From Cyclobacteriaceae bacterium (GTDB lineage Bacteria > Bacteroidota > Bacteroidia > Cytophagales > Cyclobacteriaceae), in NCBI GenBank assembly GCA_016786495.1, contig JAEUUJ010000019.1:62001-126000 (forward strand): a stretch of DNA of 64,000 nucleotides, written 5' to 3'. Under the pieces are notes generated by a model. It worked only from the letters and a program-made list of their open reading frames with translations, did no database searches and had not been told where the DNA came from. Positions 1 through 64,000 of the stretch are shown here, piece after piece (the stretch's first letter is position 1; each line of letters opens with the position of its first letter). The position numbers were made by a program, and so were the translations under genes.

Positions 1-278
1 GCGCAGGTTGGAAAGGTAAGGTAAACCTGGAGGATACAGTATTTGCAGGCGCCCTTGTGGATAAACTAACCGGTAAATTTTCACTGGGGTGCGATGCGCC
101 TCTGGCTGCACGACACTTATATACGTGTGCGAAAGGTGACCTGATTGGATTTTTGAATGAATCGAGTCACGTGAAGCGGTTGAACAAGCTCAACATCCAT
201 GACGACATGAGGTTCTGCTGCACGATTGACAAATACAAAGTTGTGCCGGTTTTGAAAGACGGGCTGCTAGTCGTTTAG
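1..278 (+). CDS. comB: 2-phosphosulfolactate phosphatase, C-terminal part (cut by window edge)
   Basis: The reading frame is already open at base 3 and ends at a TAG at 276-278, so about 91 C-terminal residues are visible and the start lies outside the window. The visible part carries the family's AGWKG...NLEDTVFAGAL block, then the GCDAPLAARHLY and FLNESSHVKRL segments and the C-terminal VVPVL. ComB-family enzymes hydrolyse 2-phosphosulfolactate to sulfolactate. In methanogens this serves coenzyme M synthesis; in Bacteroidota its role is unsettled, and a link to sulfonate metabolism is only inference. The gene ends one base before the stop of the convergent mazG gene. Confidence 0.85.
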   Translation, partial: AGWKGKVNLEDTVFAGALVDKLTGKFSLGCDAPLAARHLYTCAKGDLIGFLNESSHVKRLNKLNIHDDMRFCCTIDKYKVVPVLKDGLLVV

Positions 279-279
279 C

Positions 280-606
280 TTAGCGAAGCTTTTCATTGCT
301 CTTGTGCCGGTCGTGATCGCGGAGCGTCTTCTTCTCCATATTTTTCTGAAAGGCTTCGGTAAGGTTTACACCCGTCTGGTTGGCCAGACAGATTAATACC
401 CAAAGCACATCGGCCATTTCATCGCCCAGATCTTTTGATTTATCGCTTTCCTTTTCCGACTGTTCGCCATACCTGCGGGCAATGATGCGTGCCACTTCTC
501 CGGTTTCTTCCGTAAGAATAGCCATGTTCGTAAGCTCGCTGAAGTAGCGTACGCCATGGGTTTTAATCCACTGGTCGACCTGAGCTTGGGCTTCTTGTAT
601 TGTCAT
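280..606 (-). CDS. MazG-like nucleotide pyrophosphohydrolase
   Basis: A 108-residue all-alpha protein of the short MazG type. The metal-binding signature is present: E33, E34 and E37 in the EETGE segment, then E63 and D66 in DEMADVLW. Family members hydrolyse nucleoside triphosphates to monophosphates plus pyrophosphate and are thought to clean non-canonical nucleotides from the pool. It is a single-domain form, much shorter than the two-domain E. coli MazG. It is last in a minus-strand series dtd, VanX-like dipeptidase, mazG, with 87 bases before it, so co-transcription is plausible. Substrate preference cannot be read from the sequence. Confidence 0.88.
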   Translation of the reverse strand: MTIQEAQAQVDQWIKTHGVRYFSELTNMAILTEETGEVARIIARRYGEQSEKESDKSKDLGDEMADVLWVLICLANQTGVNLTEAFQKNMEKKTLRDHDRHKSNEKLR

Positions 607-693
607 GGAGTTAGTATTTAGTAGATAGTAAATAGTAGTTAGTAGAACAGTATTGCGTAGTTGTTTTGTAGCAATCTAACCACTCAATACGAA

Positions 694-1371
694 CTACTTT
701 TCGAGTGTTTCAAAATCAATATCGAGAACTTCGTAATTTCTCCAGCCGATAAAATCAAAATGCCACCATTCCGACCCGTTAACCTTAAAGCCTTGTTTTT
801 CCATCGTGTCGATGATCAACTGACGGTTCTTGCGGATCACCGGATCTTTCACGGGTGTTGAAGGCCAGGCTTCTTTCTTAAAAGAATCATAACCCGTGGG
901 CATTACCAGCTCTTCACCGGTTTTCAGATTAATGATGGTCATGTCGATCGCACAGCCGCGGTTGTGCCTCGATCCCCGGTAGGGAGACGCGACATACGTG
1001 GTGTCTTTATAGACCTCATAAAATTTTACCGTGGCTGCATACGGCCGGTAGGCATCGAATATTTTGATACCAAGTCCTTGTTTGGCCAGTTCGGCTTGTG
1101 CACGTTTGACTGCTTCCGCCACAGGTTTGCGGGCATAGGCTTTTGCCAGGTTGTAGATTTTTTCGCCTGTAAAATTATTGTTCGTGGCATACCGGATGTC
1201 GAGCACGATGCCCGGTATAAATTGTTCGAGATCAACCAGCTCTTTTTTTGAATTGGCTTTTACGCTTTCCAAGTACCCCTCATAGTCCGTAGGTGTCAAT
1301 CCATACTTGTTCTGTGCGAGGATCACCGTACAGGGTAGAATGAGCATTACGGTAAATACGACTGCTTTCAT
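694..1371 (-). CDS. VanX-like D-alanyl-D-alanine dipeptidase (peptidase M15D), exported
   Basis: A 225-residue protein starting with a signal peptide (hydrophobic residues 4-19, ending VILAQ). The M15D zinc-peptidase motifs are complete: Arg109 in DAYRP, the SRHNRGCAID segment giving His136 and Asp143, and the EWWH segment giving Glu201 and His204. These match the VanX metal ligands and catalytic residues. Family members split D-Ala-D-Ala. With an export signal and no vanH/vanA nearby, a role in recycling or trimming envelope peptides is more likely than glycopeptide resistance (inference). It lies 32 bases downstream of dtd, another enzyme dealing with D-amino acids. Confidence 0.9.
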   Translation of the reverse strand: MKAVVFTVMLILPCTVILAQNKYGLTPTDYEGYLESVKANSKKELVDLEQFIPGIVLDIRYATNNNFTGEKIYNLAKAYARKPVAEAVKRAQAELAKQGLGIKIFDAYRPYAATVKFYEVYKDTTYVASPYRGSRHNRGCAIDMTIINLKTGEELVMPTGYDSFKKEAWPSTPVKDPVIRKNRQLIIDTMEKQGFKVNGSEWWHFDFIGWRNYEVLDIDFETLEK

Positions 1372-1403
1372 TTTTCTACGTGTTTGATATCCAGCTACGC
1401 TGA

Positions 1404-1856
1404 TTATTTCCTGTCTTTGGTGTCGATGACGATCGTAACGGGGCCATCATTGAGCAGGCTTACCTTCATATCGGCTCCAAACTCACCCGTCTGCACCGGC
1501 TTTTCCAACAATGCTTCCACGGCCTTTACAAACTTCTCGTACAGCGGGATGGCAATTTCGGGTTTTGAGGCTTTGATGTAGGAGGGCCGGTTTCCCTTCT
1601 TGGTGCTGGCGTGAAGCGTAAACTGACTTACCACGATGATATCCCCGCCATCGTCTTTAACGCTCACGTTCATGACGCCTTCGGCATCGTTGAAAATCCG
1701 GAGGTTCACTAGCTTCCCGGCCAGCCATTCGATGTCTTCCGGGCCGTCTGCATCTTCGATGCCAACCAGCACCAGCAAACCCTTCCCGATGCTCGACTTA
1801 ACCTGCTTTTCAATTTCCACCGAGGCGGAAGATACCCGTTGAATAACTGCGATCAT
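1404..1856 (-). CDS. dtd: D-aminoacyl-tRNA deacylase
   Basis: A 150-residue protein with both DTD signatures: SQFTL at 77-81 and NDGPVT at 136-141, which holds the cross-subunit Gly-cisPro motif. The enzyme hydrolyses D-aminoacyl-tRNAs (D-Tyr and others) and also removes glycine mischarged on tRNA-Ala, keeping D-residues out of proteins in the cytoplasm. An in-frame codon 31 residues upstream is possible, but the family begins exactly at MIAVIQRV, so the ATG ending at 1856 is chosen. It heads the minus-strand group with the VanX-like gene and mazG. The 139-base gap to the divergent A2M gene should hold promoters for both; I did not find a convincing consensus match there. Confidence 0.93.
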   Translation of the reverse strand: MIAVIQRVSSASVEIEKQVKSSIGKGLLVLVGIEDADGPEDIEWLAGKLVNLRIFNDAEGVMNVSVKDDGGDIIVVSQFTLHASTKKGNRPSYIKASKPEIAIPLYEKFVKAVEALLEKPVQTGEFGADMKVSLLNDGPVTIVIDTKDRK

Positions 1857-1995
1857 GGTGAAATATACTAACGACCTGTACCAACCGGAATTGTCGGGCC
1901 GACTATCGTCCAAAAAAATATTTTGACGGTAATTCGCCATCGCCAACACTATTTTTTCGGATATTCAAACTCCTTAATAATAACCTCTTTTTTTT

Positions 1996-4900
1996 ATGAA
2001 AAACCTCCCCTGGAAGAAGATTGCCATTGGCATCGCTGGCCTTGCCGTAGTTGTTTTCGGCATTTACTTTTTTGTTAACAAGAAGGACAAACCGGTAGCC
2101 AATTATATCAACCCGGCCTTTGGGGAGTATATCTCATCGTATACCGCAGGGGTGATTCCTTCCGGGTCAAACCTGATCATCGTGCTGACAAATAATGTGG
2201 CCGACTCGGCCGCCATCGGTCAGGAAACCTCCGTTAACCTGTTTGATTTCAGCCCGTCTATTAAAGGAAAGGCATTTTGGGTTGATGCCCGCACAGTTGA
2301 GTTCAGGCCTGATGCGCGCCTCACTTCGGGTCAGGTTTATGAAGCCACGTTTAAACTGGCAAAACTTACCACGGTACCGAGTGAACTGCAAGAGTTCAAA
2401 TATTCATTCCAGGTTATTCCGCAAAACTTTGAAGCTTCTATCGACAATATCAAACCCTACGTGAAGACGGAACTCAAGCGGCAGAAAATTGAGGGCGTTT
2501 TGAACACAGCCGATTTTGCAGAAAAAGATATTATCGAAAAAATGCTGGAGGCCAAACAGGATAACAACGCGTTGAAAATTTCCTGGGTTCATGGCACCGA
2601 TGGCAAGCAACACAACTTCGTGATCGAAGATGTTTCCCGTAAGGATCAGGCAAGTTTGGTTAACCTCACCGTAAAGGGCGGGCCGCTGGGAGTGAACCGG
2701 GATGATGCGCAAGACATTGAAATTCCCGCGCTCGGTGATTTCAAAATTGTGAATGCGAAAGTTGTTCAGAATCCTACCCAGTATGTTATCCTTCAGTTTT
2801 CTGATCCGCTTAAGGAGAAACAGGAACTCAACGGTTTGATCAGCATTCCGGAATCTGCGAATCTCGACTTCGACATTCACGACAATGAAATCTGGGTTTA
2901 CCCTTCAGCCCGTTTGGCCGGAAGCAAAACTGTTTCCGTGGAAGCAGGCGTTCGCAACATTCTTGATTATCGAATGAGCAAGCGTGCTACTTGGGAGGTG
3001 ATGTTCGAGCAACTGAAGCCTGAAGTAAAAATTGCCGGCAAAGGTGTAATTCTCCCAAGCACGGATGGGCTTGTACTTCCGTTTGAAGCCGTAAACCTCA
3101 GGTCGGTTGATGTGGAGATCATCAAGATTTTTGAAAACAATGTGTTGCAGTTCCTGCAGGTGAACAGTCTTTCGGGCCAGCAGGAATTAAGGCGCGTTGG
3201 AAAATCTATCCTGAAAAAAACCATCGCACTCGATAACTCCGGTGTGACAGATCTGGGCAAGTGGAATCGTTTCACACTCGATATCGCCAAACTGATCAAC
3301 AGCGAACCAGGTGCTATCTATCAGGTTAAGTTCAGCTTTAAAAAATCCTATTCTACGTACTTCTGTGAAGACTCCGGTACGGAAGATAACCTGGAAGAAA
3401 TTGAAGAAGAAGAGGACGATAGTTACGATAACTATTCAAGTTATGAAGGCGACTACGAATATTATGAGTACGATGACTATTACTATGGCGATGACTACGA
3501 ATGGGAGCAACGCGATAACCCATGTCACGCATCTTACTATACCTCAAGCCGCACAGTGCGCAGAAACATACTGGCGTCTGATCTCGGCCTGCTTGCCAAG
3601 AGTGGCAGTGACGGCAACACGTTAATTTTTGTAACCGATCTGAAGACAACCGAACCGCTTTCGGGTATTCAGGTTGATGTGTACGACTATCAGCAGCAGG
3701 TTGTCGGAACCGCCACCACCGACTCGGACGGTAAAGCAGAAATAAAAACGAAGGGCAAACCGTATGTTCTGGTTGCCAAAAATGGCGCGCAACGGGGCTA
3801 CCTGACCCTGAACGATGGTACGTCACTTTCGCTTAGCAATTTCGATGTCTCCGGAGAGTACGTTCAAAAAGGATTGAAAGGATTCTTGTATGGCGAGCGT
3901 GGCGTTTGGCGTCCGGGCGATACACTGCACCTTTCTTTTATCCTCGAAGACAAGGCCAAAACACTTCCTGCGGCCCATCCGGTAGTATTTGAACTCCAGA
4001 ATCCGCAGGGACAGGTGGTTAATCGCATTGTTCGATCAACCTCAGAAAATGGTTTCTACGACTTTACTACGTCAACCAAACCCGATGCTCCAACGGGAAA
4101 TTGGACAGCCCGCATTAAAGTGGGGGGAACAGAGTTTAATCAGAACATAAAAATTGAAACGGTTAAACCGAATCGTTTAAAGATTAACCTGGACTTTGGT
4201 ACCGAACGCCTCTTATCACCGAACGTAACGGGTTCGCTTGATGTGAAGTGGCTGCACGGTGCACCGGGCAGAAACCTGAAGGCTGAGTTTGAAGTGTTAT
4301 TGTCGAAAGTGCCGACCACCTTCGCGAAATATCAGGACTATGATTTCGAAGACCCGTCACGTCAGTTTAGCAGTGAATCCGTTCTGGTATACGAAGGATC
4401 AACAGACTCGGAAGGCCACGCCAACGTGGATACAAACCTCGAGCTTTCTTCCGCAGCGCCTGGTTTCCTGAATGCCGTATTCAAAGGAAAAGTTTACGAA
4501 GAGAGCGGAAACTTCAGTGTCGACAGATTTGTGCTTCCGTACTCTCCGTACAGCGCCTATGTCGGAATCAAGACTCCGAAGGGTGAGCCGTACACCGGTG
4601 TGCTCTACTCCGACACAACACACAAAGTTGAATTCGCAACGGTAGACGCTAACGGTAATCCGCTATCGAAAAAACTTGACGTGAACATTTACAAGCTTAA
4701 CTGGCGCTGGTGGTGGGATAATTCAAGCGATTATATCGCAAATTATGTTGAAGGTTCGTACGCCCAGGCAATTAAAACCGGAACCGTAACCACTGCGAAC
4801 GGAAAAGGGTCCTGGAATTTCCAGATCAAATCTCCTGAACACGGAAGATACTTCATCCGCGCGTGCGATCCGGAGTCAGGTCACTGCACCGGACAGATTA

Positions 4901-7584
4901 TCTACGTGGATGAGCCGGGCTGGTACAGCCGCATGCGTGAGGATGACAACTCAGGCGGAGCCACAATGCTGTCGTTCAATGCCGACAAGCCATCGTACAA
5001 CATTGGTGAAAAAATTAACCTGACGATTCCCGGAACCGGTCAGGGCCGTGCTTTGATCAGTATCGAGAGTGGAAGCAAAGTATTGAAAACGTATTGGGTA
5101 GAAACCCGCCAGGGCGAAAACAAATTCAGCTTTGAGGCTACATCTGAGATGGCCCCTAACGTATATGCCCACGTATCGTTGCTTCAGCCGCACGCACAAA
5201 CCGAAAACGACCGGCCGATTCGTCTGTACGGTGTAACTGCAATCGGTGTCGAAGATCCGGCTACACATTTGCAACCCGAGATCAGTATGCCCGATGTGCT
5301 GGAGCCGGGAGAAAAAGTAACGATCAAGATTTCTGAAAAAGAAGGTCGCAAGATGACGTATACTGTAGCCATGGTTGATGAAGGCTTGCTCGACATCACA
5401 CGCTTCAAAACCCCGGATGCCTGGAGCAGGTTCTACGCGCGTGAAGCGCTCGGTGTAAGAACATGGGATTTGTACGATGAAGTTATGGGTGCATTTGGTT
5501 CGCGGATTGAACGCCTGCTCGCAATCGGTGGTGATGCTGATCTTGCAGCGAAGGAAGATGATCCGCGCGCAAACCGCTTCAAGCCTGTGGTGAAATTCTT
5601 CGGACCGTTTACACTCGATAAAGGTGATACAAAATCACACACGTTTACCATGCCGCAATACATCGGCTCGGTGAAAACGATGGTGGTTGCCGGGTATGAT
5701 GGTGCCTATGGCAAGGCTGATAAAGCAACACCGGTGCGCAAACCACTGATGGTACTGGCAACGCTTCCGCGTGTGCTGGGTCCTGAAGAAACGCTGAAGC
5801 TGCCCGTAACATTATTCACGCAGGAAAAAGGAATTCGCAATGTAAAGGTTGATGTGAAGATTACCGGACCCGTTTCGGTAACCGGATCTTCAAGTCAAAC
5901 GGTTGCCATGAGTCCTGCCGGTGACATGACGGTTGATTTCGACCTCGCAGTGAAGAGCGCGATTGGTATTGCCAAAGTTGAGGTAACGGCTTCTTCGGGA
6001 AACTTCAAAGCGTCTGACGTAATTGAAATCGAGGTGCGTAACCCGAATCCCCCCGTCACAAAAGTAACCGAAGCTCTCGTTGACGCGGGAAAAACCTGGA
6101 GTTCTCCGGTTGTCCCGTTCGGCATTGCCGGTACAAACACGGCATTGCTGGAAGTATCCACCATTCCACCGATCAACCTGGGATCAAGACTTGACTACCT
6201 GATTCACTATCCTTACGGATGTATTGAACAGACAACCTCTTCGGTATTCCCGCAGCTTTACCTGGATCGGGTGAAGGAACTGACCGAAACGGAAAAAGCG
6301 AAAATTCAAATTAATGTAACGGCTGGTATCGAACGGTTGAAGTCGTTCCTGACGCGGTCGGGTGGGTTTGCTTACTGGCCAGGTCAGGCCGATGCTAATG
6401 AATGGGGCACTTCATACGCAGGGCAATTCCTGATTGCAGCAGGAGAGAAGGGATACTTTGTTCCGGCTGATATGATGAAGCGTTGGAAGAAGTATCAGAA
6501 AGACAAAGCATTGGAATGGAGATTTGCCGACGGGTACTACAATAGCGATCTGATGCAGGCTTATCGTTTATATACGCTCGCACTTTCGGGTTCACCGGAG
6601 CTGGGCGCGATGAATCGCTTGCGCGAAACAGCTAACCTGTCAGTATCCGGTACGTGGTTGTTGGCCGCAGCGTATGCGAAAGCGGGCCAGTTAGAGGCTG
6701 CTAAGAAATTAGTCGCGAGCCTGTCACCGGTTGTTAAACCTTACCGTGAGCTTGGCTATACGTACGGATCGGATGTGCGCGACCGCGCGCTGATTCTGGA
6801 AACCCTGTCGTTAATCGGTGATCGTAACCGCGGGCTTCAGGTATTCAAAGAGGTTGCTAGTTCGCTCAGTAATCCATACAGCTGGATGAGCACTCAGGAA
6901 GTTGCGGTCTGCCTGAAAGCTGTGGCTGACTTTGCCGGCACAGAGAAGGGTGACCTGAGGTTTGAGTACACGCTGAATAACGGAAAAACCGTTTCGGTCG
7001 GAAGCACGGCTGCGATCTCGCAGATTGCGATTCCGGTGGACGGAGCAAACAAGGTAAATGTTCAAATAAAGAGCGAAAGCAAGGGAGCGTTATACACCCG
7101 TTTGATTATGCAGGGCAGCCCTGCACGTGGAGGAGAGGAAGAAGCGGAGTCGAACTTAACCGTTGACATCGCTTATACCGATGAAAATGGCTCGCCTATC
7201 GATCCTTCAAAACTCCAGCAGGGTACCGAGTTTATCGCGGTAGTAACTGTAACGCATCCCGGTGTGCGGAGCCGGTATGAGAACCTTGCGCTGTCGCAGA
7301 TTTTTCCTTCGGGTTGGGAGATTAATAACCTCCGATTGGATGGAGACCAGGGAACGCTGGCAAACAGTGCCTTTACGTATCAGGATATCCGTGACGACCG
7401 GGTTTATACATTCTTTGATCTGTATAACCGGGAGTCGAAAACGTTCCGGGTAAGCCTCACGGCAACTTATGCCGGAAGCTATTATTTGCCGGCTGTTAGT
7501 TGCGAGGCGATGTACGATAAATCGATCTATGCCCGTCAGAAGGGACAAGTGGTTGAAGTAGTAAAAGCTCCGGGCGTACAATAA
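1996..7584 (+). CDS. Bacterial alpha-2-macroglobulin (thioester protease trap)
   Basis: A very large protein (1862 residues) with an N-terminal membrane anchor at about 8-27 and no lipobox. It has the order expected of bacterial A2M: repeated beta-sandwich MG domains, the bait/ANA-type region, then the thioester domain. The thioester motif is intact (Cys1409-Ile-Glu-Gln1412, codons from 6220). Bacterial A2Ms (E. coli YfhM/ECAM) covalently trap proteases in the periplasm and are typically paired with PBP1C, as here. Residues about 457-510 form an unusual Asp/Glu/Tyr-rich insert bracketed by Cys457 and Cys510. An intrinsic terminator follows the stop. The ATG at 1996 is the only reasonable start because it places the anchor at the N terminus. 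Confidence 0.95.
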   Translation: MKNLPWKKIAIGIAGLAVVVFGIYFFVNKKDKPVANYINPAFGEYISSYTAGVIPSGSNLIIVLTNNVADSAAIGQETSVNLFDFSPSIKGKAFWVDARTVEFRPDARLTSGQVYEATFKLAKLTTVPSELQEFKYSFQVIPQNFEASIDNIKPYVKTELKRQKIEGVLNTADFAEKDIIEKMLEAKQDNNALKISWVHGTDGKQHNFVIEDVSRKDQASLVNLTVKGGPLGVNRDDAQDIEIPALGDFKIVNAKVVQNPTQYVILQFSDPLKEKQELNGLISIPESANLDFDIHDNEIWVYPSARLAGSKTVSVEAGVRNILDYRMSKRATWEVMFEQLKPEVKIAGKGVILPSTDGLVLPFEAVNLRSVDVEIIKIFENNVLQFLQVNSLSGQQELRRVGKSILKKTIALDNSGVTDLGKWNRFTLDIAKLINSEPGAIYQVKFSFKKSYSTYFCEDSGTEDNLEEIEEEEDDSYDNYSSYEGDYEYYEYDDYYYGDDYEWEQRDNPCHASYYTSSRTVRRNILASDLGLLAKSGSDGNTLIFVTDLKTTEPLSGIQVDVYDYQQQVVGTATTDSDGKAEIKTKGKPYVLVAKNGAQRGYLTLNDGTSLSLSNFDVSGEYVQKGLKGFLYGERGVWRPGDTLHLSFILEDKAKTLPAAHPVVFELQNPQGQVVNRIVRSTSENGFYDFTTSTKPDAPTGNWTARIKVGGTEFNQNIKIETVKPNRLKINLDFGTERLLSPNVTGSLDVKWLHGAPGRNLKAEFEVLLSKVPTTFAKYQDYDFEDPSRQFSSESVLVYEGSTDSEGHANVDTNLELSSAAPGFLNAVFKGKVYEESGNFSVDRFVLPYSPYSAYVGIKTPKGEPYTGVLYSDTTHKVEFATVDANGNPLSKKLDVNIYKLNWRWWWDNSSDYIANYVEGSYAQAIKTGTVTTANGKGSWNFQIKSPEHGRYFIRACDPESGHCTGQIIYVDEPGWYSRMREDDNSGGATMLSFNADKPSYNIGEKINLTIPGTGQGRALISIESGSKVLKTYWVETRQGENKFSFEATSEMAPNVYAHVSLLQPHAQTENDRPIRLYGVTAIGVEDPATHLQPEISMPDVLEPGEKVTIKISEKEGRKMTYTVAMVDEGLLDITRFKTPDAWSRFYAREALGVRTWDLYDEVMGAFGSRIERLLAIGGDADLAAKEDDPRANRFKPVVKFFGPFTLDKGDTKSHTFTMPQYIGSVKTMVVAGYDGAYGKADKATPVRKPLMVLATLPRVLGPEETLKLPVTLFTQEKGIRNVKVDVKITGPVSVTGSSSQTVAMSPAGDMTVDFDLAVKSAIGIAKVEVTASSGNFKASDVIEIEVRNPNPPVTKVTEALVDAGKTWSSPVVPFGIAGTNTALLEVSTIPPINLGSRLDYLIHYPYGCIEQTTSSVFPQLYLDRVKELTETEKAKIQINVTAGIERLKSFLTRSGGFAYWPGQADANEWGTSYAGQFLIAAGEKGYFVPADMMKRWKKYQKDKALEWRFADGYYNSDLMQAYRLYTLALSGSPELGAMNRLRETANLSVSGTWLLAAAYAKAGQLEAAKKLVASLSPVVKPYRELGYTYGSDVRDRALILETLSLIGDRNRGLQVFKEVASSLSNPYSWMSTQEVAVCLKAVADFAGTEKGDLRFEYTLNNGKTVSVGSTAAISQIAIPVDGANKVNVQIKSESKGALYTRLIMQGSPARGGEEEAESNLTVDIAYTDENGSPIDPSKLQQGTEFIAVVTVTHPGVRSRYENLALSQIFPSGWEINNLRLDGDQGTLANSAFTYQDIRDDRVYTFFDLYNRESKTFRVSLTATYAGSYYLPAVSCEAMYDKSIYARQKGQVVEVVKAPGVQ

Positions 7585-7587
7585 AAT

Positions 7588-7620
7588 TCAGGGACCTTGC
7601 CACCGGCAGGGTCCCTTTCT
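7588..7620 (+). terminator. Intrinsic terminator after the A2M gene
   Basis: A hairpin runs from 7590 to 7616: AGGGACC (7590-7596) pairs with GGTCCCT (7610-7616), and TTGCC/GGCAG extends the stem to 12 pairs with one G-U pair and a three-base loop. It is followed by TTTCT. It lies 5 bases past the A2M stop and just before the NTF2-like gene. The short T run suggests partial read-through. Confidence 0.7.
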
Positions 7621-7626
7621 AACGTT

Positions 7627-8055
7627 ATGAAAAAAATTATTTTCATTATCGGGTTTTGCATCACATCGCTTGTTGCGATGAGTCAACCCGCGCAGGAGCA
7701 GCATGTGCTCGATCTTTCTAAAAAGAAATTTCAGTGGATGGTGGCCATGCAGTTCGATTCGCTCCAAGCCGTGCTGGACGACCGGATGATGTTCATTCAT
7801 TCCAACGGATGGCTCGAAACAAAGACAGAGTTCATTCACGATATCCGGTCGGGCAAGCTGCGATACAAGTCCATCGACATCATCGAGGCTACCGCCCGCG
7901 TGTATCCGGGTTCCGCGATTATCATTGGCCGCGGAAAATTTGTTGTCACCCTCGATGGAAAAGATCTGCAACTGGAATTGAAATACACCGAAGTTTATAT
8001 TCAACAGAACGGCAAGTGGCTGCTGGCATCCCGCCATGCGAACCGCCTGCAATAG
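7627..8055 (+). CDS. Exported NTF2-like (DUF4440/SnoaL-type) protein
   Basis: A 142-residue protein with a signal peptide (MKKIIFIIGFC...VAMSQ). After cleavage about 120 residues remain with the cone-fold pattern of NTF2-like proteins: a helical FQWMVAMQFDSLQAVLDD start, a WLETKTEFIHDI middle and a strand-rich end KYTEVYIQQNGKWLLASRHA. Family members are usually small-molecule binding or enzymatic scaffolds, and no catalytic residue can be assigned. The ATG at 7627 is preferred over an in-frame codon at 7597 because the latter lies in the terminator and would bury the signal peptide. It sits between the A2M gene and pbpC, 8 bases before the latter, so it is probably translated with pbpC. Confidence 0.75.
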   Translation: MKKIIFIIGFCITSLVAMSQPAQEQHVLDLSKKKFQWMVAMQFDSLQAVLDDRMMFIHSNGWLETKTEFIHDIRSGKLRYKSIDIIEATARVYPGSAIIIGRGKFVVTLDGKDLQLELKYTEVYIQQNGKWLLASRHANRLQ

Positions 8056-8063
8056 CGGGTTTG

Positions 8064-10421
8064 ATGAAACGATTTCTTTTTCGGTTTCGCTATTACATCC
8101 TTTTCTTTTCGCTGGCGGCAGCGATTGGCTATTACTTTTGTTTGCCGGATACACTTTTCGAAGAACCGTACTCAACTGTATTGGAAGATTCGAAGGGTGC
8201 TTTGCTGAGTGCTTCGATCGCAACGGATGGCCAATGGCGTTTTCCGGAACTCAACGAAGTTCCTGAAAAATTTGAAAAAGCGCTTATTGCGTATGAAGAC
8301 AAACGGTTCTTCAGTCATCCGGGTGTCGACTTACTTTCGATGGGCCGCGCATTGCGGCAAAACATTTCTGAGGGACGTGTAGTAAGTGGCGGAAGCACAA
8401 TCGACATGCAGGTGATCCGGTTACACCGGAAGGAATCCGGCCGGACAGTACTCGAAAAAGCGATTGAATCTCTTCTAGCCACACGCCTTCAATTCCGGTA
8501 TTCCAAAAAGGAAATTTTATCGCTGTACGCATCTCATGCGCCCTTTGGCGGAAACGTAGTCGGGCTGGAAGCAGCGTGCTGGCGTTACTTCGGACGGGAA
8601 CCGAAAGAACTATCGTGGGCGGAAGCTGCGCTTCTGGCTGTACTTCCAAATTCTCCGGCACTTATTCACCCGGGCAAAAATCGTGACAGGCTGGTTCAGA
8701 AGAGAAATCGATTATTGCTGAAACTTAAGGACACTCAGTTAATCGACTCCTTAACGTATGAGTTGTCGGTCAAAGAGCCGATACCGCATGAACCGATGCC
8801 GTTACCGCGACTTGCACGGCACGCATTGCTGCGCGTATCGGTTGACGGGAAAGCGCAACAAAAAATCCGAAGCACCATCCGGTTGGAACTTCAGGAACGC
8901 GTTGAGCAAATCCTCGATGACCACTACCAGAAATTGAAAGGAAATCAAATTCATAACGCTTGCGCATTGGTGCTTGATGTAGAAACCGGAAATGTGCTGG
9001 CCTACGTTGGGAACGTTAACTCAGGTGCAGAACATAATTTTGATGTTGATCTGATTTCTGCGCCCCGCAGTACCGGCAGTATCTTAAAACCTTTTCTGTA
9101 CGCAGCGATGCTTGATGAAGGAAAAATTCTGCCAAAAACATTGCTGCCCGATATTCCGATTGTTATCAAAGGATTTGCCCCCAAGAATTTCACCCGTGAG
9201 TATGACGGTGCGGTTCATGCCGATCAGGCGTTGATTCGCTCCCTCAATGTGCCGGCCGTTTACCTCTTGAAAGAATATCGCTACGAACGTTTTTATGAGT
9301 TGCTGAAGAACATGGGCATTCGCACACTAACGCGTACGCCCGATCATTATGGGTTGTCGCTGATACTCGGTGGTGCAGAAGGAACTCTTTGGGATATCAC
9401 AGGTACATATGCCTCTATGGCGCGTACGTTAAATCATTACTTTTTGTATCCCGGAAAAAACCGATACGTTAAACAGGATTTTCATTCACCTGTGTATGTT
9501 CAATCAGATCCGGAAGAGCCGGTACCGGGAGAAAGTTCATGGCTGAGTGCGGCCGCCATTTATCAAACAATGGATGCATTGAAAGAAGTTTACCGGCCTG
9601 GGGAAGAGACCGGCTGGCGATATTTTAAGAGTTCCCGGAAGATCGCCTGGAAGACCGGGACCAGTTTTGGATTTCGGGATGGCTGGGCGGTAGGCGTGAC
9701 CCCACATTATGCCGTGGGTGTCTGGATCGGCAATGCCGATGGAGAAGGTCGCCCGGGATTAACCGGAACAGAAACAGCGGCACCGGTTATGTTCGACATC
9801 TTTTCGCAGCTCGATGGCTCGGGCTGGTTCAGCAAGCCGTTGCCGGAAATGAGTAAACTGATTACATGTTCAAAGAGCGGTCAGCTCTTCGGGCCGTATT
9901 GCGAGAAGCCGGATACCGTGTTGGTGGGCACAGTAGGTCAGGCTTCCGGGCTGTGTTCATTCCACAAACGGATTCACCTAAGCGCGGATAAAAAATTCAG
10001 AGTGCATAGCGATTGTGAATCGCTCGACAGGGTTGTGCAGCTAAATTGGTTTGTACTTCCGCCAGTTCAGGAGTATTACTTCCGAGGAAAGAATATTACG
10101 TACAGACCACTTCCGCCATACCGCAAAGATTGTCAGCCGCTGCAGGCGGTCGCCACGATGGATCTTGTGTATCCCAAACCCAACGCAAAGATTTTTATTC
10201 CACGCGACCTTGACGGAAAACCCGGCAGCGCGGTTTTCGAACTGGCGCACCGCAGCTCAACCGCTACGGTATACTGGCATATCGATGGAGAGTTTGCGGG
10301 CAGTACAAAAAAGGTGCACCACCTCGCCATCAATCCCCCGGAAGGGAAACACATCCTCACGGTGGTAGACGAGTCCGGGGAGACACTTGAGCGCACGTTC
10401 GAGATCATTTCCCGGCAGTGA
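8064..10421 (+). CDS. pbpC: Penicillin-binding protein 1C (glycosyltransferase/transpeptidase)
   Basis: A 785-residue class A penicillin-binding protein with one N-terminal membrane segment (about 7-24). The GT51 motifs are present: EDKRFFSHPGVD, GGSTIDMQ and LPNSPALIHPG. The transpeptidase domain has the GSILKP motif with nucleophile Ser339 and Lys342, the SLN motif and KTGTS. The C-terminal part (roughly the last 90 residues) matches the BiPBP_C domain found in PBP1C, and a cysteine-bearing stretch precedes it. It polymerises and cross-links peptidoglycan at the periplasmic face. Pairing with A2M is a known conserved arrangement, interpreted as protease trapping plus wall repair. An out-of-frame open stretch overlapping the NTF2-like gene is not used; the ATG at 8064 gives the correct N terminus. 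Confidence 0.95.
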   Translation: MKRFLFRFRYYILFFSLAAAIGYYFCLPDTLFEEPYSTVLEDSKGALLSASIATDGQWRFPELNEVPEKFEKALIAYEDKRFFSHPGVDLLSMGRALRQNISEGRVVSGGSTIDMQVIRLHRKESGRTVLEKAIESLLATRLQFRYSKKEILSLYASHAPFGGNVVGLEAACWRYFGREPKELSWAEAALLAVLPNSPALIHPGKNRDRLVQKRNRLLLKLKDTQLIDSLTYELSVKEPIPHEPMPLPRLARHALLRVSVDGKAQQKIRSTIRLELQERVEQILDDHYQKLKGNQIHNACALVLDVETGNVLAYVGNVNSGAEHNFDVDLISAPRSTGSILKPFLYAAMLDEGKILPKTLLPDIPIVIKGFAPKNFTREYDGAVHADQALIRSLNVPAVYLLKEYRYERFYELLKNMGIRTLTRTPDHYGLSLILGGAEGTLWDITGTYASMARTLNHYFLYPGKNRYVKQDFHSPVYVQSDPEEPVPGESSWLSAAAIYQTMDALKEVYRPGEETGWRYFKSSRKIAWKTGTSFGFRDGWAVGVTPHYAVGVWIGNADGEGRPGLTGTETAAPVMFDIFSQLDGSGWFSKPLPEMSKLITCSKSGQLFGPYCEKPDTVLVGTVGQASGLCSFHKRIHLSADKKFRVHSDCESLDRVVQLNWFVLPPVQEYYFRGKNITYRPLPPYRKDCQPLQAVATMDLVYPKPNAKIFIPRDLDGKPGSAVFELAHRSSTATVYWHIDGEFAGSTKKVHHLAINPPEGKHILTVVDESGETLERTFEIISRQ

Positions 10422-10480
10422 AATACCTTGAATTTCACATTGTTCTCAAAAATTTCTAACTTTAGTTAACTTTTTAGTCT

Positions 10481-11605
10481 ATGAAGGCTTTCTATTTTTT
10501 GGCCTTGGCGATGTTGGTGTCGTCCATTGCGTTCAGTCAGTCAGATTCCATTAAAACGGTTGATCAACCTTATTACGTGGTAGTCGGAGTTTTCTCCATC
10601 CCCAAAAATGCGGTTCGCTATTCGAAACAGTTGCCGCAGTATAAACTCACCGCGAAGTATGAGATGAACTTTAACAAAGGGCTCCATTACGTTTACGTAA
10701 TGAAGACGAACGATCGCACGCAGGCGATTGATGAGGCGTTGCGGCTTCGGGCACGGCCCGATTCGCTCTTCAGTGATGCGTGGGTGTATCACGGGTCATT
10801 CAAAAAGCCGGAACCCGGAGTTGTGGTAACCAATACGGTCATCGTACCGGTTGCTCCTAAACCTCAAGCCGACACAACACACGTGGCTGCTGCGCCAAAG
10901 AAAATTGAGAAAAAATCGTTTCTATTCAGGGTTATCCGCAAGGACGACAGCACCGAAGTAAAGAGTGAAGTAGTGGTGGTTGATGTGGATGTCGCAAAAA
11001 AAATGGGAACGTTTGAAGGAAATAAAGTGGTTGAAATTGAAAAACCGCGTGGCAAATCCGGGCTCATTACCGTCACAACACACATGCCGGGGTATAGACG
11101 GATCCAACACACGGTGAATTTTATTAACCCTTCGGGCGACAGCATCCAGTTTCAGGACAGCACCATTGTATTGTCGTTCGAGTTAACGCGTTTGCAGAAG
11201 GGCGACATGGAGCTTTCAGAGATTTATTTTTTCCGCGATGCGGCGATCATGCGGCCGGAGTCGCGGTATGAAGTAACGAGCCTGGCGGATATGATGAAAG
11301 AAAATCCACGCTATAAAATTCGCATCCACGGCCATACAAACGGTAATGCCAGTGGCCGGATTATTTATATGAAGGACAACCCGGATGAGTGGTTCGCGCT
11401 GAAGAATACCAAGGAAGGATCGGGCTCCGCAAAGAAGTTGTCGCAAGAGCGTGCGGAAGTCGTTAAGAAATACCTGGCCAGCCAGGGGATTGATCCGAAG
11501 CGGATGGAAGTAAAAGCGTGGGGTGGTAAAAAGCCGATCTACGACAAGCTAAGCCCCCAGGCCCAATCCAACGTGCGGGTGGAAATAGAAATCCTTCAGA
11601 ACTAA
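10481..11605 (+). CDS. Outer-membrane-associated protein with SPOR-like and OmpA C-terminal domains
   Basis: A 374-residue protein with a signal peptide (residues 1-19, ending AFSQ). Residues about 29-107 (YYVVVGVFSIPKNA...AWVYHG) resemble a SPOR domain, which binds denuded glycan strands. A Pro/Ala linker and a beta-rich region follow. Residues about 245-374 look like an OmpA C-terminal peptidoglycan-binding domain: IYFFRDAAIM, IRIHGHTNG, LSQERAEVVKKYL, VRVEIEIL. About 30 extra residues are inserted after the HGHTNG strand, which is common in Bacteroidota OmpA proteins. An imperfect -7 box (TAACTTTA, 10457-10464) lies just upstream. The likely role is anchoring or sensing at the wall; no barrel is present. 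Confidence 0.8.
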   Translation: MKAFYFLALAMLVSSIAFSQSDSIKTVDQPYYVVVGVFSIPKNAVRYSKQLPQYKLTAKYEMNFNKGLHYVYVMKTNDRTQAIDEALRLRARPDSLFSDAWVYHGSFKKPEPGVVVTNTVIVPVAPKPQADTTHVAAAPKKIEKKSFLFRVIRKDDSTEVKSEVVVVDVDVAKKMGTFEGNKVVEIEKPRGKSGLITVTTHMPGYRRIQHTVNFINPSGDSIQFQDSTIVLSFELTRLQKGDMELSEIYFFRDAAIMRPESRYEVTSLADMMKENPRYKIRIHGHTNGNASGRIIYMKDNPDEWFALKNTKEGSGSAKKLSQERAEVVKKYLASQGIDPKRMEVKAWGGKKPIYDKLSPQAQSNVRVEIEILQN

Positions 11606-11613
11606 TACGGGAA

Positions 11614-12501
11614 TTAATCGAGGGGAACGTTCACGTGACGTTCCGCGTGATAGGAGGAACGAACCAGCGGCCCGGCTTCAACATACTTTAAGCCGCGCTT
11701 CAAGCCTTCTTCCCGGTACATCGCAAAGGTATCCGGGTGAATAAACTCGGCAACTTCAAGGTGCATCTTAGTAGGCTGCAGATATTGGCCAAGTGTCAGA
11801 ATCATCAATCCGTTTTCAACCAGGTCATCCATCGCTTTGAACACTTCTTCCTGTGTTTCGCCTACGCCCAGCATGATGCCCGACTTGGTGCGTTTACCGG
11901 CTTCACGTGTGCGCTTGATTTGCTCCAGACTTCGTTCGTATTTGGCTTGAGGCCGAACCATCCGGTACAAGCGACCCACAGTTTCCATGTTATGCGAAAC
12001 AACTTCTTGTCCACCTTCAATCATGCGGTACAACGCATCCCAGTTTGCTTTCGTATCGGGAATTAACGTTTCAATCGTGGTCTCCGGACTGACCGCTTTC
12101 GTTTGGACAACGGTTTGATACCAGATTTCTGCACCGCGGTCTTTCAATTCATCGCGGTTTACCGAAGTGATAACCGCATGCTTTACGCCCATCAGTTTAA
12201 TCGCCTCCGCCACGCGCTTCGGTTCGTCAGCATCGTATTCGGGTGGTCGCCCGGTTGCTACTGCACAGAACGTACAGCTGCGTGTACACACATTGCCGAG
12301 AATCATGAAGGTTGCGGTACCGGCTCCCCAGCATTCGCCCATGTTCGGGCAATTTCCGCTTTCACAAATGGTATGAAGTTTATGATCGTCTACGAGCCTG
12401 CGTACTTTCGCATACTCCGGGCCCACAGGAAGTTTCACACGCAGCCAATCCGGCTTGCGCTTGCGGGTTTCTTCTTTCGATATAACGGGGAGTTCAATCA
12501 T
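11614..12501 (-). CDS. lipA: Lipoyl synthase (radical SAM)
   Basis: A 295-residue enzyme with both iron-sulfur binding sets: Cys46, Cys51 and Cys57 in [12 protein letters not shown] for the auxiliary cluster, and Cys72, Cys76 and Cys79 in CTRSCTFC for the radical-SAM cluster. The C-terminal RSSYHAE motif supplies the serine ligand. It inserts two sulfur atoms into octanoyl groups bound to lipoyl-carrier proteins in the cytoplasm. It lies 19 bases downstream of gcvH, which encodes one of its substrate proteins, and probably shares that gene's promoter. It is convergent with the SPOR/OmpA gene, with 8 bases between the stops. Confidence 0.97.
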
Positions 12502-12520
12502 CGGTACCCTTCAACAACGG

Positions 12521-12895
12521 TTATTTACCGATAAGTTCCTTGTATTGGTCAGCGGTTAAGAGGCCATCGGTGCCACCGGTGATTTCAATTTTAATCATCC
12601 AGCCGGTTCCGTAGGCGTCTTCGTTTACCTTTTCAGGATTTTTATCCAGCGCACTGTTCACCTCCAGCACTTTTCCGGTTACCGGCATGTAGAGATCCGA
12701 AACAGTTTTAACAGCCTCAACGGTTCCAAAAACCTGCCCGTGTTCGATGGTTTGACCCACGCTGCTGATATCGACATAAACGATATCGCCAAGTTCGCCC
12801 TGGGCAAAATCCGTAATTCCTACGGTTGCGGTTTTTCCTTCAATTTTAACCCATTCGTGGTCTTTGGTGTACTGTAATCCGGCTGGAATGTTCAT
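12521..12895 (-). CDS. gcvH: Glycine cleavage system H protein (lipoyl carrier)
   Basis: A 124-residue lipoyl-domain protein. The lipoylated lysine is Lys63 in the VEAVKTVSD motif, preceded by the conserved [14 protein letters not shown] strand pair. It shuttles the aminomethyl group of glycine between the P, T and L proteins of the glycine cleavage system. Position between sprA and lipA fits the ruvA-sprA-gcvH neighbourhood I recall as conserved in Bacteroidota. A perfect -7 promoter box lies 23-30 bases upstream of the ATG, so gcvH and lipA can be expressed independently of sprA. Confidence 0.97.
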
Positions 12896-12917
12896 AGATA
12901 GTGAATTTTTTAGCGCC

Positions 12918-12925
12918 CAAAATTA
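12918..12925 (-). promoter_or_regulatory. Candidate -7 promoter box for gcvH-lipA
   Basis: On the minus strand this reads TAATTTTG, an exact match to the Bacteroidota housekeeping -7 consensus TAnnTTTG. It sits 23 bases upstream of the gcvH ATG, giving a leader of roughly 15-20 bases. No good TTG element was found at the -33 distance. Confidence 0.45.
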
Positions 12926-12963
12926 AGGACATTTATCCATTGTTACGGCAGGTTACCGAATTT

Positions 12964-15900
12964 TTACTGGGCCAGGCTGAACCGCACCTGGGCTCCAAAA
13001 CGGGTGGTTGATCTCCGGAAGGAATTGGAAACCACCGGATCGTTAATCGTGCGCTCATAATAGAGCATGATGCTAAGCTTTTGATTGATTACATAGCTCA
13101 CGTTTGGACGAAGCTGGAAGTTGATGTTTCCGTTGGTGATCCGGTTGGGCAAGTCAATGACGCGCTGAATGGTTTTGGTATCAATCAGCGAAACGTTCAT
13201 CCGGAAGGTAACATCGTTTTTCAACACGATCGTACGGCCTTTCGTTTTGAAGGGCAGCTTGAAATTGTTCTTGGTGTAACCCAATTCTACTGATACATCC
13301 CGGCTGTTTAGTTCGGTAATCTGGGCATTCGAAACAAACAACGAAAGTTCGCGCTTGGTTTTGTAATCGGCCCGAACCGTTAACCGGTTCTTTGTGCGGA
13401 TGTTGATTCCGATCAGCGGAGAAAACTGTTCTGAAATCAATACCTGACTGATCACGTAAATGGGTAATACCTGGCCATCCACCACTTCGCCATACGTTCC
13501 GTTATTGTAGTCTTCGATCGGAACTTTGATTCCTACTTTGTTCGGATCGTTGTATTCGAGTGAGTTGTTGTAGTTGAGTACCGAGTAAGACGATGAATAC
13601 GCGTGCGACAGTGTAATTGCCTGGAATCGTTCCTTCAAGGCTGGAATGTTGATCAAGCCGGTGTAGTCAACGCGCCAGTTCGGAAGCGGAGTTTTCGGGA
13701 ACGGACTCAGACTAACCGACTTTGCACTCTTCCCGGTATATGCAGCGATGAACGAGGCGATGGTAACGTCTTGCGCAGTGTCGTACTCATGGCCGGTTCG
13801 TTTGAAAAATTCTTCCCGAATGGTTTCAATGTTCTTTTCAAACTGCTGGAAGACTTCCGAAGATTTTTCGTTGTTCGTTCGATTGAAGGCGGTGAGAATG
13901 CTGATCGTTGAAATTTTGTACGTACCGGCACGGTTCGGATTCAGCGAGGCAAAATCGTTGATGTCGCTCGAGAACCGGAAAATTTCCTGATACGAATCCG
14001 TTACATCCTTTTTCACGTCCAGCTGAATTTTTAACTCCGGTGTGGGGTCAATGTTCGCGCGCATGGATAAAGATTTAGTTCGCGACTGCGTGAAGAAGTT
14101 TGTCAGCTTCTCTTCTTTTGTGAGCCAGCCTTTGTCGGCTGCCCGGAAACGAATGTCGGAGTCCTGACTGCCGAGTACGAATCTCCAGCCCGGAGCCGCA
14201 AAGTCTTTATCCATTCCGAATAGCCAGGGAGAGGGCGAGAAGCCGGGAAGAATTGTTCCTTCGGTGAGTGTATAGGTTCCGTTGATGCTGCGCAGCGACA
14301 TGAGCACGCGTAACAATCCCTTTATCGCGGGAGAAACGGTGCGCACCGTGTCAGGTTGTTTTGTTACTTTCCCGGGTCTTGCCTTAGGCGGGTTGTTGAT
14401 GTCGCGCAGGAATGTGACTTTGTTATACAGTTTTACCATGTCGATACGACCGGTAAAAGTTTGCTCACGGCTGTTCTGAATTATGTTTTTGAAATCGAGC
14501 GAGAGCGTATCACGGGCATTGAACAGCGGCCCTGCACGCCAGTTATAATTTACCTGGTAGCGATACTCCAGTCCCAGCCAATCGGTAAGCGGGAATTTAT
14601 CGAGCGGAACGATGTAGTTAGCCGTTACCGATTGATCGTAATTTTTCATCCGGCCAAATTTCTTCAGGTTTTCGCGAAGCGTTTTGTTTACTTCTTCGCC
14701 TTCACCCTCCGGTTCATCGATGATGGCGTTAGCACGTGCGGCATATTCCAGCGTGATGGCTCCGGTAAGGTTCCATTTCACATTGTATTGACGGTTGAAG
14801 GTGAAATATTTCTGATAGTTTGGATCGGAACTCGACAACGAATTCCGGTATACGTTTTTAATGAACGAACGCTCCAGGTCACCCCGAACCAAGATGTTGT
14901 TTGGCATCGGACTGAACTTAAATTCTTTGATGAGTTTCAGGTAGGGCGATTTAAATGCGTCTGACTTTTTGAACGGTTCAATACCCGTTTCCTGTTTCGG
15001 TGCAAAATTGTATGCCACCCCGCCCCGGTACAAACGCTGTACAGATTCGTCAATTGTAAAGCTTCTTCGGGTGGCCTCGCTGTAGGAATAGTTAAACGAT
15101 AAGTTCTCAATGTCATAGAGATGATTTTCCGATTTGGGATCGGTTTTCATCTTTCGAACATTGGTGAAGTTAATACTCCTTCGCACCGTTCGGTCCTGAA
15201 TCAACCGTTTATAGGCATCTCGTTCCTTTCGGGGCAACGAATTCAAAAAGCCATCCAGTCGCACGTCAGGGTTGGCCGGGTCGAACTGCGGATTGATCGT
15301 AGTATTTTCATAGCTCACCAGCATCGGGAGTTTAATACCCGTATTACCCGGAATAAACTTGTCGAGGTTTACATTAGCCGTGATATCGTAGGCAGTGGTT
15401 TCATCACGTGTGCGTTCGCTGATTTTTGAGTTTACACTACCAAATCCGAAGGTGGTGTAGCGAAGCGATCCCGACACTACGGCAAAATCGGCAAGCTTGG
15501 TGTTGATTACCGTATTAACCGCCCAGCCCGCGGTACGGTCGAAATCGGTAAGGCGAAGTTCGTTAGCCCATAAACAAACATTATGCGTCTTTCCGTCAGT
15601 CGACTTTGGATTTCGAACTCCGATCATGATCACTTTAACCTGCGTCAGGTCGGGGCGACCCAGAATCCTGAATCCATGACGACCTTCAACGCTTGGTCCG
15701 TTCAACGGATATGGCACACTCAGCGGAGCGTTTTCCCGGTCGCGTCTTACCTTTAGTTTGTACAGTTCAGCAAGCGCAAAGTTGAATTCGTTGTCTTCCG
15801 GCCAAACGGCACGCTCGTCTTCGTCAAACGTATTCTTCGATATTTTTAAGGGAAGTTCGATTTCATAATAGTTTTCATCAAAGTCAGTACCCAACCGCAT

Positions 15901-18900
15901 AAACACCACCAATTCATCATCGTTGGTCAGCACGCTGTTGGCGTGGGTAAACATCTTAACACGGCCATAGTTAAAGAAATCCATGCCCACGTTTTTGAAA
16001 ATGGCACGTGAATCACCGTCTTCCAGGTCTTCAATACACATTTGAATCGACTGCTCATTCAGCTGGCGCGGAATGGATGATGTGTTGTCACGGTCACGAA
16101 TTACTCCGGGCGGAACAACGTATGCAGACTTCAATTCCGTTGCGCGGGAGTTTTCCTCAATGTTCACGACCGATACAGCTACGTTATCGGCACCGGGTTC
16201 TTCATCGGGGTTGATGCCACCCTCCTGCAGGTTTTCGGTGTACCGTCTCCACTGTGCACCAACCATGCGGAAGTTGGCCAGGCGAAGAACGACCGGTTGT
16301 TGAAAATCGGTTAGAATCATCCGGGCATAGCGGATGGAGGTAAAGCCACTGATGTTTCCGACTTTCCCTTTTACCTGTTGAACCGGAATGCGGAACAGGT
16401 ACCACTTCACTTTTCCATCCGGATGATTACCCTGAGGCGTTGCTTCAATCTCGTCAACGATGTATTCGCTGCCCACGCGCAATTTATCAGACTTCAGATC
16501 AATCTCGTATTCGTAATATTCTTCCAGTTCGCTGATGGTGTTGTCTACGTTCAAATCTTCATTGTCGGGGTAAGGGCTTCCTGAGCGTGCAATCTTATCG
16601 TTGCCGGAGATAACCGGTGTGTTGTTTTCCATGCCGTTGTAGTTCTTGTACCGCTCAAGAATCTTTGCATTCCGGTCGTCAAGATCACCCCCCAGGAAAT
16701 ATTTGAAATCGTCTCCGGATGGATCGGGAAAGAAAACATCATTTATGACAGTAGCGTCTACACGTCCGTCCAAATTGTTCAGGTAATCAATAAAGATTCC
16801 CTGTTCATTAATTGAACCGCGGGCGTTGGAGAGTCCGTCCAAACCAACGTCCTGGTTCTGCCGCGCAGTGGCAGAGTTGTCAAATGCATTCGTGAGGTAG
16901 TTTTGTGTGGTGACATAACCCCATGGAGTTTTGTTTGTTAATGCAGGTTCTGACTCAATTCCGCCTGATGGTAAACCGTTCTCGAATCCATGCTTCGAGT
17001 CAGGAATTACGTCCTCCGAGATATTCCCGAGGTGGAAAATAAGTTTTCCTCCAGTTGTATTGTTATCGTTGAATTTGCCATCGATGATCTTTCCGTATTC
17101 CGTTTGAATAAACGGATCAAGCATCCAGAATTCAATGTATTCGATGTTGGCTTTGTTAAAGTCAACCTCCGTTCGGATCGCTGTCGTAATACCCGCCCAG
17201 TTATTCTTCGCAACAGCAGGATCAAATTCTCCCTGAGAATTGAGGTTGGTTGTATAATTGTACGGACCGCGTTCGGTCGGATAGTATGCGACATCAAAGA
17301 TTTGTTCGAAGAAATTTCCCTGCGTAAAGTTCTTTTTAGGAAATATCTCCTGGGGATTTACAGCACGAACGTAGTGGTTACGCAAATCATTTGGCGTGAT
17401 GTTATCCGGCTTAAACTGCCCGCCATCGCGATAAAACTGGTTGTCTACCTGGTACCAGGCAAGTTTCGCCCTCCGATATCCCGTAGCAAGGTCTTCGCCA
17501 GCTTTAAATTTCTCAGGCGTGGAAGCTAATCGCCACGCGGCTGGATTCAACAAGGAATACGGTGTTGCAGTATTCTCGAAATCGTCAATATATCCCGTGC
17601 CGTTTTCGTCTACAATATTGGAAGTGCCCGGCAGCAATTGCGCGAACTCGGCATTAACACTGAAACTCGATAACTCTTTCGTTTGAATACCCGGAATCGC
17701 GTCAATCCACTTGGTTAACAACCGACTGTCTTTCCGAACGTTTACGTCAAAGCCATATTGAACATTTCGCGCTGGTTCTGTACCAATAGCATTTCGTGAA
17801 ATCAGCGGGCGCTCGTTGTAGAACAACAACGTGGAACCGAAATTGACTTCATCGTTAAGTTTATAATCAAAGCGGGTTCCGAGCAGCGTTCGCGTTTGAA
17901 AGGCAAACGGATCGGATTGCTCGTAATCGACCGTGATATTTTTTCCGGAATTCAGAATGGCATCGTTCAGAATGGTAACGCGACCGAACGTATAGTCAAC
18001 CACAAAGTCGGTTTGCTCCTGGAGCGGAGTTCCACCGGCATACACGCGCACCGAGCCGGGTGTTACACCAAATCCGGGGATTAGAATTTCTTTCGAGGAG
18101 CCCGAAGAGTTATAGGTACCCACCAGGTAAAATTTATTCTTGGTAGCAAGCAATTGTGCCTGCGCTTTGGGGATTCGATAGAGTGTATCGAACACGTACT
18201 TGTTAATCAGGTACGGCTTAAGTGCACCCTCGTTTGTAAAAGCAAGACGAAGGGGCTTGTTAAACGGTTCAAGGAACGGGAACATAATGAGACCCGTTTG
18301 CGTGTTCACGGTAAGCCCGTCAATAAAATCGAAGTTACCATCACCCGGAGGGTCGTTCACCGGATTTAACCGGTCAAGCCCCATGATTTCAATCAACTGA
18401 CGGTTCCGCGCATCTGTTCCTTCCTGTAATTGCGGATTGTCGATACCGGTGCGGTCGTCACGATAAATTACCCGTAACTGAAATCCATCCCGCGACAACT
18501 GGTTAACATTCAGGTTATAAATGTTCTTCATCATCAGGTCCCACATCGGCAACGTTCTGTTGTCGGCATCAGTTGGGAAATATTCGCGTGAACGAAGCAA
18601 CTTAAGGAAAACAACTTTAGATTCGGACAGTGAGGCATAATCTTCTGAAAGCTCACCAACCTTGTAGTTGCGACCATTGTACGTGTATTCGTACGCTACC
18701 GCCAGGGCCTCGTCACTTTGCAATTTGCGTGACAGGGTGATGTACCCCAGTTGTTTGTGGTAGGTAAATTCAGTTGGTGACAGCCTGCGCGCTGAATTGA
18801 TTTTTTCAAAGTCTGTGCCATTCGTCAGGTTATAAGGTGCACCCTCCAGTACGCCAATGATCTGATCAGCTTCCCGGTTCGCAGTCTGCAAGGCGGCAAA

Positions 18901-20136
18901 CAACGTGTTCGCCCCGTTGGCATTCGGAAGTTCCGTGCCGGTACCATTTGAGGTAACTGCTGCATCGTTGTAAATCACATTGGGTTCCCCGAGATCGGCA
19001 AAGCCAACTACCCCACGAAGTGTTTGTGTATCATTGCTGCGGTTGATCAGGTAAACCTCAACGCGGGTAACGTTTACACCGCTGATGATTTGAGGTGTAT
19101 TGCGCAACCAGGTTTCGTAGTTATCGCGAAAGAAGTGACCCAGAAAAAAGTGACGACTTTCGTCATATTCAGAAGCTACAAACTGAAACTCTCTTCCCTG
19201 GCCGTTGCTTCCGCCCGCAATATTGATGGATTGTACTTTTCCGCGTTGCGTAGAAGCAACGGAGGTAACAAACAATTTTCCGAACTGCATCTGCGCTTTA
19301 ATACCAAACAGGTTTTGCGACCCCTGGATAAGCGTGTTGTTCAGCGGTAAGCTTACGTTACCAATCTCGAGTTTTTTAAGAATGTCTTCCTTAAAACCCG
19401 TGTACTCAACCTTCATGTTATTTTGAAAGTCGAACGAGTTGTTGTTATCAAACGTAGCGCTTACGGCAAGCTTTTCGCCCACTTTACCCACCACGCTCAT
19501 GTTGATTTGCTGATCGAACTCAAAACCGCCATTCCGTTGCTGACGAATGGGTAAATCCGGTTTAAAGATTCGTTGAAACGATCCGCCAAAGTCGAGCGTG
19601 ACAAAACCTCTGGGCACGAGTTCAACATAACTTCCCCCGAAGATGCGGTCCAGAATCGGGCTGATATAAATCTTGGGAATAAGTCCCCGCGAACTTACCG
19701 CACTTTCTCCGTCAGCACCCCGGGCCTTGCTTTGCCAGTAGCCCTTCAATAACTGCCGGTCTTGCAGCGATTTGAACTCCTCGAACGACATGGTCGTAAC
19801 CGGACGATAGTTCAGGTCGCCAATTTTCTCGTAGATGGTATAATTCAGGTTCGAATCAAGTTCCACATCGAGGTTAACCTTCGTGGGATCTTTCAGGAAA
19901 AGCGGTGATTCGGTAGGGGTGTTGGTGAACGGATCGCCATACCGGTCGCGCAGACGAAAGGTTGGTTTCCGGCTGGGGCGATACGACCTGTTTTTAACTG
20001 TGTCTTGCTTGCTGAGCTTAGTAGTATCCTGGCGCTCCTGGAATGCTTCCGCGCGGGTGCTGAACACACCAAACCATGCTGTTAGCAGAGTAAATACAAC
20101 AGCATGTGAGAGATTTATTTTCTTCACACGGGTCAA
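12964..20136 (-). CDS. sprA: SprA, type IX secretion outer-membrane translocon
   Basis: A 2390-residue protein with an N-terminal signal segment (about 10-32, ending ...FSTRAEA), one of the largest single-chain beta-barrel translocons known. The sequence is strand-rich throughout, shows recurring aromatic/glycine beta patterns, and ends with a barrel-like C-terminal strand (TTRFGAQVRFSLAQ). In Flavobacterium johnsoniae SprA is the channel through which type IX cargo crosses the outer membrane; it is also needed for gliding. The length and the ruvA (7-base spacing) and gcvH neighbours support orthology. A probable type IX cargo is encoded at 35560. Whether this organism glides cannot be told from this window. 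Confidence 0.95.
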   Translation of the reverse strand: MTRVKKINLSHAVVFTLLTAWFGVFSTRAEAFQERQDTTKLSKQDTVKNRSYRPSRKPTFRLRDRYGDPFTNTPTESPLFLKDPTKVNLDVELDSNLNYTIYEKIGDLNYRPVTTMSFEEFKSLQDRQLLKGYWQSKARGADGESAVSSRGLIPKIYISPILDRIFGGSYVELVPRGFVTLDFGGSFQRIFKPDLPIRQQRNGGFEFDQQINMSVVGKVGEKLAVSATFDNNNSFDFQNNMKVEYTGFKEDILKKLEIGNVSLPLNNTLIQGSQNLFGIKAQMQFGKLFVTSVASTQRGKVQSINIAGGSNGQGREFQFVASEYDESRHFFLGHFFRDNYETWLRNTPQIISGVNVTRVEVYLINRSNDTQTLRGVVGFADLGEPNVIYNDAAVTSNGTGTELPNANGANTLFAALQTANREADQIIGVLEGAPYNLTNGTDFEKINSARRLSPTEFTYHKQLGYITLSRKLQSDEALAVAYEYTYNGRNYKVGELSEDYASLSESKVVFLKLLRSREYFPTDADNRTLPMWDLMMKNIYNLNVNQLSRDGFQLRVIYRDDRTGIDNPQLQEGTDARNRQLIEIMGLDRLNPVNDPPGDGNFDFIDGLTVNTQTGLIMFPFLEPFNKPLRLAFTNEGALKPYLINKYVFDTLYRIPKAQAQLLATKNKFYLVGTYNSSGSSKEILIPGFGVTPGSVRVYAGGTPLQEQTDFVVDYTFGRVTILNDAILNSGKNITVDYEQSDPFAFQTRTLLGTRFDYKLNDEVNFGSTLLFYNERPLISRNAIGTEPARNVQYGFDVNVRKDSRLLTKWIDAIPGIQTKELSSFSVNAEFAQLLPGTSNIVDENGTGYIDDFENTATPYSLLNPAAWRLASTPEKFKAGEDLATGYRRAKLAWYQVDNQFYRDGGQFKPDNITPNDLRNHYVRAVNPQEIFPKKNFTQGNFFEQIFDVAYYPTERGPYNYTTNLNSQGEFDPAVAKNNWAGITTAIRTEVDFNKANIEYIEFWMLDPFIQTEYGKIIDGKFNDNNTTGGKLIFHLGNISEDVIPDSKHGFENGLPSGGIESEPALTNKTPWGYVTTQNYLTNAFDNSATARQNQDVGLDGLSNARGSINEQGIFIDYLNNLDGRVDATVINDVFFPDPSGDDFKYFLGGDLDDRNAKILERYKNYNGMENNTPVISGNDKIARSGSPYPDNEDLNVDNTISELEEYYEYEIDLKSDKLRVGSEYIVDEIEATPQGNHPDGKVKWYLFRIPVQQVKGKVGNISGFTSIRYARMILTDFQQPVVLRLANFRMVGAQWRRYTENLQEGGINPDEEPGADNVAVSVVNIEENSRATELKSAYVVPPGVIRDRDNTSSIPRQLNEQSIQMCIEDLEDGDSRAIFKNVGMDFFNYGRVKMFTHANSVLTNDDELVVFMRLGTDFDENYYEIELPLKISKNTFDEDERAVWPEDNEFNFALAELYKLKVRRDRENAPLSVPYPLNGPSVEGRHGFRILGRPDLTQVKVIMIGVRNPKSTDGKTHNVCLWANELRLTDFDRTAGWAVNTVINTKLADFAVVSGSLRYTTFGFGSVNSKISERTRDETTAYDITANVNLDKFIPGNTGIKLPMLVSYENTTINPQFDPANPDVRLDGFLNSLPRKERDAYKRLIQDRTVRRSINFTNVRKMKTDPKSENHLYDIENLSFNYSYSEATRRSFTIDESVQRLYRGGVAYNFAPKQETGIEPFKKSDAFKSPYLKLIKEFKFSPMPNNILVRGDLERSFIKNVYRNSLSSSDPNYQKYFTFNRQYNVKWNLTGAITLEYAARANAIIDEPEGEGEEVNKTLRENLKKFGRMKNYDQSVTANYIVPLDKFPLTDWLGLEYRYQVNYNWRAGPLFNARDTLSLDFKNIIQNSREQTFTGRIDMVKLYNKVTFLRDINNPPKARPGKVTKQPDTVRTVSPAIKGLLRVLMSLRSINGTYTLTEGTILPGFSPSPWLFGMDKDFAAPGWRFVLGSQDSDIRFRAADKGWLTKEEKLTNFFTQSRTKSLSMRANIDPTPELKIQLDVKKDVTDSYQEIFRFSSDINDFASLNPNRAGTYKISTISILTAFNRTNNEKSSEVFQQFEKNIETIREEFFKRTGHEYDTAQDVTIASFIAAYTGKSAKSVSLSPFPKTPLPNWRVDYTGLINIPALKERFQAITLSHAYSSSYSVLNYNNSLEYNDPNKVGIKVPIEDYNNGTYGEVVDGQVLPIYVISQVLISEQFSPLIGINIRTKNRLTVRADYKTKRELSLFVSNAQITELNSRDVSVELGYTKNNFKLPFKTKGRTIVLKNDVTFRMNVSLIDTKTIQRVIDLPNRITNGNINFQLRPNVSYVINQKLSIMLYYERTINDPVVSNSFRRSTTRFGAQVRFSLAQ

Positions 20137-20143
20137 GCGAAGC

Positions 20144-20734
20144 TTAGGCGTTTTTCAGGGCTTGTTTAACTAAATCTTCTAAAGTAATGGTATTTCCCGA
20201 TTTTTTCAGGACCATATCCACGCTTTTCTCAGCCACATTTCGGGCTATACCCAATGTGACTAAGGCTGATAACGCTTCATTTCGTAAAGTATTGTTCCGA
20301 ACCCCGGTACCGGGCACAATTTCTTCATACGCATCTTTCTTCAGCTTGTCTTTCAGTTCGATAATCACCCGCAGGGCTGTTTTTCCGCCTATGCCTTTAA
20401 TCCGCTGAAGGGCAACAGCATCATCATGAATAATGGCACTGCGCAGTTCATCGATCGACATGTAGGAAAGCATAACGATTGCGGTGCTCGGGCCAACCCC
20501 GTTTACCGAGATCAGCAACTGGAACATCTTTTTCTCCGCTTCTTTGCTGAAACCAAACAACACGTGTGCGTCTTCGCGAATCGCCAGGTGGGTATACAAC
20601 AGAATGTTTTCCTGGTCTTTGATCTCTCCAAATGTTTGCAGCGAAACATGAACGTGATAGCCTACACCGTTCACATCGATAATCACGTAGGTTGGATCTT
20701 TGTGAACAAGTTTTCCTTTAAGAAAAGCAATCAT
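20144..20734 (-). CDS. ruvA: Holliday junction branch migration protein RuvA
   Basis: A 196-residue protein with the three RuvA parts: an N-terminal OB fold (MIAFLKGKL...), tandem helix-hairpin-helix motifs (LISVNGVGPSTA around residue 75; RIKGIGGKTA around residue 110) and a C-terminal UBA-like domain III (LRNEALSALVTLGI...) that contacts RuvB. It binds four-way junctions and loads RuvB for branch migration. The usual GIGKKTA motif reads GIGGKTA, a mild variant. sprA begins 7 bases after its stop, so the two are almost certainly co-transcribed. Confidence 0.96.
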   Translation of the reverse strand: MIAFLKGKLVHKDPTYVIIDVNGVGYHVHVSLQTFGEIKDQENILLYTHLAIREDAHVLFGFSKEAEKKMFQLLISVNGVGPSTAIVMLSYMSIDELRSAIIHDDAVALQRIKGIGGKTALRVIIELKDKLKKDAYEEIVPGTGVRNNTLRNEALSALVTLGIARNVAEKSVDMVLKKSGNTITLEDLVKQALKNA

Positions 20735-20760
20735 GGAGTTATAAAAAATTATAGAATATC

Positions 20761-20808
20761 GATTTCAGATCTACGAATCATAAAACCTGAATTCGTAAAC
20801 CTGAAATC
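20761..20808. repeat. Imperfect palindrome between maeB and ruvA
   Basis: GATTTCAG (20761-20768) pairs with CTGAAATC (20801-20808), and ACGAAT (20773-20778) pairs with ATTCGT (20791-20796), separated by a symmetric 4x4 internal loop with a 12-base terminal loop. It lies 9 bases past the maeB stop as transcribed. There is no clear T run, so it resembles a repeat element or RNA-stabilising hairpin more than a terminator. Confidence 0.6.
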
Positions 20809-20817
20809 TAAAATTTG

Positions 20818-23094
20818 CTAAAGGTGATCGTTCTGATCGTGCAACTGTGCGTCTACCACGGCAATTGCTGCCATGTTAACGATCTCACGGATCGAACTTC
20901 CCAGTTGAAGTACATGCACCGGCTTTTTCATTCCTAACAGGATCGGACCGATTGCTTCAGCACCGCCAATTTCTGTTAACAATTTATATGCGATGTTTCC
21001 GGATTCAAGATTCGGGAAGATAACCGTGTTGGCTCCGTCTTTCGATAATGCACTAAACGGAAAGCTCTCCTGCTGGATCTCGGTATTGAATGCCACGTTG
21101 GCCTGGATATCTCCGTCAATGATCAGATCAGGATACTTTTGTTTTGCCAAACGGACTGCCTCACGCGTTTTTTCAGGCACTTCACCTTTCGATGATCCGA
21201 AGTTTGAATACGACAGCACGGCAACACGCGGCTCCATGTCGAAAAATTTCACACCGCGGGCCGTCAATCCGATAATGTCCACCAGTTGTTCAGCGGTTGG
21301 ATCAACGTTTACCGTGGTATCGGCAAAGAAGAATGTTCCGCGTTTATTCAACAAAATGTACATACCTGCCACACGGCTTACGCCTTCTGCAATGCCAATG
21401 ATCTGCAACGAAGGCAGAATGGTTTTAGGATAATCCTTTGTTAACCCGGAAACCAGTGCATCGGCTTCACCAACTTCAACCATCATGGCACCGTAGTAGT
21501 TGCGGTCGCGCAGAAGTTGCTGGCAGTCGCGCAGCGACAATCCCTTGCGCTGGCGTTTCTTGTAGAGTACTTCGGCAAACTGTTCGACCTTTTCATTCTC
21601 TTTTCGCGGATAAATGATCGGGCAGTTTAGATCGAGATCGTGCTCTTTGATCAATTTTTCAATTTGTTCTTTGTCGCCCAGCAAAATTGGATGGGCGATG
21701 CCTTCATCCTGCAGGATTTGAGCAGCTTTCAGAATTTTATGGTGATGCGCTTCGGCAAAGACCACGCGTTTTGGATTCGACTTGGCGCGGTCAATCACGC
21801 GCGTCATCAGTTTTTGATCGATGCCAATACGGTTCAATAACTCCTGGTGATAAGCACCCCAGTCGGTGATGGGCTTTTTCGCCATGCCCGAATCCATGGC
21901 AGCCTTAGCCACGGCAGGAGAGATGGTGGTAATCAAGCGTGGATCAAGCGGCTTGGGAATCAAATACTCTTTTCCAAAAGTAAGCTTCGCATCGCCATAG
22001 GCCTTTACAACAATATCCGGAACAGATTCTTTCGCCAGGGTAGCCAATGCATGGACGGCAGCCAACTTCATCGCTTCGTTGATTTCAGTTGCGCGTACAT
22101 CAAGTGCTCCGCGGAAGATATAGGGGAAGCCGAGAACGTTGTTCACCTGGTTAGGATGATCGGAGCGGCCGGTAGCCAGAATAATATCCTTGCGTGTTTT
22201 TTTGGCAATCTCGTATCGGATTTCCGGATCAGGGTTTGCCAGGGCAAACACGATCGGATTTTTAGCCATCGAATTAATATCTTCTTCGGTTAGCACATCG
22301 GCCACGGAAAGCCCGATAAAGAAGTCCGCTCCTTTCATCGCTTCCTGCAGGGTAGTCACCTTACGGGTGGTAATAAATTCTTTTTTGATGTCGTCCAGAT
22401 CCGTGCGGCCACTGTGAATCGCTCCCTTGCTGTCGCACATCACTACATTTTCCTTCTTGACACCGAGGGTTAAGTACAAGCGTGTACAACTTACCGCAGC
22501 AGCCCCGGCTCCGTTTACAACAACTTTAATCTCATCGATTTTTTTATCCACCAGTTCGAGCGCATTCAGCAGGGCGGCAGCAGAAATGATAGCCGTTCCG
22601 TGCTGATCATCGTGCATCAGCGGGATGTTCATCTTATCACGCAACTCCTGTTCAATCTTAAAACACTCGGGCGCTTTAATGTCTTCCAGGTTTACTCCGC
22701 CAAATGTGGGCTCAAGTGATTTTACAATCTGGATGAACTTGTCGGGATCAGTTTCGTCTATCTCAATGTCGAACACGTCAATACCGGCAAACTTTTTAAA
22801 GAGTACGCCTTTGCCTTCCATCACCGGCTTGGATGCTTCCGGTCCGATGTTACCCAATCCCAGCACGGCTGTTCCGTTTGAGATCACGGCTACCAGGTTT
22901 CCCTTGGAGGTATACTTATAAACATCTTCTTTATTGGCGGCAATTTCTTTACAGGGTTCGGCCACTCCTGGCGAATAGGCCAGCGCCAGGTCGAGCTGTG
23001 AACTCAACATCTTGGTAGGCACTACTTCAATTTTTCCGGGCTGGCCCTGCATGTGGTAATTAAGGGCGTCTTCTTTCCTGATTTTTATAGACAT
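20818..23094 (-). CDS. maeB: NADP-dependent malic enzyme with C-terminal phosphotransacetylase-like domain
   Basis: A 758-residue two-part protein. Residues 1 to about 430 form the malic enzyme ([43 protein letters not shown] nucleotide-binding loop), and residues about 440-758 resemble phosphate acetyl/butyryltransferase ([24 protein letters not shown]). It decarboxylates malate to pyruvate with NADPH formation; the C-terminal domain in MaeB proteins is regulatory and acetyl-CoA responsive rather than catalytic. An in-frame start 11 codons upstream overlaps the region of the -7 box at 23116-23123, so the start at 23094 ([11 protein letters not shown]) is chosen. ruvA and sprA follow in the same direction. 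Confidence 0.93.
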
Positions 23095-23115
23095 CTGGGT
23101 CGATTTTAGAACTGC

Positions 23116-23123
23116 CAAAGATA
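23116..23123 (-). promoter_or_regulatory. Candidate -7 promoter box for maeB
   Basis: The minus strand reads TATCTTTG, an exact TAnnTTTG match, 21 bases upstream of the chosen maeB ATG. It excludes the longer in-frame start at 23127. No TTG is found at the right -33 distance. Confidence 0.45.
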
Positions 23124-23239
23124 GCATTCTCGCGTCAAATATTGCCTACTTAAAAACCGAGAGAAACATCGCAAACGAGATTTTGCCGATGGCGCTGGTT
23201 GATAATGGCAGGGTAGAAAATTCTCTGGAAGAGGTAAAA

Positions 23240-23719
23240 TTAGTATGTGCTTTTCAGATAGTCAGTTACCTCTGGTATTTTAAAATCAGTCACGTAAATA
23301 TAATGTACAACTTCACCCTGTTTTATGTGAATAAGCAATGGCTTACCGAGACCGGTTTCATACGAAAAAATAGTCTGCGAGGAGTCCTGTAAACAGGTAT
23401 TGTTTGCGCAAAGTTTAGAAACACGCAGGGCCATCTCATTATCTTCCGCTGCTCCCACTGTAATGATCTTCAATAATTTACAATTTCCTAAATTTTCGAG
23501 CATTGTAACATTCCGGTATGCGCAAGGGGCACAACTATGTAATGGAAGGATGTAGAAGATGGTTTCGTTTACACTCGTTATATCAATTTTTTGTTCGTTC
23601 CGTAAATAATGAGAGAACCCTCGAATATAGGGGTAAGATTCGCGCGAGTTACTGCACTGTAACAAGAGCAGTGCGACAATGATCCAACTAGTTTTTCTTA
23701 ATGAGGACTTTAGCTTCAT
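23240..23719 (-). CDS. Thioredoxin-like lipoprotein with CAPC motif
   Basis: A 159-residue putative lipoprotein: a hydrophobic signal (about 11-20) ends at a lipobox LLLLQC with Cys22. The strand FYILPL followed by HSCAPC (Cys63 and Cys66) and a helix (AYRNVTMLENL) is the redox-site arrangement of TlpA/thioredoxin-fold proteins. Three further cysteines occur at 80, 104 and 109. The C-terminal half (GKPLLIHIKQGEVVHYIYVTD) resembles the beta-hairpin end of the fold. The cis-proline is not obvious, so activity is uncertain. Its start overlaps the preceding gene by 32 bases, so it is the last gene of the peptide-lipoprotein operon. A disulfide-handling role for that locus is inference. Confidence 0.65.
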   Translation of the reverse strand: MKLKSSLRKTSWIIVALLLLQCSNSRESYPYIRGFSHYLRNEQKIDITSVNETIFYILPLHSCAPCAYRNVTMLENLGNCKLLKIITVGAAEDNEMALRVSKLCANNTCLQDSSQTIFSYETGLGKPLLIHIKQGEVVHYIYVTDFKIPEVTDYLKSTY

Positions 23720-24734
23720 CTAAGATAATAAGTTTTTCTTCGCCTTCGTTATTTAAAGGAATCAGATAATGTTCGTAGTAGCGTGTCCCTTTTATTTCCT
23801 TTTGCCAGTGAACTTTTCCATTTACTATGGCGGTAGGGAAAAATGTAATTGTTGCAATCTTTAAGTTTTCATCGGGACCTGCTGCCGTATAGATGTCGTA
23901 TTCTTTTTCACTGATTTTGTTTACCCAATAACTCTGCTTGCCAAAGTAATCATAGTAATAGTACCAGGACTTTGTATTGTGCAGGGCTTTGAACATGACA
24001 GACTTGTGTGTGTTCGATAGCGTATCAAACTCATACATTTTATTAGCTTCCGGGCTTATGAGATATAGTTTTGAATCGTGGAAGGTGTACATGCAGTCGT
24101 ATCGATTCATCCACGCATACCAATCGTCATTAAACCTGTCTTTTGTAACGACAGCATCTTCACTATTAATATTAAACACTTTTCCATTCGATTGCACCCA
24201 GTATTTTGGTGGTTGTGGCGTTTTTTTATTGAGTTGCTTTTTTTTCGGTAGGTAGTAGCCAAACGTATAGCTTCCGATTTTGCCCATTAAACAATATTTG
24301 TAAACTACGTCTTCGATATTTTCTATGGGTACGTTAAAGGCATTGCGGATTATGTCGGTTTTGTTAATTCCTGCAGAGAGCCGGAGGTTTTCAATCACGA
24401 ACTTATCCCCCGTCACCAGAACGTTAAAACACGACTGTCTGGTGAGCACCATAAACCTATCAGCACCTAGTGGAATTACCTGCTGTATCGCTTCCCAGTT
24501 AGAACTAATGAGTGCCTTAACGTTTAGTTTATATTCAATTAGCCCCCTCTTTAAAAGAACCAACGTAGTACCTTTTTGAATGGCAATGGCACGTTCTTTA
24601 TCAATAAAATAAATATCTCCAATTTTTTCGTTTTCGTTTGTGTAATACAGATACGGTACTAAGTCAGACTTTATCTGTGCCTGGCCCATTAAGGCAATCA
24701 ACAGCGGACAAATTTGAACAACAAATTTGATCAT
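23688..24734 (-). CDS. Exported protein of unknown function (possible beta-propeller)
   Basis: A 348-residue protein with a signal peptide (MIKFVVQICPLLIALMGQAQ). I do not recognise a family. The mature part shows repeated strand-turn-strand units with aromatic residues (DRFMVLTRQSCFNVLVTGDKF, YWVQSNGKVFNI, SKLYLISPEANKMYEFD, KSYWVNKISEKEYDIY), as in beta-propeller proteins. Its ATG overlaps the stop of the DUF4221 lipoprotein gene (ATGA), and its 3' end overlaps the CAPC lipoprotein gene by 32 bases, so all three are translationally coupled. Location is periplasm or cell surface. It may be a divergent partner or paralogue of the DUF4221 propeller (inference). Confidence 0.6.
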   Translation of the reverse strand: MIKFVVQICPLLIALMGQAQIKSDLVPYLYYTNENEKIGDIYFIDKERAIAIQKGTTLVLLKRGLIEYKLNVKALISSNWEAIQQVIPLGADRFMVLTRQSCFNVLVTGDKFVIENLRLSAGINKTDIIRNAFNVPIENIEDVVYKYCLMGKIGSYTFGYYLPKKKQLNKKTPQPPKYWVQSNGKVFNINSEDAVVTKDRFNDDWYAWMNRYDCMYTFHDSKLYLISPEANKMYEFDTLSNTHKSVMFKALHNTKSWYYYYDYFGKQSYWVNKISEKEYDIYTAAGPDENLKIATITFFPTAIVNGKVHWQKEIKGTRYYEHYLIPLNNEGEEKLIILDEAKVLIKKN

Positions 24735-25978
24735 AGCGTACCGGTGGAAACAATGTTGAACCTAATGCGCTTGTTAAGTGTCAGATAATCTTCGTTGATC
24801 TTTTTTCCGCCACATGTACTGGCTGTAATAAAGCCATCGGAAGTTGCTATAAAATAACCCGGCAATAGCGTTATGGTATTGTCAATAGCCTTTTCTATAA
24901 TGGGGTTCATGTCCTGGTCAAAAAACTGAATGGACAGGTTGCGGTTGCAAAACTGATTTAGCTTACCATCGTTGCCATATAATGGGATTTCATGAAACAC
25001 GATACGGGAGAATATTTTTAGCTTGCTGTGGTACGATAACCTGCCATAAAAGGGGGCGCTGATGAGATAATTCGTCTCTTGCTGGATGTCGGCGTCGAGT
25101 GCAGGCGGCTCAGGTATTTTTGAAATGGCGTTACCGCCAATGCACTTTTTGCCCATAAACTCGCCCTTTGTGTTATACTGATACGCATGCGCGCTCAGCG
25201 GGTAGCTAACCCACACACTACCGTTGGCATATACAAGATTAGGGAGGGTGAAGTCATCTGGCAACGTTATGTCGGGGGTGGTGTAAACCCCTTCCGTATG
25301 TCCATATAGCCTAGTCCACTTTCTTTCCGTTAAATTATACACACAAAACAATTTCATATCTGCCCGATTACTGTGATAATAAAAATCAAAAGGCGTGATA
25401 GCGATGTGTACGAGACCGTTGAACAGAATCGGTTTTTGAAAATTTCTTTTCGAGTGGTAATAGTTGGGAGCATAGTCCCATTCTACAGGAGCTTCGTTTA
25501 ACTTCCATGAAGTTATGAGTTTACCGTGGTGGTTGATCAACAATAGCGTGTAAGGATCATTTGCGGTTAAAAAAATAGAGTCTGCAGTGTGAACCATTAT
25601 GTTGGCGATCGGCTGATCAAACTCAGGATCAGTAAGAAGGATAGATCGTACAAGCCCGGAGTCTAATCTAAACACGTCAATCCTGTTTTCAGTAGCCTCG
25701 AGGCCGTAGTAGAGATTGTTGGCTTCAGCGTAGTCAAAAATTCGATGTGCATAGCGTGCTGTAGTTGGTACCGGGGTCCAGCTATCCGTGGTATCTGCGG
25801 TAATAGTAATGTTACTTACACTATCCGTAAAGCAATTCGGCAATTCGGCAGAAGGGTTGGTTGAACAGCCCACCAATACTAACACCGTGGCAGACGCCGC
25901 CAACAGGCTGCAACACGTTGTGTAAAAATAAGGAGCATTGCTGCCCCTTTGCCTTTTACCAAAATCTGATTTAATCAT
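24731..25978 (-). CDS. DUF4221-like surface lipoprotein
   Basis: A 415-residue lipoprotein with an unusually long signal region: a basic N terminus, a hydrophobic core at about 25-36 and a lipobox LVGC with Cys38. The mature part has propeller-like repeats and matches my recollection of the Bacteroidota-specific DUF4221 family, notably ISAPFYGRLSYHSKLKIFSRIVFHEIP. The family has no established function; members are predicted surface-exposed propellers. It starts 41 bases downstream of the second small exported peptide and its stop overlaps the next start (ATGA). Assignment to DUF4221 rests on pattern memory; that it is a lipoprotein is well supported. Confidence 0.68.
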   Translation of the reverse strand: MIKSDFGKRQRGSNAPYFYTTCCSLLAASATVLVLVGCSTNPSAELPNCFTDSVSNITITADTTDSWTPVPTTARYAHRIFDYAEANNLYYGLEATENRIDVFRLDSGLVRSILLTDPEFDQPIANIMVHTADSIFLTANDPYTLLLINHHGKLITSWKLNEAPVEWDYAPNYYHSKRNFQKPILFNGLVHIAITPFDFYYHSNRADMKLFCVYNLTERKWTRLYGHTEGVYTTPDITLPDDFTLPNLVYANGSVWVSYPLSAHAYQYNTKGEFMGKKCIGGNAISKIPEPPALDADIQQETNYLISAPFYGRLSYHSKLKIFSRIVFHEIPLYGNDGKLNQFCNRNLSIQFFDQDMNPIIEKAIDNTITLLPGYFIATSDGFITASTCGGKKINEDYLTLNKRIRFNIVSTGTL

Positions 25979-26019
25979 AAATCAATACACATTTCTTGAA
26001 TAGAATATGCCCGATAATC

Positions 26020-26247
26020 CTAAGATCGGTCACAGTTGCTTTTCAGAGAGTACATACATTCCCACTCACGTCCTACAAATCTCTCTACATGCCCGTCGGA
26101 AAAAGTGACGTCTATGGGCACCATTATTTGCTTTAGATTTCCCTTCTGGCCAAAGATGCCTGCCTTTGTTTCGCTAACATTAGTTGAAGCTGTCACAATA
26201 GCTGCCAGTACGATGCCAGCAGTGTACAAAATTCTTTTTGTTTTCAT
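26020..26247 (-). CDS. Small exported peptide, copy 1 (Cys-bracketed C terminus)
   Basis: A 75-residue peptide: a basic start MKTKR, a hydrophobic core about 6-20, then ETKAGIFG near a probable cleavage point. Its first 38 residues are identical at 28 positions, by my count, to the peptide encoded at 26363-26560. Both end in CxYSLKSxC; here Cys64 and Cys72, with seven residues between. The central part (MVPIDVTFSDGHVERFVG) is unlike its paralogue. The organisation recalls the short leader-bearing NVEALA-type peptides of Bacteroidota, but the signature is not present. It lies 41 bases upstream of the DUF4221 lipoprotein gene. Function unknown. Confidence 0.75.
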   Translation of the reverse strand: MKTKRILYTAGIVLAAIVTASTNVSETKAGIFGQKGNLKQIMVPIDVTFSDGHVERFVGREWECMYSLKSNCDRS

Positions 26248-26362
26248 AGTTATGGTTTAATTATTAAGGACTTAACACAGATGGTTTTTATCAATTTTCA
26301 ATAAGGCTATCGGTATTTTTCGACTTGTCCCCTTTAAACGTTGAGGAGGCAGCGATACACTA

Positions 26363-26560
26363 TCACCAATCAGCTCGTCTACAGTCACTTTTAAGGGAGT
26401 AGTTGCAATCATATACAATCGTTCCCGTGCCTTCCATTTCCAACACCAGCTTTCCATACTTCCCGAAAATGCCTGCTTTTGTTTCGGTGTTATTAATTGA
26501 AGTTGTCACAATAACGGCTAATACTATACTAGCGGTGTACAAAATTTTCTTTGTTTTCAT
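26363..26560 (-). CDS. Small exported peptide, copy 2 (Cys-bracketed C terminus)
   Basis: A 65-residue peptide paralogous to the one at 26020-26247, from which it is separated by 115 bases. The leader (MKTKKILYTASIVLAVIV), the ETKAGIFG block and the C-terminal CNYSLKSDC (Cys52, Cys60) are shared, while the middle is shorter and different. Similarity in the leader is also evident in DNA, so this is a tandem duplication. A longer in-frame start at 26644 is rejected because the candidate promoter at 26589-26621 lies inside that extension and because the paralogue starts at the same MKTK. It is first in the putative operon. Function unknown. Confidence 0.75.
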   Translation of the reverse strand: MKTKKILYTASIVLAVIVTTSINNTETKAGIFGKYGKLVLEMEGTGTIVYDCNYSLKSDCRRADW

Positions 26561-26588
26561 GGTTTTTTGGTTAGGGTCAATTGAGCAA

Positions 26589-26621
26589 TGAATATACTTG
26601 CAATTGTCAAAATATCCAAAA
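26589..26621 (-). promoter_or_regulatory. Candidate promoter of the peptide-lipoprotein operon
   Basis: On the minus strand TTTTG (26617-26621) is followed after 20 bases by TATATTCA (26589-26596), an imperfect -7 box. The spacing is right for a Bacteroidota housekeeping promoter and would give a leader of about 22 bases before the ATG of the first peptide. Confidence 0.35.
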
Positions 26622-26865
26622 GCAAATATCCGGGTGGTGACCAAGAGGTTTCTTCTGCCTCTAACAGCAGCTAAGTAAGAAGAGATAGCTAAGATGCGCA
26701 GGTATTTCGAAACTTATCTATAGCGGAGGAATCTGAAGCATCGCTCCTTTTTTATAGAAAAGAGATGTCCGTATTTTGGCATCCATTATTGAAATACCCT
26801 ACCGTAGAAGGCCGGGTGGCTGTTTGGAACGACCGGAAATATTATCCAGCGCTCAGAAATTTTAT

Positions 26866-28317
26866 CTACAATGCAATGATTAACTTCTGCCCGGGCTGAA
26901 GCTTGTTGCTGGTGAGATTATTGAGAGACTTGAGCTTCTCAATGGTGAGTCCCTCAAACTTTCGGGAGATGTCCCAAAGCGTATCGCCATTCTGAACCGT
27001 GTAGGTTTTAGAGTCCGGTATCGGAAGTGCTGCAACGGGTTTCTGATGCTGACTTGCTACAGCGGAAGCATCTGCGGCCGACTGCTTGAGCCAGATGTTT
27101 AAGCGTTGATTCACGCGGATGGTGTTTCCGCTCAGATTGTTCCACTTGCGAAGATCGGCTACACGAACCCGGTAGCGCATCGCAATAGAGCCTAATACAT
27201 CACCGCTTTTAACCCGATAAACAATCCGGTCGCGTCCATACGTGCTGCCTTCCGATGTTTTCGCCAGCAGTTCAAGTTCTTTCTTTCCAACTTTCGAGGC
27301 TGAGTCGAGAATTGCTACGCGGTTTAACGCCAGGTTTTCTTTGGCAACCAGCGGTACGCGAATGATCTGCTTTTTGCCTTTGTACGGAACAGCATTGCGT
27401 TGCACAGACGGATTGAGCAACTGCAAATCTTCGGTGCAAATGCCGGTTAAGTTTGCAAATGTTTCAAAGTTCAAAAATCTGTCGAGGTGAAGCGTATCAT
27501 ACGGCATCATCTTTTCTTCGCCTACATCGTAAAAGTTATGTTCATCCAGGTAGTTCATGGCATAGATAATGGCTACGAACTGCGGAACATACGACCGGGT
27601 TTCGCGCGGCATGTATTTATACGCCTGCCAGAAATCTTTTTTATAGCCCGATCTGCGGATTGCCTTCTTCACGTTGCCGGGGCCGGCATTGTACGAAGCA
27701 AGTGCAAGTTCCCAATCGCCAAACATTCCGTATAACTGTTTCAAGTATTGGCAGGCGGCCTCGGTTGCTTTTTCTGGATCCATGCGGTCATCAATAAACC
27801 AGTCACTTTGCAATCCGAAATGACGACCGGTTGGCCCCATGAATTGCCACAGGCCCACTGCGCGTGCGCGCGACACGGCTTTCGGATTTAACCCGGATTC
27901 AATGATGGATAGATATTTCAACTCATCCGGCAGACCGTATTTTGCCAGATACTTCTCGAACAGCGGAAAGTAAATTTCTCTTCGTGAAGCAACCATGCGG
28001 GTATACTCACGGTCGCGAACGGTGAAATAGTTGATGAACGAATGAACGCGCTCGTTATAGTTGAGGGGAATTGTTTGTTGAAGGCAGCCCAGCCGGTCTT
28101 CAATAACGGCAGGCAAATCATTTCCGGGAATATACTCGACATCGGTGGGCAACGCATAAAAGGCGAAGTTTGCCGAATCTTCAATTTCCTTGAACAGGAT
28201 TTCTTCTTCCGCGATAGCAATTTCTGATGTATCAGCGGGCAACGGTTCCGGATCCTGTGCGAATGACATCACAGAGGCGAAAGAAAAAAGCATCGCAAAA
28301 AGTAGTCTGTTGTTCAT
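26866..28317 (-). CDS. MltD-like membrane-bound lytic transglycosylase with two LysM domains
   Basis: A 483-residue exported protein with a signal peptide (1-20, ending MSFA). The SLT domain spans about 110-260, with catalytic Glu140 in LSIIESGLNPKAVS, then GLWQFMGPTGRHFGL and LASYNAGPGNVKKA. Two LysM repeats follow at about 371-414 (YRVKSGDVLGSIAMRY) and 437-481 (YTVQNGDTLWDISRKF). The enzyme cleaves glycan strands to 1,6-anhydro-muropeptides, and LysM holds it on peptidoglycan. Its start lies one base from the gatA stop. It belongs to the minus-strand envelope block with the EnvC-like activator. Confidence 0.93.
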   Translation of the reverse strand: MNNRLLFAMLFSFASVMSFAQDPEPLPADTSEIAIAEEEILFKEIEDSANFAFYALPTDVEYIPGNDLPAVIEDRLGCLQQTIPLNYNERVHSFINYFTVRDREYTRMVASRREIYFPLFEKYLAKYGLPDELKYLSIIESGLNPKAVSRARAVGLWQFMGPTGRHFGLQSDWFIDDRMDPEKATEAACQYLKQLYGMFGDWELALASYNAGPGNVKKAIRRSGYKKDFWQAYKYMPRETRSYVPQFVAIIYAMNYLDEHNFYDVGEEKMMPYDTLHLDRFLNFETFANLTGICTEDLQLLNPSVQRNAVPYKGKKQIIRVPLVAKENLALNRVAILDSASKVGKKELELLAKTSEGSTYGRDRIVYRVKSGDVLGSIAMRYRVRVADLRKWNNLSGNTIRVNQRLNIWLKQSAADASAVASQHQKPVAALPIPDSKTYTVQNGDTLWDISRKFEGLTIEKLKSLNNLTSNKLQPGQKLIIAL

Positions 28318-28318
28318 A

Positions 28319-29752
28319 TCAATTCAGGTTCATCATCATGTTCGCTGCCGCCAGCAACTTTTCCTCTTCAAAATCATCCGCAATCAGCTGCAGCCCGATC
28401 GGTAATCCCTGCGTATCGTTTCCGCAAGGTATCGAAATGCCCGGCACACCCGCAACATTGGCATGAACGGAGAACAAATCTGCCAGATACATTTCGATCG
28501 GATCCGCAGTATGCTCGCCAATTTTAAATGCCGTAGTGGGCGCTGCCGGCATCAGGATAAAATCATAACGTGCGAAAATTTCTTTTGTTTTGTTGCGAAT
28601 GATTCTTCTTACTTTCTGCGCCTGCGAATAGTACGCATCGTAGTAGCTTGAACTGAGCACAAATGTGCCTAATAGTATCCTGCGCTGAACTTCCTTGCTG
28701 AATCCGTCCGACCGCGTTTTTTTGTACATCGAGTGAAGATCGGTACCGTTTGAGCTCCGGTGGCCATACCGCACACCGTCATACCGCGAAAGGTTAGAGC
28801 TTGCTTCGGCTGTTGCCAGGATGTAATACGTGGGCAAAAAGTAATCAATCAGCGGTAAATCAATGCCTTCTGTTTCATGTCCTGCATTTCGAAGCCGCTC
28901 CAGGGTTGAATCAAGTGCGGTTTTGATTTCAGGCTGAAGTCCGTTGGCGATCTGACTGGCGTTCAGGTACGCCACGCGATATTTTTTGGTTGACGGTCTG
29001 GCGAGCGAATCCGCATACGCGGGAACCGTTTGCTTTGAAACCGTGCTGTCGTGGTCGTCTGCGCCCGCGATTACTTGCAGCACGAGTGCCACGTCCTCCA
29101 CACACGTTCCAAAAATTCCGATACAATCAAATGATGAAGCGTAAGCGACAAGGCCATATCTGGACACGCGCGAGTACGTTGGTTTCAATCCGACAATGCC
29201 GCAGAATGCAGCCGGCTGCCGAACGGAGCCACCCGTATCGGAACCCAGAGAGATCCGGCACATGTCGGCCTGTACGGCAACGGCTGAACCACCGGAAGAA
29301 CCACCGGGTACCCGTGAATGATCGATGTCGTTTAAAACCGGGCCGAAGGCAGAGTTTTCGTTTGACGAACCCATCGCGAATTCATCGCAGTTATTTCGTC
29401 CGATAATGATGGCGTCTTCGTCCAGTAAACGCTGAACAGCGGTTGCATTGTACTGGGCTATAAATCCATCGAGAATTTTGCTGCTGGCCTGCAGCGGATG
29501 ATTACGGTGCGACAACACGTCTTTGAGAGCCACCACCAGCCCCGCCAGTTTACCAGCATTTCCGTGTTTAATCTTTTGGTCTACCTCAACGGCCCGTGCA
29601 AGCGCTTCATCCTCATACACACTGAGAAATGCGTTGAGGTGCGCTTTGTTTTTGATGTTGGTGAGGTGGTGTTTTACTAAATCCTGACAGGAGATGGTGC
29701 CGTGCTTAAGATCATGCTGTATGTCGCGAAAGGTTGCGTATGATCTCATCAA
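28319..29752 (-). CDS. gatA: Aspartyl/glutamyl-tRNA amidotransferase subunit A
   Basis: A 477-residue amidase-signature enzyme. The catalytic triad is readable: Lys77 in VALKDVL, Ser152 in PGGSSGGSA and nucleophile Ser176 in SDTGGSVRQP, with the same spacing as in characterised GatA proteins. With GatB and GatC it amidates Glu-tRNA-Gln or Asp-tRNA-Asn using glutamine-derived ammonia. gatB and gatC are not in this window. It starts 5 bases downstream of tatA and is followed closely by the MltD-like gene. Two adjacent ATG codons exist; the first (29752) is used. Confidence 0.93.
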   Translation of the reverse strand: MMRSYATFRDIQHDLKHGTISCQDLVKHHLTNIKNKAHLNAFLSVYEDEALARAVEVDQKIKHGNAGKLAGLVVALKDVLSHRNHPLQASSKILDGFIAQYNATAVQRLLDEDAIIIGRNNCDEFAMGSSNENSAFGPVLNDIDHSRVPGGSSGGSAVAVQADMCRISLGSDTGGSVRQPAAFCGIVGLKPTYSRVSRYGLVAYASSFDCIGIFGTCVEDVALVLQVIAGADDHDSTVSKQTVPAYADSLARPSTKKYRVAYLNASQIANGLQPEIKTALDSTLERLRNAGHETEGIDLPLIDYFLPTYYILATAEASSNLSRYDGVRYGHRSSNGTDLHSMYKKTRSDGFSKEVQRRILLGTFVLSSSYYDAYYSQAQKVRRIIRNKTKEIFARYDFILMPAAPTTAFKIGEHTADPIEMYLADLFSVHANVAGVPGISIPCGNDTQGLPIGLQLIADDFEEEKLLAAANMMMNLN

Positions 29753-29757
29753 GCAGG

Positions 29758-29967
29758 TTACTTCCCTTCTTCTATCTTCCCGGCTGCTGCGCCTTCGTCA
29801 ACTTCTTTCTTAACGTCTTTTACAGCATCCTTGAATTCGCGGATACCCTTGCCTAAGCCTCTTGCGAAATCAGGAATTTTTTTCGCCCCAAACAACACTA
29901 AAACAGCCAACGCGATAATACCCCATTCGGCACCGCCCGGCATTCCAAGCAAAAGAACTGCGTTCAT
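29758..29967 (-). CDS. tatA: Sec-independent translocase component TatA/TatE
   Basis: A 69-residue protein with the TatA plan: a short periplasmic N terminus, one membrane helix (about 13-27, WGIIALAVLVLFGAKKIP), the FGAKKIPDFARGLGKGIREFK hinge plus amphipathic helix, and a charged tail. It forms the pore element of twin-arginine export of folded proteins. No tatC is present in this window. An imperfect -7 box (TATCTTTA on the minus strand) precedes it, and the terminator of the EnvC-like gene lies just upstream, so tatA-gatA-mltD is probably a separate transcription unit. Confidence 0.93.
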   Translation of the reverse strand: MNAVLLLGMPGGAEWGIIALAVLVLFGAKKIPDFARGLGKGIREFKDAVKDVKKEVDEGAAAGKIEEGK

Positions 29968-30008
29968 AAGTTAAAATTTTAGAGGTGTAAAGATAGGATA
30001 TATATGAG

Positions 30009-30039
30009 GAAAAATAAAAAGGCTGCGTATTTAGCCTTT
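30009..30039 (-). terminator. Intrinsic terminator at the end of the EnvC-like gene
   Basis: Read on the minus strand, AAAGGCT and AGCCTTT (30018-30024 and 30033-30039 on the plus strand) form a 7-base-pair stem with an 8-base loop followed by TTATTTTT. The hairpin overlaps the gene's stop codon, so it separates this cluster from tatA. Confidence 0.75.
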
Positions 30040-31242
30040 CGGGCGAAGCCACAACTGTGGATTGAGCGGAGTGGTGTTTTTACGAATCTGAAACCGCAAT
30101 TCCGACACGCCCTCGCTGTTTACCTGCAAAAGGCCGATTTCCTGACCGGTTGTTATTTTTTGTCCCTTTTTTACATAAACGTCCTTTAAACCCGAATAAA
30201 CGGTAAAGTATTCTCCATGCGCCACGATAACCGAATTGCCGATTGACGGCAGAAAGGCAACCATTTTCACTTCACCGCCAAAGATGGATTTCACTTTTTC
30301 ATTTTGTGCGGTTTGGATATTGACCCCGTCATTCTCAATCACCACATGCTTCAGTGCCGGGTGATTCTGACGGCCAAAACCCTGTGAAATAAATCCATCG
30401 GCCGGCCAGGCAAACTTGCTTCGGTTATCTTCAAACGAAGCGGAAAGGGCAACATAACTCGTATTGTTTTTCGATTTGGCTTTGGCTTCGCGCGCTGCAC
30501 GTTCCATTTCTTCCTTAATTATCTCGTTGATCTTCTTGTCAAGTTCAACCAACGCTTTCTTAATGTCTTCAATATCCTGCTTGAGCGACTTCTCCTGTTT
30601 TTCAAGATTCTTGACCAGTTTGTTCTGCTGTTCTTTCAAACTGTTCAGCTTGTTGTTTTCAGAAACCTCCTCGCCCAGCAGCGCATTTTTTTCGTTACGC
30701 TTGCTTTCGATAATTTTTACCTGTCCGGATAGTTCATCCTGTACAGCCGTGATGGCGGCAGCCTGTTGTTTGCGCCGTTCAGAATATTGCTTCATGTACT
30801 GCATGCGCATCACCAGTTGCTGAAACGATGCTGCAGAGAATAAGAAGGTTAACCGCGTAGCGCTGTTGTTGGCTTTCTGGGCAGCATACAGCATGGAGGC
30901 ATATTCCTTTTTCAGTTTTTTGAGGTCATCCTCCAGTGCCCCGATAAATTCATTGTTTTCGGTAATATCGTTGTCGAGGTAACTGATTTCACTTTTAATG
31001 GAACCAATAAGATTTTCCTGCGCGGAGATCCGCTGCTTCAGCGCCGACAATTCACCGAGTGTATTCTTCTTTTTATCGGATGTCTGAGATAGAATTTTTT
31101 CAGCTTCCCGGATTTTTTCCAGGTTCTGTTGTTTCTCTTTTTGAAGCTGAGCCTTGGTTTTTGGTTTTTGAGCGACAACCGGCACGGCAAGTGCCACAAG
31201 CAAAAGCAGGAAAATGATGCGCAAGCTGCTACCTGCGATCAT
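30031..31242 (-). CDS. EnvC-like murein hydrolase activator (degenerate M23 domain)
   Basis: About 403 residues: a signal peptide (MIAGSSLRIIFLLLLVALAVPVVAQ), a long coiled coil (about 25-245, rich in Lys, Glu and Gln) and a C-terminal LytM/M23 domain. The zinc-ligand positions appear lost: the usual HxxxD region reads ENDGVNI and the final HxH position reads ELRFQIR. This is the EnvC/NlpD pattern, in which a non-catalytic LytM domain activates an N-acetylmuramoyl-L-alanine amidase during division. A start 14 codons upstream exists, but 31242 places the signal peptide at the N terminus and overlaps the DUF4292 gene by only 14 bases. Confidence 0.85.
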   Translation of the reverse strand: MIAGSSLRIIFLLLLVALAVPVVAQKPKTKAQLQKEKQQNLEKIREAEKILSQTSDKKKNTLGELSALKQRISAQENLIGSIKSEISYLDNDITENNEFIGALEDDLKKLKKEYASMLYAAQKANNSATRLTFLFSAASFQQLVMRMQYMKQYSERRKQQAAAITAVQDELSGQVKIIESKRNEKNALLGEEVSENNKLNSLKEQQNKLVKNLEKQEKSLKQDIEDIKKALVELDKKINEIIKEEMERAAREAKAKSKNNTSYVALSASFEDNRSKFAWPADGFISQGFGRQNHPALKHVVIENDGVNIQTAQNEKVKSIFGGEVKMVAFLPSIGNSVIVAHGEYFTVYSGLKDVYVKKGQKITTGQEIGLLQVNSEGVSELRFQIRKNTTPLNPQLWLRPKG

Positions 31243-31999
31243 ATTTCTTTGGAATGCTGAACGGGAACCTGAGTTCTTTATCACCCACTTCTACTTTACT
31301 GTACTCAAAAATAATTGTTGTATTCAACAAACCCGCAGGCGCTTTGTAAAAAAGCGAAATGGTGCCATCGTACGGGAAGAGTTTGGTGTCCAGCGGCTGA
31401 AAGTTTGCATAGTTAATAACGAGCGAATTGTGGGTGTTATTTTCTTTCAGTTCAACCTTCTGGATTTTCATGGTCGCTGAGCTGATGTAGTTAAGTACAG
31501 CAACAGTACCGGTTTGTTGGTTTAGTAAATAGGAAGCAGTTTTTCGCTCTACGGTGTCCTGTGGTGTTCGCGGCATCAACAGGTTTCCGAGCATAGCCGC
31601 CTGAATCATATCGTAGTTGATATCCATCTTGAACTTCCGGGAAAGTTCGGCATACTCGAACACGTAGTACTCATTCTTTACGTTGTTCATGATCGTGATT
31701 GAATCGCGCGTGATCAGCGCACGACCGCCTTGCACCCCGATCACCGAAAAATTCATCCAGATCACACTGTCTTTGCGGACGCGGATGTTGGCCTTCACTT
31801 CATTTTCCTTGTTGCCGTCTTTCAGCACCATCCGGCCACGGCCATGCAAATATTCGAAGTCGATTTCTTCCACCGAAAGACTATCGTTGGGAATAATAGT
31901 AGTCACGGGCCTGGAAGCAGGCGGGGTAATCTTTTTGCTGCATGCCTGGAAAACAGAAACAATAAGCAAAAGCAGCAAAAGCCGCGGGAGATTATTCAT
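31229..31999 (-). CDS. DUF4292 lipoprotein
   Basis: A 256-residue lipoprotein with a very hydrophobic signal and lipobox FQAC (Cys20). The mature part resembles the LolA/LolB-like half-barrel families: paired strands such as GRMVLKDGNKENEVKANIRVRKDSVIWMNFSVIGVQGGRALIT and a C-terminal KYDRR. DUF4292 is a Bacteroidota family of unproven function, usually beside TPR and M23 proteins as here. It overlaps the TPR gene by 8 bases and the EnvC-like gene by 14, so the three are coupled. A role in lipoprotein or lipid transfer to the outer membrane is inference. Confidence 0.8.
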   Translation of the reverse strand: MNNLPRLLLLLLIVSVFQACSKKITPPASRPVTTIIPNDSLSVEEIDFEYLHGRGRMVLKDGNKENEVKANIRVRKDSVIWMNFSVIGVQGGRALITRDSITIMNNVKNEYYVFEYAELSRKFKMDINYDMIQAAMLGNLLMPRTPQDTVERKTASYLLNQQTGTVAVLNYISSATMKIQKVELKENNTHNSLVINYANFQPLDTKLFPYDGTISLFYKAPAGLLNTTIIFEYSKVEVGDKELRFPFSIPKKYDRR

Positions 32000-33764
32000 A
32001 GATGGTTCGGTTGGCGATTTTTTTGTTTAAGACTTCCGGAATGGTGGTGAGCATGTTTCTCGCTTTCTCCCACTGCTTCACGGCATTGTCAACATCGCCC
32101 AATTTATAAAGAATATCTCCGTAGTGCTCAAAATACGTTGCGGTGGCCGGCCCTGCAGTGATCGCTTTCTCAATCGCCTTCCGGGCGTCACGGTACTTTT
32201 CGCGGGCAAACAGAACCCACGCATACGTATCGAGATAGGCCGGGTTGTTCGGATTGTTTTTCAGCAGTTGACCCGACATTTTTTCGGCTTTGTCAAGATT
32301 AACTCTTCGTACTGCCAGGTAAAAGCTGTAGTTATTCAGAACATTCTCGTTGCTCGCATTGTATGCAAGTGCATCCTCGTACGCCAGGTCGGACTTTTCA
32401 TATTGTTTTAGTCCGTTGTAGGCCTCGCCCAGCAGGCCGTTGATTTCGCCAATCATCGCAGTATTGGTGCCCGCAAGTTTTTTAGCTTGTTCCAATGATT
32501 GTGCCGCCTCGCGATACTGCTTTCTGCGAATGTTTGCCAGGCCGTTGAAATAGTACACCATGGCCTGATTAGGATGGTATTCCATCGCCTGTTCGGAGTG
32601 AAGCGCAGCGTTTTCATATTGTTCCAGTTGCATATCGAGATACAACAGGTTTTGCCAAACCTGAAAACTTGTGGAGCCATACCGGATGGCTTCGAGATAT
32701 TCCTTTTGTGCATCCGATTTTTGATCGAGCGTTAGATAAAGGTCGCCACCCAGCACGTGCACATTCTCTTGTTCCGGGTAGTGTTTCCGGAGGATCGTGA
32801 GCAACTCCAACGCGAATTTCTCTTTGTTCGCATCGGGTTGTTTCTTAATGCGTGCCTGGTTGAGTTCACTGTTGTACGTTCCCAGAACAATTAGCTTGCT
32901 GTTGAGCTCCAGGTCGGGATCGTTAAAGGATGCCATCAGTAATTGACGTGCTTTATCTTCCTGGTTGGTGTCGCGATACAAGCCGGCAAGAAGCATTTGA
33001 GCGCTGGAGGCCGGTTTATTTTCGGCAATGAATTTCTCAAGATAGCCAATGGCTTTTTCCTTAAATCCGTATTGCGACACAGTTTCGGCTACCGCCACAA
33101 TGAATTGTTCTTCGTCCGGAAATGCATCGATTAGTTTTTCACCTTCACGGATGGCATCTTCGGTTTGCGAGAGTTCGAAATAAAGTCTTGTTTTTTGCAG
33201 CGAAGAAATCTCGTTGATTCCGGAGAAGGTTTCCGCGCGAGTGTAGACACGGATGGCGTCTTCTTTCTGACCAGCATATTGATAAATAGCCGCCAGCTCA
33301 TACAGATGTTCCTGCGATTCGGGCAGTTGTTTGAACATGATTTCGTATACCTGGGCTGCTTTGTCGAATTGGGTGAGGTCTGAATAAAGTTTGGCCGCCA
33401 GCAGATAGAAATATTTATTCTTTTTTTCGAGCGCCAGTGCACGTTCTATGCTGATTGACGCTTTCAGTTTGTCTTCCTGCTTATCACTTTGCGCCAGCGC
33501 CTCAGCGATTTTATAATGAACCGTGGCGTTGTTAGGATTGATCTCAAGTGACTTCTGGTAGTAGATTAGTGCTTTTGTATAGTTCTCCAGAATAAAGTGC
33601 TTCTCACCCTCCGTGAAGAACGATTCAGCATCGCGTGTTTTTCCGGACGCGACCGCAGAAGAATCCCGTTTATTTTTTTGAGCAAAACTGACTGCAGGAA
33701 TAATGCCCACCGCGATCGTAATCACCGTTGCTCGAACGATATTTTTTGGAAAAGAGGGCTTCAT
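31992..33764 (-). CDS. Exported TPR-repeat protein
   Basis: About 590 residues with a signal peptide (ending IIPAVSFAQ) followed by many tetratricopeptide repeats spread over nearly the whole mature chain, for example AESFFTEGEKHFILENYTKA, ATVHYKIAEALAQ and AMVYYFNGLANIRRKQYREAA. TPR superhelices mediate protein-protein contacts; no enzymatic part is visible. It is first of a coupled trio with the DUF4292 lipoprotein and the EnvC-like activator, so it may scaffold a periplasmic envelope machine. An alternative start 6 codons upstream (33782) is possible; MKPSF gives the better signal peptide. Confidence 0.82.
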   Translation of the reverse strand: MKPSFPKNIVRATVITIAVGIIPAVSFAQKNKRDSSAVASGKTRDAESFFTEGEKHFILENYTKALIYYQKSLEINPNNATVHYKIAEALAQSDKQEDKLKASISIERALALEKKNKYFYLLAAKLYSDLTQFDKAAQVYEIMFKQLPESQEHLYELAAIYQYAGQKEDAIRVYTRAETFSGINEISSLQKTRLYFELSQTEDAIREGEKLIDAFPDEEQFIVAVAETVSQYGFKEKAIGYLEKFIAENKPASSAQMLLAGLYRDTNQEDKARQLLMASFNDPDLELNSKLIVLGTYNSELNQARIKKQPDANKEKFALELLTILRKHYPEQENVHVLGGDLYLTLDQKSDAQKEYLEAIRYGSTSFQVWQNLLYLDMQLEQYENAALHSEQAMEYHPNQAMVYYFNGLANIRRKQYREAAQSLEQAKKLAGTNTAMIGEINGLLGEAYNGLKQYEKSDLAYEDALAYNASNENVLNNYSFYLAVRRVNLDKAEKMSGQLLKNNPNNPAYLDTYAWVLFAREKYRDARKAIEKAITAGPATATYFEHYGDILYKLGDVDNAVKQWEKARNMLTTIPEVLNKKIANRTIYE

Positions 33765-33801
33765 GCACGTGTCGGTAAGCATACAATCTCAAAGATCACT
33801 C

Positions 33802-33809
33802 CAAAAGTA
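33802..33809 (-). promoter_or_regulatory. Candidate -7 box before the TPR gene
   Basis: The minus strand reads TACTTTTG, an exact TAnnTTTG match, between the flippase stop and the TPR start, with a leader of about 30 bases. A -33 element is not evident. Confidence 0.35.
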
Positions 33810-33849
33810 ACGAATTTCCCGCTTGGGGAGTTTTAACGAATTCGGGCAA

Positions 33850-35292
33850 TTATATGACCGGTTGCCGGAAATTTCGTCTTTCGATGAAATAAACCACGAG
33901 CCCGAATACAGCGATCACGAATGCGTGAAAACTTACCGACAGCCAGGGGGTTTCAATCACAAGCTGATTTACGGCAGTCACCAGCAACATGGTTCCGGCT
34001 ATGTACGCCAATCCTTTTCCGATGGCGTATGGAATCGGGTAAAACCGCTGTCCGATCACATAGCACAAAACCGTCATCGATCCGTAACAAATTACGGCTG
34101 CCCAACTGCTGCCCATGAACCCGAAAAGCGGAATCAATAAATAATTGGCTGCAAGGGTGATGACTGCGCCAAAGATGGTGATGTATGTTCCGTATTGTGT
34201 TTTGTTGGTTAGCTTGAACCAAACACTGAAGTTGTAGTATATCCCCAGAAATAAGTAGGCGAGGAGTAACACCGGTACAATGGGAAGCCCAACACGATAA
34301 TCTGCGCGCATGACATGTTCCAGAACATCCAGATTTATGCTGATGCCCAGCAGCACGACACAACACGCGATGATGAAATAGTGATTGATTTGTGCAAAGA
34401 GGGCCGGAGAGTTTTTGTCTTTCGCGTTCGAGAAGAAAAACGGTTCTGCAGCATACCGGAATGCCTGTATCCCCAAGTTCATGAATACAGCAAGCTTGTA
34501 ACAGGCGCCAAATACACCCACTGCAGCCTTGCTGGTCATGTTACTGTAAAAGCCCTCCGGCAGCCAGCGATCAAGTGAAGTACGCGAGAACATTTCGTTG
34601 AACATACCCGCGATACCGGTAATCATGATCGGAAAGGCATATTGAAACATGACCGGTGCCATGGTCTTGTCGAGTGTGGGTCGCCAGTATACAATATCTT
34701 TCATGAAGAATAAAAGATAGAATGCATTGGCTGCGAGGTTTGCAATGAAAACATAGCCTACGTTAATATCCGGATCGTAGCTTACCGTCAGGAAGTAAAG
34801 ATTCAATCCGACCATGATTAACACGTTCACAATTTTCAGCGCAGCAAACTTTATTGCTTTGTTCTCCAATCGTAAGCGTGCAAAAGGAATAGCAACTATC
34901 GCATCAATCAACATCACGAGCGTGAGGTATGTTACAAACTCGGGATGCGATCCTATTTCATAAAAGCGTGCGATCGATGATGAGCAAGCGATAAAAATTA
35001 TCGAAGCAGGCACGCTGATTAACAGCACCACCGTTTGGGCAATGTTGAAGATTTTTTTCCGGTCGGCTCCCTCGGCAGTCGAGAACCTGAAAAACGTAGT
35101 CTCCATCCCAAACATGAACACCACGTTTACCACCGCCACCACGGCCATCAATTCGGTGATGACAGCATATTGTTCGCGCTGAAATGCACTGAACGTGTGA
35201 ATCGGAAGAAGAAGGAAGTTCAGCATCCGCGGCAGAATGCTGCCCATACCATATAATAGAGTCTGGCCGGCTAGCTTCTTAATCTTATTCAT
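33850..35292 (-). CDS. Oligosaccharide flippase (Wzx/MATE-like) family membrane protein
   Basis: A 480-residue polytopic protein with about 12-14 hydrophobic segments and the polysaccharide-exporter N terminus (LAGQTLLYGMGSILPRMLNFLLLPIHT). Family members flip lipid-linked sugars across the inner membrane. No other surface-polysaccharide gene adjoins it, so its substrate is unknown. It stands at the head of the minus-strand envelope block (TPR, DUF4292, EnvC-like). MurJ, another flippase of the same superfamily, is an alternative but less likely from the N-terminal pattern. Confidence 0.82.
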   Translation of the reverse strand: MNKIKKLAGQTLLYGMGSILPRMLNFLLLPIHTFSAFQREQYAVITELMAVVAVVNVVFMFGMETTFFRFSTAEGADRKKIFNIAQTVVLLISVPASIIFIACSSSIARFYEIGSHPEFVTYLTLVMLIDAIVAIPFARLRLENKAIKFAALKIVNVLIMVGLNLYFLTVSYDPDINVGYVFIANLAANAFYLLFFMKDIVYWRPTLDKTMAPVMFQYAFPIMITGIAGMFNEMFSRTSLDRWLPEGFYSNMTSKAAVGVFGACYKLAVFMNLGIQAFRYAAEPFFFSNAKDKNSPALFAQINHYFIIACCVVLLGISINLDVLEHVMRADYRVGLPIVPVLLLAYLFLGIYYNFSVWFKLTNKTQYGTYITIFGAVITLAANYLLIPLFGFMGSSWAAVICYGSMTVLCYVIGQRFYPIPYAIGKGLAYIAGTMLLVTAVNQLVIETPWLSVSFHAFVIAVFGLVVYFIERRNFRQPVI

Positions 35293-35559
35293 GGTAGCCG
35301 GGGTGTCGTCTGAACATCATGCGATAGTATAACGGATTGGAATAATTTCCAAAATCTGGTCTTGGAGGGTTTTTATTGTCCCAATTTGGGCTTTTTTTCT
35401 GGCGATAGGCCACTCAATCTGATGATCGCGCAAAATTAAAATCTTCTTTTTTAGCCTAAAAAAGGCATTTTTTGATTGTCTGAGGATGCTTCTTCCGGCA
35501 AACCCGTTTTTCCGGCACTTTTCTCGTGAAGCAGCACGGCAAGTTGAATGCTTTAATCG

Positions 35560-36720
35560 ATGATGAAAAAATTACTAACCCCTGCTTTACTTCTCCTGGC
35601 TGTCGTTGCCTTTTCGCAAGGATCTTATACTACCCAGAATAACAAAACCGCGAACTGGGAGACGGCTTCTATCTGGACCAAACAGTTTTCATGGATGGTG
35701 GCAGCCCCTCCGGGACCAGCTAACGTGGGTGGATCCTATACGGTCAACATTTACGGAGTGATTACGCGCAACGGAAACCTCACCATCTCCGGCAGTGCTG
35801 TGCTGAATGTATACGATACGCTGATTATCAAAGGTAACCTTACGATCTCAAGCGGTGAGGGCGTTTCCGTGCATTCGGGTGGCGTGCTGATCGTTCTGGG
35901 TAACCTGACGTCAACTTCGTCCGGTGGAAATAAGTTGGATAACAACGGTAATGTGGTAGTGACCGGAGAATTCTCCCACAGCGGAGGAGAGATCGATACA
36001 CACAACCGAATTTACTCGTTCGACACCACACCTACGTTCGGCTGGGGATCGAGCATTAACGGAGTAAACTACAACGGAAACAATACCAACGGGATGGCTA
36101 ACCAGCTCAAGACAAAGGCAAACCTCGCGTCTAACAATCCCTCACTCTCCAATTATGTTAACACGTTGCTTGGAGTTATGCCGATTAAACTGATCTCGTT
36201 CACAGGAACGCTCGATAACAACGTAGTTTCACTGAACTGGGTAACCGGCAAGGAAGAAGGTTTTGACCATTTTGAAATTGAACGTGCATCCGCTGAACTC
36301 GTGTTTGAAAAAATTGCTGAAGTTGCCGGAATGGGATTTAACACCGATGATGAACATGCGTATGCGATTACGGATGAGCACGCTCAGAACGGAACAAATT
36401 ATTACCGCCTGAAGTCGGTTGACCTTGACGGTTCATTTGAATATTCTTCGATCGTATCAGTTGTGGTAGAAGTGGAAAAAGCGATCTCGGTATATCCCAA
36501 TCCATCCAACGGAGATTTTGTGAACGTGGCGTCAACCTTTGAAGTTTCGGATAATACTACCGTGATGATTTTCAATGAAGGTGGTGTGTTGCTCCAGAAA
36601 ACGCAGGTTACGGAGCGTGAAGTACGGATCGATTTTACCCGTCATCTTTCTTCCGGTGTGTATATTCTTAAATACACGTCACCGGAATATACGCAGGTTG
36701 TACGGCTGTTTGTAAAATAA
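35560..36720 (+). CDS. Secreted protein with type IX secretion C-terminal sorting domain
   Basis: A 386-residue protein with a signal peptide (MMKKLLTPALLLLAVVAFSQ). Residues about 60-150 contain short repeated beta units (NGNLTISGSAVLNVYDTLII and similar) suggestive of a small beta-helix. A region starting at about 205 (PIKLISFTGTLDNNVVSLNWVTGKEEGFDHFEIERA) is a fibronectin-like module very common in Bacteroidota secreted proteins. The last 75-80 residues form a type A sorting domain, with YPNPSNGDF and a final VRLFVK strand. It should be exported by the type IX system whose translocon, SprA, is encoded at 12964-20136. Biological role unknown. Two adjacent ATGs; the first is used. Confidence 0.88.
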   Translation: MMKKLLTPALLLLAVVAFSQGSYTTQNNKTANWETASIWTKQFSWMVAAPPGPANVGGSYTVNIYGVITRNGNLTISGSAVLNVYDTLIIKGNLTISSGEGVSVHSGGVLIVLGNLTSTSSGGNKLDNNGNVVVTGEFSHSGGEIDTHNRIYSFDTTPTFGWGSSINGVNYNGNNTNGMANQLKTKANLASNNPSLSNYVNTLLGVMPIKLISFTGTLDNNVVSLNWVTGKEEGFDHFEIERASAELVFEKIAEVAGMGFNTDDEHAYAITDEHAQNGTNYYRLKSVDLDGSFEYSSIVSVVVEVEKAISVYPNPSNGDFVNVASTFEVSDNTTVMIFNEGGVLLQKTQVTEREVRIDFTRHLSSGVYILKYTSPEYTQVVRLFVK

Positions 36721-36722
36721 CG

Positions 36723-37682
36723 TCAGGCTTCCTGCGCCAGCAAAGCGGGCAGGTACTTTAAGATTTCTTCGGTCATTTCTTTCAACCCGAATTGATGGTT
36801 CCAGCCCCAGTCGTTGCGGGCCGCGGAATCATCAATTGATTTTGGCCAGCTGTCGGCAATGGCTTGCCGGAAGTCGGGCTGATACGAGATTGTAAACTCG
36901 GGGATGTGTTTCTTAATCTCCGCAGTAATTTCAGCAGGAGAGAAACTCATCGAAGAAATATTGTAGCTCGAACGATTCTTTACCTTTTCGGCAGGTGCCT
37001 CCATCAAATCAAGGGTGGCTTTCACAGCATCGTCCATGTACATCATCGGCAGGTATGTATCGGACTTCAGAAAGCATTCAAATTTTTTGTCGGTAATGGC
37101 CTTGAAGTAGATGTCGACTGCGTAATCCGTTGTGCCGCCCCCGGGTTTTGTTTTATAGCCGATCAGGCCCGGGTAACGAAGGCTTCGCACGTCAACGCCC
37201 ATTTTACGATGATACCATTCGCACCAGCGCTCGCCCGCCTGTTTGCTGATTCCGTAAATGGTTGTTGGATCCATGATCGTATCCTGCGGGGTGTTCTGTT
37301 TGGGCGTTGTTGGTCCGAATGCTGCAATGGAGCTCGGCCAGTAAACCCGGTCAAGTTTATATTCAACCGCGGCATCAAGCACATGAATGAGTCCATCCAT
37401 ATTCAAATGCCATGCAAACTTTGGATTCTTCTCGCCAGTGGCCGATAACACGGCAGCGAGGTGATAAATCTGTGTGATTTCATTTTTGCGGATGAAATCG
37501 AACAGGTTTTTCTGTTTCAATACATCCAGTATTTCAAAATTACCCTGCGATAAAATTCCCTGTGGATCTTTGATGTCGGTTGCGATCACATTTTCCTTGC
37601 CGTATAATTTCCACAGGCCCTGTGTCAATTCGGAGCCAAGTTGTCCACCCGCGCCAATGATGAGAATTTTATGCTTCTTCAT
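36723..37682 (-). CDS. tdh: SDR-type L-threonine 3-dehydrogenase
   Basis: A 319-residue extended short-chain dehydrogenase resembling UDP-galactose 4-epimerases. The NAD-binding GxxGxxG is Gly10/Gly13/Gly16 and the catalytic pair is Tyr143 and Lys147 (YGISK). The substrate loop (LRYPGLIGYKTKPGGGTTDYAVDIY) is characteristic of the threonine dehydrogenases of Flavobacterium type, distinct from the zinc-dependent E. coli Tdh. It oxidises L-threonine to 2-amino-3-ketobutyrate. The next enzyme, Kbl, is encoded divergently nearby, which strongly supports the assignment. Its stop is 2 bases from the stop of the convergent sorting-domain gene. Confidence 0.9.
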   Translation of the reverse strand: MKKHKILIIGAGGQLGSELTQGLWKLYGKENVIATDIKDPQGILSQGNFEILDVLKQKNLFDFIRKNEITQIYHLAAVLSATGEKNPKFAWHLNMDGLIHVLDAAVEYKLDRVYWPSSIAAFGPTTPKQNTPQDTIMDPTTIYGISKQAGERWCEWYHRKMGVDVRSLRYPGLIGYKTKPGGGTTDYAVDIYFKAITDKKFECFLKSDTYLPMMYMDDAVKATLDLMEAPAEKVKNRSSYNISSMSFSPAEITAEIKKHIPEFTISYQPDFRQAIADSWPKSIDDSAARNDWGWNHQFGLKEMTEEILKYLPALLAQEA

Positions 37683-37760
37683 AGAGTAAAATGTGCGCGA
37701 AAGTTAAATAAAAATACCTTTTGCAAACGAACCGCTTATGTATGCTTTCGCAAGAACAAT

Positions 37761-37768
37761 TACCTTTG
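37761..37768 (+). promoter_or_regulatory. Candidate -7 box before the small gene and kbl
   Basis: TACCTTTG is an exact TAnnTTTG match, only 4 bases before the GTG of the 63-codon gene, so transcription would begin at or very near that start codon. A -33 element is not evident. Confidence 0.35.
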
Positions 37769-37772
37769 AGCC

Positions 37773-37964
37773 GTGAACTTCGAAGAATACCTGGCAGCAA
37801 AGAAAATTGACAGTTTGGCCTTTAAAACAGCCGAACCTGCCCGCTGGGCGGAGTGGGAGAATGAGTTTGCGCAACTTCACCCCGACAGTTTCACGTTGCA
37901 AAAACTGAATCTAATCAATCCGATTCGCAGAAAATATCCGTTACCCGTATCTCAACAGAAATAA
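37773..37964 (+). CDS. Small conserved-looking protein preceding kbl
   Basis: A 63-residue soluble protein, [31 protein letters not shown] followed by a Pro- and basic-rich tail ending QQK in sequence order; no membrane segment, no cysteine. I do not recognise a named family, though its codon use looks normal and it ends 2 bases before the kbl ATG, which argues for translational coupling. The GTG at 37773 is the only plausible start. The -7 box ends 4 bases upstream, hinting at a leaderless or near-leaderless transcript unless the promoter is elsewhere. A partner or chaperone role for Kbl is speculation. Confidence 0.7.
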
Positions 37965-37966
37965 GT

Positions 37967-39166
37967 ATGTATAAAAAGCTTCAGCCTGTTTTACAAAAAG
38001 AACTTGATTCCATCCGCGAAGCGGGACTTTTTAAAAAAGAACGTGTAATTATTACACCTCAGGGTGCTGACATTAAAATCAGCAATGGGCAGACTGTGAT
38101 AAACTTTTGTGCAAACAACTACCTGGGTCTTTCGTCGCACCCGCGGGTGATTGAAGCAGCCAAGGCTGCCATCGATACGCACGGCTTTGGAATGTCGTCT
38201 GTTCGTTTCATTTGCGGAACGCAGGATATTCACAAAGAACTGGAACAAAAAATCTCTGAGTTTCTGGGCACGGAAGACACCATTTTATACGCGGCCGCTT
38301 TTGACGCAAATGGAGGAGTGTTCGAACCGTTGCTCGGAGAGAAGGATGCGATTATCTCTGACGAACTGAACCACGCATCCATCATTGATGGGGTTCGTTT
38401 GTGCAAGGCGATGCGCTATCGCTACAAGCATAACAACATGGAGGATTTGAAGAAGCAGCTTGAGGACGCGAAGGCCGCGGGCGCAAATCAAATCATCATC
38501 GTTACCGATGGTGCTTTTTCGATGGACGGAACTATTGCACAGCTCGACAAGATTTGCGATTTGGCCGATCAATACGAGGCACTGGTAATGACGGACGAGT
38601 GTCATTCTACCGGTTTCATTGGCAAAACCGGGCGAGGTGTTCCGGAATATCGCGGAGTAACGGGCCGGGTAGACATTATCACGGGAACACTGGGTAAGGC
38701 ATTGGGCGGAGCATCGGGTGGATTCACTTCCGGCCGAAAAGAGATTATCGAAATGCTGCGGCAGCGTTCGCGCCCTTACTTGTTCTCCAACACGCTGGCA
38801 CCTTCGATTGTCGGCGCATCCATTGAAGTGTTCAATATGCTTTCGGAAACAACTGCGCTGCGCGACAAGCTGGAAGCCAACACCCAATATTTCCGCACCG
38901 AAATGACCAAGGCTGGCTTTGATATTAAACCGGGCGAGCATCCGATCGTACCCATCATGTTATATGAAGCTCCGCTGGCGCAAAAGTTCGCTGAGAAACT
39001 GCTGGAAAAAGGAATCTATGTTATTGGTTTCTTCTTCCCGGTAGTGGCAAAAGGACAGGCGCGTATCCGCGTTCAGATTTCTGCCGGTCACGACAAGCAT
39101 CATCTCGATCAGGCAATCAAAGCATTTACAGAAGTCGGGAAGGAATTGGGCGTGCTGAAAGGCTAA
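37967..39166 (+). CDS. kbl: Glycine C-acetyltransferase (2-amino-3-ketobutyrate CoA ligase)
   Basis: A 399-residue PLP enzyme of the alpha-oxoamine synthase family, nearly collinear with E. coli Kbl: [42 protein letters not shown], and the PLP lysine Lys244 in [12 protein letters not shown] at the same number as in E. coli. It splits 2-amino-3-ketobutyrate with CoA into glycine and acetyl-CoA, completing threonine catabolism started by the divergently encoded dehydrogenase. Other oxoamine synthases (serine palmitoyltransferase, CapA-like) are possible relatives, but identity over the signature blocks favours Kbl. Its stop overlaps the convergent hypothetical gene by 4 bases. Confidence 0.96.
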
Positions 39167-39621
39167 ATGCCGAGTTTCTTTTTATTCTTGTTCACGATGT
39201 CGCCCATCTTAGAGGTATCCTCTGCGAGCAAGTCGTAGGCGGGTTCAATATTTTTTGAGGGCAGAAAGTAAATCGGCTTCCTGCGGGTTTTAAGTTTCAT
39301 TTTGTAAATGTTGAATACCGGGATGAGCCGGATGGATTTGATGTCCGGCCATTTCAATACGAGGTTATTGCCGATTTCAATCACAACGACTTTATCTTTT
39401 CCGATAGCCACACGCCTCAACACTTCCATCAGGAAAAAGAAAATAACAAAAAAGATACAGCCCAGACTAACAAAGATGATCGTTGCGGCCGTGTTCTTGG
39501 GGGTGTTCTCAAAACGCATCGCAAGCGCGAGTGCTACGATCCATTGCAGCACGGCAAACCCTAAGAAGAAAAATTTTGCGAAGTAAAATTTAACCGGACT
39601 TGCTTGCTTTAGTTTACCCAT
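39163..39621 (-). CDS. Two-helix membrane protein with PH-like C-terminal part
   Basis: A 152-residue protein with two hydrophobic helices (about 13-35 and 46-66) and a soluble C-terminal part ([34 protein letters not shown]), a strand-turn pattern like bacterial PH/YdbT-like domains in Bacteroidota small membrane proteins. I cannot assign a function. It overlaps the 3' end of kbl by 4 bases on the opposite strand. Upstream, TATCTTTA on the minus strand is a near-match to the -7 consensus. Confidence 0.6.
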
Positions 39622-39693
39622 CGTATATCCAAACTGCGTTTATTGGATAAAGATACGAAGTTTGAAATCAAATGTTACGGAATTGTTACGTGT

Positions 39694-40539
39694 CTACCGT
39701 ACGTCTTCCGTCTCTTCTTCGGTAATGTCTTCCCAGATTTCGGGTTCTTCGTTGTGGAGGTACTCCAGAATTTTGCGTTCAACCTGCCGCAGTTTCAATC
39801 CTTTAATGTATTTGCCATTGCGCGCAAGAATTAACCGGCCGGTTTCTTCCGAGATCGCAACAACCAGCGTGTCGGTTCCTTCCGACATCCCGATCGCCGA
39901 CCGATGACGCAATCCGTAGTTGGCCGGTAAATGATCGTTCTCGCTTACCGGTAACACACATCGTGCAGCTTTGATACGACCCTTGTAAATGATCACCGCA
40001 CCATCGTGCAGCGGACTGTTCTTATTAAAGATGGAAATGAGTAACCCTTTTGTGATCTCGGCATCCAGCGGCTCACCCGTTTGAATGTAAAACTTCATTT
40101 CGGTATCGCGTGAGAACACGATGAGCGCCCCCGTACGGGAAGCTTTCAGCGTTTTCACGGCTTCCGTTACCTGGTGAATGTCGAAGTCGTCATGATACAC
40201 ATGTTTCCCGGTGGCGAGATTCTTCAGAAAGTTGTCACGGAATTCAGTACCGCGGCCGATCACTAACAGAAATTTTCGGATTTCGGGTTGAAACAGGATG
40301 ATCATTGCAAGTACGCCAACACCCATAAATTGTCCGAGAATGGTCGTGAGCAACTCCATCTGGGCAGCGCGTACAATCAGGTAAACGAAATACAGTGCGA
40401 GAATGCCGAGAAAAATATTCACCGCAATACTGCCGCGAATCAGCTTGTAAACCTGATAGAGCAGAATGCTTACGAGCGTAATGTCAATCAGATCAACCCA
40501 CGCAACCTCCAGGAAACCGATTTTGAAAAGCAGCACCAT
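39694..40539 (-). CDS. cdaA: Diadenylate cyclase (c-di-AMP synthase)
   Basis: A 281-residue CdaA-type enzyme: three N-terminal membrane helices (about 15-35, 38-58, 63-83) then a DAC (DisA_N) domain. The active-site motifs are intact, HDGA at 178-181 and RHR at 211-213. It condenses two ATP into cyclic di-AMP, which in other phyla controls potassium/osmolyte balance and envelope stress. It follows folP in the same direction (63-base gap); this pairing is one I recall as common in Bacteroidota. A GlmM or CdaR partner is not in the window. Confidence 0.94.
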   Translation of the reverse strand: MVLLFKIGFLEVAWVDLIDITLVSILLYQVYKLIRGSIAVNIFLGILALYFVYLIVRAAQMELLTTILGQFMGVGVLAMIILFQPEIRKFLLVIGRGTEFRDNFLKNLATGKHVYHDDFDIHQVTEAVKTLKASRTGALIVFSRDTEMKFYIQTGEPLDAEITKGLLISIFNKNSPLHDGAVIIYKGRIKAARCVLPVSENDHLPANYGLRHRSAIGMSEGTDTLVVAISEETGRLILARNGKYIKGLKLRQVERKILEYLHNEEPEIWEDITEEETEDVR

Positions 40540-40602
40540 TACGACAAATGTAAACAGAACTGTGCAAGCCGTGAAGCATTTAGCTTACAAAAACGGGATT
40601 GG

Positions 40603-41454
40603 TCAAAGTCGGCTAAACAGCTTAACCACCTGAACAGCTTCTTTTACATCATGTACCCGCAGAATGTCAGCGCCTTTCAAGAGGGCGGTCATGTTCAGGG
40701 CGGTTGTTCCGCTTAACGCTTCTTCCGGTGTGGTGCCGAGTGTTTTCCAGATCATCGACTTGCGTGAAAGCCCTGCGAGAACAGGGCGATTCAGGTTCTT
40801 GAAATAGTCGAGATGTGCCAGCAATTCAAAGTTTTGATCGATGGTTTTTGCAAATCCAAATCCAGGATCAATGATGATATCGTTTACCCCGAGACTCTTC
40901 AGCTGGTTAGTCTTTTCAATAAAGTAATCGACAATCTCACCGATGAGATTCTGATAGTGTGTCAGTCCGTTCATGGTTTGCGGATTGCCACGCATGTGCA
41001 TGGCGATGTAGGGAACTTTCAAGGCGGCAACGGTTTCGAACATGCCGGCATCCAGCGATCCGGCTGAAATATCGTTAATGATGCAGGCACCTTCACCGAC
41101 TGCGTTTCTGGCAACTTCGGCCCGAAACGTATCAACCGAAATGAATGCCTCCGGAAATTTTTGAACGATCGATTTTATGGCAGTTAAAACCCGGCTGTTT
41201 TCTTCTTCCATGGAAATGTCCACCGCACCGGGACGTGATGAGTAGCCGCCCACGTCCAGAAACGTGGCGCCTTCCAATAGCATTTTTTCAGCCTTGCGCA
41301 GAATCTCCGTTTCGGTAGTCACGCGGCTTCCGGTGAAGAAACTGTCGGGCGTGATGTTCAAAATGCCCATCACCACGGGCGTGTTCAGGTTAACCAGTTT
41401 CCCGTTCACGTTCAGGGTTTTGGCGGAAGCATTAATCGAGGTGGCCGATTTCAC
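40603..41454 (-). CDS. folP: Dihydropteroate synthase
   Basis: A 283-residue TIM-barrel enzyme with the family blocks MGILNITPDSFFTGSR, GATFLDVGGYSSRPG, INDISAG, MHMRGNP and IDPGFGFAKT. It joins 6-hydroxymethyl-dihydropterin pyrophosphate with p-aminobenzoate to make dihydropteroate for folate synthesis and is the sulfonamide target. The N terminus carries about 28 residues before the first strand, within family range. It is transcribed away from the DUF1599 gene from a gap of 44 bases and is followed by cdaA. Confidence 0.96.
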   Translation of the reverse strand: MKSATSINASAKTLNVNGKLVNLNTPVVMGILNITPDSFFTGSRVTTETEILRKAEKMLLEGATFLDVGGYSSRPGAVDISMEEENSRVLTAIKSIVQKFPEAFISVDTFRAEVARNAVGEGACIINDISAGSLDAGMFETVAALKVPYIAMHMRGNPQTMNGLTHYQNLIGEIVDYFIEKTNQLKSLGVNDIIIDPGFGFAKTIDQNFELLAHLDYFKNLNRPVLAGLSRKSMIWKTLGTTPEEALSGTTALNMTALLKGADILRVHDVKEAVQVVKLFSRL

Positions 41455-41460
41455 AGAAAG

Positions 41461-41468
41461 TAAATTTG
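41461..41468 (+). promoter_or_regulatory. Candidate -7 box for the DUF1599 gene
   Basis: TAAATTTG is an exact TAnnTTTG match, 7 bases beyond the divergent folP start. It overlaps the in-frame TTG at 41466, so translation must begin downstream, most plausibly at the TTG at 41499. Confidence 0.5.
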
Positions 41469-41498
41469 GTCTTATGTTTACGGTTTAAATCAACAGTT

Positions 41499-42041
41499 TT
41501 GATCGATAAAACCGCCTCCGAATATAAACAGGTCATAACCACCTGCAAAACCCTGTTCGAGAAGAAGACCCGCGACTACGGCACGGCATGGCGAATTTTG
41601 CGTTTGCCCTCTATTACGGATCAAATATTCATCAAGGCTCAACGCATCCGCAGCATCCAGGAGAAAGGCACGCAAAAGGTTGACGACCCGATTACGGATG
41701 AATTTATCGGCATTATTAATTATTGCGTGATCGCATTGATTCAGATTGAACTGGGCGAGACAAAAGAAACGGAAATGACCTTCGAACAACTCGAACCGTT
41801 TTACGACAAAGCGGTAAACGAGACTTTTTCACTTCAACAGAATAAAAATCATGACTATGGCGAAGCCTGGCGCGATATGCGGGTAAGCTCGATTACCGAT
41901 ATTATTCTTATGAAATTGTTAAGGGTGAAACAAATCGAAGACAATTTGGGTAAGACATTGGTGAGCGAAGGCGTAAAAGCAAACTATCAGGATATGATTA
42001 ATTATGCTGTGTTTGCGATGATCTTACTGTCGAAGAAATAA
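41499..42041 (+). CDS. Tandem DUF1599 (nucleotide-modification-associated) protein
   Basis: About 180 residues made of two related halves. The first carries KKTRDYGTAWRILRLPSITDQIFIKAQRIRSIQEKG and the second KNHDYGEAWRDMRVSSITDIILMKLLRVKQIE, so the (K)xDYGxAWR...SITDxIxxKxxRxxxIE motif occurs twice. DUF1599 is listed as a nucleotide-modification-associated domain, from association with DNA modification genes, but biochemistry is unknown. The start is inferred as TTG at 41499 because the -7 box excludes 41466 and homologues, as I recall them, begin a few residues before EYKQV. The BT_3928-family gene follows 47 bases later. Confidence 0.82.
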   Translation: MIDKTASEYKQVITTCKTLFEKKTRDYGTAWRILRLPSITDQIFIKAQRIRSIQEKGTQKVDDPITDEFIGIINYCVIALIQIELGETKETEMTFEQLEPFYDKAVNETFSLQQNKNHDYGEAWRDMRVSSITDIILMKLLRVKQIEDNLGKTLVSEGVKANYQDMINYAVFAMILLSKK

Positions 42042-42088
42042 GGACGTAAGCTGACGGTTAACCGCAGACTATCAAACAGTAGACTTTT

Positions 42089-43192
42089 ATGATTAGAAAA
42101 ATACTAGACCAGTTTTCCCGTTTTTTCATTGGCGGGCTTTTCATCTTCTCCGGACTGATTAAACTGAACGATCCTGTCGGGACGGAAATCAAAATGCACG
42201 AGTATTTTGAGGTATTCACCAACGATTTCGGTTCGTTCTTCAAGATTTTTATCCCGTACGCGCTGGAGATCGGGTTTATCATGGTGGTGTTGGAAATTGT
42301 GCTGGGCGTTGCCGTGCTGATCAACTACCGGATGAAAATCACCACGTGGGTGCTCTTCCTGTTGTTATTGTTTTTTACGTTCCTCACGTTCTATTCAGCC
42401 TACTTCAACAAGGTTACCGATTGCGGATGTTTTGGTGATGCCATTAAGCTTACACCCTGGCAGTCGTTTACAAAAGATGTTATCCTGATGGTGTTTGTAC
42501 TGCACCTCCTTTGGCATCATAAACGCTATGAACCGGTACTTCGTACCCGCGAAGGTCACGCAGTGGTTCTCGCAACTACGGGTCTTTGCATCTTCCTGGG
42601 CGTTTACGCCGTCCGGCATTTGCCGTTTATCGACTTCCGGGCGTATAAAATCAGGAACAACATTCCCGAACAAATGAAACCCCAGGAGCAGCCCATTATT
42701 GAATACGTGTTTGAGAAAGACGGAAAAGAGGTGGCCTCGCAAACCTTCCTCACCGAGGGATATACGTACAAAAGCTCACGTGTATTGAATGCCGATAAGG
42801 CAGTGGCCAAAATCACCGACTTTTCTGTTACCAGTGCAGAAGGGGAGGATGTTACGCAACAGACCTTTACCGGCGCCAAGCTCCTCATTATTATGTATGA
42901 TGTTAAAAAAGCTTCGACCGAAAATATTACGGACATTGTTAATCTGACAAAGTCATTGGAAGGAAAAGTTGATATGATGATTCTTACATCTTCTCCGGCC
43001 GATGTGATTGACGCGTTCCGCCATCAGCACCAACTGGCAGTGCCGTATTTCTTCACGGACGCAACCGTACTGAAAACAATCGTGCGATCAAACCCGGGGC
43101 TAACCCTGTGGGTTGATGGCACCGTAAAAGGCATGTGGCATCACAACGACACGCCTGACGCAGCGGATGTGCTGACGTTGATAACCCAATAG
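42089..43192 (+). CDS. BT_3928-family membrane protein (DoxX/MauE-like plus thioredoxin-like part)
   Basis: A 367-residue protein. The N-terminal half has about four membrane helices and the DoxX/MauE pattern (RFFIGGLFIFSGLIKLNDPVG, then VTDCGCFGDA with a vicinal Cys pair). The C-terminal half is soluble and thioredoxin-like in strand pattern (LLIIMYDVKKAS..., MMILTSSPADVI, AVPYFFTDAT), but its redox cysteines are missing. I recall this family as regularly linked to DUF1599 genes in Bacteroidota, as here. A role in redox or quinone-linked membrane chemistry is inference. aroK follows after 3 bases. Confidence 0.8.
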   Translation: MIRKILDQFSRFFIGGLFIFSGLIKLNDPVGTEIKMHEYFEVFTNDFGSFFKIFIPYALEIGFIMVVLEIVLGVAVLINYRMKITTWVLFLLLLFFTFLTFYSAYFNKVTDCGCFGDAIKLTPWQSFTKDVILMVFVLHLLWHHKRYEPVLRTREGHAVVLATTGLCIFLGVYAVRHLPFIDFRAYKIRNNIPEQMKPQEQPIIEYVFEKDGKEVASQTFLTEGYTYKSSRVLNADKAVAKITDFSVTSAEGEDVTQQTFTGAKLLIIMYDVKKASTENITDIVNLTKSLEGKVDMMILTSSPADVIDAFRHQHQLAVPYFFTDATVLKTIVRSNPGLTLWVDGTVKGMWHHNDTPDAADVLTLITQ

Positions 43193-43195
43193 TTC

Positions 43196-43711
43196 ATGAA
43201 AGTTTACCTCATCGGTTTACCCGGGTCCGGTAAGAGCACGCTCGGAAAACAACTTGCGGATGAGTTAACGGTTCCCTTTATCGATCTCGACCAGGCGATC
43301 GAACAGGAAAGCGGAAAGTCTGTACCGGCAATTTTCTCAGAACAGGGTGAAGAGTATTTCCGAAGCCTGGAAGCCGTAGCCTTGCGCCAGCGAAGTAAAG
43401 CGGCAGCATTTGTAATGGCCTGTGGAGGCGGCACGCCGTGTTTTCACGACAACATGGAATTCATGAACGCATCCGGGAAAACAGTTTTTTTGGATGTGCC
43501 GGTTTCGGAGATTGTTAAACGATTCAGCCGAACGCAGGAATATAAACTTCGTCCGTTGCTGAATGAGTCCGATCCTGAAAAATTGTCGGGTAAACTTGAA
43601 GATCTGTTAAAGAAACGCTTATTGTTCTATCAACAGGCTGCCGTAACGGTAACGGGCGCACGCTCTGTGACAGAGTTACTCACTGCGTTAAAACGTAAAT
43701 CCAACGGTTAG
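43196..43711 (+). CDS. aroK: Shikimate kinase
   Basis: A 171-residue P-loop kinase: Walker A GLPGSGKST at 7-15, the shikimate/Mg site DLD at 30-32, EEYFRSLEAVAL, and the ACGGGTP loop. It phosphorylates shikimate at the 3-hydroxyl on the way to chorismate and aromatic amino acids. It is coupled to the BT_3928-family gene (3-base spacing), the end of a plus-strand operon starting with DUF1599. Its last 24 bases overlap the 3' end of the convergent barrel gene. Confidence 0.93.
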   Translation: MKVYLIGLPGSGKSTLGKQLADELTVPFIDLDQAIEQESGKSVPAIFSEQGEEYFRSLEAVALRQRSKAAAFVMACGGGTPCFHDNMEFMNASGKTVFLDVPVSEIVKRFSRTQEYKLRPLLNESDPEKLSGKLEDLLKKRLLFYQQAAVTVTGARSVTELLTALKRKSNG

Positions 43712-45268
43712 CATCGCGCTGTTCATCGAATTCTTCAATCGTGCCACGGGGCCAACCACGTTGTTATCTTCATCTGTTACCGTATACGGACTGTACGAGG
43801 AATTGTAGCGGGTATTCAAAAACGTTCCGTCAATGAAGAACTTGTCCAGCCGCACGCCAACGCCTGCGCTTAGCGTAGTCATGCTACTGCCCAAGTTAAA
43901 TGTGCTTTTGTAAGGATTGTTTTGAAGATTATAACCGCCGCGCAAACGAACGATATCAAGGCGCGCTTCTGCTCCAATCCGATAGTTGATCACGTTTGAG
44001 TAATAATATTTAATATTGTCGTTGTCAGGCTTGAACGTAACGCCGGGGCTGTTGGAATTGTACTTTGCCTTTCCATAGTTCACGAACTCTATGTCTCCAG
44101 TGATAACGCCATACTTGCCGGCGAAAACTGCAATACCAGTATTTAATTTCAGTGGAGTTGTCAGGTTATACTCCGAAACAATCGGTTCTGAAGATTCATC
44201 TTCATCAGAAAAGCCATCCCAATCCGCTCTTAAACGTGCGTTATATGTGTCAGTCAGATTGTAGTATGTTGGAGTTACTAGCGAAACCCCAACTTGGGCA
44301 AATTCTATAAATCGGTATACGATCCCGACCGTAAGATTGACGCCAGAACCATCGATTTCAATGTTCTGGTCAAGGCGAAAATTGTCGATGGGCGCCGTAT
44401 ATCCGCTACTGTAAGTGAAGCCATTTTCACTGTATGAGGAGGAGTATTTATACCTTAAGGTTGTGACTCCAATTGCTGCACCGAAAAAAAACTTGTCTGC
44501 AATGTTTCCACCATAGGCGAATGACCACTGATATTGCGCGCCACGAAGATTAATTCTGTCTTTTCTGTTAAGAGTCCTAACTTCGTTCGTGCCAAGTGTA
44601 TCAAGAGCAGACGTGTAAGTTGTATAGTTGATTGAGTCTTGTGGTGTAAATGGATTCGGATACGGACTGGCCTCCGATATGGGGTTAATCAAAAACGTGT
44701 TGTAAGCAAGCCCTTCCGGAGAATCAAAATTCAACAGTGGAGTATTGCTATATGGATTTGGAAGAGTGTTAATTGAAAACCCTTGGGCTTGCTGCTCGAA
44801 ATAGTCGATCATCGAGCTAACATCGTCTGTTCCCTGGTATTGGAATGCGTTTTGAAAATCGTTCGTACGGGTCATCGTGATGGCGAACGATCCGCCTAAA
44901 AAGTTACCCGATTCCCTCGGACTATGATGTACATAACTCAAACCGGGAATGTTAAATACTGTTTTTGAATCATCGGCCGTATTTGTTCCGGTATGATTCA
45001 ACAGCGTGGAGCTCGACTTATAAAAGTTCAATCCGGGGCTAAAGGTAAACTCCGACCGATTGTACATTCCTAGTCCCGCCGGGTTCGACAAGGCTGAACT
45101 ATAATCCCCGCCAAGGGCTATCTGGGCACCACCCATGGCCTGAATGCGGGCGCTTCCACCCGGTTTTGTTCGGCTGAATAAAAGCGCATTCTCAACAAAT
45201 CCTTGTGCAAAAATTTCGCTGCAAAAGAACATGAGAATAACACCAAGGCTTACTTGAAAAGACCTCAT
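43688..45268 (-). CDS. OmpP1/FadL/TodX-type outer-membrane transport protein
   Basis: A 526-residue exported barrel protein with a signal peptide (ending CSEIFAQ). The mature N terminus matches the FadL hatch region of Bacteroidota OmpP1 proteins: ARIQAMGGAQIALGGDYSSALSNPAGLGMYNRSEFTF. Alternating-residue strands continue to the end (MNSAMLTVGFTF, with terminal aromatic). Relatives carry hydrophobic molecules, such as fatty acids or aromatics, across the outer membrane; the substrate here is unknown. It is next to a Gly/Tyr-rich secreted protein gene transcribed in the same direction 27 bases upstream. Confidence 0.88.
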   Translation of the reverse strand: MRSFQVSLGVILMFFCSEIFAQGFVENALLFSRTKPGGSARIQAMGGAQIALGGDYSSALSNPAGLGMYNRSEFTFSPGLNFYKSSSTLLNHTGTNTADDSKTVFNIPGLSYVHHSPRESGNFLGGSFAITMTRTNDFQNAFQYQGTDDVSSMIDYFEQQAQGFSINTLPNPYSNTPLLNFDSPEGLAYNTFLINPISEASPYPNPFTPQDSINYTTYTSALDTLGTNEVRTLNRKDRINLRGAQYQWSFAYGGNIADKFFFGAAIGVTTLRYKYSSSYSENGFTYSSGYTAPIDNFRLDQNIEIDGSGVNLTVGIVYRFIEFAQVGVSLVTPTYYNLTDTYNARLRADWDGFSDEDESSEPIVSEYNLTTPLKLNTGIAVFAGKYGVITGDIEFVNYGKAKYNSNSPGVTFKPDNDNIKYYYSNVINYRIGAEARLDIVRLRGGYNLQNNPYKSTFNLGSSMTTLSAGVGVRLDKFFIDGTFLNTRYNSSYSPYTVTDEDNNVVGPVARLKNSMNSAMLTVGFTF

Positions 45269-45295
45269 ACTTGTTTTTGTTATAGAATGTACCGA

Positions 45296-46366
45296 TTAAC
45301 CTCGACCGCGAGGGCGTGGGCTTGAACCACCACCGCCACCTCCGCCACCACTACCACCCGAGCCACTACGTGACGGAGCTGGAGAGTAAGAAGGCGTATG
45401 CGATGGAGTGCGGGAAGGCGTTGACGGCTGACTGAATAAATCCCGGCTCCGTGAAGGCCTGCTCGAAGGATTTGAAAATCCTGAATTGTTGTTATCAAAC
45501 GGGCGGTTGCCGGAAGGATTCATTCCCGGGTTGAAACCGGTGTTTCTCCGTGAAGGCCGCACATAATAGTCATCTTGCGTTTGCCGCGTGCGGGTTCTTC
45601 CGTTCACATTAGCTACGTCATCGTTGGCACGGGAACGGGTCACCGTTCTTTGTGTTGGCTGAACTGTTGCTGAATGCCGTGACGGACGCTTTCCGTAGTT
45701 GCCGCGTACCGGCTCGTTATAATAACCTCCGCCATAATATACCGGGTATCCATATCCAAAGCCGCCATAGTACGGGTTTCCGCCAAAACCCCAGGGGTTC
45801 CAATAATTTCCGAACGTGAAACCGAGCGACCAGCCCGAGCGCCATCCGTACGATGGGCCCATACCGTAAGAAGGCATCATCCACGGATCATAGAAGCCTC
45901 CGCCATAGTAGGGATTCATCCACGGACTGGAATATCCCATTCCGTAATACGGGCTGTTCCACATGGTGTTCGCATAGTAGGTACTGCGCGCCCAGTTTGC
46001 GTTGTTATAATAGCTGTTGTTAAAGTTTGTTGTTGATGAAGGGGGCGTATAGCCTTCGAGGTAGTAATTGCTCTCGTCTTCACTTGCCTTTTCAGAGTTT
46101 GAACGCGACACGTACTCCGGGTTCACGTTACGTGCCGAATAGCTGTCAGTCGGATTCACGTTTTCATCCTCTTCTTCCTGAACTACTTCTTCCTGCTTCT
46201 GCTTTTTTGTCTTGACGGCAGTATTATCCGCGTAAGCTTCGAGCGATTTATTCCGCTCCCGATCCTTGCTGCGGAAGTACATATCGTCATTTTCCGCGCG
46301 CTGTGCCGCGACCTCCAGCGTCATCGTCATTCCCAATAAGCCTGCTAACACAATTCTGGTTTTCAT
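45296..46366 (-). CDS. Low-complexity Gly/Tyr/Pro-rich secreted protein
   Basis: A 356-residue protein with a signal peptide (ending LEVAAQ). It has three visible zones: an acidic/basic N-terminal region (about 22-105), an aromatic glycine zone (about 106-225) with many short YYGG, NPYYGG and WNPWGFGG units, and a Ser/Arg/Pro-rich tail ending in a poly-Gly run. No folded domain is apparent. Such composition occurs in adhesive or surface-coating proteins and also in disordered Bacteroidota proteins of unknown role. Translation coverage and codon periodicity are consistent with a real gene. It is probably co-transcribed with the OmpP1-type gene. Confidence 0.72.
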   Translation of the reverse strand: MKTRIVLAGLLGMTMTLEVAAQRAENDDMYFRSKDRERNKSLEAYADNTAVKTKKQKQEEVVQEEEDENVNPTDSYSARNVNPEYVSRSNSEKASEDESNYYLEGYTPPSSTTNFNNSYYNNANWARSTYYANTMWNSPYYGMGYSSPWMNPYYGGGFYDPWMMPSYGMGPSYGWRSGWSLGFTFGNYWNPWGFGGNPYYGGFGYGYPVYYGGGYYNEPVRGNYGKRPSRHSATVQPTQRTVTRSRANDDVANVNGRTRTRQTQDDYYVRPSRRNTGFNPGMNPSGNRPFDNNNSGFSNPSSRPSRSRDLFSQPSTPSRTPSHTPSYSPAPSRSGSGGSGGGGGGGGSSPRPRGRG

Positions 46367-46491
46367 AATGCCGATCGTTAGGTTAGTAGTATAACGTTTA
46401 AACAGGTGAAAAGTGTTCCTAAACTTACGAATTTGATGGGGTAAAGGCTACAGAAATTACGCTTACCCCTTTATTCCAAACCTTCCTGCTT

Positions 46492-46500
46492 TATATTTGC
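46492..46500 (+). promoter_or_regulatory. Candidate -7 promoter box for proS
   Basis: TATATTTGC matches the Bacteroidota consensus TAnnTTTGy exactly; a weak TTT lies 19 bases upstream. A TTG codon in frame with proS at 46497 is inside this box, so translation should start at the ATG at 46536 after a leader of about 30 bases. Confidence 0.6.
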
Positions 46501-46535
46501 CGGATAGTTCAAAAAAGTGCAATAATTATACCAAC

Positions 46536-48011
46536 ATGGGCAAGGAATTAACCAGCAGAAGCGAGGATTACTCGCAGTGGTACAACGAGTTAGTAAAAAA
46601 GGCCGACCTGGCAGAACATTCGGATGTGCGGGGATGCATGGTGATTAAACCCTATGGATATAGCATCTGGGAAAAAATGCAGCAAACGCTCGACAAGATG
46701 TTCAAAGACACGGGTCACGTGAACGCCTATTTCCCCTTGTTCATTCCTAAGTCGTACCTGGCCAAAGAGGCCAGCCACGTGGAAGGTTTTGCAAAAGAAT
46801 GCGCGATTGTAACGCATTATCGACTGAAAACTTCAGAAGATGGTAAAGGTGTAATCGTAGATCCTGATGCGAAACTGGAAGAAGAACTGATTGTAAGACC
46901 GACATCCGAAACGGTGATCTGGAATTCCTATAAAAAATGGATTCAATCGTACCGCGACCTGCCTATTCTGATTAATCAGTGGGCAAACGTGGTGCGCTGG
47001 GAAATGCGTACCCGGCTTTTCCTGCGTACGGCAGAATTCCTGTGGCAGGAAGGCCATACCGCGCACGCTTCCGCCGGTGAAGCGGTAAAGGAGACGTTGC
47101 AAATGCTCGATGTCTATGCCGATTTCGCGGAACGCCACATGGCATTACCGGTTGTAAAAGGAAAGAAGTCGGAGGGTGAAAAATTTCCGGGTGCGATCGA
47201 CACTTATTGCATTGAAGGCTTAATGCAGGATGGTAAAGCTTTGCAAGCCGGAACCTCACATTTCCTTGGACAAAATTTCGCGAAGGCGTTTGATGTTCAG
47301 TTTGCGGGTAAAGACGGTAAGCTGGATTACGTATGGGGAACATCGTGGGGCGTTAGTACCCGCTTGATGGGTGCTTTGATCATGGCGCACTCCGATGACG
47401 ATGGACTTGTGTTACCGCCCAAGCTGGCACCTATTCACGTGGTGATTGTTCCGATCTTCAAAACAGACGATGAGTTCAACCGCATCTCGGAGAAAGTAAA
47501 TGAGATCACGGCCGAGCTGCGCAAACATAACATCACGGTGAAGTTTGATAACCGCGATACCCACAAGCCGGGGTTCAAGTTTGCCGAATGGGAGCTGAAA
47601 GGTGTGCCGGTGCGCCTGGCGATCGGGCCACGCGATTTGGAAAACGGAACTGTTGAGGTTGCGCGCAGGGATACCAAAGAAAAGAAGGTCATGGGCATGG
47701 ATTCCATCGCGGTGGATGTATTGGTGTTGCTGGACGACATCCAGAAAAATATTCATCAGAAGGCGCTTAAGCTTCGCGAAGAAATGACCACGCGTGTCGA
47801 CACATTCGAGGAATTCAAGACCGTGATGGAAGGAAAAGGCGGGTTTATCCTCGCGCACTGGGACGGAACCAAAGAAACTGAAGCGGCTATCAAAGAAGCG
47901 ACAAAGGCCACGATCCGTTGTATTCCGTTGGATTCACCGGAGGAAAAAGGTGTTTGCGTGTTTTCGGGTAAGCCTTCTTCGAAACGGGTTCTCTTTGCGC
48001 AAGCATATTGA
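46536..48011 (+). CDS. proS: Prolyl-tRNA synthetase, type 3 (archaeal/eukaryote-like)
   Basis: A 491-residue class II synthetase without the editing insertion, as in archaea, eukaryotes and Bacteroidota. Motif 2 appears as [31 protein letters not shown], motif 3 as [29 protein letters not shown], and the anticodon-binding domain begins near [10 protein letters not shown]. It charges tRNA-Pro. The start at 46536 ([20 protein letters not shown]) fits family N termini and the promoter box. nfeD follows after 42 bases. Confidence 0.97.
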
Positions 48012-48053
48012 TCCGTAATTGTGTACTTTTAACATCCTGAAATTTACTGCCTT

Positions 48054-48518
48054 ATGTGGTTGATTATTGCAGCGCTGATTGCGGCTGGCATTGTGTTGAT
48101 TATTGCGGAGATCGTTTTTATCCCCGGAACAACCGTTGTTGGTATCCTGGGCGCTGTTTTCATGATGGCCGGGGTCATTTTTGCGTACAAGCAGTACGGA
48201 AATGACGTAGGCTTTTATGTGCTGCTGGGAACCGGGGTTGCAACGGTGGCATCGCTCTACCTGAGCTTTCGTAACGGTGCCTGGAATAAGGTGGCGAACA
48301 AATCGGCTATCAAAAGCAAATTTAATGAAGGCTTAACGGCTCATTTAACAGAAGGCGAGGAGGGAGTTACCGTCTCTGCACTTCGCCCGATTGGCACGGC
48401 CGACTTTCACGGAAAAGTATTTGAAGTAAAAACAGGCGGAGAATATGTGGCGAATGCCATTCGCGTTCGAATCATAAAAATCCGCTCAAACGATATTGTA
48501 GTAGAACCAATTCAATAA
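48054..48518 (+). CDS. NfeD-like short membrane protein
   Basis: A 154-residue protein: about three N-terminal membrane helices (LIIAALIAAGIVLIIAEIVF, VVGILGAVFMMAGVIFAYK, VGFYVLLGTGVATVASLYL) and a C-terminal OB-fold-like part (GEEGVTVSALRPIGTADFHGKVFEV). This is the short NfeD form without the serine-protease domain. NfeD proteins are encoded with flotillin-like SPFH proteins and probably scaffold membrane microdomains. The floA gene starts 24 bases later, supporting the pairing. Confidence 0.9.
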   Translation: MWLIIAALIAAGIVLIIAEIVFIPGTTVVGILGAVFMMAGVIFAYKQYGNDVGFYVLLGTGVATVASLYLSFRNGAWNKVANKSAIKSKFNEGLTAHLTEGEEGVTVSALRPIGTADFHGKVFEVKTGGEYVANAIRVRIIKIRSNDIVVEPIQ

Positions 48519-48542
48519 CCTCAACACCTAATCGTAATATTT

Positions 48543-49517
48543 ATGGATGGCGTAGCACTTTTAGTGATAGTCTTTGCAGGGATAATCCTGTTTTTCATTT
48601 TTCTTTATTTCGTTCCGGTCAACCTTTGGATCACGGCTTTGTTCTCAGGCGTGCGTGTGGGCTTGGTGGAACTGGTGTTCATGCGCATCCGGAAAGTGCC
48701 ACCACGGGTCATCGTTGAATCGTTAATCACCGCAACCAAAGCGGGATTAAAATTAACGTCAAATGAACTTGAAACACACTACCTCGCAGGTGGTAACGTT
48801 CCGAACGTAATTCGTGCACTCATTTCTGCCGATAAGGCAAACATTCACCTGGAGTTCAAGCAGGCTACTGCGATTGACCTTGCCGGTAGGGACGTGTTCC
48901 AGGCGGTGCAGATTTCAGTAAACCCGAAAGTGATCACCACACCAAAAGTTGCCGCAGTGGCAGCCGATGGTATTCAGTTGATTGCCGTAGCCCGGGTAAC
49001 CGTTCGCGCAAGCATTCAGCAATTGGTGGGTGGTGCCGGTGAAGATACAATCCTGGCGCGCGTTGGCGAAGGTATTGTTTCGTCTATCGGTTCAGCTAAA
49101 TCTCACAAAGAAGTACTCGAAAGTCCGGATAAAATTTCAAAGCTTGTGTTGTCGCGCGGACTGGATGCCGGAACAGCCTTCGAAATTCTCTCCATTGATA
49201 TTGCCGATGTGGATGTCGGTGCAAACATTGGTGCGAAACTGCAGATCGATCAGGCTACGGCCGACTTGAAGGTTGCGGAAGCGAAAGCAGAAGAAAGACG
49301 TGCGATGGCGGTTGCGTTGGAGCAGGAGATGATCGCGAAAGCGCAGGAAGCACGTGCCAACGTAATTCAGGCGGAAGCTGAGATTCCGAAAGCCATGGCC
49401 GAAGCCTTTATCAAAGGGAATCTCGGAGTGATGGATTATTATAAAATGCAAAACGTTCAGGCGGATACCGATATGAGAAATTCAATCTCCGGTAAGGGCG
49501 CCACGAAGAAGGAATAA
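48543..49517 (+). CDS. floA: Flotillin-like protein FloA
   Basis: A 324-residue SPFH protein with an N-terminal membrane hairpin (about 5-40, [22 protein letters not shown]), the SPFH core ([18 protein letters not shown]...[18 protein letters not shown]) and a long Ala/Glu-rich coiled-coil helix ([46 protein letters not shown]). FloA assembles into membrane microdomains thought to organise signalling and secretion proteins. It lies immediately after nfeD, the usual arrangement. Confidence 0.95.
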
Positions 49518-49537
49518 TATCACACAGGCATTCAGGG

Positions 49538-49597
49538 ATTGGGCATCAGGTACCAGGCATTCGAGACGTTTCGTAATTCCTGCCCCTGATGCCCAAT
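49538..49597. repeat. Intergenic inverted repeat between floA and the exonuclease gene
   Basis: ATTGGGCATCAGG (49538-49550) is perfectly complementary to CCTGATGCCCAAT (49585-49597), separated by a 34-base loop that itself contains direct echoes (CAGGCATTC twice). It sits between two convergent genes and could end both transcripts, though there is no T run. Its wording resembles the repeats near 20.8 kb and 60.6 kb. Confidence 0.65.
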
Positions 49598-49605
49598 AAC
49601 TAGTC

Positions 49606-50196
49606 TCAGCTGATTCCCAATTTCAGTTTCTTATAAATCTCCAGGCAAACCCATGCATCGGTTGCCGCGTATACAATCTGCTTTTCGTTTAATTGTTCAG
49701 CTTCCCAATTGGAGGTTTGAGCGCCTTTAGAAATTCTGAAGCCTAACAGCAAAGCCGTTAATTTTTTTACGCTCTCCACTTCCAGCCCGGTTTCACGCGC
49801 CATCGTTGAAAGTTCTGCAAACCCTGCAGGTGTGAATTTTCCTAAACGGTGCAGCGTTTTGATGTCGTCACGCAGGCCTACTCCTGCCTTCACTACGTTT
49901 TCGTTCTCGAAGAAATTGGTGATCTCTTTCGTAAGACCTGTAAAGTTCAGTCGGATAAGAAAAACTTTTTCCGGAACAGCTAACTGAAGCAGCGCCACCT
50001 TGAACACTTGACCTTTTACAAACGCAGGCTTGGTTTCGGTATCGAAGCCTACCACGTTATGCTTTTCTATTTCCGCAAACACATCCGGGAGGTGCGAAGC
50101 TTTTGTCACGAGCTGAATATCTCCCATAAACGCTTTCAGCGGAAGCGCATTGATCTCATCGTGAGAGATTGTTTTACCTGGATTTTCCCCGCTCAT
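49606..50196 (-). CDS. RNase D-like 3'-5' exonuclease domain protein
   Basis: A 196-residue DEDDy exonuclease: Exo I VVGFDTETKPAF (Asp, Glu), Exo II around GVGLRDDIKTLHRLGKF, and Exo III with YAATDAWVCLEIYKKL (Tyr, Asp). It lacks the HRDC domain of RNase D, resembling the stand-alone WRN-type exonuclease domain common in Bacteroidota. It probably trims RNA or DNA 3' ends in the cytoplasm; the substrate cannot be inferred. A perfect -7 box lies 15-22 bases upstream of the ATG. Confidence 0.88.
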   Translation of the reverse strand: MSGENPGKTISHDEINALPLKAFMGDIQLVTKASHLPDVFAEIEKHNVVGFDTETKPAFVKGQVFKVALLQLAVPEKVFLIRLNFTGLTKEITNFFENENVVKAGVGLRDDIKTLHRLGKFTPAGFAELSTMARETGLEVESVKKLTALLLGFRISKGAQTSNWEAEQLNEKQIVYAATDAWVCLEIYKKLKLGIS

Positions 50197-50210
50197 TCTT
50201 TCAGAAAGGG

Positions 50211-50218
50211 CAAATATA
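50211..50218 (-). promoter_or_regulatory. Candidate -7 box for the exonuclease gene
   Basis: The minus strand reads TATATTTG, an exact TAnnTTTG match (followed by C, fitting the extended consensus). It lies 14 bases before the ATG, giving a short leader. Confidence 0.5.
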
Positions 50219-50351
50219 AACCTCTTCGGGGATGTAGAAATGCGCGGGCAGCATTTTCAATCAGCAGATTGTGCAAGATTTTTTCCGCTGATCCGGTAAT
50301 CCATGTATCCTGATCCAAATTTTACTACTTTTCAGTTCCTAAAACATAACC

Positions 50352-52073
50352 ATGGCTGGCTCTATCTTTCGTAAGAAACCAATCTCCAATGTTGTACCGG
50401 ATGGACACGGGCATCAGTTAAACAAGGTGCTCGGTGTGCGCGACCTCACTGCGATGGGTATTGCTGCTGTTATCGGAGCAGGTGTTTTTTCGACCATCGG
50501 TCAGGCAGCGTTCGATGGTGGCCCCGGTGTTTCGCTGTTGTTTGTGATCACCGCTGTTACGTGCGGCTTTTCTGCATTGTGTTATGCGGAATTCGCCAGT
50601 CGTGTTCCGGTATCGGGAAGTGCCTACACCTATTCGTATGTTGTGTTTGGTGAAATCATCGCGTGGATTATTGGCTGGGCATTGATTCTGGAATATGCCA
50701 TCGGAAATATTGTGGTAGCCATTTCGTGGAGCACCTACTTCAATAACCTGCTCGTACACATCTTTAATATTCACCTGCCCGATTGGATGCTGATCGATTA
50801 CTCAACGGCAAAGGCAGCATTCACTTCGGCTACCGAGTTTATGGCCACTGGCAATCTGTCAAACCCTGCGGATGTCAGTAAGTATCAGTTTGCAATCAAC
50901 GCGTGGAACAGCGCTCCGCGAATTGGCGATACCCCGATATTTTTCAATCTGCCTGCTTTTATCGTAGTAGGACTGATCACCTGGCTTGCGTACATCGGCA
51001 TAAAGGAAAGTAAGAACTCGGCCAACTACATGGTTGTGTTCAAAGTGGCCGTGATCATTTTTGTGATTATTGCGGGTGCGTTCTTTGTGGATGTAAGTAA
51101 CTGGACCCCCTTTCTGCCAAACCGGTTTGAAGGTGTATTGAAAGGGGTCTCGGCAGTTTTCTATGCCTATATCGGCTTTGACGCTATTTCCACTACCGCG
51201 GAGGAATGTAAAAATCCCCAACGCGACATTCCGCGGGGAATGATGTATTCATTATTGATTTGCACCGGATTGTATGTGTTAATCGCGCTCATTTTAACCG
51301 GGATAGAGAACTATTCGAAATTCAGCGGAGTGAACGATCCGCTTGCCTTTGTATTTGAGAATCGCGCACCATGGATCGAAAAAATTGTTTCGGTTAGTGC
51401 CGTTGTTGCTACAACGAGCGTGTTGCTGGTATTCCAGCTCGGGCAGCCCCGTATCTGGATGAGTATGAGCCGTGACGGATTGTTGCCGAAGAAATTTCAA
51501 ACCATCCATCCGAAGTATCAAACACCTTCTTTCGCAACCATCATCACGGGAATCCTGGTTGCCGTGCCGGCTTTGTTTATGGAAAGCGGGTTTATGACCA
51601 ACATGACAAGCATTGGAACCTTGTTCGCGTTTGTGCTGGTGTCCGGTGGGGTGTTGATGTTACCGCGACTGCCCAAGGAACCTGGCAAGTTCAGGTTGCC
51701 GTATATCAATGGTCGTTTTATTGTGCCAATCTTATTCATCGTGTTCGTGTACTTTTTCCTGGATCGGATCTGGGATGCACTCAGTACCATGGATGTGGAG
51801 AACCGAAGAGTTTTTAGCATCGGCACGGTCATCACAAACCTGATCGATCATACCAATAAAACACTCTTCTTGCTGTTCGTAGTGTTAGCGGGCGTGCTCT
51901 CGGTTCTTACCGCAATCCGTAAATATTCGCTTATCCCGATCCTGGGGGTTCTTTTCTGCTCGTACCTGATGATTGAAATTCCGGCTGACAGCTGGGGATA
52001 TTTCTTTTTATGGATGGCGTTAGGTCTTGCTATTTACTTCGCCTACGGATATCGAAAAAGTAAGCTGGCATAG
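50352..52073 (+). CDS. APC-superfamily amino acid permease
   Basis: A 573-residue transporter with about 12-14 membrane helices. The N-terminal APC signature is clear: LTAMGIAAVIGAGVFSTIGQAA (helix-breaking GAG motif) and GFSALCYAEFASRVPVSGSAYTY. The middle segment FYAYIGFDAISTTAEECKNPQRDIPRG is typical of cationic or CAT-like members. It imports amino acids by cation symport or exchange; specificity is not determinable. Hydrophilic insertions between helices 3 and 4 (about 140-190) are longer than usual. A near-consensus -7 (TACTTTTC) lies about 25 bases upstream. Confidence 0.9.
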   Translation: MAGSIFRKKPISNVVPDGHGHQLNKVLGVRDLTAMGIAAVIGAGVFSTIGQAAFDGGPGVSLLFVITAVTCGFSALCYAEFASRVPVSGSAYTYSYVVFGEIIAWIIGWALILEYAIGNIVVAISWSTYFNNLLVHIFNIHLPDWMLIDYSTAKAAFTSATEFMATGNLSNPADVSKYQFAINAWNSAPRIGDTPIFFNLPAFIVVGLITWLAYIGIKESKNSANYMVVFKVAVIIFVIIAGAFFVDVSNWTPFLPNRFEGVLKGVSAVFYAYIGFDAISTTAEECKNPQRDIPRGMMYSLLICTGLYVLIALILTGIENYSKFSGVNDPLAFVFENRAPWIEKIVSVSAVVATTSVLLVFQLGQPRIWMSMSRDGLLPKKFQTIHPKYQTPSFATIITGILVAVPALFMESGFMTNMTSIGTLFAFVLVSGGVLMLPRLPKEPGKFRLPYINGRFIVPILFIVFVYFFLDRIWDALSTMDVENRRVFSIGTVITNLIDHTNKTLFLLFVVLAGVLSVLTAIRKYSLIPILGVLFCSYLMIEIPADSWGYFFLWMALGLAIYFAYGYRKSKLA

Positions 52074-52090
52074 AAGGGATTGGATCCAGC

Positions 52091-53215
52091 TCACTTCACG
52101 GTAACCTGATAATTCACGTTCCGGTCTTTCAGGTATTGCTGAATAAAATCAAAATGGCTTTGCTCTTCCCCTAAATACTCAGGCGGACAAATTCCCTTTC
52201 GCGTAAACTTGCCGTCAGCAACCAGGTTCGCGGCTGCTGTACACGTATAGCCGGTGGTGCGGGCCATGGATAATGTGCCGGTTGCTTTGTCAGTCCGGTC
52301 GAGCAGATTGTATTGATATGATTTTTTAACACCGTTTTCATCTCCGCTTACGCGGATGCGCATCACCGTAAATTCCTCTTCACCGGGTTTTAACTTCCAT
52401 TTCGGGAATAACAATTTCGCGGTGAGATCAATCGGCCGCACTTTCTGCCCTTTTACATCAAGTTCCTCATACGAGAAGAATCCACTTTCGCGCAGCACGC
52501 GGAGGTATTCAATGTTTCCCGGATAGCGCAGCGTCTTTTCAATCATGTTGGGAATGTTCGGCATGGTTTTAATCAACGACCGCAGCCCATCAGAATTCCA
52601 CGACTCGAGTGTTCCAACACCTTCAAACTTTATAAGCTCTGAATCGCTCAGCGCTTCTTTGATGACAATCTCACCACTTTGTACGTACCGTGCAGGCCGA
52701 ACATACTCTTCAATCACGTCAATCGGAGAGAACACTGCCTTGTATTCGTACGGCCATTCCCGTACTACGGGAAGTCCGCCAACCAAACACTCATACGACT
52801 TAACAGCCATGCGTTTGTTGTGGTAACCTAGAATAATGTTACCCATACCCGGAGCCACGCCACAATCCGTTACGATTGTTACGTTGTGTTTTTTGGCCAG
52901 ATCATCCAGCAAAAAGGGATCCTCCGGAAAGAACGAGATGTCGACCATGTTCTTTCCTGCTTCAATGACTGTTTTCACGGTTTGAAATCCCAAAAAGCCG
53001 GGAACGGCTCCGATCACCAGGTCGAACGGCCGAACGGTTTCCGCCAGTGCGTTCAAATTAGAAAAATCAAGTCGTTGTGTTTTCACGTTGTGCTGCTTCA
53101 GCACCGCAAGTGCTTCTTCACTGAAATCAGCCGAGGTAACGTCAAATTTTTTCGTAAGATCAAGGGCCATGGCTTTACCCACCAGGCCGGCTCCGAGCAC
53201 AAGAACTTTTTTCAT
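52091..53215 (-). CDS. Saccharopine dehydrogenase family protein
   Basis: A 374-residue NAD(P)-dependent enzyme with the Rossmann motif GAGLVGKAMA at 8-17 and the family blocks DLVIGAVPGFLGF, VDISFFPEDPF, DCGVAPGMGNIIL and ARTTGYTCTAAANLV. This fold includes saccharopine reductases and lysine 6-dehydrogenases; the single-domain form with GVAPG is closest to lysine 6-dehydrogenase-like proteins, but the exact substrate is uncertain. A small hydrophobic reading frame lies 17 bases upstream on the same strand. The stop is 17 bases from that of the convergent permease gene. Confidence 0.85.
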   Translation of the reverse strand: MKKVLVLGAGLVGKAMALDLTKKFDVTSADFSEEALAVLKQHNVKTQRLDFSNLNALAETVRPFDLVIGAVPGFLGFQTVKTVIEAGKNMVDISFFPEDPFLLDDLAKKHNVTIVTDCGVAPGMGNIILGYHNKRMAVKSYECLVGGLPVVREWPYEYKAVFSPIDVIEEYVRPARYVQSGEIVIKEALSDSELIKFEGVGTLESWNSDGLRSLIKTMPNIPNMIEKTLRYPGNIEYLRVLRESGFFSYEELDVKGQKVRPIDLTAKLLFPKWKLKPGEEEFTVMRIRVSGDENGVKKSYQYNLLDRTDKATGTLSMARTTGYTCTAAANLVADGKFTRKGICPPEYLGEEQSHFDFIQQYLKDRNVNYQVTVK

Positions 53216-53232
53216 GCATGAAAATACACCCG

Positions 53233-53343
53233 TCAGCCGATAAATCCATACACAATTACAGCCACGGCAGGCGACATCAGCACAAAATCGATCAGTGAGA
53301 ATTTTTCTTTGAGCGCAGAAATAATGTGGGCAGTCTTTTCCAT
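53233..53343 (-). CDS. Possible 36-residue membrane microprotein
   Basis: An ATG-started minus-strand frame of 37 codons in the gap between the saccharopine-dehydrogenase-family and DUF4442 genes. It reads MEKTAHIISALKEKFSLID, amphipathic and charged, followed by a hydrophobic stretch FVLMSPAVAVIVYGFIG. This charged-then-membrane plan is typical of bacterial microproteins. It ends 17 bases before the downstream start, consistent with an operon. No family is recognised and chance cannot be excluded at this size, although the codon choice is ordinary for the window. Confidence 0.5.
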   Translation of the reverse strand: MEKTAHIISALKEKFSLIDFVLMSPAVAVIVYGFIG

Positions 53344-53486
53344 GGCTGTCAGGGATTGGTTAGAAAGGGTGATTGGGGGTTTTGGCAGGCGTGTCAGAAG
53401 TTTCTTCCGACATTAGATTCGCAAACGGAACGAGCTGTTCTGAGTTACGTAAATTTCAGGTAACTTTCATTAAACTATTTCGTAGC

Positions 53487-53999
53487 ATGTTTAATCCCGA
53501 CACTGTTCTGCAAAAAGCCAAAACGTCATCCTTCTACAGACGCATCTTGAACTGGTCGCTTGCGCGGATGATCCCGTTTAACAAACCGCATGGATTTAAA
53601 ATTGTGGAGATATCGGACTTCCGGATCAAGACAATCATTCCATACAAGCGCAGCAACTTCAATCACATTCGCGGGTTACACGCGTGCTCACTCGCCACGA
53701 TCTCCGAATTCACCACCGGTTTTTTGTTAATCAGTAATCTCGACATGAAAAAATACCGGTTGATTATGCCGCGCCTGGAAATGGATTATCACTATCAGGG
53801 AAAAATGGATTCGTTTGCTGAATTTTCGATTTCACAAACCTGGCTCGAAGAAAATATCATTACACCCCTGAAAACACATGATGCTGTAGTGGTTCCGTGT
53901 GAAGTTAAAATTCATGATGCACAGGGCAACCACCTCACAACCGGAAAAGTTTTCTGGCAGATCAAAAGCTGGGACAAAGTGAAAACCAAAATTTCGTAG
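53487..53999 (+). CDS. DUF4442 hotdog-fold (thioesterase-like) protein
   Basis: A 170-residue protein resembling DUF4442, a PaaI-like acyl-CoA thioesterase family: MIPFNKPHGFKIVEISDFRIKTIIPYKRSNFNHIRGLHACSLATISEFTTGFLL, with the NH...G near the hotdog helix. The catalytic Asp/Asn of active thioesterases is not certain. The ATG at 53487 is chosen because the 38 codons before it hold no family sequence and contain a near -7 box (TAACTTTC, 53461-53468), with TTC at the correct spacing. Confidence 0.78.
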   Translation: MFNPDTVLQKAKTSSFYRRILNWSLARMIPFNKPHGFKIVEISDFRIKTIIPYKRSNFNHIRGLHACSLATISEFTTGFLLISNLDMKKYRLIMPRLEMDYHYQGKMDSFAEFSISQTWLEENIITPLKTHDAVVVPCEVKIHDAQGNHLTTGKVFWQIKSWDKVKTKIS

Positions 54000-54037
54000 C
54001 CGGATTTTTGTAACTTCACCTCTAACCATCCTGACGT

Positions 54038-54514
54038 ATGAAAAAGATTGATGCACTATTTTTGGAGTACGGTGAAAGTCACCAGAATCCAACCAATAAA
54101 GCGATTCACTGGATTTGTGTGCCGCTGATTTTTTTCAGCATTGTCGGACTGATTGCATCTATTCCGGCCGGACCGTTGCAAAACTTCACAGACGGGAACC
54201 CCTATGCGAACTGGGCTACTGTACTGTTGATCCTCGTGATTGTTTATTACGTATCGCTTTCTATTCCGCTGGCGATCGCCATGGCGCTTTTCGGCTTGCT
54301 GTGTGTCGTGTTGTGCAATGTGATTGTCGGGCTCAACATCGCGCCCCTCTGGCTGATTTGTGTTATTATTTTTGTAGCCGCATGGATCGGACAATTCTAT
54401 GGCCACAAGGTAGAAGGTAAGAAGCCATCCTTTTTTAAAGACCTGCAATTTCTTATGATCGGACCTGCGTGGCTGATGCATTTCATTTTTAAGAAATTGG
54501 GAATTCCCTATTAG
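54038..54514 (+). CDS. DUF962/Mpo1-like membrane protein
   Basis: A 158-residue protein with about four membrane helices and the DUF962 family blocks: EYGESHQNPTNKAIHWICVPLI near the N terminus and GQFYGHKVEGKKPSFFKDLQFLMIGPAWLMHFI at the C terminus, both with conserved histidines. The yeast homologue Mpo1 is an iron-dependent dioxygenase in alpha-oxidation of 2-hydroxy fatty acids. Similar action here on hydroxylated lipids is plausible, as this phylum makes many hydroxy fatty acids (inference). The next gene's GTG overlaps its stop (TAGTG). Confidence 0.85.
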   Translation: MKKIDALFLEYGESHQNPTNKAIHWICVPLIFFSIVGLIASIPAGPLQNFTDGNPYANWATVLLILVIVYYVSLSIPLAIAMALFGLLCVVLCNVIVGLNIAPLWLICVIIFVAAWIGQFYGHKVEGKKPSFFKDLQFLMIGPAWLMHFIFKKLGIPY

Positions 54515-55446
54515 TGGCTTCGTTCTCGTTTCATGAAGGCCTGCCGGAGGGCCTGAACTTTCGGGTGGATGTGGGAATTTTTCACCATCCGAAACACTTG
54601 GCGCTTCAGGCTGCTGCTGGCTGGCATTCATTTTATATCAGGAAGGAGTCGGCTGTTGAAGGCCTGGTTCATTTCAACATTCATGAAGAGGAAGCATTGA
54701 GCCCATATCGCAGTCCGTTTGGTTCATTTATTTTTTCGGATGCAGTTGATCAGTCAGTCCTGCATGATTTTGTCAGCTATTGTGAAGACAAACTGACAGC
54801 ACAAAGCGTGCGACACATCGCATTAAAGCATTGGCCCGAAGTTTATTCACCCGATAAAAGCAATCGGCTGGAGCATATGCTCAGGGCTTCGGGATACCAG
54901 GTTGCAGGGGAAGAAACGAGTGCAGTAATTTCTGTTACCGAAAAGTCTTTTGAATCCGGCCTTCACCGTTCGGAGAAGAAGCGATTGCGCAAATGTCGGG
55001 AGAGCAACCTGACCTTTGATGTAATGCCGATGGATCACCTTCAGAAAGTTTATATTTTCCTCGAATCCTGCCGGAAAGAGAAGGGTTATTCGCTGAGCAT
55101 GTCATTTCCGGAAATCGGGCAACTCGCGCGTGCTTTCCCTGATAACCTTCTGTTGACTACGGTATCGGATAAAAATCAACTTGCGGCTGCCAACATTTCC
55201 GTTCAGGTGTATGACGATGTATTGTATAATTTCTACCACGATCACAGCGCGGAATACGATCATGTAAGTCCGGTGGTGTTGCTCAATGAAGGTCTGTATA
55301 GCTATTGCCAGCAGCACCAGATTCGCCTGCTTGATCTGGGGACGTCAAACCTCGGGGGAAAGCTCAACGAATCGCTGCTTAACTTCAAGCTCAGACTGGG
55401 TGCCCTTGCAGCACGAAAACTTACCTTTACCAAAAACCTGGAGTGA
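54514..55446 (+). CDS. FemAB/GNAT-type acyltransferase-like protein
   Basis: A 310-residue protein starting with GTG that overlaps the previous stop by one base. Residues 140-300 carry a GNAT/FemAB-like pattern: SEKKRLRKCRESNLTFDVM, a long helix, then AAANISVQVYDDVLYNFYHDHSAEYDHVSPVVLLNEGLYSYCQQHQIRLLDLGTSN. Such proteins transfer acyl or aminoacyl groups; a specific substrate cannot be inferred. It precedes a glycosyltransferase whose start overlaps its stop (TGATG), suggesting shared work on an envelope glycan or lipid. Confidence 0.72.
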   Translation: MASFSFHEGLPEGLNFRVDVGIFHHPKHLALQAAAGWHSFYIRKESAVEGLVHFNIHEEEALSPYRSPFGSFIFSDAVDQSVLHDFVSYCEDKLTAQSVRHIALKHWPEVYSPDKSNRLEHMLRASGYQVAGEETSAVISVTEKSFESGLHRSEKKRLRKCRESNLTFDVMPMDHLQKVYIFLESCRKEKGYSLSMSFPEIGQLARAFPDNLLLTTVSDKNQLAAANISVQVYDDVLYNFYHDHSAEYDHVSPVVLLNEGLYSYCQQHQIRLLDLGTSNLGGKLNESLLNFKLRLGALAARKLTFTKNLE

Positions 55447-56306
55447 TGGAGATGCCCTTGGTAACGGTGATCTGTTTATGCTACAACCACGAACGCTTTG
55501 TGGAGGCGGCTATTCGCTCGGTTCAAAATCAAACGTATAAGAATATTCAACTGGTGATTGTGGATGACGCCAGTACGGACAACAGTGCTAATGTTATCCG
55601 GGCGGTAATCGGCTCCGCGCAGCAGATCGAATTTCTCGCCTTGCCCGGGAACATCGGCAATTGCAAGGCATTTAACCGCGGTCTCGCACGAGCGAAGGGC
55701 TCATTTATCATTGATTTAGCGGCCGATGATATTTTATTGCCGAACCGGATTGAAGTCGGTGTCCGGACACTTCTTGAAAAAGGGGGGAAGTATGGGGTTC
55801 ATTTTTCCGATGCGGAAATCATGGATGAATATGGAGCGCATTTGTACAATCATTCCGAACGGTTTCCGCACGACAGCATCCCGCAAGGTGATATCTATCG
55901 CGAAATAATAGGCCGGTATTTTATTTGTCCGCCTACCGTGATGTTTACCAAACAGGTTGCCGATGTACTCGGCGGCTACGATGAAACGCTTTCGTACGAA
56001 GATTTTGATTTCTGGATTCGTTCGTCACGCGCCTTTTATTTTGCGTATTCGCCAACCGTACTCGTACAAAAGAGAGTGTTTAAGGGTACGCTCGGGTCAA
56101 GGCAGTTCAAGATATTCAGTCCGCATTCGTCTTCAACGTTCCACGTTTGTGAAAAGATTTTGCGATTGAACAATACCCCGGATGAACAACGGGCCCTGCA
56201 TAAAAGAATTGTCTACGAGATCGGTCTCAACCTTCGCTTATTGAACCTGTTAACGGCTGCCCGGTTTTTCTTCTTGATGATCCGCAACAAGCGGAAAACG
56301 TACTGA
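55446..56306 (+). CDS. Family 2 glycosyltransferase
   Basis: A 286-residue GT-A enzyme: LVTVICLCYNHERFVEAAIRSVQNQTY at the N terminus, VDDASTDNS for the donor site and a DLAADDI metal-binding region near residue 95, then GGYDETLSYEDFDFWIR acceptor motif. It transfers a sugar from a nucleotide donor, probably in the cytoplasm for envelope polysaccharide or LPS. The ATG at 55446 overlaps the preceding stop. It is not in a larger sugar cluster, but waaA lies about 1 kb away on the other strand. Confidence 0.9.
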   Translation: MEMPLVTVICLCYNHERFVEAAIRSVQNQTYKNIQLVIVDDASTDNSANVIRAVIGSAQQIEFLALPGNIGNCKAFNRGLARAKGSFIIDLAADDILLPNRIEVGVRTLLEKGGKYGVHFSDAEIMDEYGAHLYNHSERFPHDSIPQGDIYREIIGRYFICPPTVMFTKQVADVLGGYDETLSYEDFDFWIRSSRAFYFAYSPTVLVQKRVFKGTLGSRQFKIFSPHSSSTFHVCEKILRLNNTPDEQRALHKRIVYEIGLNLRLLNLLTAARFFFLMIRNKRKTY

Positions 56307-57221
56307 TCACTTCCGATTGTCTTCTCCCATCACCATGCTGAAGTAGCTGGCATACCGGGTTTCTGCGATTTCACCACGCTTTACGGCATCCAATACAGCA
56401 CATTTGGGTTCATTCAGGTGTAGGCAGCGCGCACCAAATTTACAGTTGAGACGCACATCGCGCATCTCCGGAAAATAATCCGATAGCTCTTCCTGCGACA
56501 TATCGATTAGTCCGAATTCTTTGATACCGGGAGTGTCGATGATAAAAGTCTTTTCATTCAGACGGAACATTTCCGCAAAGGTGGTGGTATGGGTTCCCTT
56601 TTCTGAGTAGTCGGATATCTCGCTTGTTTTCTGTGCGGCTTCGGGAGCGATCTTATTCAGTAACGTTGATTTACCAACACCCGAGTGGCCGGAGAGCAGG
56701 GTGACTTTACCTTCCAGCAATGCGCGCACGGCCTCCTGGCTTTCGTTCAATGCGGATGTTTCGATGCAGGTAACACCAATTTTCCGATAGGTATCAATAA
56801 GTGCGGCTTGTTCCTGCGATTCGCTTCCGCTTAGCAAATCTTTTTTGTTGAACACGACTACCTGTGGAATCCGGAACGATTCTGCGGCTACCAAAAACCG
56901 GTCGATGAATCCAGTGGATGTGCGCGGCAGTTTCAGCGTGGCAACAATCATCGCCTGATCAATGTTGGCGGCAATGACATGCGCCTGGTTAGCTTTCTTG
57001 ACCGATTGGCGGACAACATAATTTTCCCGGTCGAGTATTTCTATAATCGTGGCTTCGTTGTGTTCCGAATCCAGTACCACGCGATCTCCTACCGCAATCG
57101 GGTTTGTTTCCTTGATGCCTTCCAGTCGGAATTTACCGCGCATGCGGGCCGTGATCACCGTATTGTTCTCGGTAAGCACATCGTACCACGAGCCTGTTGA
57201 GCGCATTACCAACCCTTTCAT
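56307..57221 (-). CDS. rsgA: Ribosome small subunit-dependent GTPase A
   Basis: A 304-residue circularly permuted GTPase. The order is G4 (NKKD 125-128), G1 (GHSGVGKS 178-185), G3 (DTPG 229-232), as in RsgA. An OB fold occupies about 1-70 and a zinc site Cys260, Cys266, His268, Cys274 lies near the C terminus. It checks and releases the 30S subunit during maturation. Its stop directly abuts the convergent glycosyltransferase stop, and waaA lies upstream on the same strand with a 9-base gap. Confidence 0.97.
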   Translation of the reverse strand: MKGLVMRSTGSWYDVLTENNTVITARMRGKFRLEGIKETNPIAVGDRVVLDSEHNEATIIEILDRENYVVRQSVKKANQAHVIAANIDQAMIVATLKLPRTSTGFIDRFLVAAESFRIPQVVVFNKKDLLSGSESQEQAALIDTYRKIGVTCIETSALNESQEAVRALLEGKVTLLSGHSGVGKSTLLNKIAPEAAQKTSEISDYSEKGTHTTTFAEMFRLNEKTFIIDTPGIKEFGLIDMSQEELSDYFPEMRDVRLNCKFGARCLHLNEPKCAVLDAVKRGEIAETRYASYFSMVMGEDNRK

Positions 57222-57230
57222 GCTGCAATG

Positions 57231-58481
57231 TTACGTATTGGCGGGCAATAATTTCCGGCAGTACTGCATCACCTTTTCGGTTGCGCCCAGGTTTTCTTCC
57301 ACATACTGACGTGTTACCTCGCACGCGAGGAGAAAATTCTGCGGCACGTTTACGGCATTGTACTTAGTCTTGAAATCCCGATAGTCGGCTACATCAAATG
57401 CGCCACCCCGGTTAATCAGATCAACAGCCTCCTGAAATTTCTGATAGGCCTGATTCCCGAAGAAAATCGGGATGCCATAACAGGCTGCTTCGAGAATGTT
57501 ATGCAAACCTTTGCCGAACGCTCCTCCGATGTACGCAAATTCGCCATAGCGGTAAAGCCTGCTCAGCATGCCTACGTTGTCGATAATCAATACGTGCGCA
57601 TCTTCCGGCGTTCCGGCCAGTGCATCGGAATAGCGAATCTTCTCGGCCGTGAGGGCTTGTTCAAGATTGTTCAGGAACGATTTTTCTATTTCGTGCGGAG
57701 CGATGATGAATTTGAGGTGATGATAGTTCTCGTTGATGAAGGGGATGATTACATCCAGGTCTTCCGGCCAGCAGCTTCCAATAACCATAACCTTGTCGTT
57801 TCCTTTAAACCGGGCAGCAACCGGAACGTTCTCGCCCTGGTTCACCAGTTCGTTAACCCGGTCGAACCGTGTATCACCCGCTTTTGTGAAATTCGAAAGG
57901 CCGAGTTTTTTCAATAGTCGCACAGACTCATCGTTTTGCACAAAGAAATGGGTGAAGTTTAGAAGGATCTTCCGGTAAAAGCCACCATAACTTTTGAAGA
58001 AGAGTTGCTGTTCCCGAAAGATTGACGATACGGAGAGCAACGGAATGTTTCGTTTCTTGAGTTGTGTCGTATAGTGATGCCAGAATTCGTACTTGATAAA
58101 AATCGCCAGCGATGGACGAACGATCGATACAAAGTGCGATGCATTTCGCCTGGTATCCCACGGGAGATAGAAAATATAGTCGGCATGGGCATAGTTTTTC
58201 CTGACTTCATAACCCGAGGGCGAAAAGAAAGTAAGGATGATTTTATAACGGGGAAACTCCTGTTTCAATTTTTCGATTACCGGCCTTCCTTGTTCAAATT
58301 CACCCAACGATGCACAATGAACCCAAATGAGCGGTGCGGAATTGGTCACCAGTTGCGACCTGAGCCGTTCGAAAAGATGCCTGCGGCCTTCATTAAATGC
58401 TTTGGCTTTCGGACTAAACAATCCTGCCACTGCGTACCCGAAACGCACAATCAGCAGGAGACAATTATAGACGATTGACAT
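57231..58481 (-). CDS. waaA: 3-deoxy-D-manno-octulosonic acid transferase
   Basis: A 416-residue GT-B enzyme with an N-terminal membrane anchor (about 5-22). It shows the WaaA blocks ASLGEFEQGRPVIEKL (catalytic Glu), FFSPSGYEVRKNY, PLLSVSSIFREQQLFF and the donor-binding AYIGGAFGKGLHNILEAACYGIPIFFG. It transfers Kdo from CMP-Kdo to lipid A precursor at the inner membrane. rsgA starts 9 bases later, suggesting co-transcription. Confidence 0.95.
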   Translation of the reverse strand: MSIVYNCLLLIVRFGYAVAGLFSPKAKAFNEGRRHLFERLRSQLVTNSAPLIWVHCASLGEFEQGRPVIEKLKQEFPRYKIILTFFSPSGYEVRKNYAHADYIFYLPWDTRRNASHFVSIVRPSLAIFIKYEFWHHYTTQLKKRNIPLLSVSSIFREQQLFFKSYGGFYRKILLNFTHFFVQNDESVRLLKKLGLSNFTKAGDTRFDRVNELVNQGENVPVAARFKGNDKVMVIGSCWPEDLDVIIPFINENYHHLKFIIAPHEIEKSFLNNLEQALTAEKIRYSDALAGTPEDAHVLIIDNVGMLSRLYRYGEFAYIGGAFGKGLHNILEAACYGIPIFFGNQAYQKFQEAVDLINRGGAFDVADYRDFKTKYNAVNVPQNFLLACEVTRQYVEENLGATEKVMQYCRKLLPANT

Positions 58482-58615
58482 GGGACGCTAAAATATTAAC
58501 ATTACCGCCTCATTCCCTTGTGGTTAGGAAATAATTTTAAAAGTTTTGGATTAGCATGATTACCAAAATCCCTAAATTCGAATTCATGACCATTTACCCC
58601 AGAACCGAAAAACCT

Positions 58616-59734
58616 ATGAATATGATTAAGGTATCTAAAAAAGTACTACCCCTGACAATGCTCGTTTGCCTGGCATGGACTGCCACGCTCGCTCAGAATC
58701 AGGAAGACATCGCCACATTTTTGAATGCGGGCGGAAAAGACGCTTCCAAACTGATCAGCGCCTACATTGAGCCAACCGTGAAAAGCCTTTCATACGGAAT
58801 GACGGGTAACTGGTACAATACCGCAGCAACCCATAAAACACTTGGAATCGATTTTGGCGTATCGGTTAACCTCGCGATGATTCCCACGTCCGATGATTAT
58901 TTCAATCCGAACAAGCTTGGATTATCGGTAACCACGTATGATGGTGCACGCGACAAAGACTCATCCGGGCCATACGATCCTACGCGCAAAGCCCCCACCT
59001 TTTTCGGGCCGAAAGATGAAACAAGTTATTCAGCAACCTACGATCCTGATGGTAACGGCACGCTTCCGTCACAAACCGTTTCTTTCTCCGGACCGGAAGG
59101 CCTTGCGGTAAAGGATAAAATCGGGTTTGCCGGAATTCCGGTGCCGGTTGCACAACTCGGCATTGGTATCGTAAAAAATACCGATTTAAAACTCCGCTTT
59201 ATTCCTAAGGTGGAGGCCGGACAGTCGAGCATTTCGATGTTTGGTGTGGGTATTCAGCACGATATCAAGCAGCACATTCGCGGCATCAAGTTGTTGCCAT
59301 TCGATTTGTCGGTGTTGGTTGCGTATAACTCACTGAAGGGCGAAACAGATTTGTCGTACACGAACGTAGATCCGGGTGACTCACGCCCCGGAAGTACCGA
59401 TGGTATGGGTGAATACAAGTTCAACTCGTGGGTGTATCAGTTGTTGGTTTCAAAAAGAATCGCTGTGCTTACCGTTTACGGAGGCGTTGGTTATTCGATG
59501 ATCAACACGAAAGTGAACATCAACGGAACCTACACGATTCAGGCAACACCTGACGACTTTGAAGTGAAAGATCCCGTGGCAATGTCGATCAAGAACAAAA
59601 GCATGCGCTTTACCGCAGGTATGCGTTTGAAGTTCGGTCCGATTTACCTGATGGGCGACTATACACTCCAGAAGTATAAGATGATCAACGTAGGACTTGG
59701 ATTCTCGATCCGCGAGAACAAGAGCGTGTTATAA
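58616..59734 (+). CDS. DUF6588-like outer-membrane beta-barrel protein
   Basis: A 372-residue exported protein: signal peptide MNMIKVSKKVLPLTMLVCLAWTATLAQ, then EDIATFLNAGGKDASKLISAYIEPTVKSLSYGMTGNWYNTAATHKTLGIDFGVSVNLAMIP, the recognisable start of DUF6588 proteins of Bacteroidota. The remainder alternates strand patterns ending in a barrel-type strand (INVGLGFSIRENKSVL). Function unknown. In-frame ATGs occur up to 60 bases upstream (58556), but they would prefix a charged 20-residue stretch to the signal peptide. An intrinsic terminator follows. Confidence 0.82.
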   Translation: MNMIKVSKKVLPLTMLVCLAWTATLAQNQEDIATFLNAGGKDASKLISAYIEPTVKSLSYGMTGNWYNTAATHKTLGIDFGVSVNLAMIPTSDDYFNPNKLGLSVTTYDGARDKDSSGPYDPTRKAPTFFGPKDETSYSATYDPDGNGTLPSQTVSFSGPEGLAVKDKIGFAGIPVPVAQLGIGIVKNTDLKLRFIPKVEAGQSSISMFGVGIQHDIKQHIRGIKLLPFDLSVLVAYNSLKGETDLSYTNVDPGDSRPGSTDGMGEYKFNSWVYQLLVSKRIAVLTVYGGVGYSMINTKVNINGTYTIQATPDDFEVKDPVAMSIKNKSMRFTAGMRLKFGPIYLMGDYTLQKYKMINVGLGFSIRENKSVL

Positions 59735-59753
59735 GAACGTATTGATTACGAAC

Positions 59754-59785
59754 AAAAAAGCCCCGCACACGCAGGGCTTTTTTTA
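59754..59785. terminator. Bidirectional intrinsic terminator between DUF6588 and enoyl-CoA hydratase genes
   Basis: AAAGCCC (59757-59763) pairs with GGGCTTT (59774-59780) around a 10-base loop, flanked by six As on the left and seven Ts on the right. It serves both convergent genes; the hydratase stop is at 59783. Confidence 0.85.
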
Positions 59786-60556
59786 TTTTCCGGTGAATAC
59801 CGGTTTTCTTTTTTCGATAAAGGCTTTCATTCCTTCTTTTTGATCTTCTGAAGCAAAGGTCAGGTAGAAGTTTTTCCGTTCAAACATCAACCCTTCATCA
59901 AGCTGCGTTTCGAAAGAACGATTGATGGCTTCCTTTGCAAGCTGCACGGCCACGGGCGACATCTGCGCAATTTCTTTGGCGAGTTCAACCGCTTCGTGCA
60001 TGTACATTTCCACCGGAACTACTTTATTGACGAGGCCGTAGAAATGAGCTTCCTGGGCGGAAAGAAATCTTCCGGTGAGAATGAGTTCCATCGCTTTGGC
60101 TTTGCCAACGGCCTTTGTCAGGCGTTGCGTTCCGCCTGCGCCCGGGATCGTTCCAATTTTTATCTCAGGTTGACCGAACTTCGCGGTTTCGGAAGCGATC
60201 ACCATATCGCAGGTCATCACAAATTCACATCCGCCCCCGAGCGCAAATCCTGAAACGGCCGCAATGATTGGTTTTTTTGTTTTGCGGATCTGATCCCAGG
60301 TACTGAACTGATCCATGATCTGCATATCGATCGCCGACTTGTCGGCCATCTGTTTGATGTCTGCGCCTGCGGCAAACGCCTGATCGTTTCCGGTAATGAT
60401 GATCACCTTTACGCTGTCGTTTTTATCGAGCTGTTGCAACGCATCACGAACTTCACCCATCAGTTGCGGGTTAAGAGCATTTAATTCTTTCGGACGGTTG
60501 AGCTGGATAAGCGCAATGGCAGGCTGGTATTGTTCGGTAACTTTTATCAATTCCAT
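59783..60556 (-). CDS. Enoyl-CoA hydratase/isomerase
   Basis: A 257-residue crotonase-fold protein. The oxyanion-hole segments FAAGADIKQMADKSA and AAVSGFALGGGCEFVMTCDM are intact, and GTIPGAGGTQRLTKAVGKAKAMELILTGR carries the glutamate region of active hydratases. It hydrates trans-2-enoyl-CoA in fatty acid degradation or related pathways. No other beta-oxidation gene adjoins. It ends at the bidirectional terminator. Confidence 0.92.
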   Translation of the reverse strand: MELIKVTEQYQPAIALIQLNRPKELNALNPQLMGEVRDALQQLDKNDSVKVIIITGNDQAFAAGADIKQMADKSAIDMQIMDQFSTWDQIRKTKKPIIAAVSGFALGGGCEFVMTCDMVIASETAKFGQPEIKIGTIPGAGGTQRLTKAVGKAKAMELILTGRFLSAQEAHFYGLVNKVVPVEMYMHEAVELAKEIAQMSPVAVQLAKEAINRSFETQLDEGLMFERKNFYLTFASEDQKEGMKAFIEKRKPVFTGK

Positions 60557-60666
60557 AATCGTGATTTAAGAGCTACGAATTACGAGCTACCGAACGAGAA
60601 TTGCGAACCGGAATGGGAATTTTTTAACTGGATACCGGCTGAAGCAGACCGGGTGGCCTGAAAAAG

Positions 60667-60698
60667 AAAAGCCCCCTCTGAGCAAGAGGGGGGCTTTT
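60667..60698. terminator. Strong terminator-like hairpin in a divergent intergenic region
   Basis: AAAAGCCCCCTCT (60667-60679) pairs with AGAGGGGGGCTTTT (60685-60698), with one extra G, around GAGCA. Read on the minus strand it is followed by TTTTCTTTTT-like sequence, and on the plus strand by TTTTCA. It lies between two genes transcribed away from each other, so no annotated transcript ends here. Confidence 0.75.
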
Positions 60699-60748
60699 CA
60701 TAAACCAATACTCGGTAATTGTGCTATGTGGTTTAATACCGTCTTTTT

Positions 60749-60770
60749 GGGTTTTGTAACCCCTTTTTTC
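60749..60770 (+). terminator. Second terminator-like hairpin before the phosphatase promoter
   Basis: GGGTT (60749-60753) pairs with AACCC (60758-60762) around TTGT, followed by a CTTTTTTC run. It ends 4 bases before the phosphatase -7 box. It would stop plus-strand transcripts coming from the hairpin side. Confidence 0.5.
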
Positions 60771-60773
60771 GTG

Positions 60774-60781
60774 TAATTTTG
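60774..60781 (+). promoter_or_regulatory. Candidate promoter of the low-molecular-weight phosphatase gene
   Basis: TAATTTTG is an exact TAnnTTTG match 14 bases before the ATG, with TTTG (60753-60756) 17 bases upstream as a possible -33 element. Confidence 0.5.
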
Positions 60782-60795
60782 AGCGTTTTTACGTC

Positions 60796-61281
60796 ATGCC
60801 TAAAACCCGAATCCTGTTTGTTTGCCTCGGTAATATTTGCCGTTCACCGTTGGCGGAAGCCATTTTCAAACACAAAATCCGCGCAAAGAAGTTAGCGCAC
60901 CTTGTGGAAGCCGATTCGTGCGGAACGGCCAATTATCATGTGGGCGACACGCCCGACCCGCGCACGATAAAAAATGCATTAAAAAATGGTGTGGTGATTG
61001 ACCACCTCGGCCGCCAGTTGTCGGCTCGTGATCTCGAAGCGTATGATTTCATCATCGCGATGGACAGAAGTAATCATACCAATATTCTTCGCCTGTCGAA
61101 TGCAACCGATCATGCCCATAAAATCCGGCTGATGCGCAGCTTTGACATTAATCCCTCGGGCGATGAAGTGCCCGATCCGTATTACGGTGATGAGGAAGGA
61201 TTCCAAAACGTGTTCGAAATCCTCAGTCACTCGATTGATTCTTTTATCGAATTTCTCGAAAAAGAACACCTTAAGTCCTGA
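60796..61281 (+). CDS. Low molecular weight protein-tyrosine phosphatase
   Basis: A 161-residue enzyme with the P-loop CLGNICRS, nucleophile Cys10 and Arg16, and the general acid Asp127 in DPYYG. It dephosphorylates tyrosine residues (in many bacteria of BY-kinases controlling polysaccharide export) or arginine-phosphate. No BY-kinase or Wza-like partner is encoded nearby. The last 11 bases overlap the 3' end of lysC on the other strand. Confidence 0.94.
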   Translation: MPKTRILFVCLGNICRSPLAEAIFKHKIRAKKLAHLVEADSCGTANYHVGDTPDPRTIKNALKNGVVIDHLGRQLSARDLEAYDFIIAMDRSNHTNILRLSNATDHAHKIRLMRSFDINPSGDEVPDPYYGDEEGFQNVFEILSHSIDSFIEFLEKEHLKS

Positions 61282-62515
61282 GCAATACCTGTAAGGTGGA
61301 ACGGGAGGATTGCTCAATCAGAATGCCCGGCTTCTTGCGATAGGCATCGAACGTGGCAGCATCATAATTTTTTACGGTGATGAGCGTAAGCCCGGTGTTG
61401 TAATACACTTCAAAATACTGTTGCAATCGGTCGAGCAGGTGATTCAATTTGCTTTCGCGGAAGTCGATGCAAAATGAGAATGAAATTGCGGAGTTCTGCA
61501 TCACGTTAATCTTGATGTCGAGATCCGCCAGTGCATTAAAAATAATGCTGATTTGTTCTTCGTTGATAAACGTGTAGTCGGTGACGCGGCAGGAGAGCAA
61601 ACATTGATTGTCTTTGAATACAATCAAAGGCGGCAGCTTCTCAACTTTGCATTCATGAATTTTCGTTCCGGGCAACGTGTGATCGTCAAAGCACTTTACA
61701 TACAACGGAATTTGTTTCAGCGCCAGCGGCTTAATGGTTTTCGGGTGAATAACGGATGCTCCGTAGTATGTCATCTCGGCTGCTTCCGTGTAGGGAAGTT
61801 CATCAAACACAACCGCATGGGGCAGTCGTTTGGGATCGGCACTCATCACTCCGGGGACATCTTTCCAGATCGTCACCGATTCGGCCTGCAGGCAGGATGC
61901 AAAAATTGCTGCCGTATAGTCCGAACCTTCGCGGCCCAGGGTAGTGGTAAAACCCAGCTCGTTTGACCCGATGAACCCTTGCGTTAACAGAATATGGTTC
62001 TGCAAGTCGGCCTTGAGATGTTGAATATGCTCTTCGGTTTTCTTCCAATCAACTTTTCCTTCCCGGAAGGCTGTATCGGTGATAATGTGTTTTCGTGCGT
62101 CAAGCCACTGGCAGGGCAATCCCTGCTCTGCGAGGTAGGAAACAACAATCACAGACGACATTACCTCACCCAGAGAGATTACCTGGTCGTATACCTGATC
62201 ATAGTCACCGGGGGTGTGCAGGTTTTCGGTGAGTTCTTCGAGGATAGCAGTAATTTTTTTCTTTACAGGATCGGGATCGTCAAAGAGGTTTTCGCAAATC
62301 GTGAAGTGGTAGCTTTTCAGCATCGCAAGTTCAGCCTGATAATCGCCTTCCTGGGTGTATGAATTGAGAATGCTTTCGAGAGCATTTGTTGTTTTACCCA
62401 TCGCAGAAACAACTACCAGCAGGGGCGAACCGGCATACGCTTTCACAATCGAAGCCATGTTTTGAATGGCTGCTGCATTCTTAAGTGAAGCCCCTCCAAA
62501 TTTAAAAACCTTCAT
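61271..62515 (-). CDS. lysC: Aspartate kinase
   Basis: A 414-residue monofunctional aspartokinase: [13 protein letters not shown] at the N terminus, [13 protein letters not shown], and the [16 protein letters not shown] and [13 protein letters not shown] substrate loops. Two ACT domains occupy about 300-414 and likely give lysine or threonine feedback control. It makes 4-phospho-aspartate, first step toward lysine, threonine and methionine. The start at 62515 is used rather than an in-frame codon 49 residues upstream, because the latter would run into the divergent fbp gene. Confidence 0.95.
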
Positions 62516-62520
62516 TTTTA

Positions 62521-62550
62521 TTGCACTAAATCGTTTGCGGACTAACTTTG
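62521..62550 (+). promoter_or_regulatory. Promoter of fbp (best promoter match in the window)
   Basis: TTG at 62521-62523, then 19 bases, then TAACTTTG at 62543-62550: both elements and spacing match the Bacteroidota housekeeping promoter. It predicts a start site near 62557, excluding in-frame starts further upstream. Confidence 0.65.
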
Positions 62551-62570
62551 AGCCCGAATTTAGCCCAAAG

Positions 62571-63584
62571 ATGAAGGTAAAAAGCCAAGCCGCAAAGAGC
62601 ATGGAGGAATCGCGCATCGCGCAACCCATCGGCATTGCGCTCGACCGGTTCATTAAAATCAACCAGGATCAATTTGCCTATGCGAGCGGAGAACTCTCGC
62701 AACTGCTCCGCGATATCGCGTTGGCCTCAAAGGTTGTGAACCGGGAAGTGAATAAAGCCGGGCTGATCGACATCATGGGGCAAGCCGGATCCATCAACTC
62801 CGGTGGTGATGCGCAGCAAAAACTTGATGTGTTGGCCAATATCCGGTTTACCCGGGCGCTGACAAAGGGAGGCGAAGCCTGTGCGCTGATCTCAGAAGAA
62901 ACAGAATCGTATGTCGACCTGAGTAACGATGGCAAATATGTGATCGCGATTGATCCGCTTGACGGATCGTCAAACATTGATGTGAACGTATCTATTGGAA
63001 CTATTTTTTCGATCTACCGCAGGAAGAGCCCCGTGGGTCAACCGATTAGTGACGCGGATATTCTGCAAAAAGGATCTGAGCAGGTGGCTGCAGGTTATAT
63101 CTTATACGGATCATCGACCATGCTGGTATACACCACCGGGCATGGTGTGAATGGCTTTACGTACGATCCCACACTGGGTGAATACTTCCTGTCGCATGCG
63201 GATATGCGCATTCCGGAAGACGGAAAAATCTACTCCATCAACGAAGGGTCGTATAATTCATTCGCGCAGCCCGTTAAAGATTACGTTTCATACTGCAAAG
63301 ACCAGCAGTACACGGGCCGGTACATTGGATCACTGATTGCCGACTTTCACCGCAACCTGTTGAAAGGCGGGATTTATATCTATCCGGCTACGGCCAAAGA
63401 CCCCAACGGAAAACTCAGGCTAATGTACGAGTGCAATGCACTTGCGTTTGTAGCAGAACAGGCAGGCGGAAAAGCAACTAATGGAAAGATAAGCGTGCTG
63501 GACATCAAACCGAAGACGCTGCACGAACGAACGCCATTTTTTGTCGGTTCGAAAAATATGGTGACGAAGGCGGAGAGCTTTTAG
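62571..63584 (+). CDS. fbp: Fructose-1,6-bisphosphatase class I
   Basis: A 337-residue enzyme with the metal site Glu109-Glu110 ([10 protein letters not shown]) and the signature [10 protein letters not shown] at 128-137, which holds the catalytic aspartates. Further blocks [35 protein letters not shown] are typical of class I. It removes the 1-phosphate of fructose-1,6-bisphosphate in gluconeogenesis. The ATG at 62571 is chosen because it lies just downstream of the predicted transcription start; a second ATG at 62601 ([11 protein letters not shown]) is also possible. Its stop overlaps that of the convergent DUF5606 gene by 4 bases. Confidence 0.95.
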
Positions 63585-64000
63585 GCTTTTTCGTCTTCCT
63601 TCTTGTCTTCTGCAGGTGCGAGAATTTCAGGAGCGTATTTCAGCAACACGCCATACCACTTCACAAGCTTTTTGATGTCTGACACGTACACGCGGCTTTC
63701 ATCGTAATCCGGCAGTACCGATTTCATGAACGATTTTAATTCGCTGGGATCAGCCTCGGCATCAAGCCCCAGGTCAGCACCGTATTCCGCATGAATTTTC
63801 TTCAACACATCCGCCAGGGGTACTGTACCTTCTTTGGTGGTGGTGTAAATAGAAATTTCGCTGAGGATCGACAGCCGGTTATTGGCGGTTGCTACGATTT
63901 TGGTTTTAGCTTCATCAAGCGATTCAAGAATTACGCCCGATTTGGCTGGCTTAAAAACTTTGAAAAGGCCGCCTTTACCGGAGATTGTAGCAATGTCATC
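63581..64000 (-). CDS. DUF5606-like protein (5' end cut by window edge)
   Basis: The minus-strand frame is open from the right edge to a TAA at 63581-63583; about 139 residues are visible. The visible N-terminal part [21 protein letters not shown] followed by [11 protein letters not shown] and [21 protein letters not shown] fits the DUF5606 family of Bacteroidota; only a few residues are missing. The C terminus is Lys/Glu-rich. A shorter in-frame GTG at 63808 is not the start. Function is unknown. It is convergent with fbp, overlapping by 4 bases. Confidence 0.8.

Follow-up and report, generated by a model that had tools for sequence, protein, structure and literature searches.

Five minus-strand genes lie in tight order in a 64-kb window (the whole stretch of DNA analysed here), encoding two small cysteine peptides and three larger proteins, all with export signals, and they raise the question of what such a set would do for the cell that carries it.

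Layout of the operon

The open reading frame (ORF) coordinates agree with the tight order given in the initial annotation (Table 1): the 415-aa and 348-aa genes share an ATGA overlap (24731–24734), the 348-aa and 159-aa genes overlap by 32 bases (23688–23719), and the order is that of exported cysteine peptide, propeller lipoprotein and CxxC lipoprotein. The export signals and two lipoboxes described there were likewise found, as lipobox-like LVGC (Cys38) in the 415-aa protein and LLQC (Cys22) in the 159-aa protein, and the 348-aa protein begins with a signal-like stretch and lacks a lipobox. The segment is also AT-richer, as had been noticed, with 37.8–44.0% G+C in the module genes versus 48.3–50.6% in maeB, mltD and gatA; of the 34 window ORFs longer than 250 aa (mean 47.8%, s.d. 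2.5%), none has a lower G+C than the 348-aa gene. The operon occupies the position that a DUF4837 gene holds in five genus-mates, and no DUF4837 remnant was detected in the module (best E 8.3) or in a search of the same genome. An RNA element at the module was considered and rejected, as no Rfam match was present, and the Bacteroidota −33/−7 promoter consensus had one exact match in the window, at the distant position 60753, versus a chance expectation of 2.3.

Table 1 Features of the operon, with positions counted from the first letter of the window
Feature	Position	Strand	Basis
Exported peptide precursor 1, 65 aa, 2 Cys (CNYSLKSDC)	26363..26560	-	ORF from ATG; paralogue of the 75-aa precursor
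Exported peptide precursor 2, 75 aa, 2 Cys (CMYSLKSNC)	26020..26247	-	ORF; 41 nt upstream of the 415-aa lipoprotein gene
Terminator-like hairpin, just within the 5′ end of the 415-aa gene	25930..25949	-	Hairpin search
Divergent DUF4221-type propeller lipoprotein, 415 aa	24731..25978	-	Profile of relatives; family profile versus 3s9j
Exported protein, 348 aa, of a family without a Pfam model	23688..24734	-	Both non-self homologues in peptide/DUF4221/CxxC modules
Probable thioredoxin-fold lipoprotein, 159 aa, CAPC motif	23240..23719	-	CxxC conservation; 29-row profile versus 8t4c

Exported peptides and their partner proteins

The two precursors are paralogues (61% identity, E 1.1e-10), each with one C-x6/7-C pair in a mature part of ~36 or ~46 residues (with the cleavage site assigned by eye). 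The ratio dN/dS is 0.32 between the two window copies (63 codons) and 0.05 between the module peptides of two other genomes (G095 and G267), where the mature part likewise gives 0.05; this selection, together with recurrence beside DUF4221/CxxC genes, rules out that the peptide genes are chance ORFs. The number of cysteines is even in 29 of 33 module peptides (p = 5e-6). Peptide sequence searches of 295 genomes returned matches in two only, the genome itself and one with a doubtful match containing a stop, so module peptides were recognised by their context. A conserved leader before a variable mature part describes the window pair (22/29 versus 16/34 identical positions) and was not used as a rule, since the pattern is mixed elsewhere and one orthologue pair has a conserved mature part. 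In 12 of 31 modules, the window included, the peptide gene is followed by a terminator-like hairpin, where 1.0 would be expected (in the 3.9-kb region alone such hairpins are not significant, with 1 found versus 3.0 expected); because such a hairpin should let the peptide outnumber the lipoproteins, the peptides are probably made in excess over their partner proteins.

The DUF4221 identity proposed initially for the 415-aa protein held at the level of homology and not at that of the Pfam model: PF13970 gave no match up to E 10, whereas relatives of the protein match PF13970 at 4e-16 and 2.3e-13, a profile of relatives trained with the window excluded matches it over its full length at E 1.6e-56, and the family profile with the window included matches the solved DUF4221 structure 3s9j at E 3.3e-61. 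By profile similarity we therefore regard the protein as DUF4221-like through its relatives, too divergent for the Pfam model and not filed as a member. A tree pairs it with the DUF4221-type protein of Dyadobacter tibetensis (support 100/100) and was used for that pairing only; a single origin of module-type DUF4221 genes was rejected, as the tree requires five changes and its branches are long. No plasmid relatives of the 415-aa protein were found. A 394-aa protein of another genome (G076, locus L116), which is one of four genes counted as having a CxxC partner only, was dropped as DUF4221-like, its profile match being due to its having been a row of that profile.

The 159-aa protein probably has a thioredoxin fold, as judged from a modest match of its 29-row family profile to the thioredoxin oxidoreductase 8t4c (E 1.5e-4) and a low-confidence structure model (mean pLDDT 48.6). 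Across the 29 sequences the first cysteine of the CxxC motif is invariant and the second is present in at least 90%. In its CxxC motif, probable fold and lipoprotein signal it resembles the TlpA/ResA/DsbE thiol-disulfide oxidoreductases; it differs in that thioredoxin families were absent from the Pfam matches of 18 members of its family and that its gene adjoins a propeller lipoprotein gene in the loci read. For the 348-aa protein the fold was not recoverable from a single-sequence model (mean pLDDT 37.2), and its profile matches DUF4221 weakly (24.8% probability). Its family has two other members among the 196 same-family genomes searched, both in peptide/DUF4221/CxxC modules, which agrees with its initial placement in a peptide system and argues that it is a module component.

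Recurrence of the module

The five genes recur as a unit. Other genomes do show such peptides beside DUF4221-type lipoproteins and CxxC lipoproteins, a co-occurrence whose absence had been named in advance as refuting the exported-peptide proposal: a set of 55 DUF4221 genes, selected by DUF4221 similarity, divides into 17 with both peptide and CxxC neighbours, 2 with the CxxC protein only, 6 with the peptide only and 30 with neither (Fisher p = 1.8e-7, too small a value, as in all our association tests, since related genomes are treated as independent). The CxxC profile was built partly from genes of the tested loci, and leaving out each genome's own rows gave the same counts; a bare CxxC-motif rule without the profile gave 13, 4, 10 and 28 in the same four classes (p = 9e-4). 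That proposal is partly supported, in its peptide/DUF4221/CxxC layout, although the sequences of the window peptides are hardly recognisable outside their own genome.

Among the loci compared, that of D. tibetensis Y620-1 (L106) contains the best match of both the DUF4221-type (146.8 bits) and CxxC (80.2 bits) proteins of the window, with two peptides of an AGIF/AGPM...C-Y...C pattern. Its peptides resemble those of the window weakly (E 0.012 for the one of 65 aa), a 348-aa homologue is missing, and genes for a TonB-dependent receptor, DUF4249, HlyD, TolC and RND permeases adjoin. The pairing of leader-bearing peptides with propeller lipoproteins that the initial annotation named for NVEALA-type loci was encountered in two class Bacteroidia genomes (G073 and G107), where a small exported cysteine peptide, one of the NVEALA peptides (PF14055) of Bacteroidales, lies directly upstream of a DUF5128/TolB-like or DUF4221 propeller. 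Two of these loci (L151 and L152) continue with a CxxC lipoprotein as in the window, although a longer one, at 287 aa and, with a choice-of-anchor-D-like part, 289 aa. Neither window peptide matches PF14055, nor does anything else in the same genome; from its gene order, the window module would work like the NVEALA layout and is not a member of PF14055. In the part of the literature reached under the names NVEALA and DUF4221, no paper was found.

Linkage to RND/HlyD pumps

The modules cluster with a divergent type of RND permease, which in most cases is accompanied by HlyD and another RND permease. An RND permease lies within 5 kb of 7 of 13 module loci versus 0 of 27 solitary DUF4221 loci (p = 9e-5), and near 3 of 11 modules in a second locus set. 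By genome, the permease RND2 and DUF4221 occur together in 46, one only in 7 and 7, and neither in 231, with related genomes counted as independent. In the reverse test, peptide–lipoprotein pairs were present at 16 of 40 RND2 loci versus 2 of 29 control loci (p = 0.002), the former being longer in total (721 kb versus 324 kb); per lipoprotein the test was weaker (p = 0.035). No RND or HlyD gene lies within the window. Another contig of the same genome carries, in order, HlyD, RND1, HTH, peptide (6 Cys), propeller, CxxC, HTH, peptide (4 Cys), propeller, CxxC and RND2; given this RND pair around two further modules, the window operon looks like a satellite that may be served by the pump in trans. 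Linked RND/HlyD genes and the equivalent DUF5128 propellers were both absent from the initial annotation.

Proposed mechanism and alternatives

We favour, at a probability of about 0.5, a reading in which disulfide peptides undergo maturation and binding, leave the cell, probably through the RND pair, and then act between cells. The operon would give rise to two Sec-exported peptides, probably exceeding their partner proteins in amount by way of the terminator-like hairpin; the periplasmic CxxC lipoprotein would oxidise or isomerise the disulfide of the peptide; with help from the 348-aa protein, the DUF4221 propeller lipoprotein would bind the peptide as an export adaptor or self-protection factor; the RND–HlyD pump encoded around the two sister modules would export it; and the peptide would then serve as a signal or antagonist. 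We counted against this the lack of a pump in the window and at the NVEALA regions (four regions, with no ORF of ~1000 aa, that is, of pump size), the modules with no RND gene nearby, the 24 of 40 RND2 loci without a peptide–lipoprotein pair and the 30 of 55 DUF4221 genes that are solitary.

Small exported peptides, probably in excess, would also suit a bacteriocin-like role in killing or inhibiting close relatives, with the propeller lipoproteins as proteins of dedicated self-immunity, as would the loci with several different peptides, each with its own lipoprotein, the low G+C, the replaced resident gene and the patchy presence among genus-mates (G215 matches the DUF4221 profile; G014, G588 and G638 do not). 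We consider this unlikely: on reading, the five genes have Sec-type leaders and neither a double-glycine leader nor a peptidase-ABC exporter, the mature peptide part is conserved across two species, and a CxxC protein, for which immunity would have no need, accompanies 19 of 25 module lipoproteins. The RND linkage, with the HTH genes inside the cluster on the other contig, could instead mean that the peptides and lipoproteins serve the pump as accessory or regulatory parts (small modulators, sensors) and not as cargo. Several different peptides per pump, the predicted excess of peptide and the lack of an adjoining pump in the window, the NVEALA regions and many modules make this quite improbable. 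Copper resistance systems, too, have peptides rich in cysteine as well as CxxC proteins and RND pumps, and the peptides might buffer metals or thiols in the periplasm, with the CxxC lipoprotein as a metallochaperone and the RND pump as a heavy-metal exporter; but the window peptides have only two cysteines each and no His- or Met-rich stretch, and the three RND permeases that were scored, two from L060 and one from L106, gave higher scores with multidrug models (289.5, 480.5 and 228 bits) than with CusA/CzcA (145.3, 284.6 and 94 bits), all far under the curated cut-offs, so that we give metal or redox handling very little credence.

The same layout in many related bacteria, often beside one kind of pump, points to a peptide secretion system not described before. 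More tentatively, and with somewhat more doubt than belief, we suggest that it may extend across the Bacteroidota, with Sec-exported disulfide peptides, a dedicated thioredoxin-fold lipoprotein, interchangeable propellers (DUF4221, DUF5128 and others), a distinct heteromeric RND pair, NVEALA as one branch and satellites acting in trans. If so, NVEALA, the DUF4221 and DUF5128 propellers and the divergent RND type would join in one system, pumps annotated merely as efflux permeases would gain candidate cargo, and Bacteroidota RND pumps would secrete ribosomal peptides.

Recurrence of the peptide–propeller–CxxC module

The initial annotation had described five minus-strand genes in the window, in a segment AT-richer than the neighbouring genes; the genes are present as described, including the ATGA overlap and the 32-base overlap, and the AT-richness was borne out. 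To the module belong an exported cysteine peptide, a propeller lipoprotein and a CxxC lipoprotein. A DUF4221 profile of three sequences matched 79 of 390 genomes of the order (at most the best four candidates per genome scored); all three sequences came from module-type loci, which biases it towards module-type genes. The best matches and their surroundings gave 40 regions, seven of which were later swapped for longer copies. At 55 DUF4221 genes (window excluded), the peptide and CxxC partners co-occurred: 17 had both a cysteine peptide within 500 nt upstream and a CxxC lipoprotein downstream, 2 the CxxC gene only, 6 the peptide only and 30 neither (Fisher P = 1.8e-7). The CxxC profile was trained partly on the same loci; with leave-own-genome-out profiles the counts were unchanged, and a plain CxxC-motif rule gave 13, 4, 10 and 28, respectively (P = 9e-4). 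In a second set of regions (L111–L122, L117 being without a DUF4221 gene), where selection accounts for most of the CxxC genes, 12 genes were counted as DUF4221: 7 with both partners, 4 with the CxxC gene alone and 1 with neither.

The reverse search, with the CxxC profile, matched 23 of 345 genomes of the phylum (at most the best ten candidates per genome scored), several of the weakest matches being unrelated proteins. In all eight best-scoring genomes (the window's excluded), a gene for an exported protein of 375–431 aa lies directly upstream of the CxxC gene. Six of these proteins (genomes G215, G403, G095, G907, G389 and G777) match DUF4221, judged from earlier searches or with a profile whose training rows did not include them; the other two (G076 and G739) have no DUF4221 match.

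The known exported-peptide family NVEALA (PF14055) matched 2 of 149 genomes of the class, at 11 places. Four regions were read. In one of them, L150, an NVEALA peptide directly precedes a DUF4221 gene (profile E 3.2e-77); other NVEALA peptides precede further kinds of propeller-type lipoprotein, one of which scored as DUF5128/TolB-like, and a CxxC lipoprotein comes next in L151 and L152. NVEALA loci share the layout of window-type modules but differ in peptide family.

In two genomes of the same genus, several modules are followed by glycosyltransferase genes. One of these genes scored as EryCIII-like_C and UDPGT, the others look similar, and a role in modifying a peptide or a lipid is possible.

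Linkage to RND permeases

An RND permease lies within 5 kb of the module at 7 of 13 DUF4221-selected loci against none of the 27 solitary ones (P = 9e-5); in the second set, 3 of 11 loci have one at that distance. Because twelve genomes carry 7–20 RND matches each, chance proximity to modules should be rare. Two divergent permease types, RND1 and RND2, recur. Both occur on contig C6 of the window's own genome, together with HlyD, two HTH genes and two complete modules; the propellers of these modules are DUF5128 proteins (E 2.9e-32 and 1.1e-36), and their CxxC lipoproteins carry the motifs DCSDC and HCNQC. In genome G1032, as for the window module, pump and module stand on different contigs.

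An RND2 profile matched 53 of 291 genomes of the order at 54 places or more, the copy number being a minimum because the best two candidates per genome were scored. By genome, 46 had both RND2 and DUF4221, 7 RND2 only, 7 DUF4221 only and 231 neither, assuming that these 291 genomes correspond to the first 291 among the 390 searched for DUF4221, and within the same genus and family DUF4221 occurred in 27 of 30 RND2 genomes versus 0 of 12 listed genomes without RND2; these figures are inflated by kinship and take in solitary DUF4221 genes. Forty of the 54 places were examined, the 14 omitted including those that first suggested the linkage. Nearby were another RND permease (34), HlyD (37), a DUF4221 or DUF5128 propeller (20) and a CxxC lipoprotein (7), with the full three-part module, as judged with these profiles, at 5. 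Under a rule that uses no propeller profile, a cysteine peptide directly before an exported 300–480-aa lipoprotein was found in 16 of 40 RND2 regions, one of which (L201) looks spurious, versus 2 of 29 control regions (P = 0.002), or 22 of 87 versus 2 of 31 counted per lipoprotein (P = 0.035), the RND2 regions being longer than the controls; in 24 RND2 regions the pair was not found. The pairs in control regions L045 and L072 indicate that additional peptide families occur where the pump is not nearby.

Properties of the peptides

The listed module peptides carry a Sec-like signal and a mature part with mostly 2, 4 or 6 cysteines, the number from residue 27 onwards being even in 29 of 33 (P = 5e-6; one HTH protein of region L042 excluded). 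dN/dS was 0.05 between the G095 and G267 peptides and 0.32 between the window's two copies; synonymous sites of the L041/L042 pair were saturated. In the stretch running from the peptide gene to 60 nt inside the lipoprotein ORF, 12 of 31 modules have a terminator-like hairpin versus 1.0 expected; a control zone at the 3′ end of the DUF4221 gene has 3 versus 0.8. From the recurrence of these hairpins after the peptide gene we infer that the peptides are produced in excess.

Origin of the window module

Beside mltD, five genus-mates (G215, G014, G588, G638 and G1121) have a 361–364-aa lipoprotein of one kind: the G215 copy scored as DUF4837 (PF16125, E 3.6e-66), one was assigned by tblastn comparison with that copy and the others by eye. 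Within the stretch shown, the maeB start follows in all but G215. No DUF4837 remnant was found in window 22901–27100, and a search of the window's own genome gave no match; with the DUF4837-type gene gone, the module therefore occupies another gene's former site. The nearest relative of the window DUF4221 protein is from Dyadobacter tibetensis (Spirosomataceae, another family than the host's); the two group with tree support of 100/100, and the same-genus G215 copies are less close. Judged from these comparisons, the window module likely arrived laterally.

The pairing of alpha-2-macroglobulin and penicillin-binding protein genes, also present in the window, is already known.

Features located in the window and in fetched regions
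Feature	Location	Remark
Bacterial alpha-2-macroglobulin gene adjoining penicillin-binding protein gene with BiPBP_C domain	window 1996-10421 (+)
ORF, 2390 aa	window 12964-20136 (-)
DUF4837-type gene missing, module in its place	window 23127-26866	compared with L131-L135
Terminator-like hairpin	window 25930-25949	not significant taken alone
Two peptide-propeller-CxxC modules with HTH genes, HlyD, RND1/RND2	L161 (own genome, contig C6, 62000-81900)
Frameshift interrupting CxxC lipoprotein gene of one G215 module	L060 14452-14921
Glycosyltransferase genes after modules	L041 6758-8125, 10340-11713, 16941-18347; L042 from ~3316
Cysteine peptides directly before exported lipoproteins	L045 7777; L072 10606	control regions

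Proposed mechanism

The simplest account joins Sec export, CxxC oxidation, propeller holding and RND export: Sec would export the peptides, the CxxC lipoprotein would oxidise them, the propeller would hold the peptide and the RND pair would export it, in trans for the window module. A reading of the propeller as self-protection against a bacteriocin-like peptide fits most of this account and differs in the roles given to propeller and peptide; regulation of the pump and metal handling are further alternatives.

DUF4221 and NVEALA were absent from the text reached by a literature search (subscription papers and preprints outside its reach), and further searches of the same reach listed nothing on such a peptide system. 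The families are already catalogued; the system itself, within the reach of these searches, is undescribed, and it has the NVEALA-type layout in variant form.
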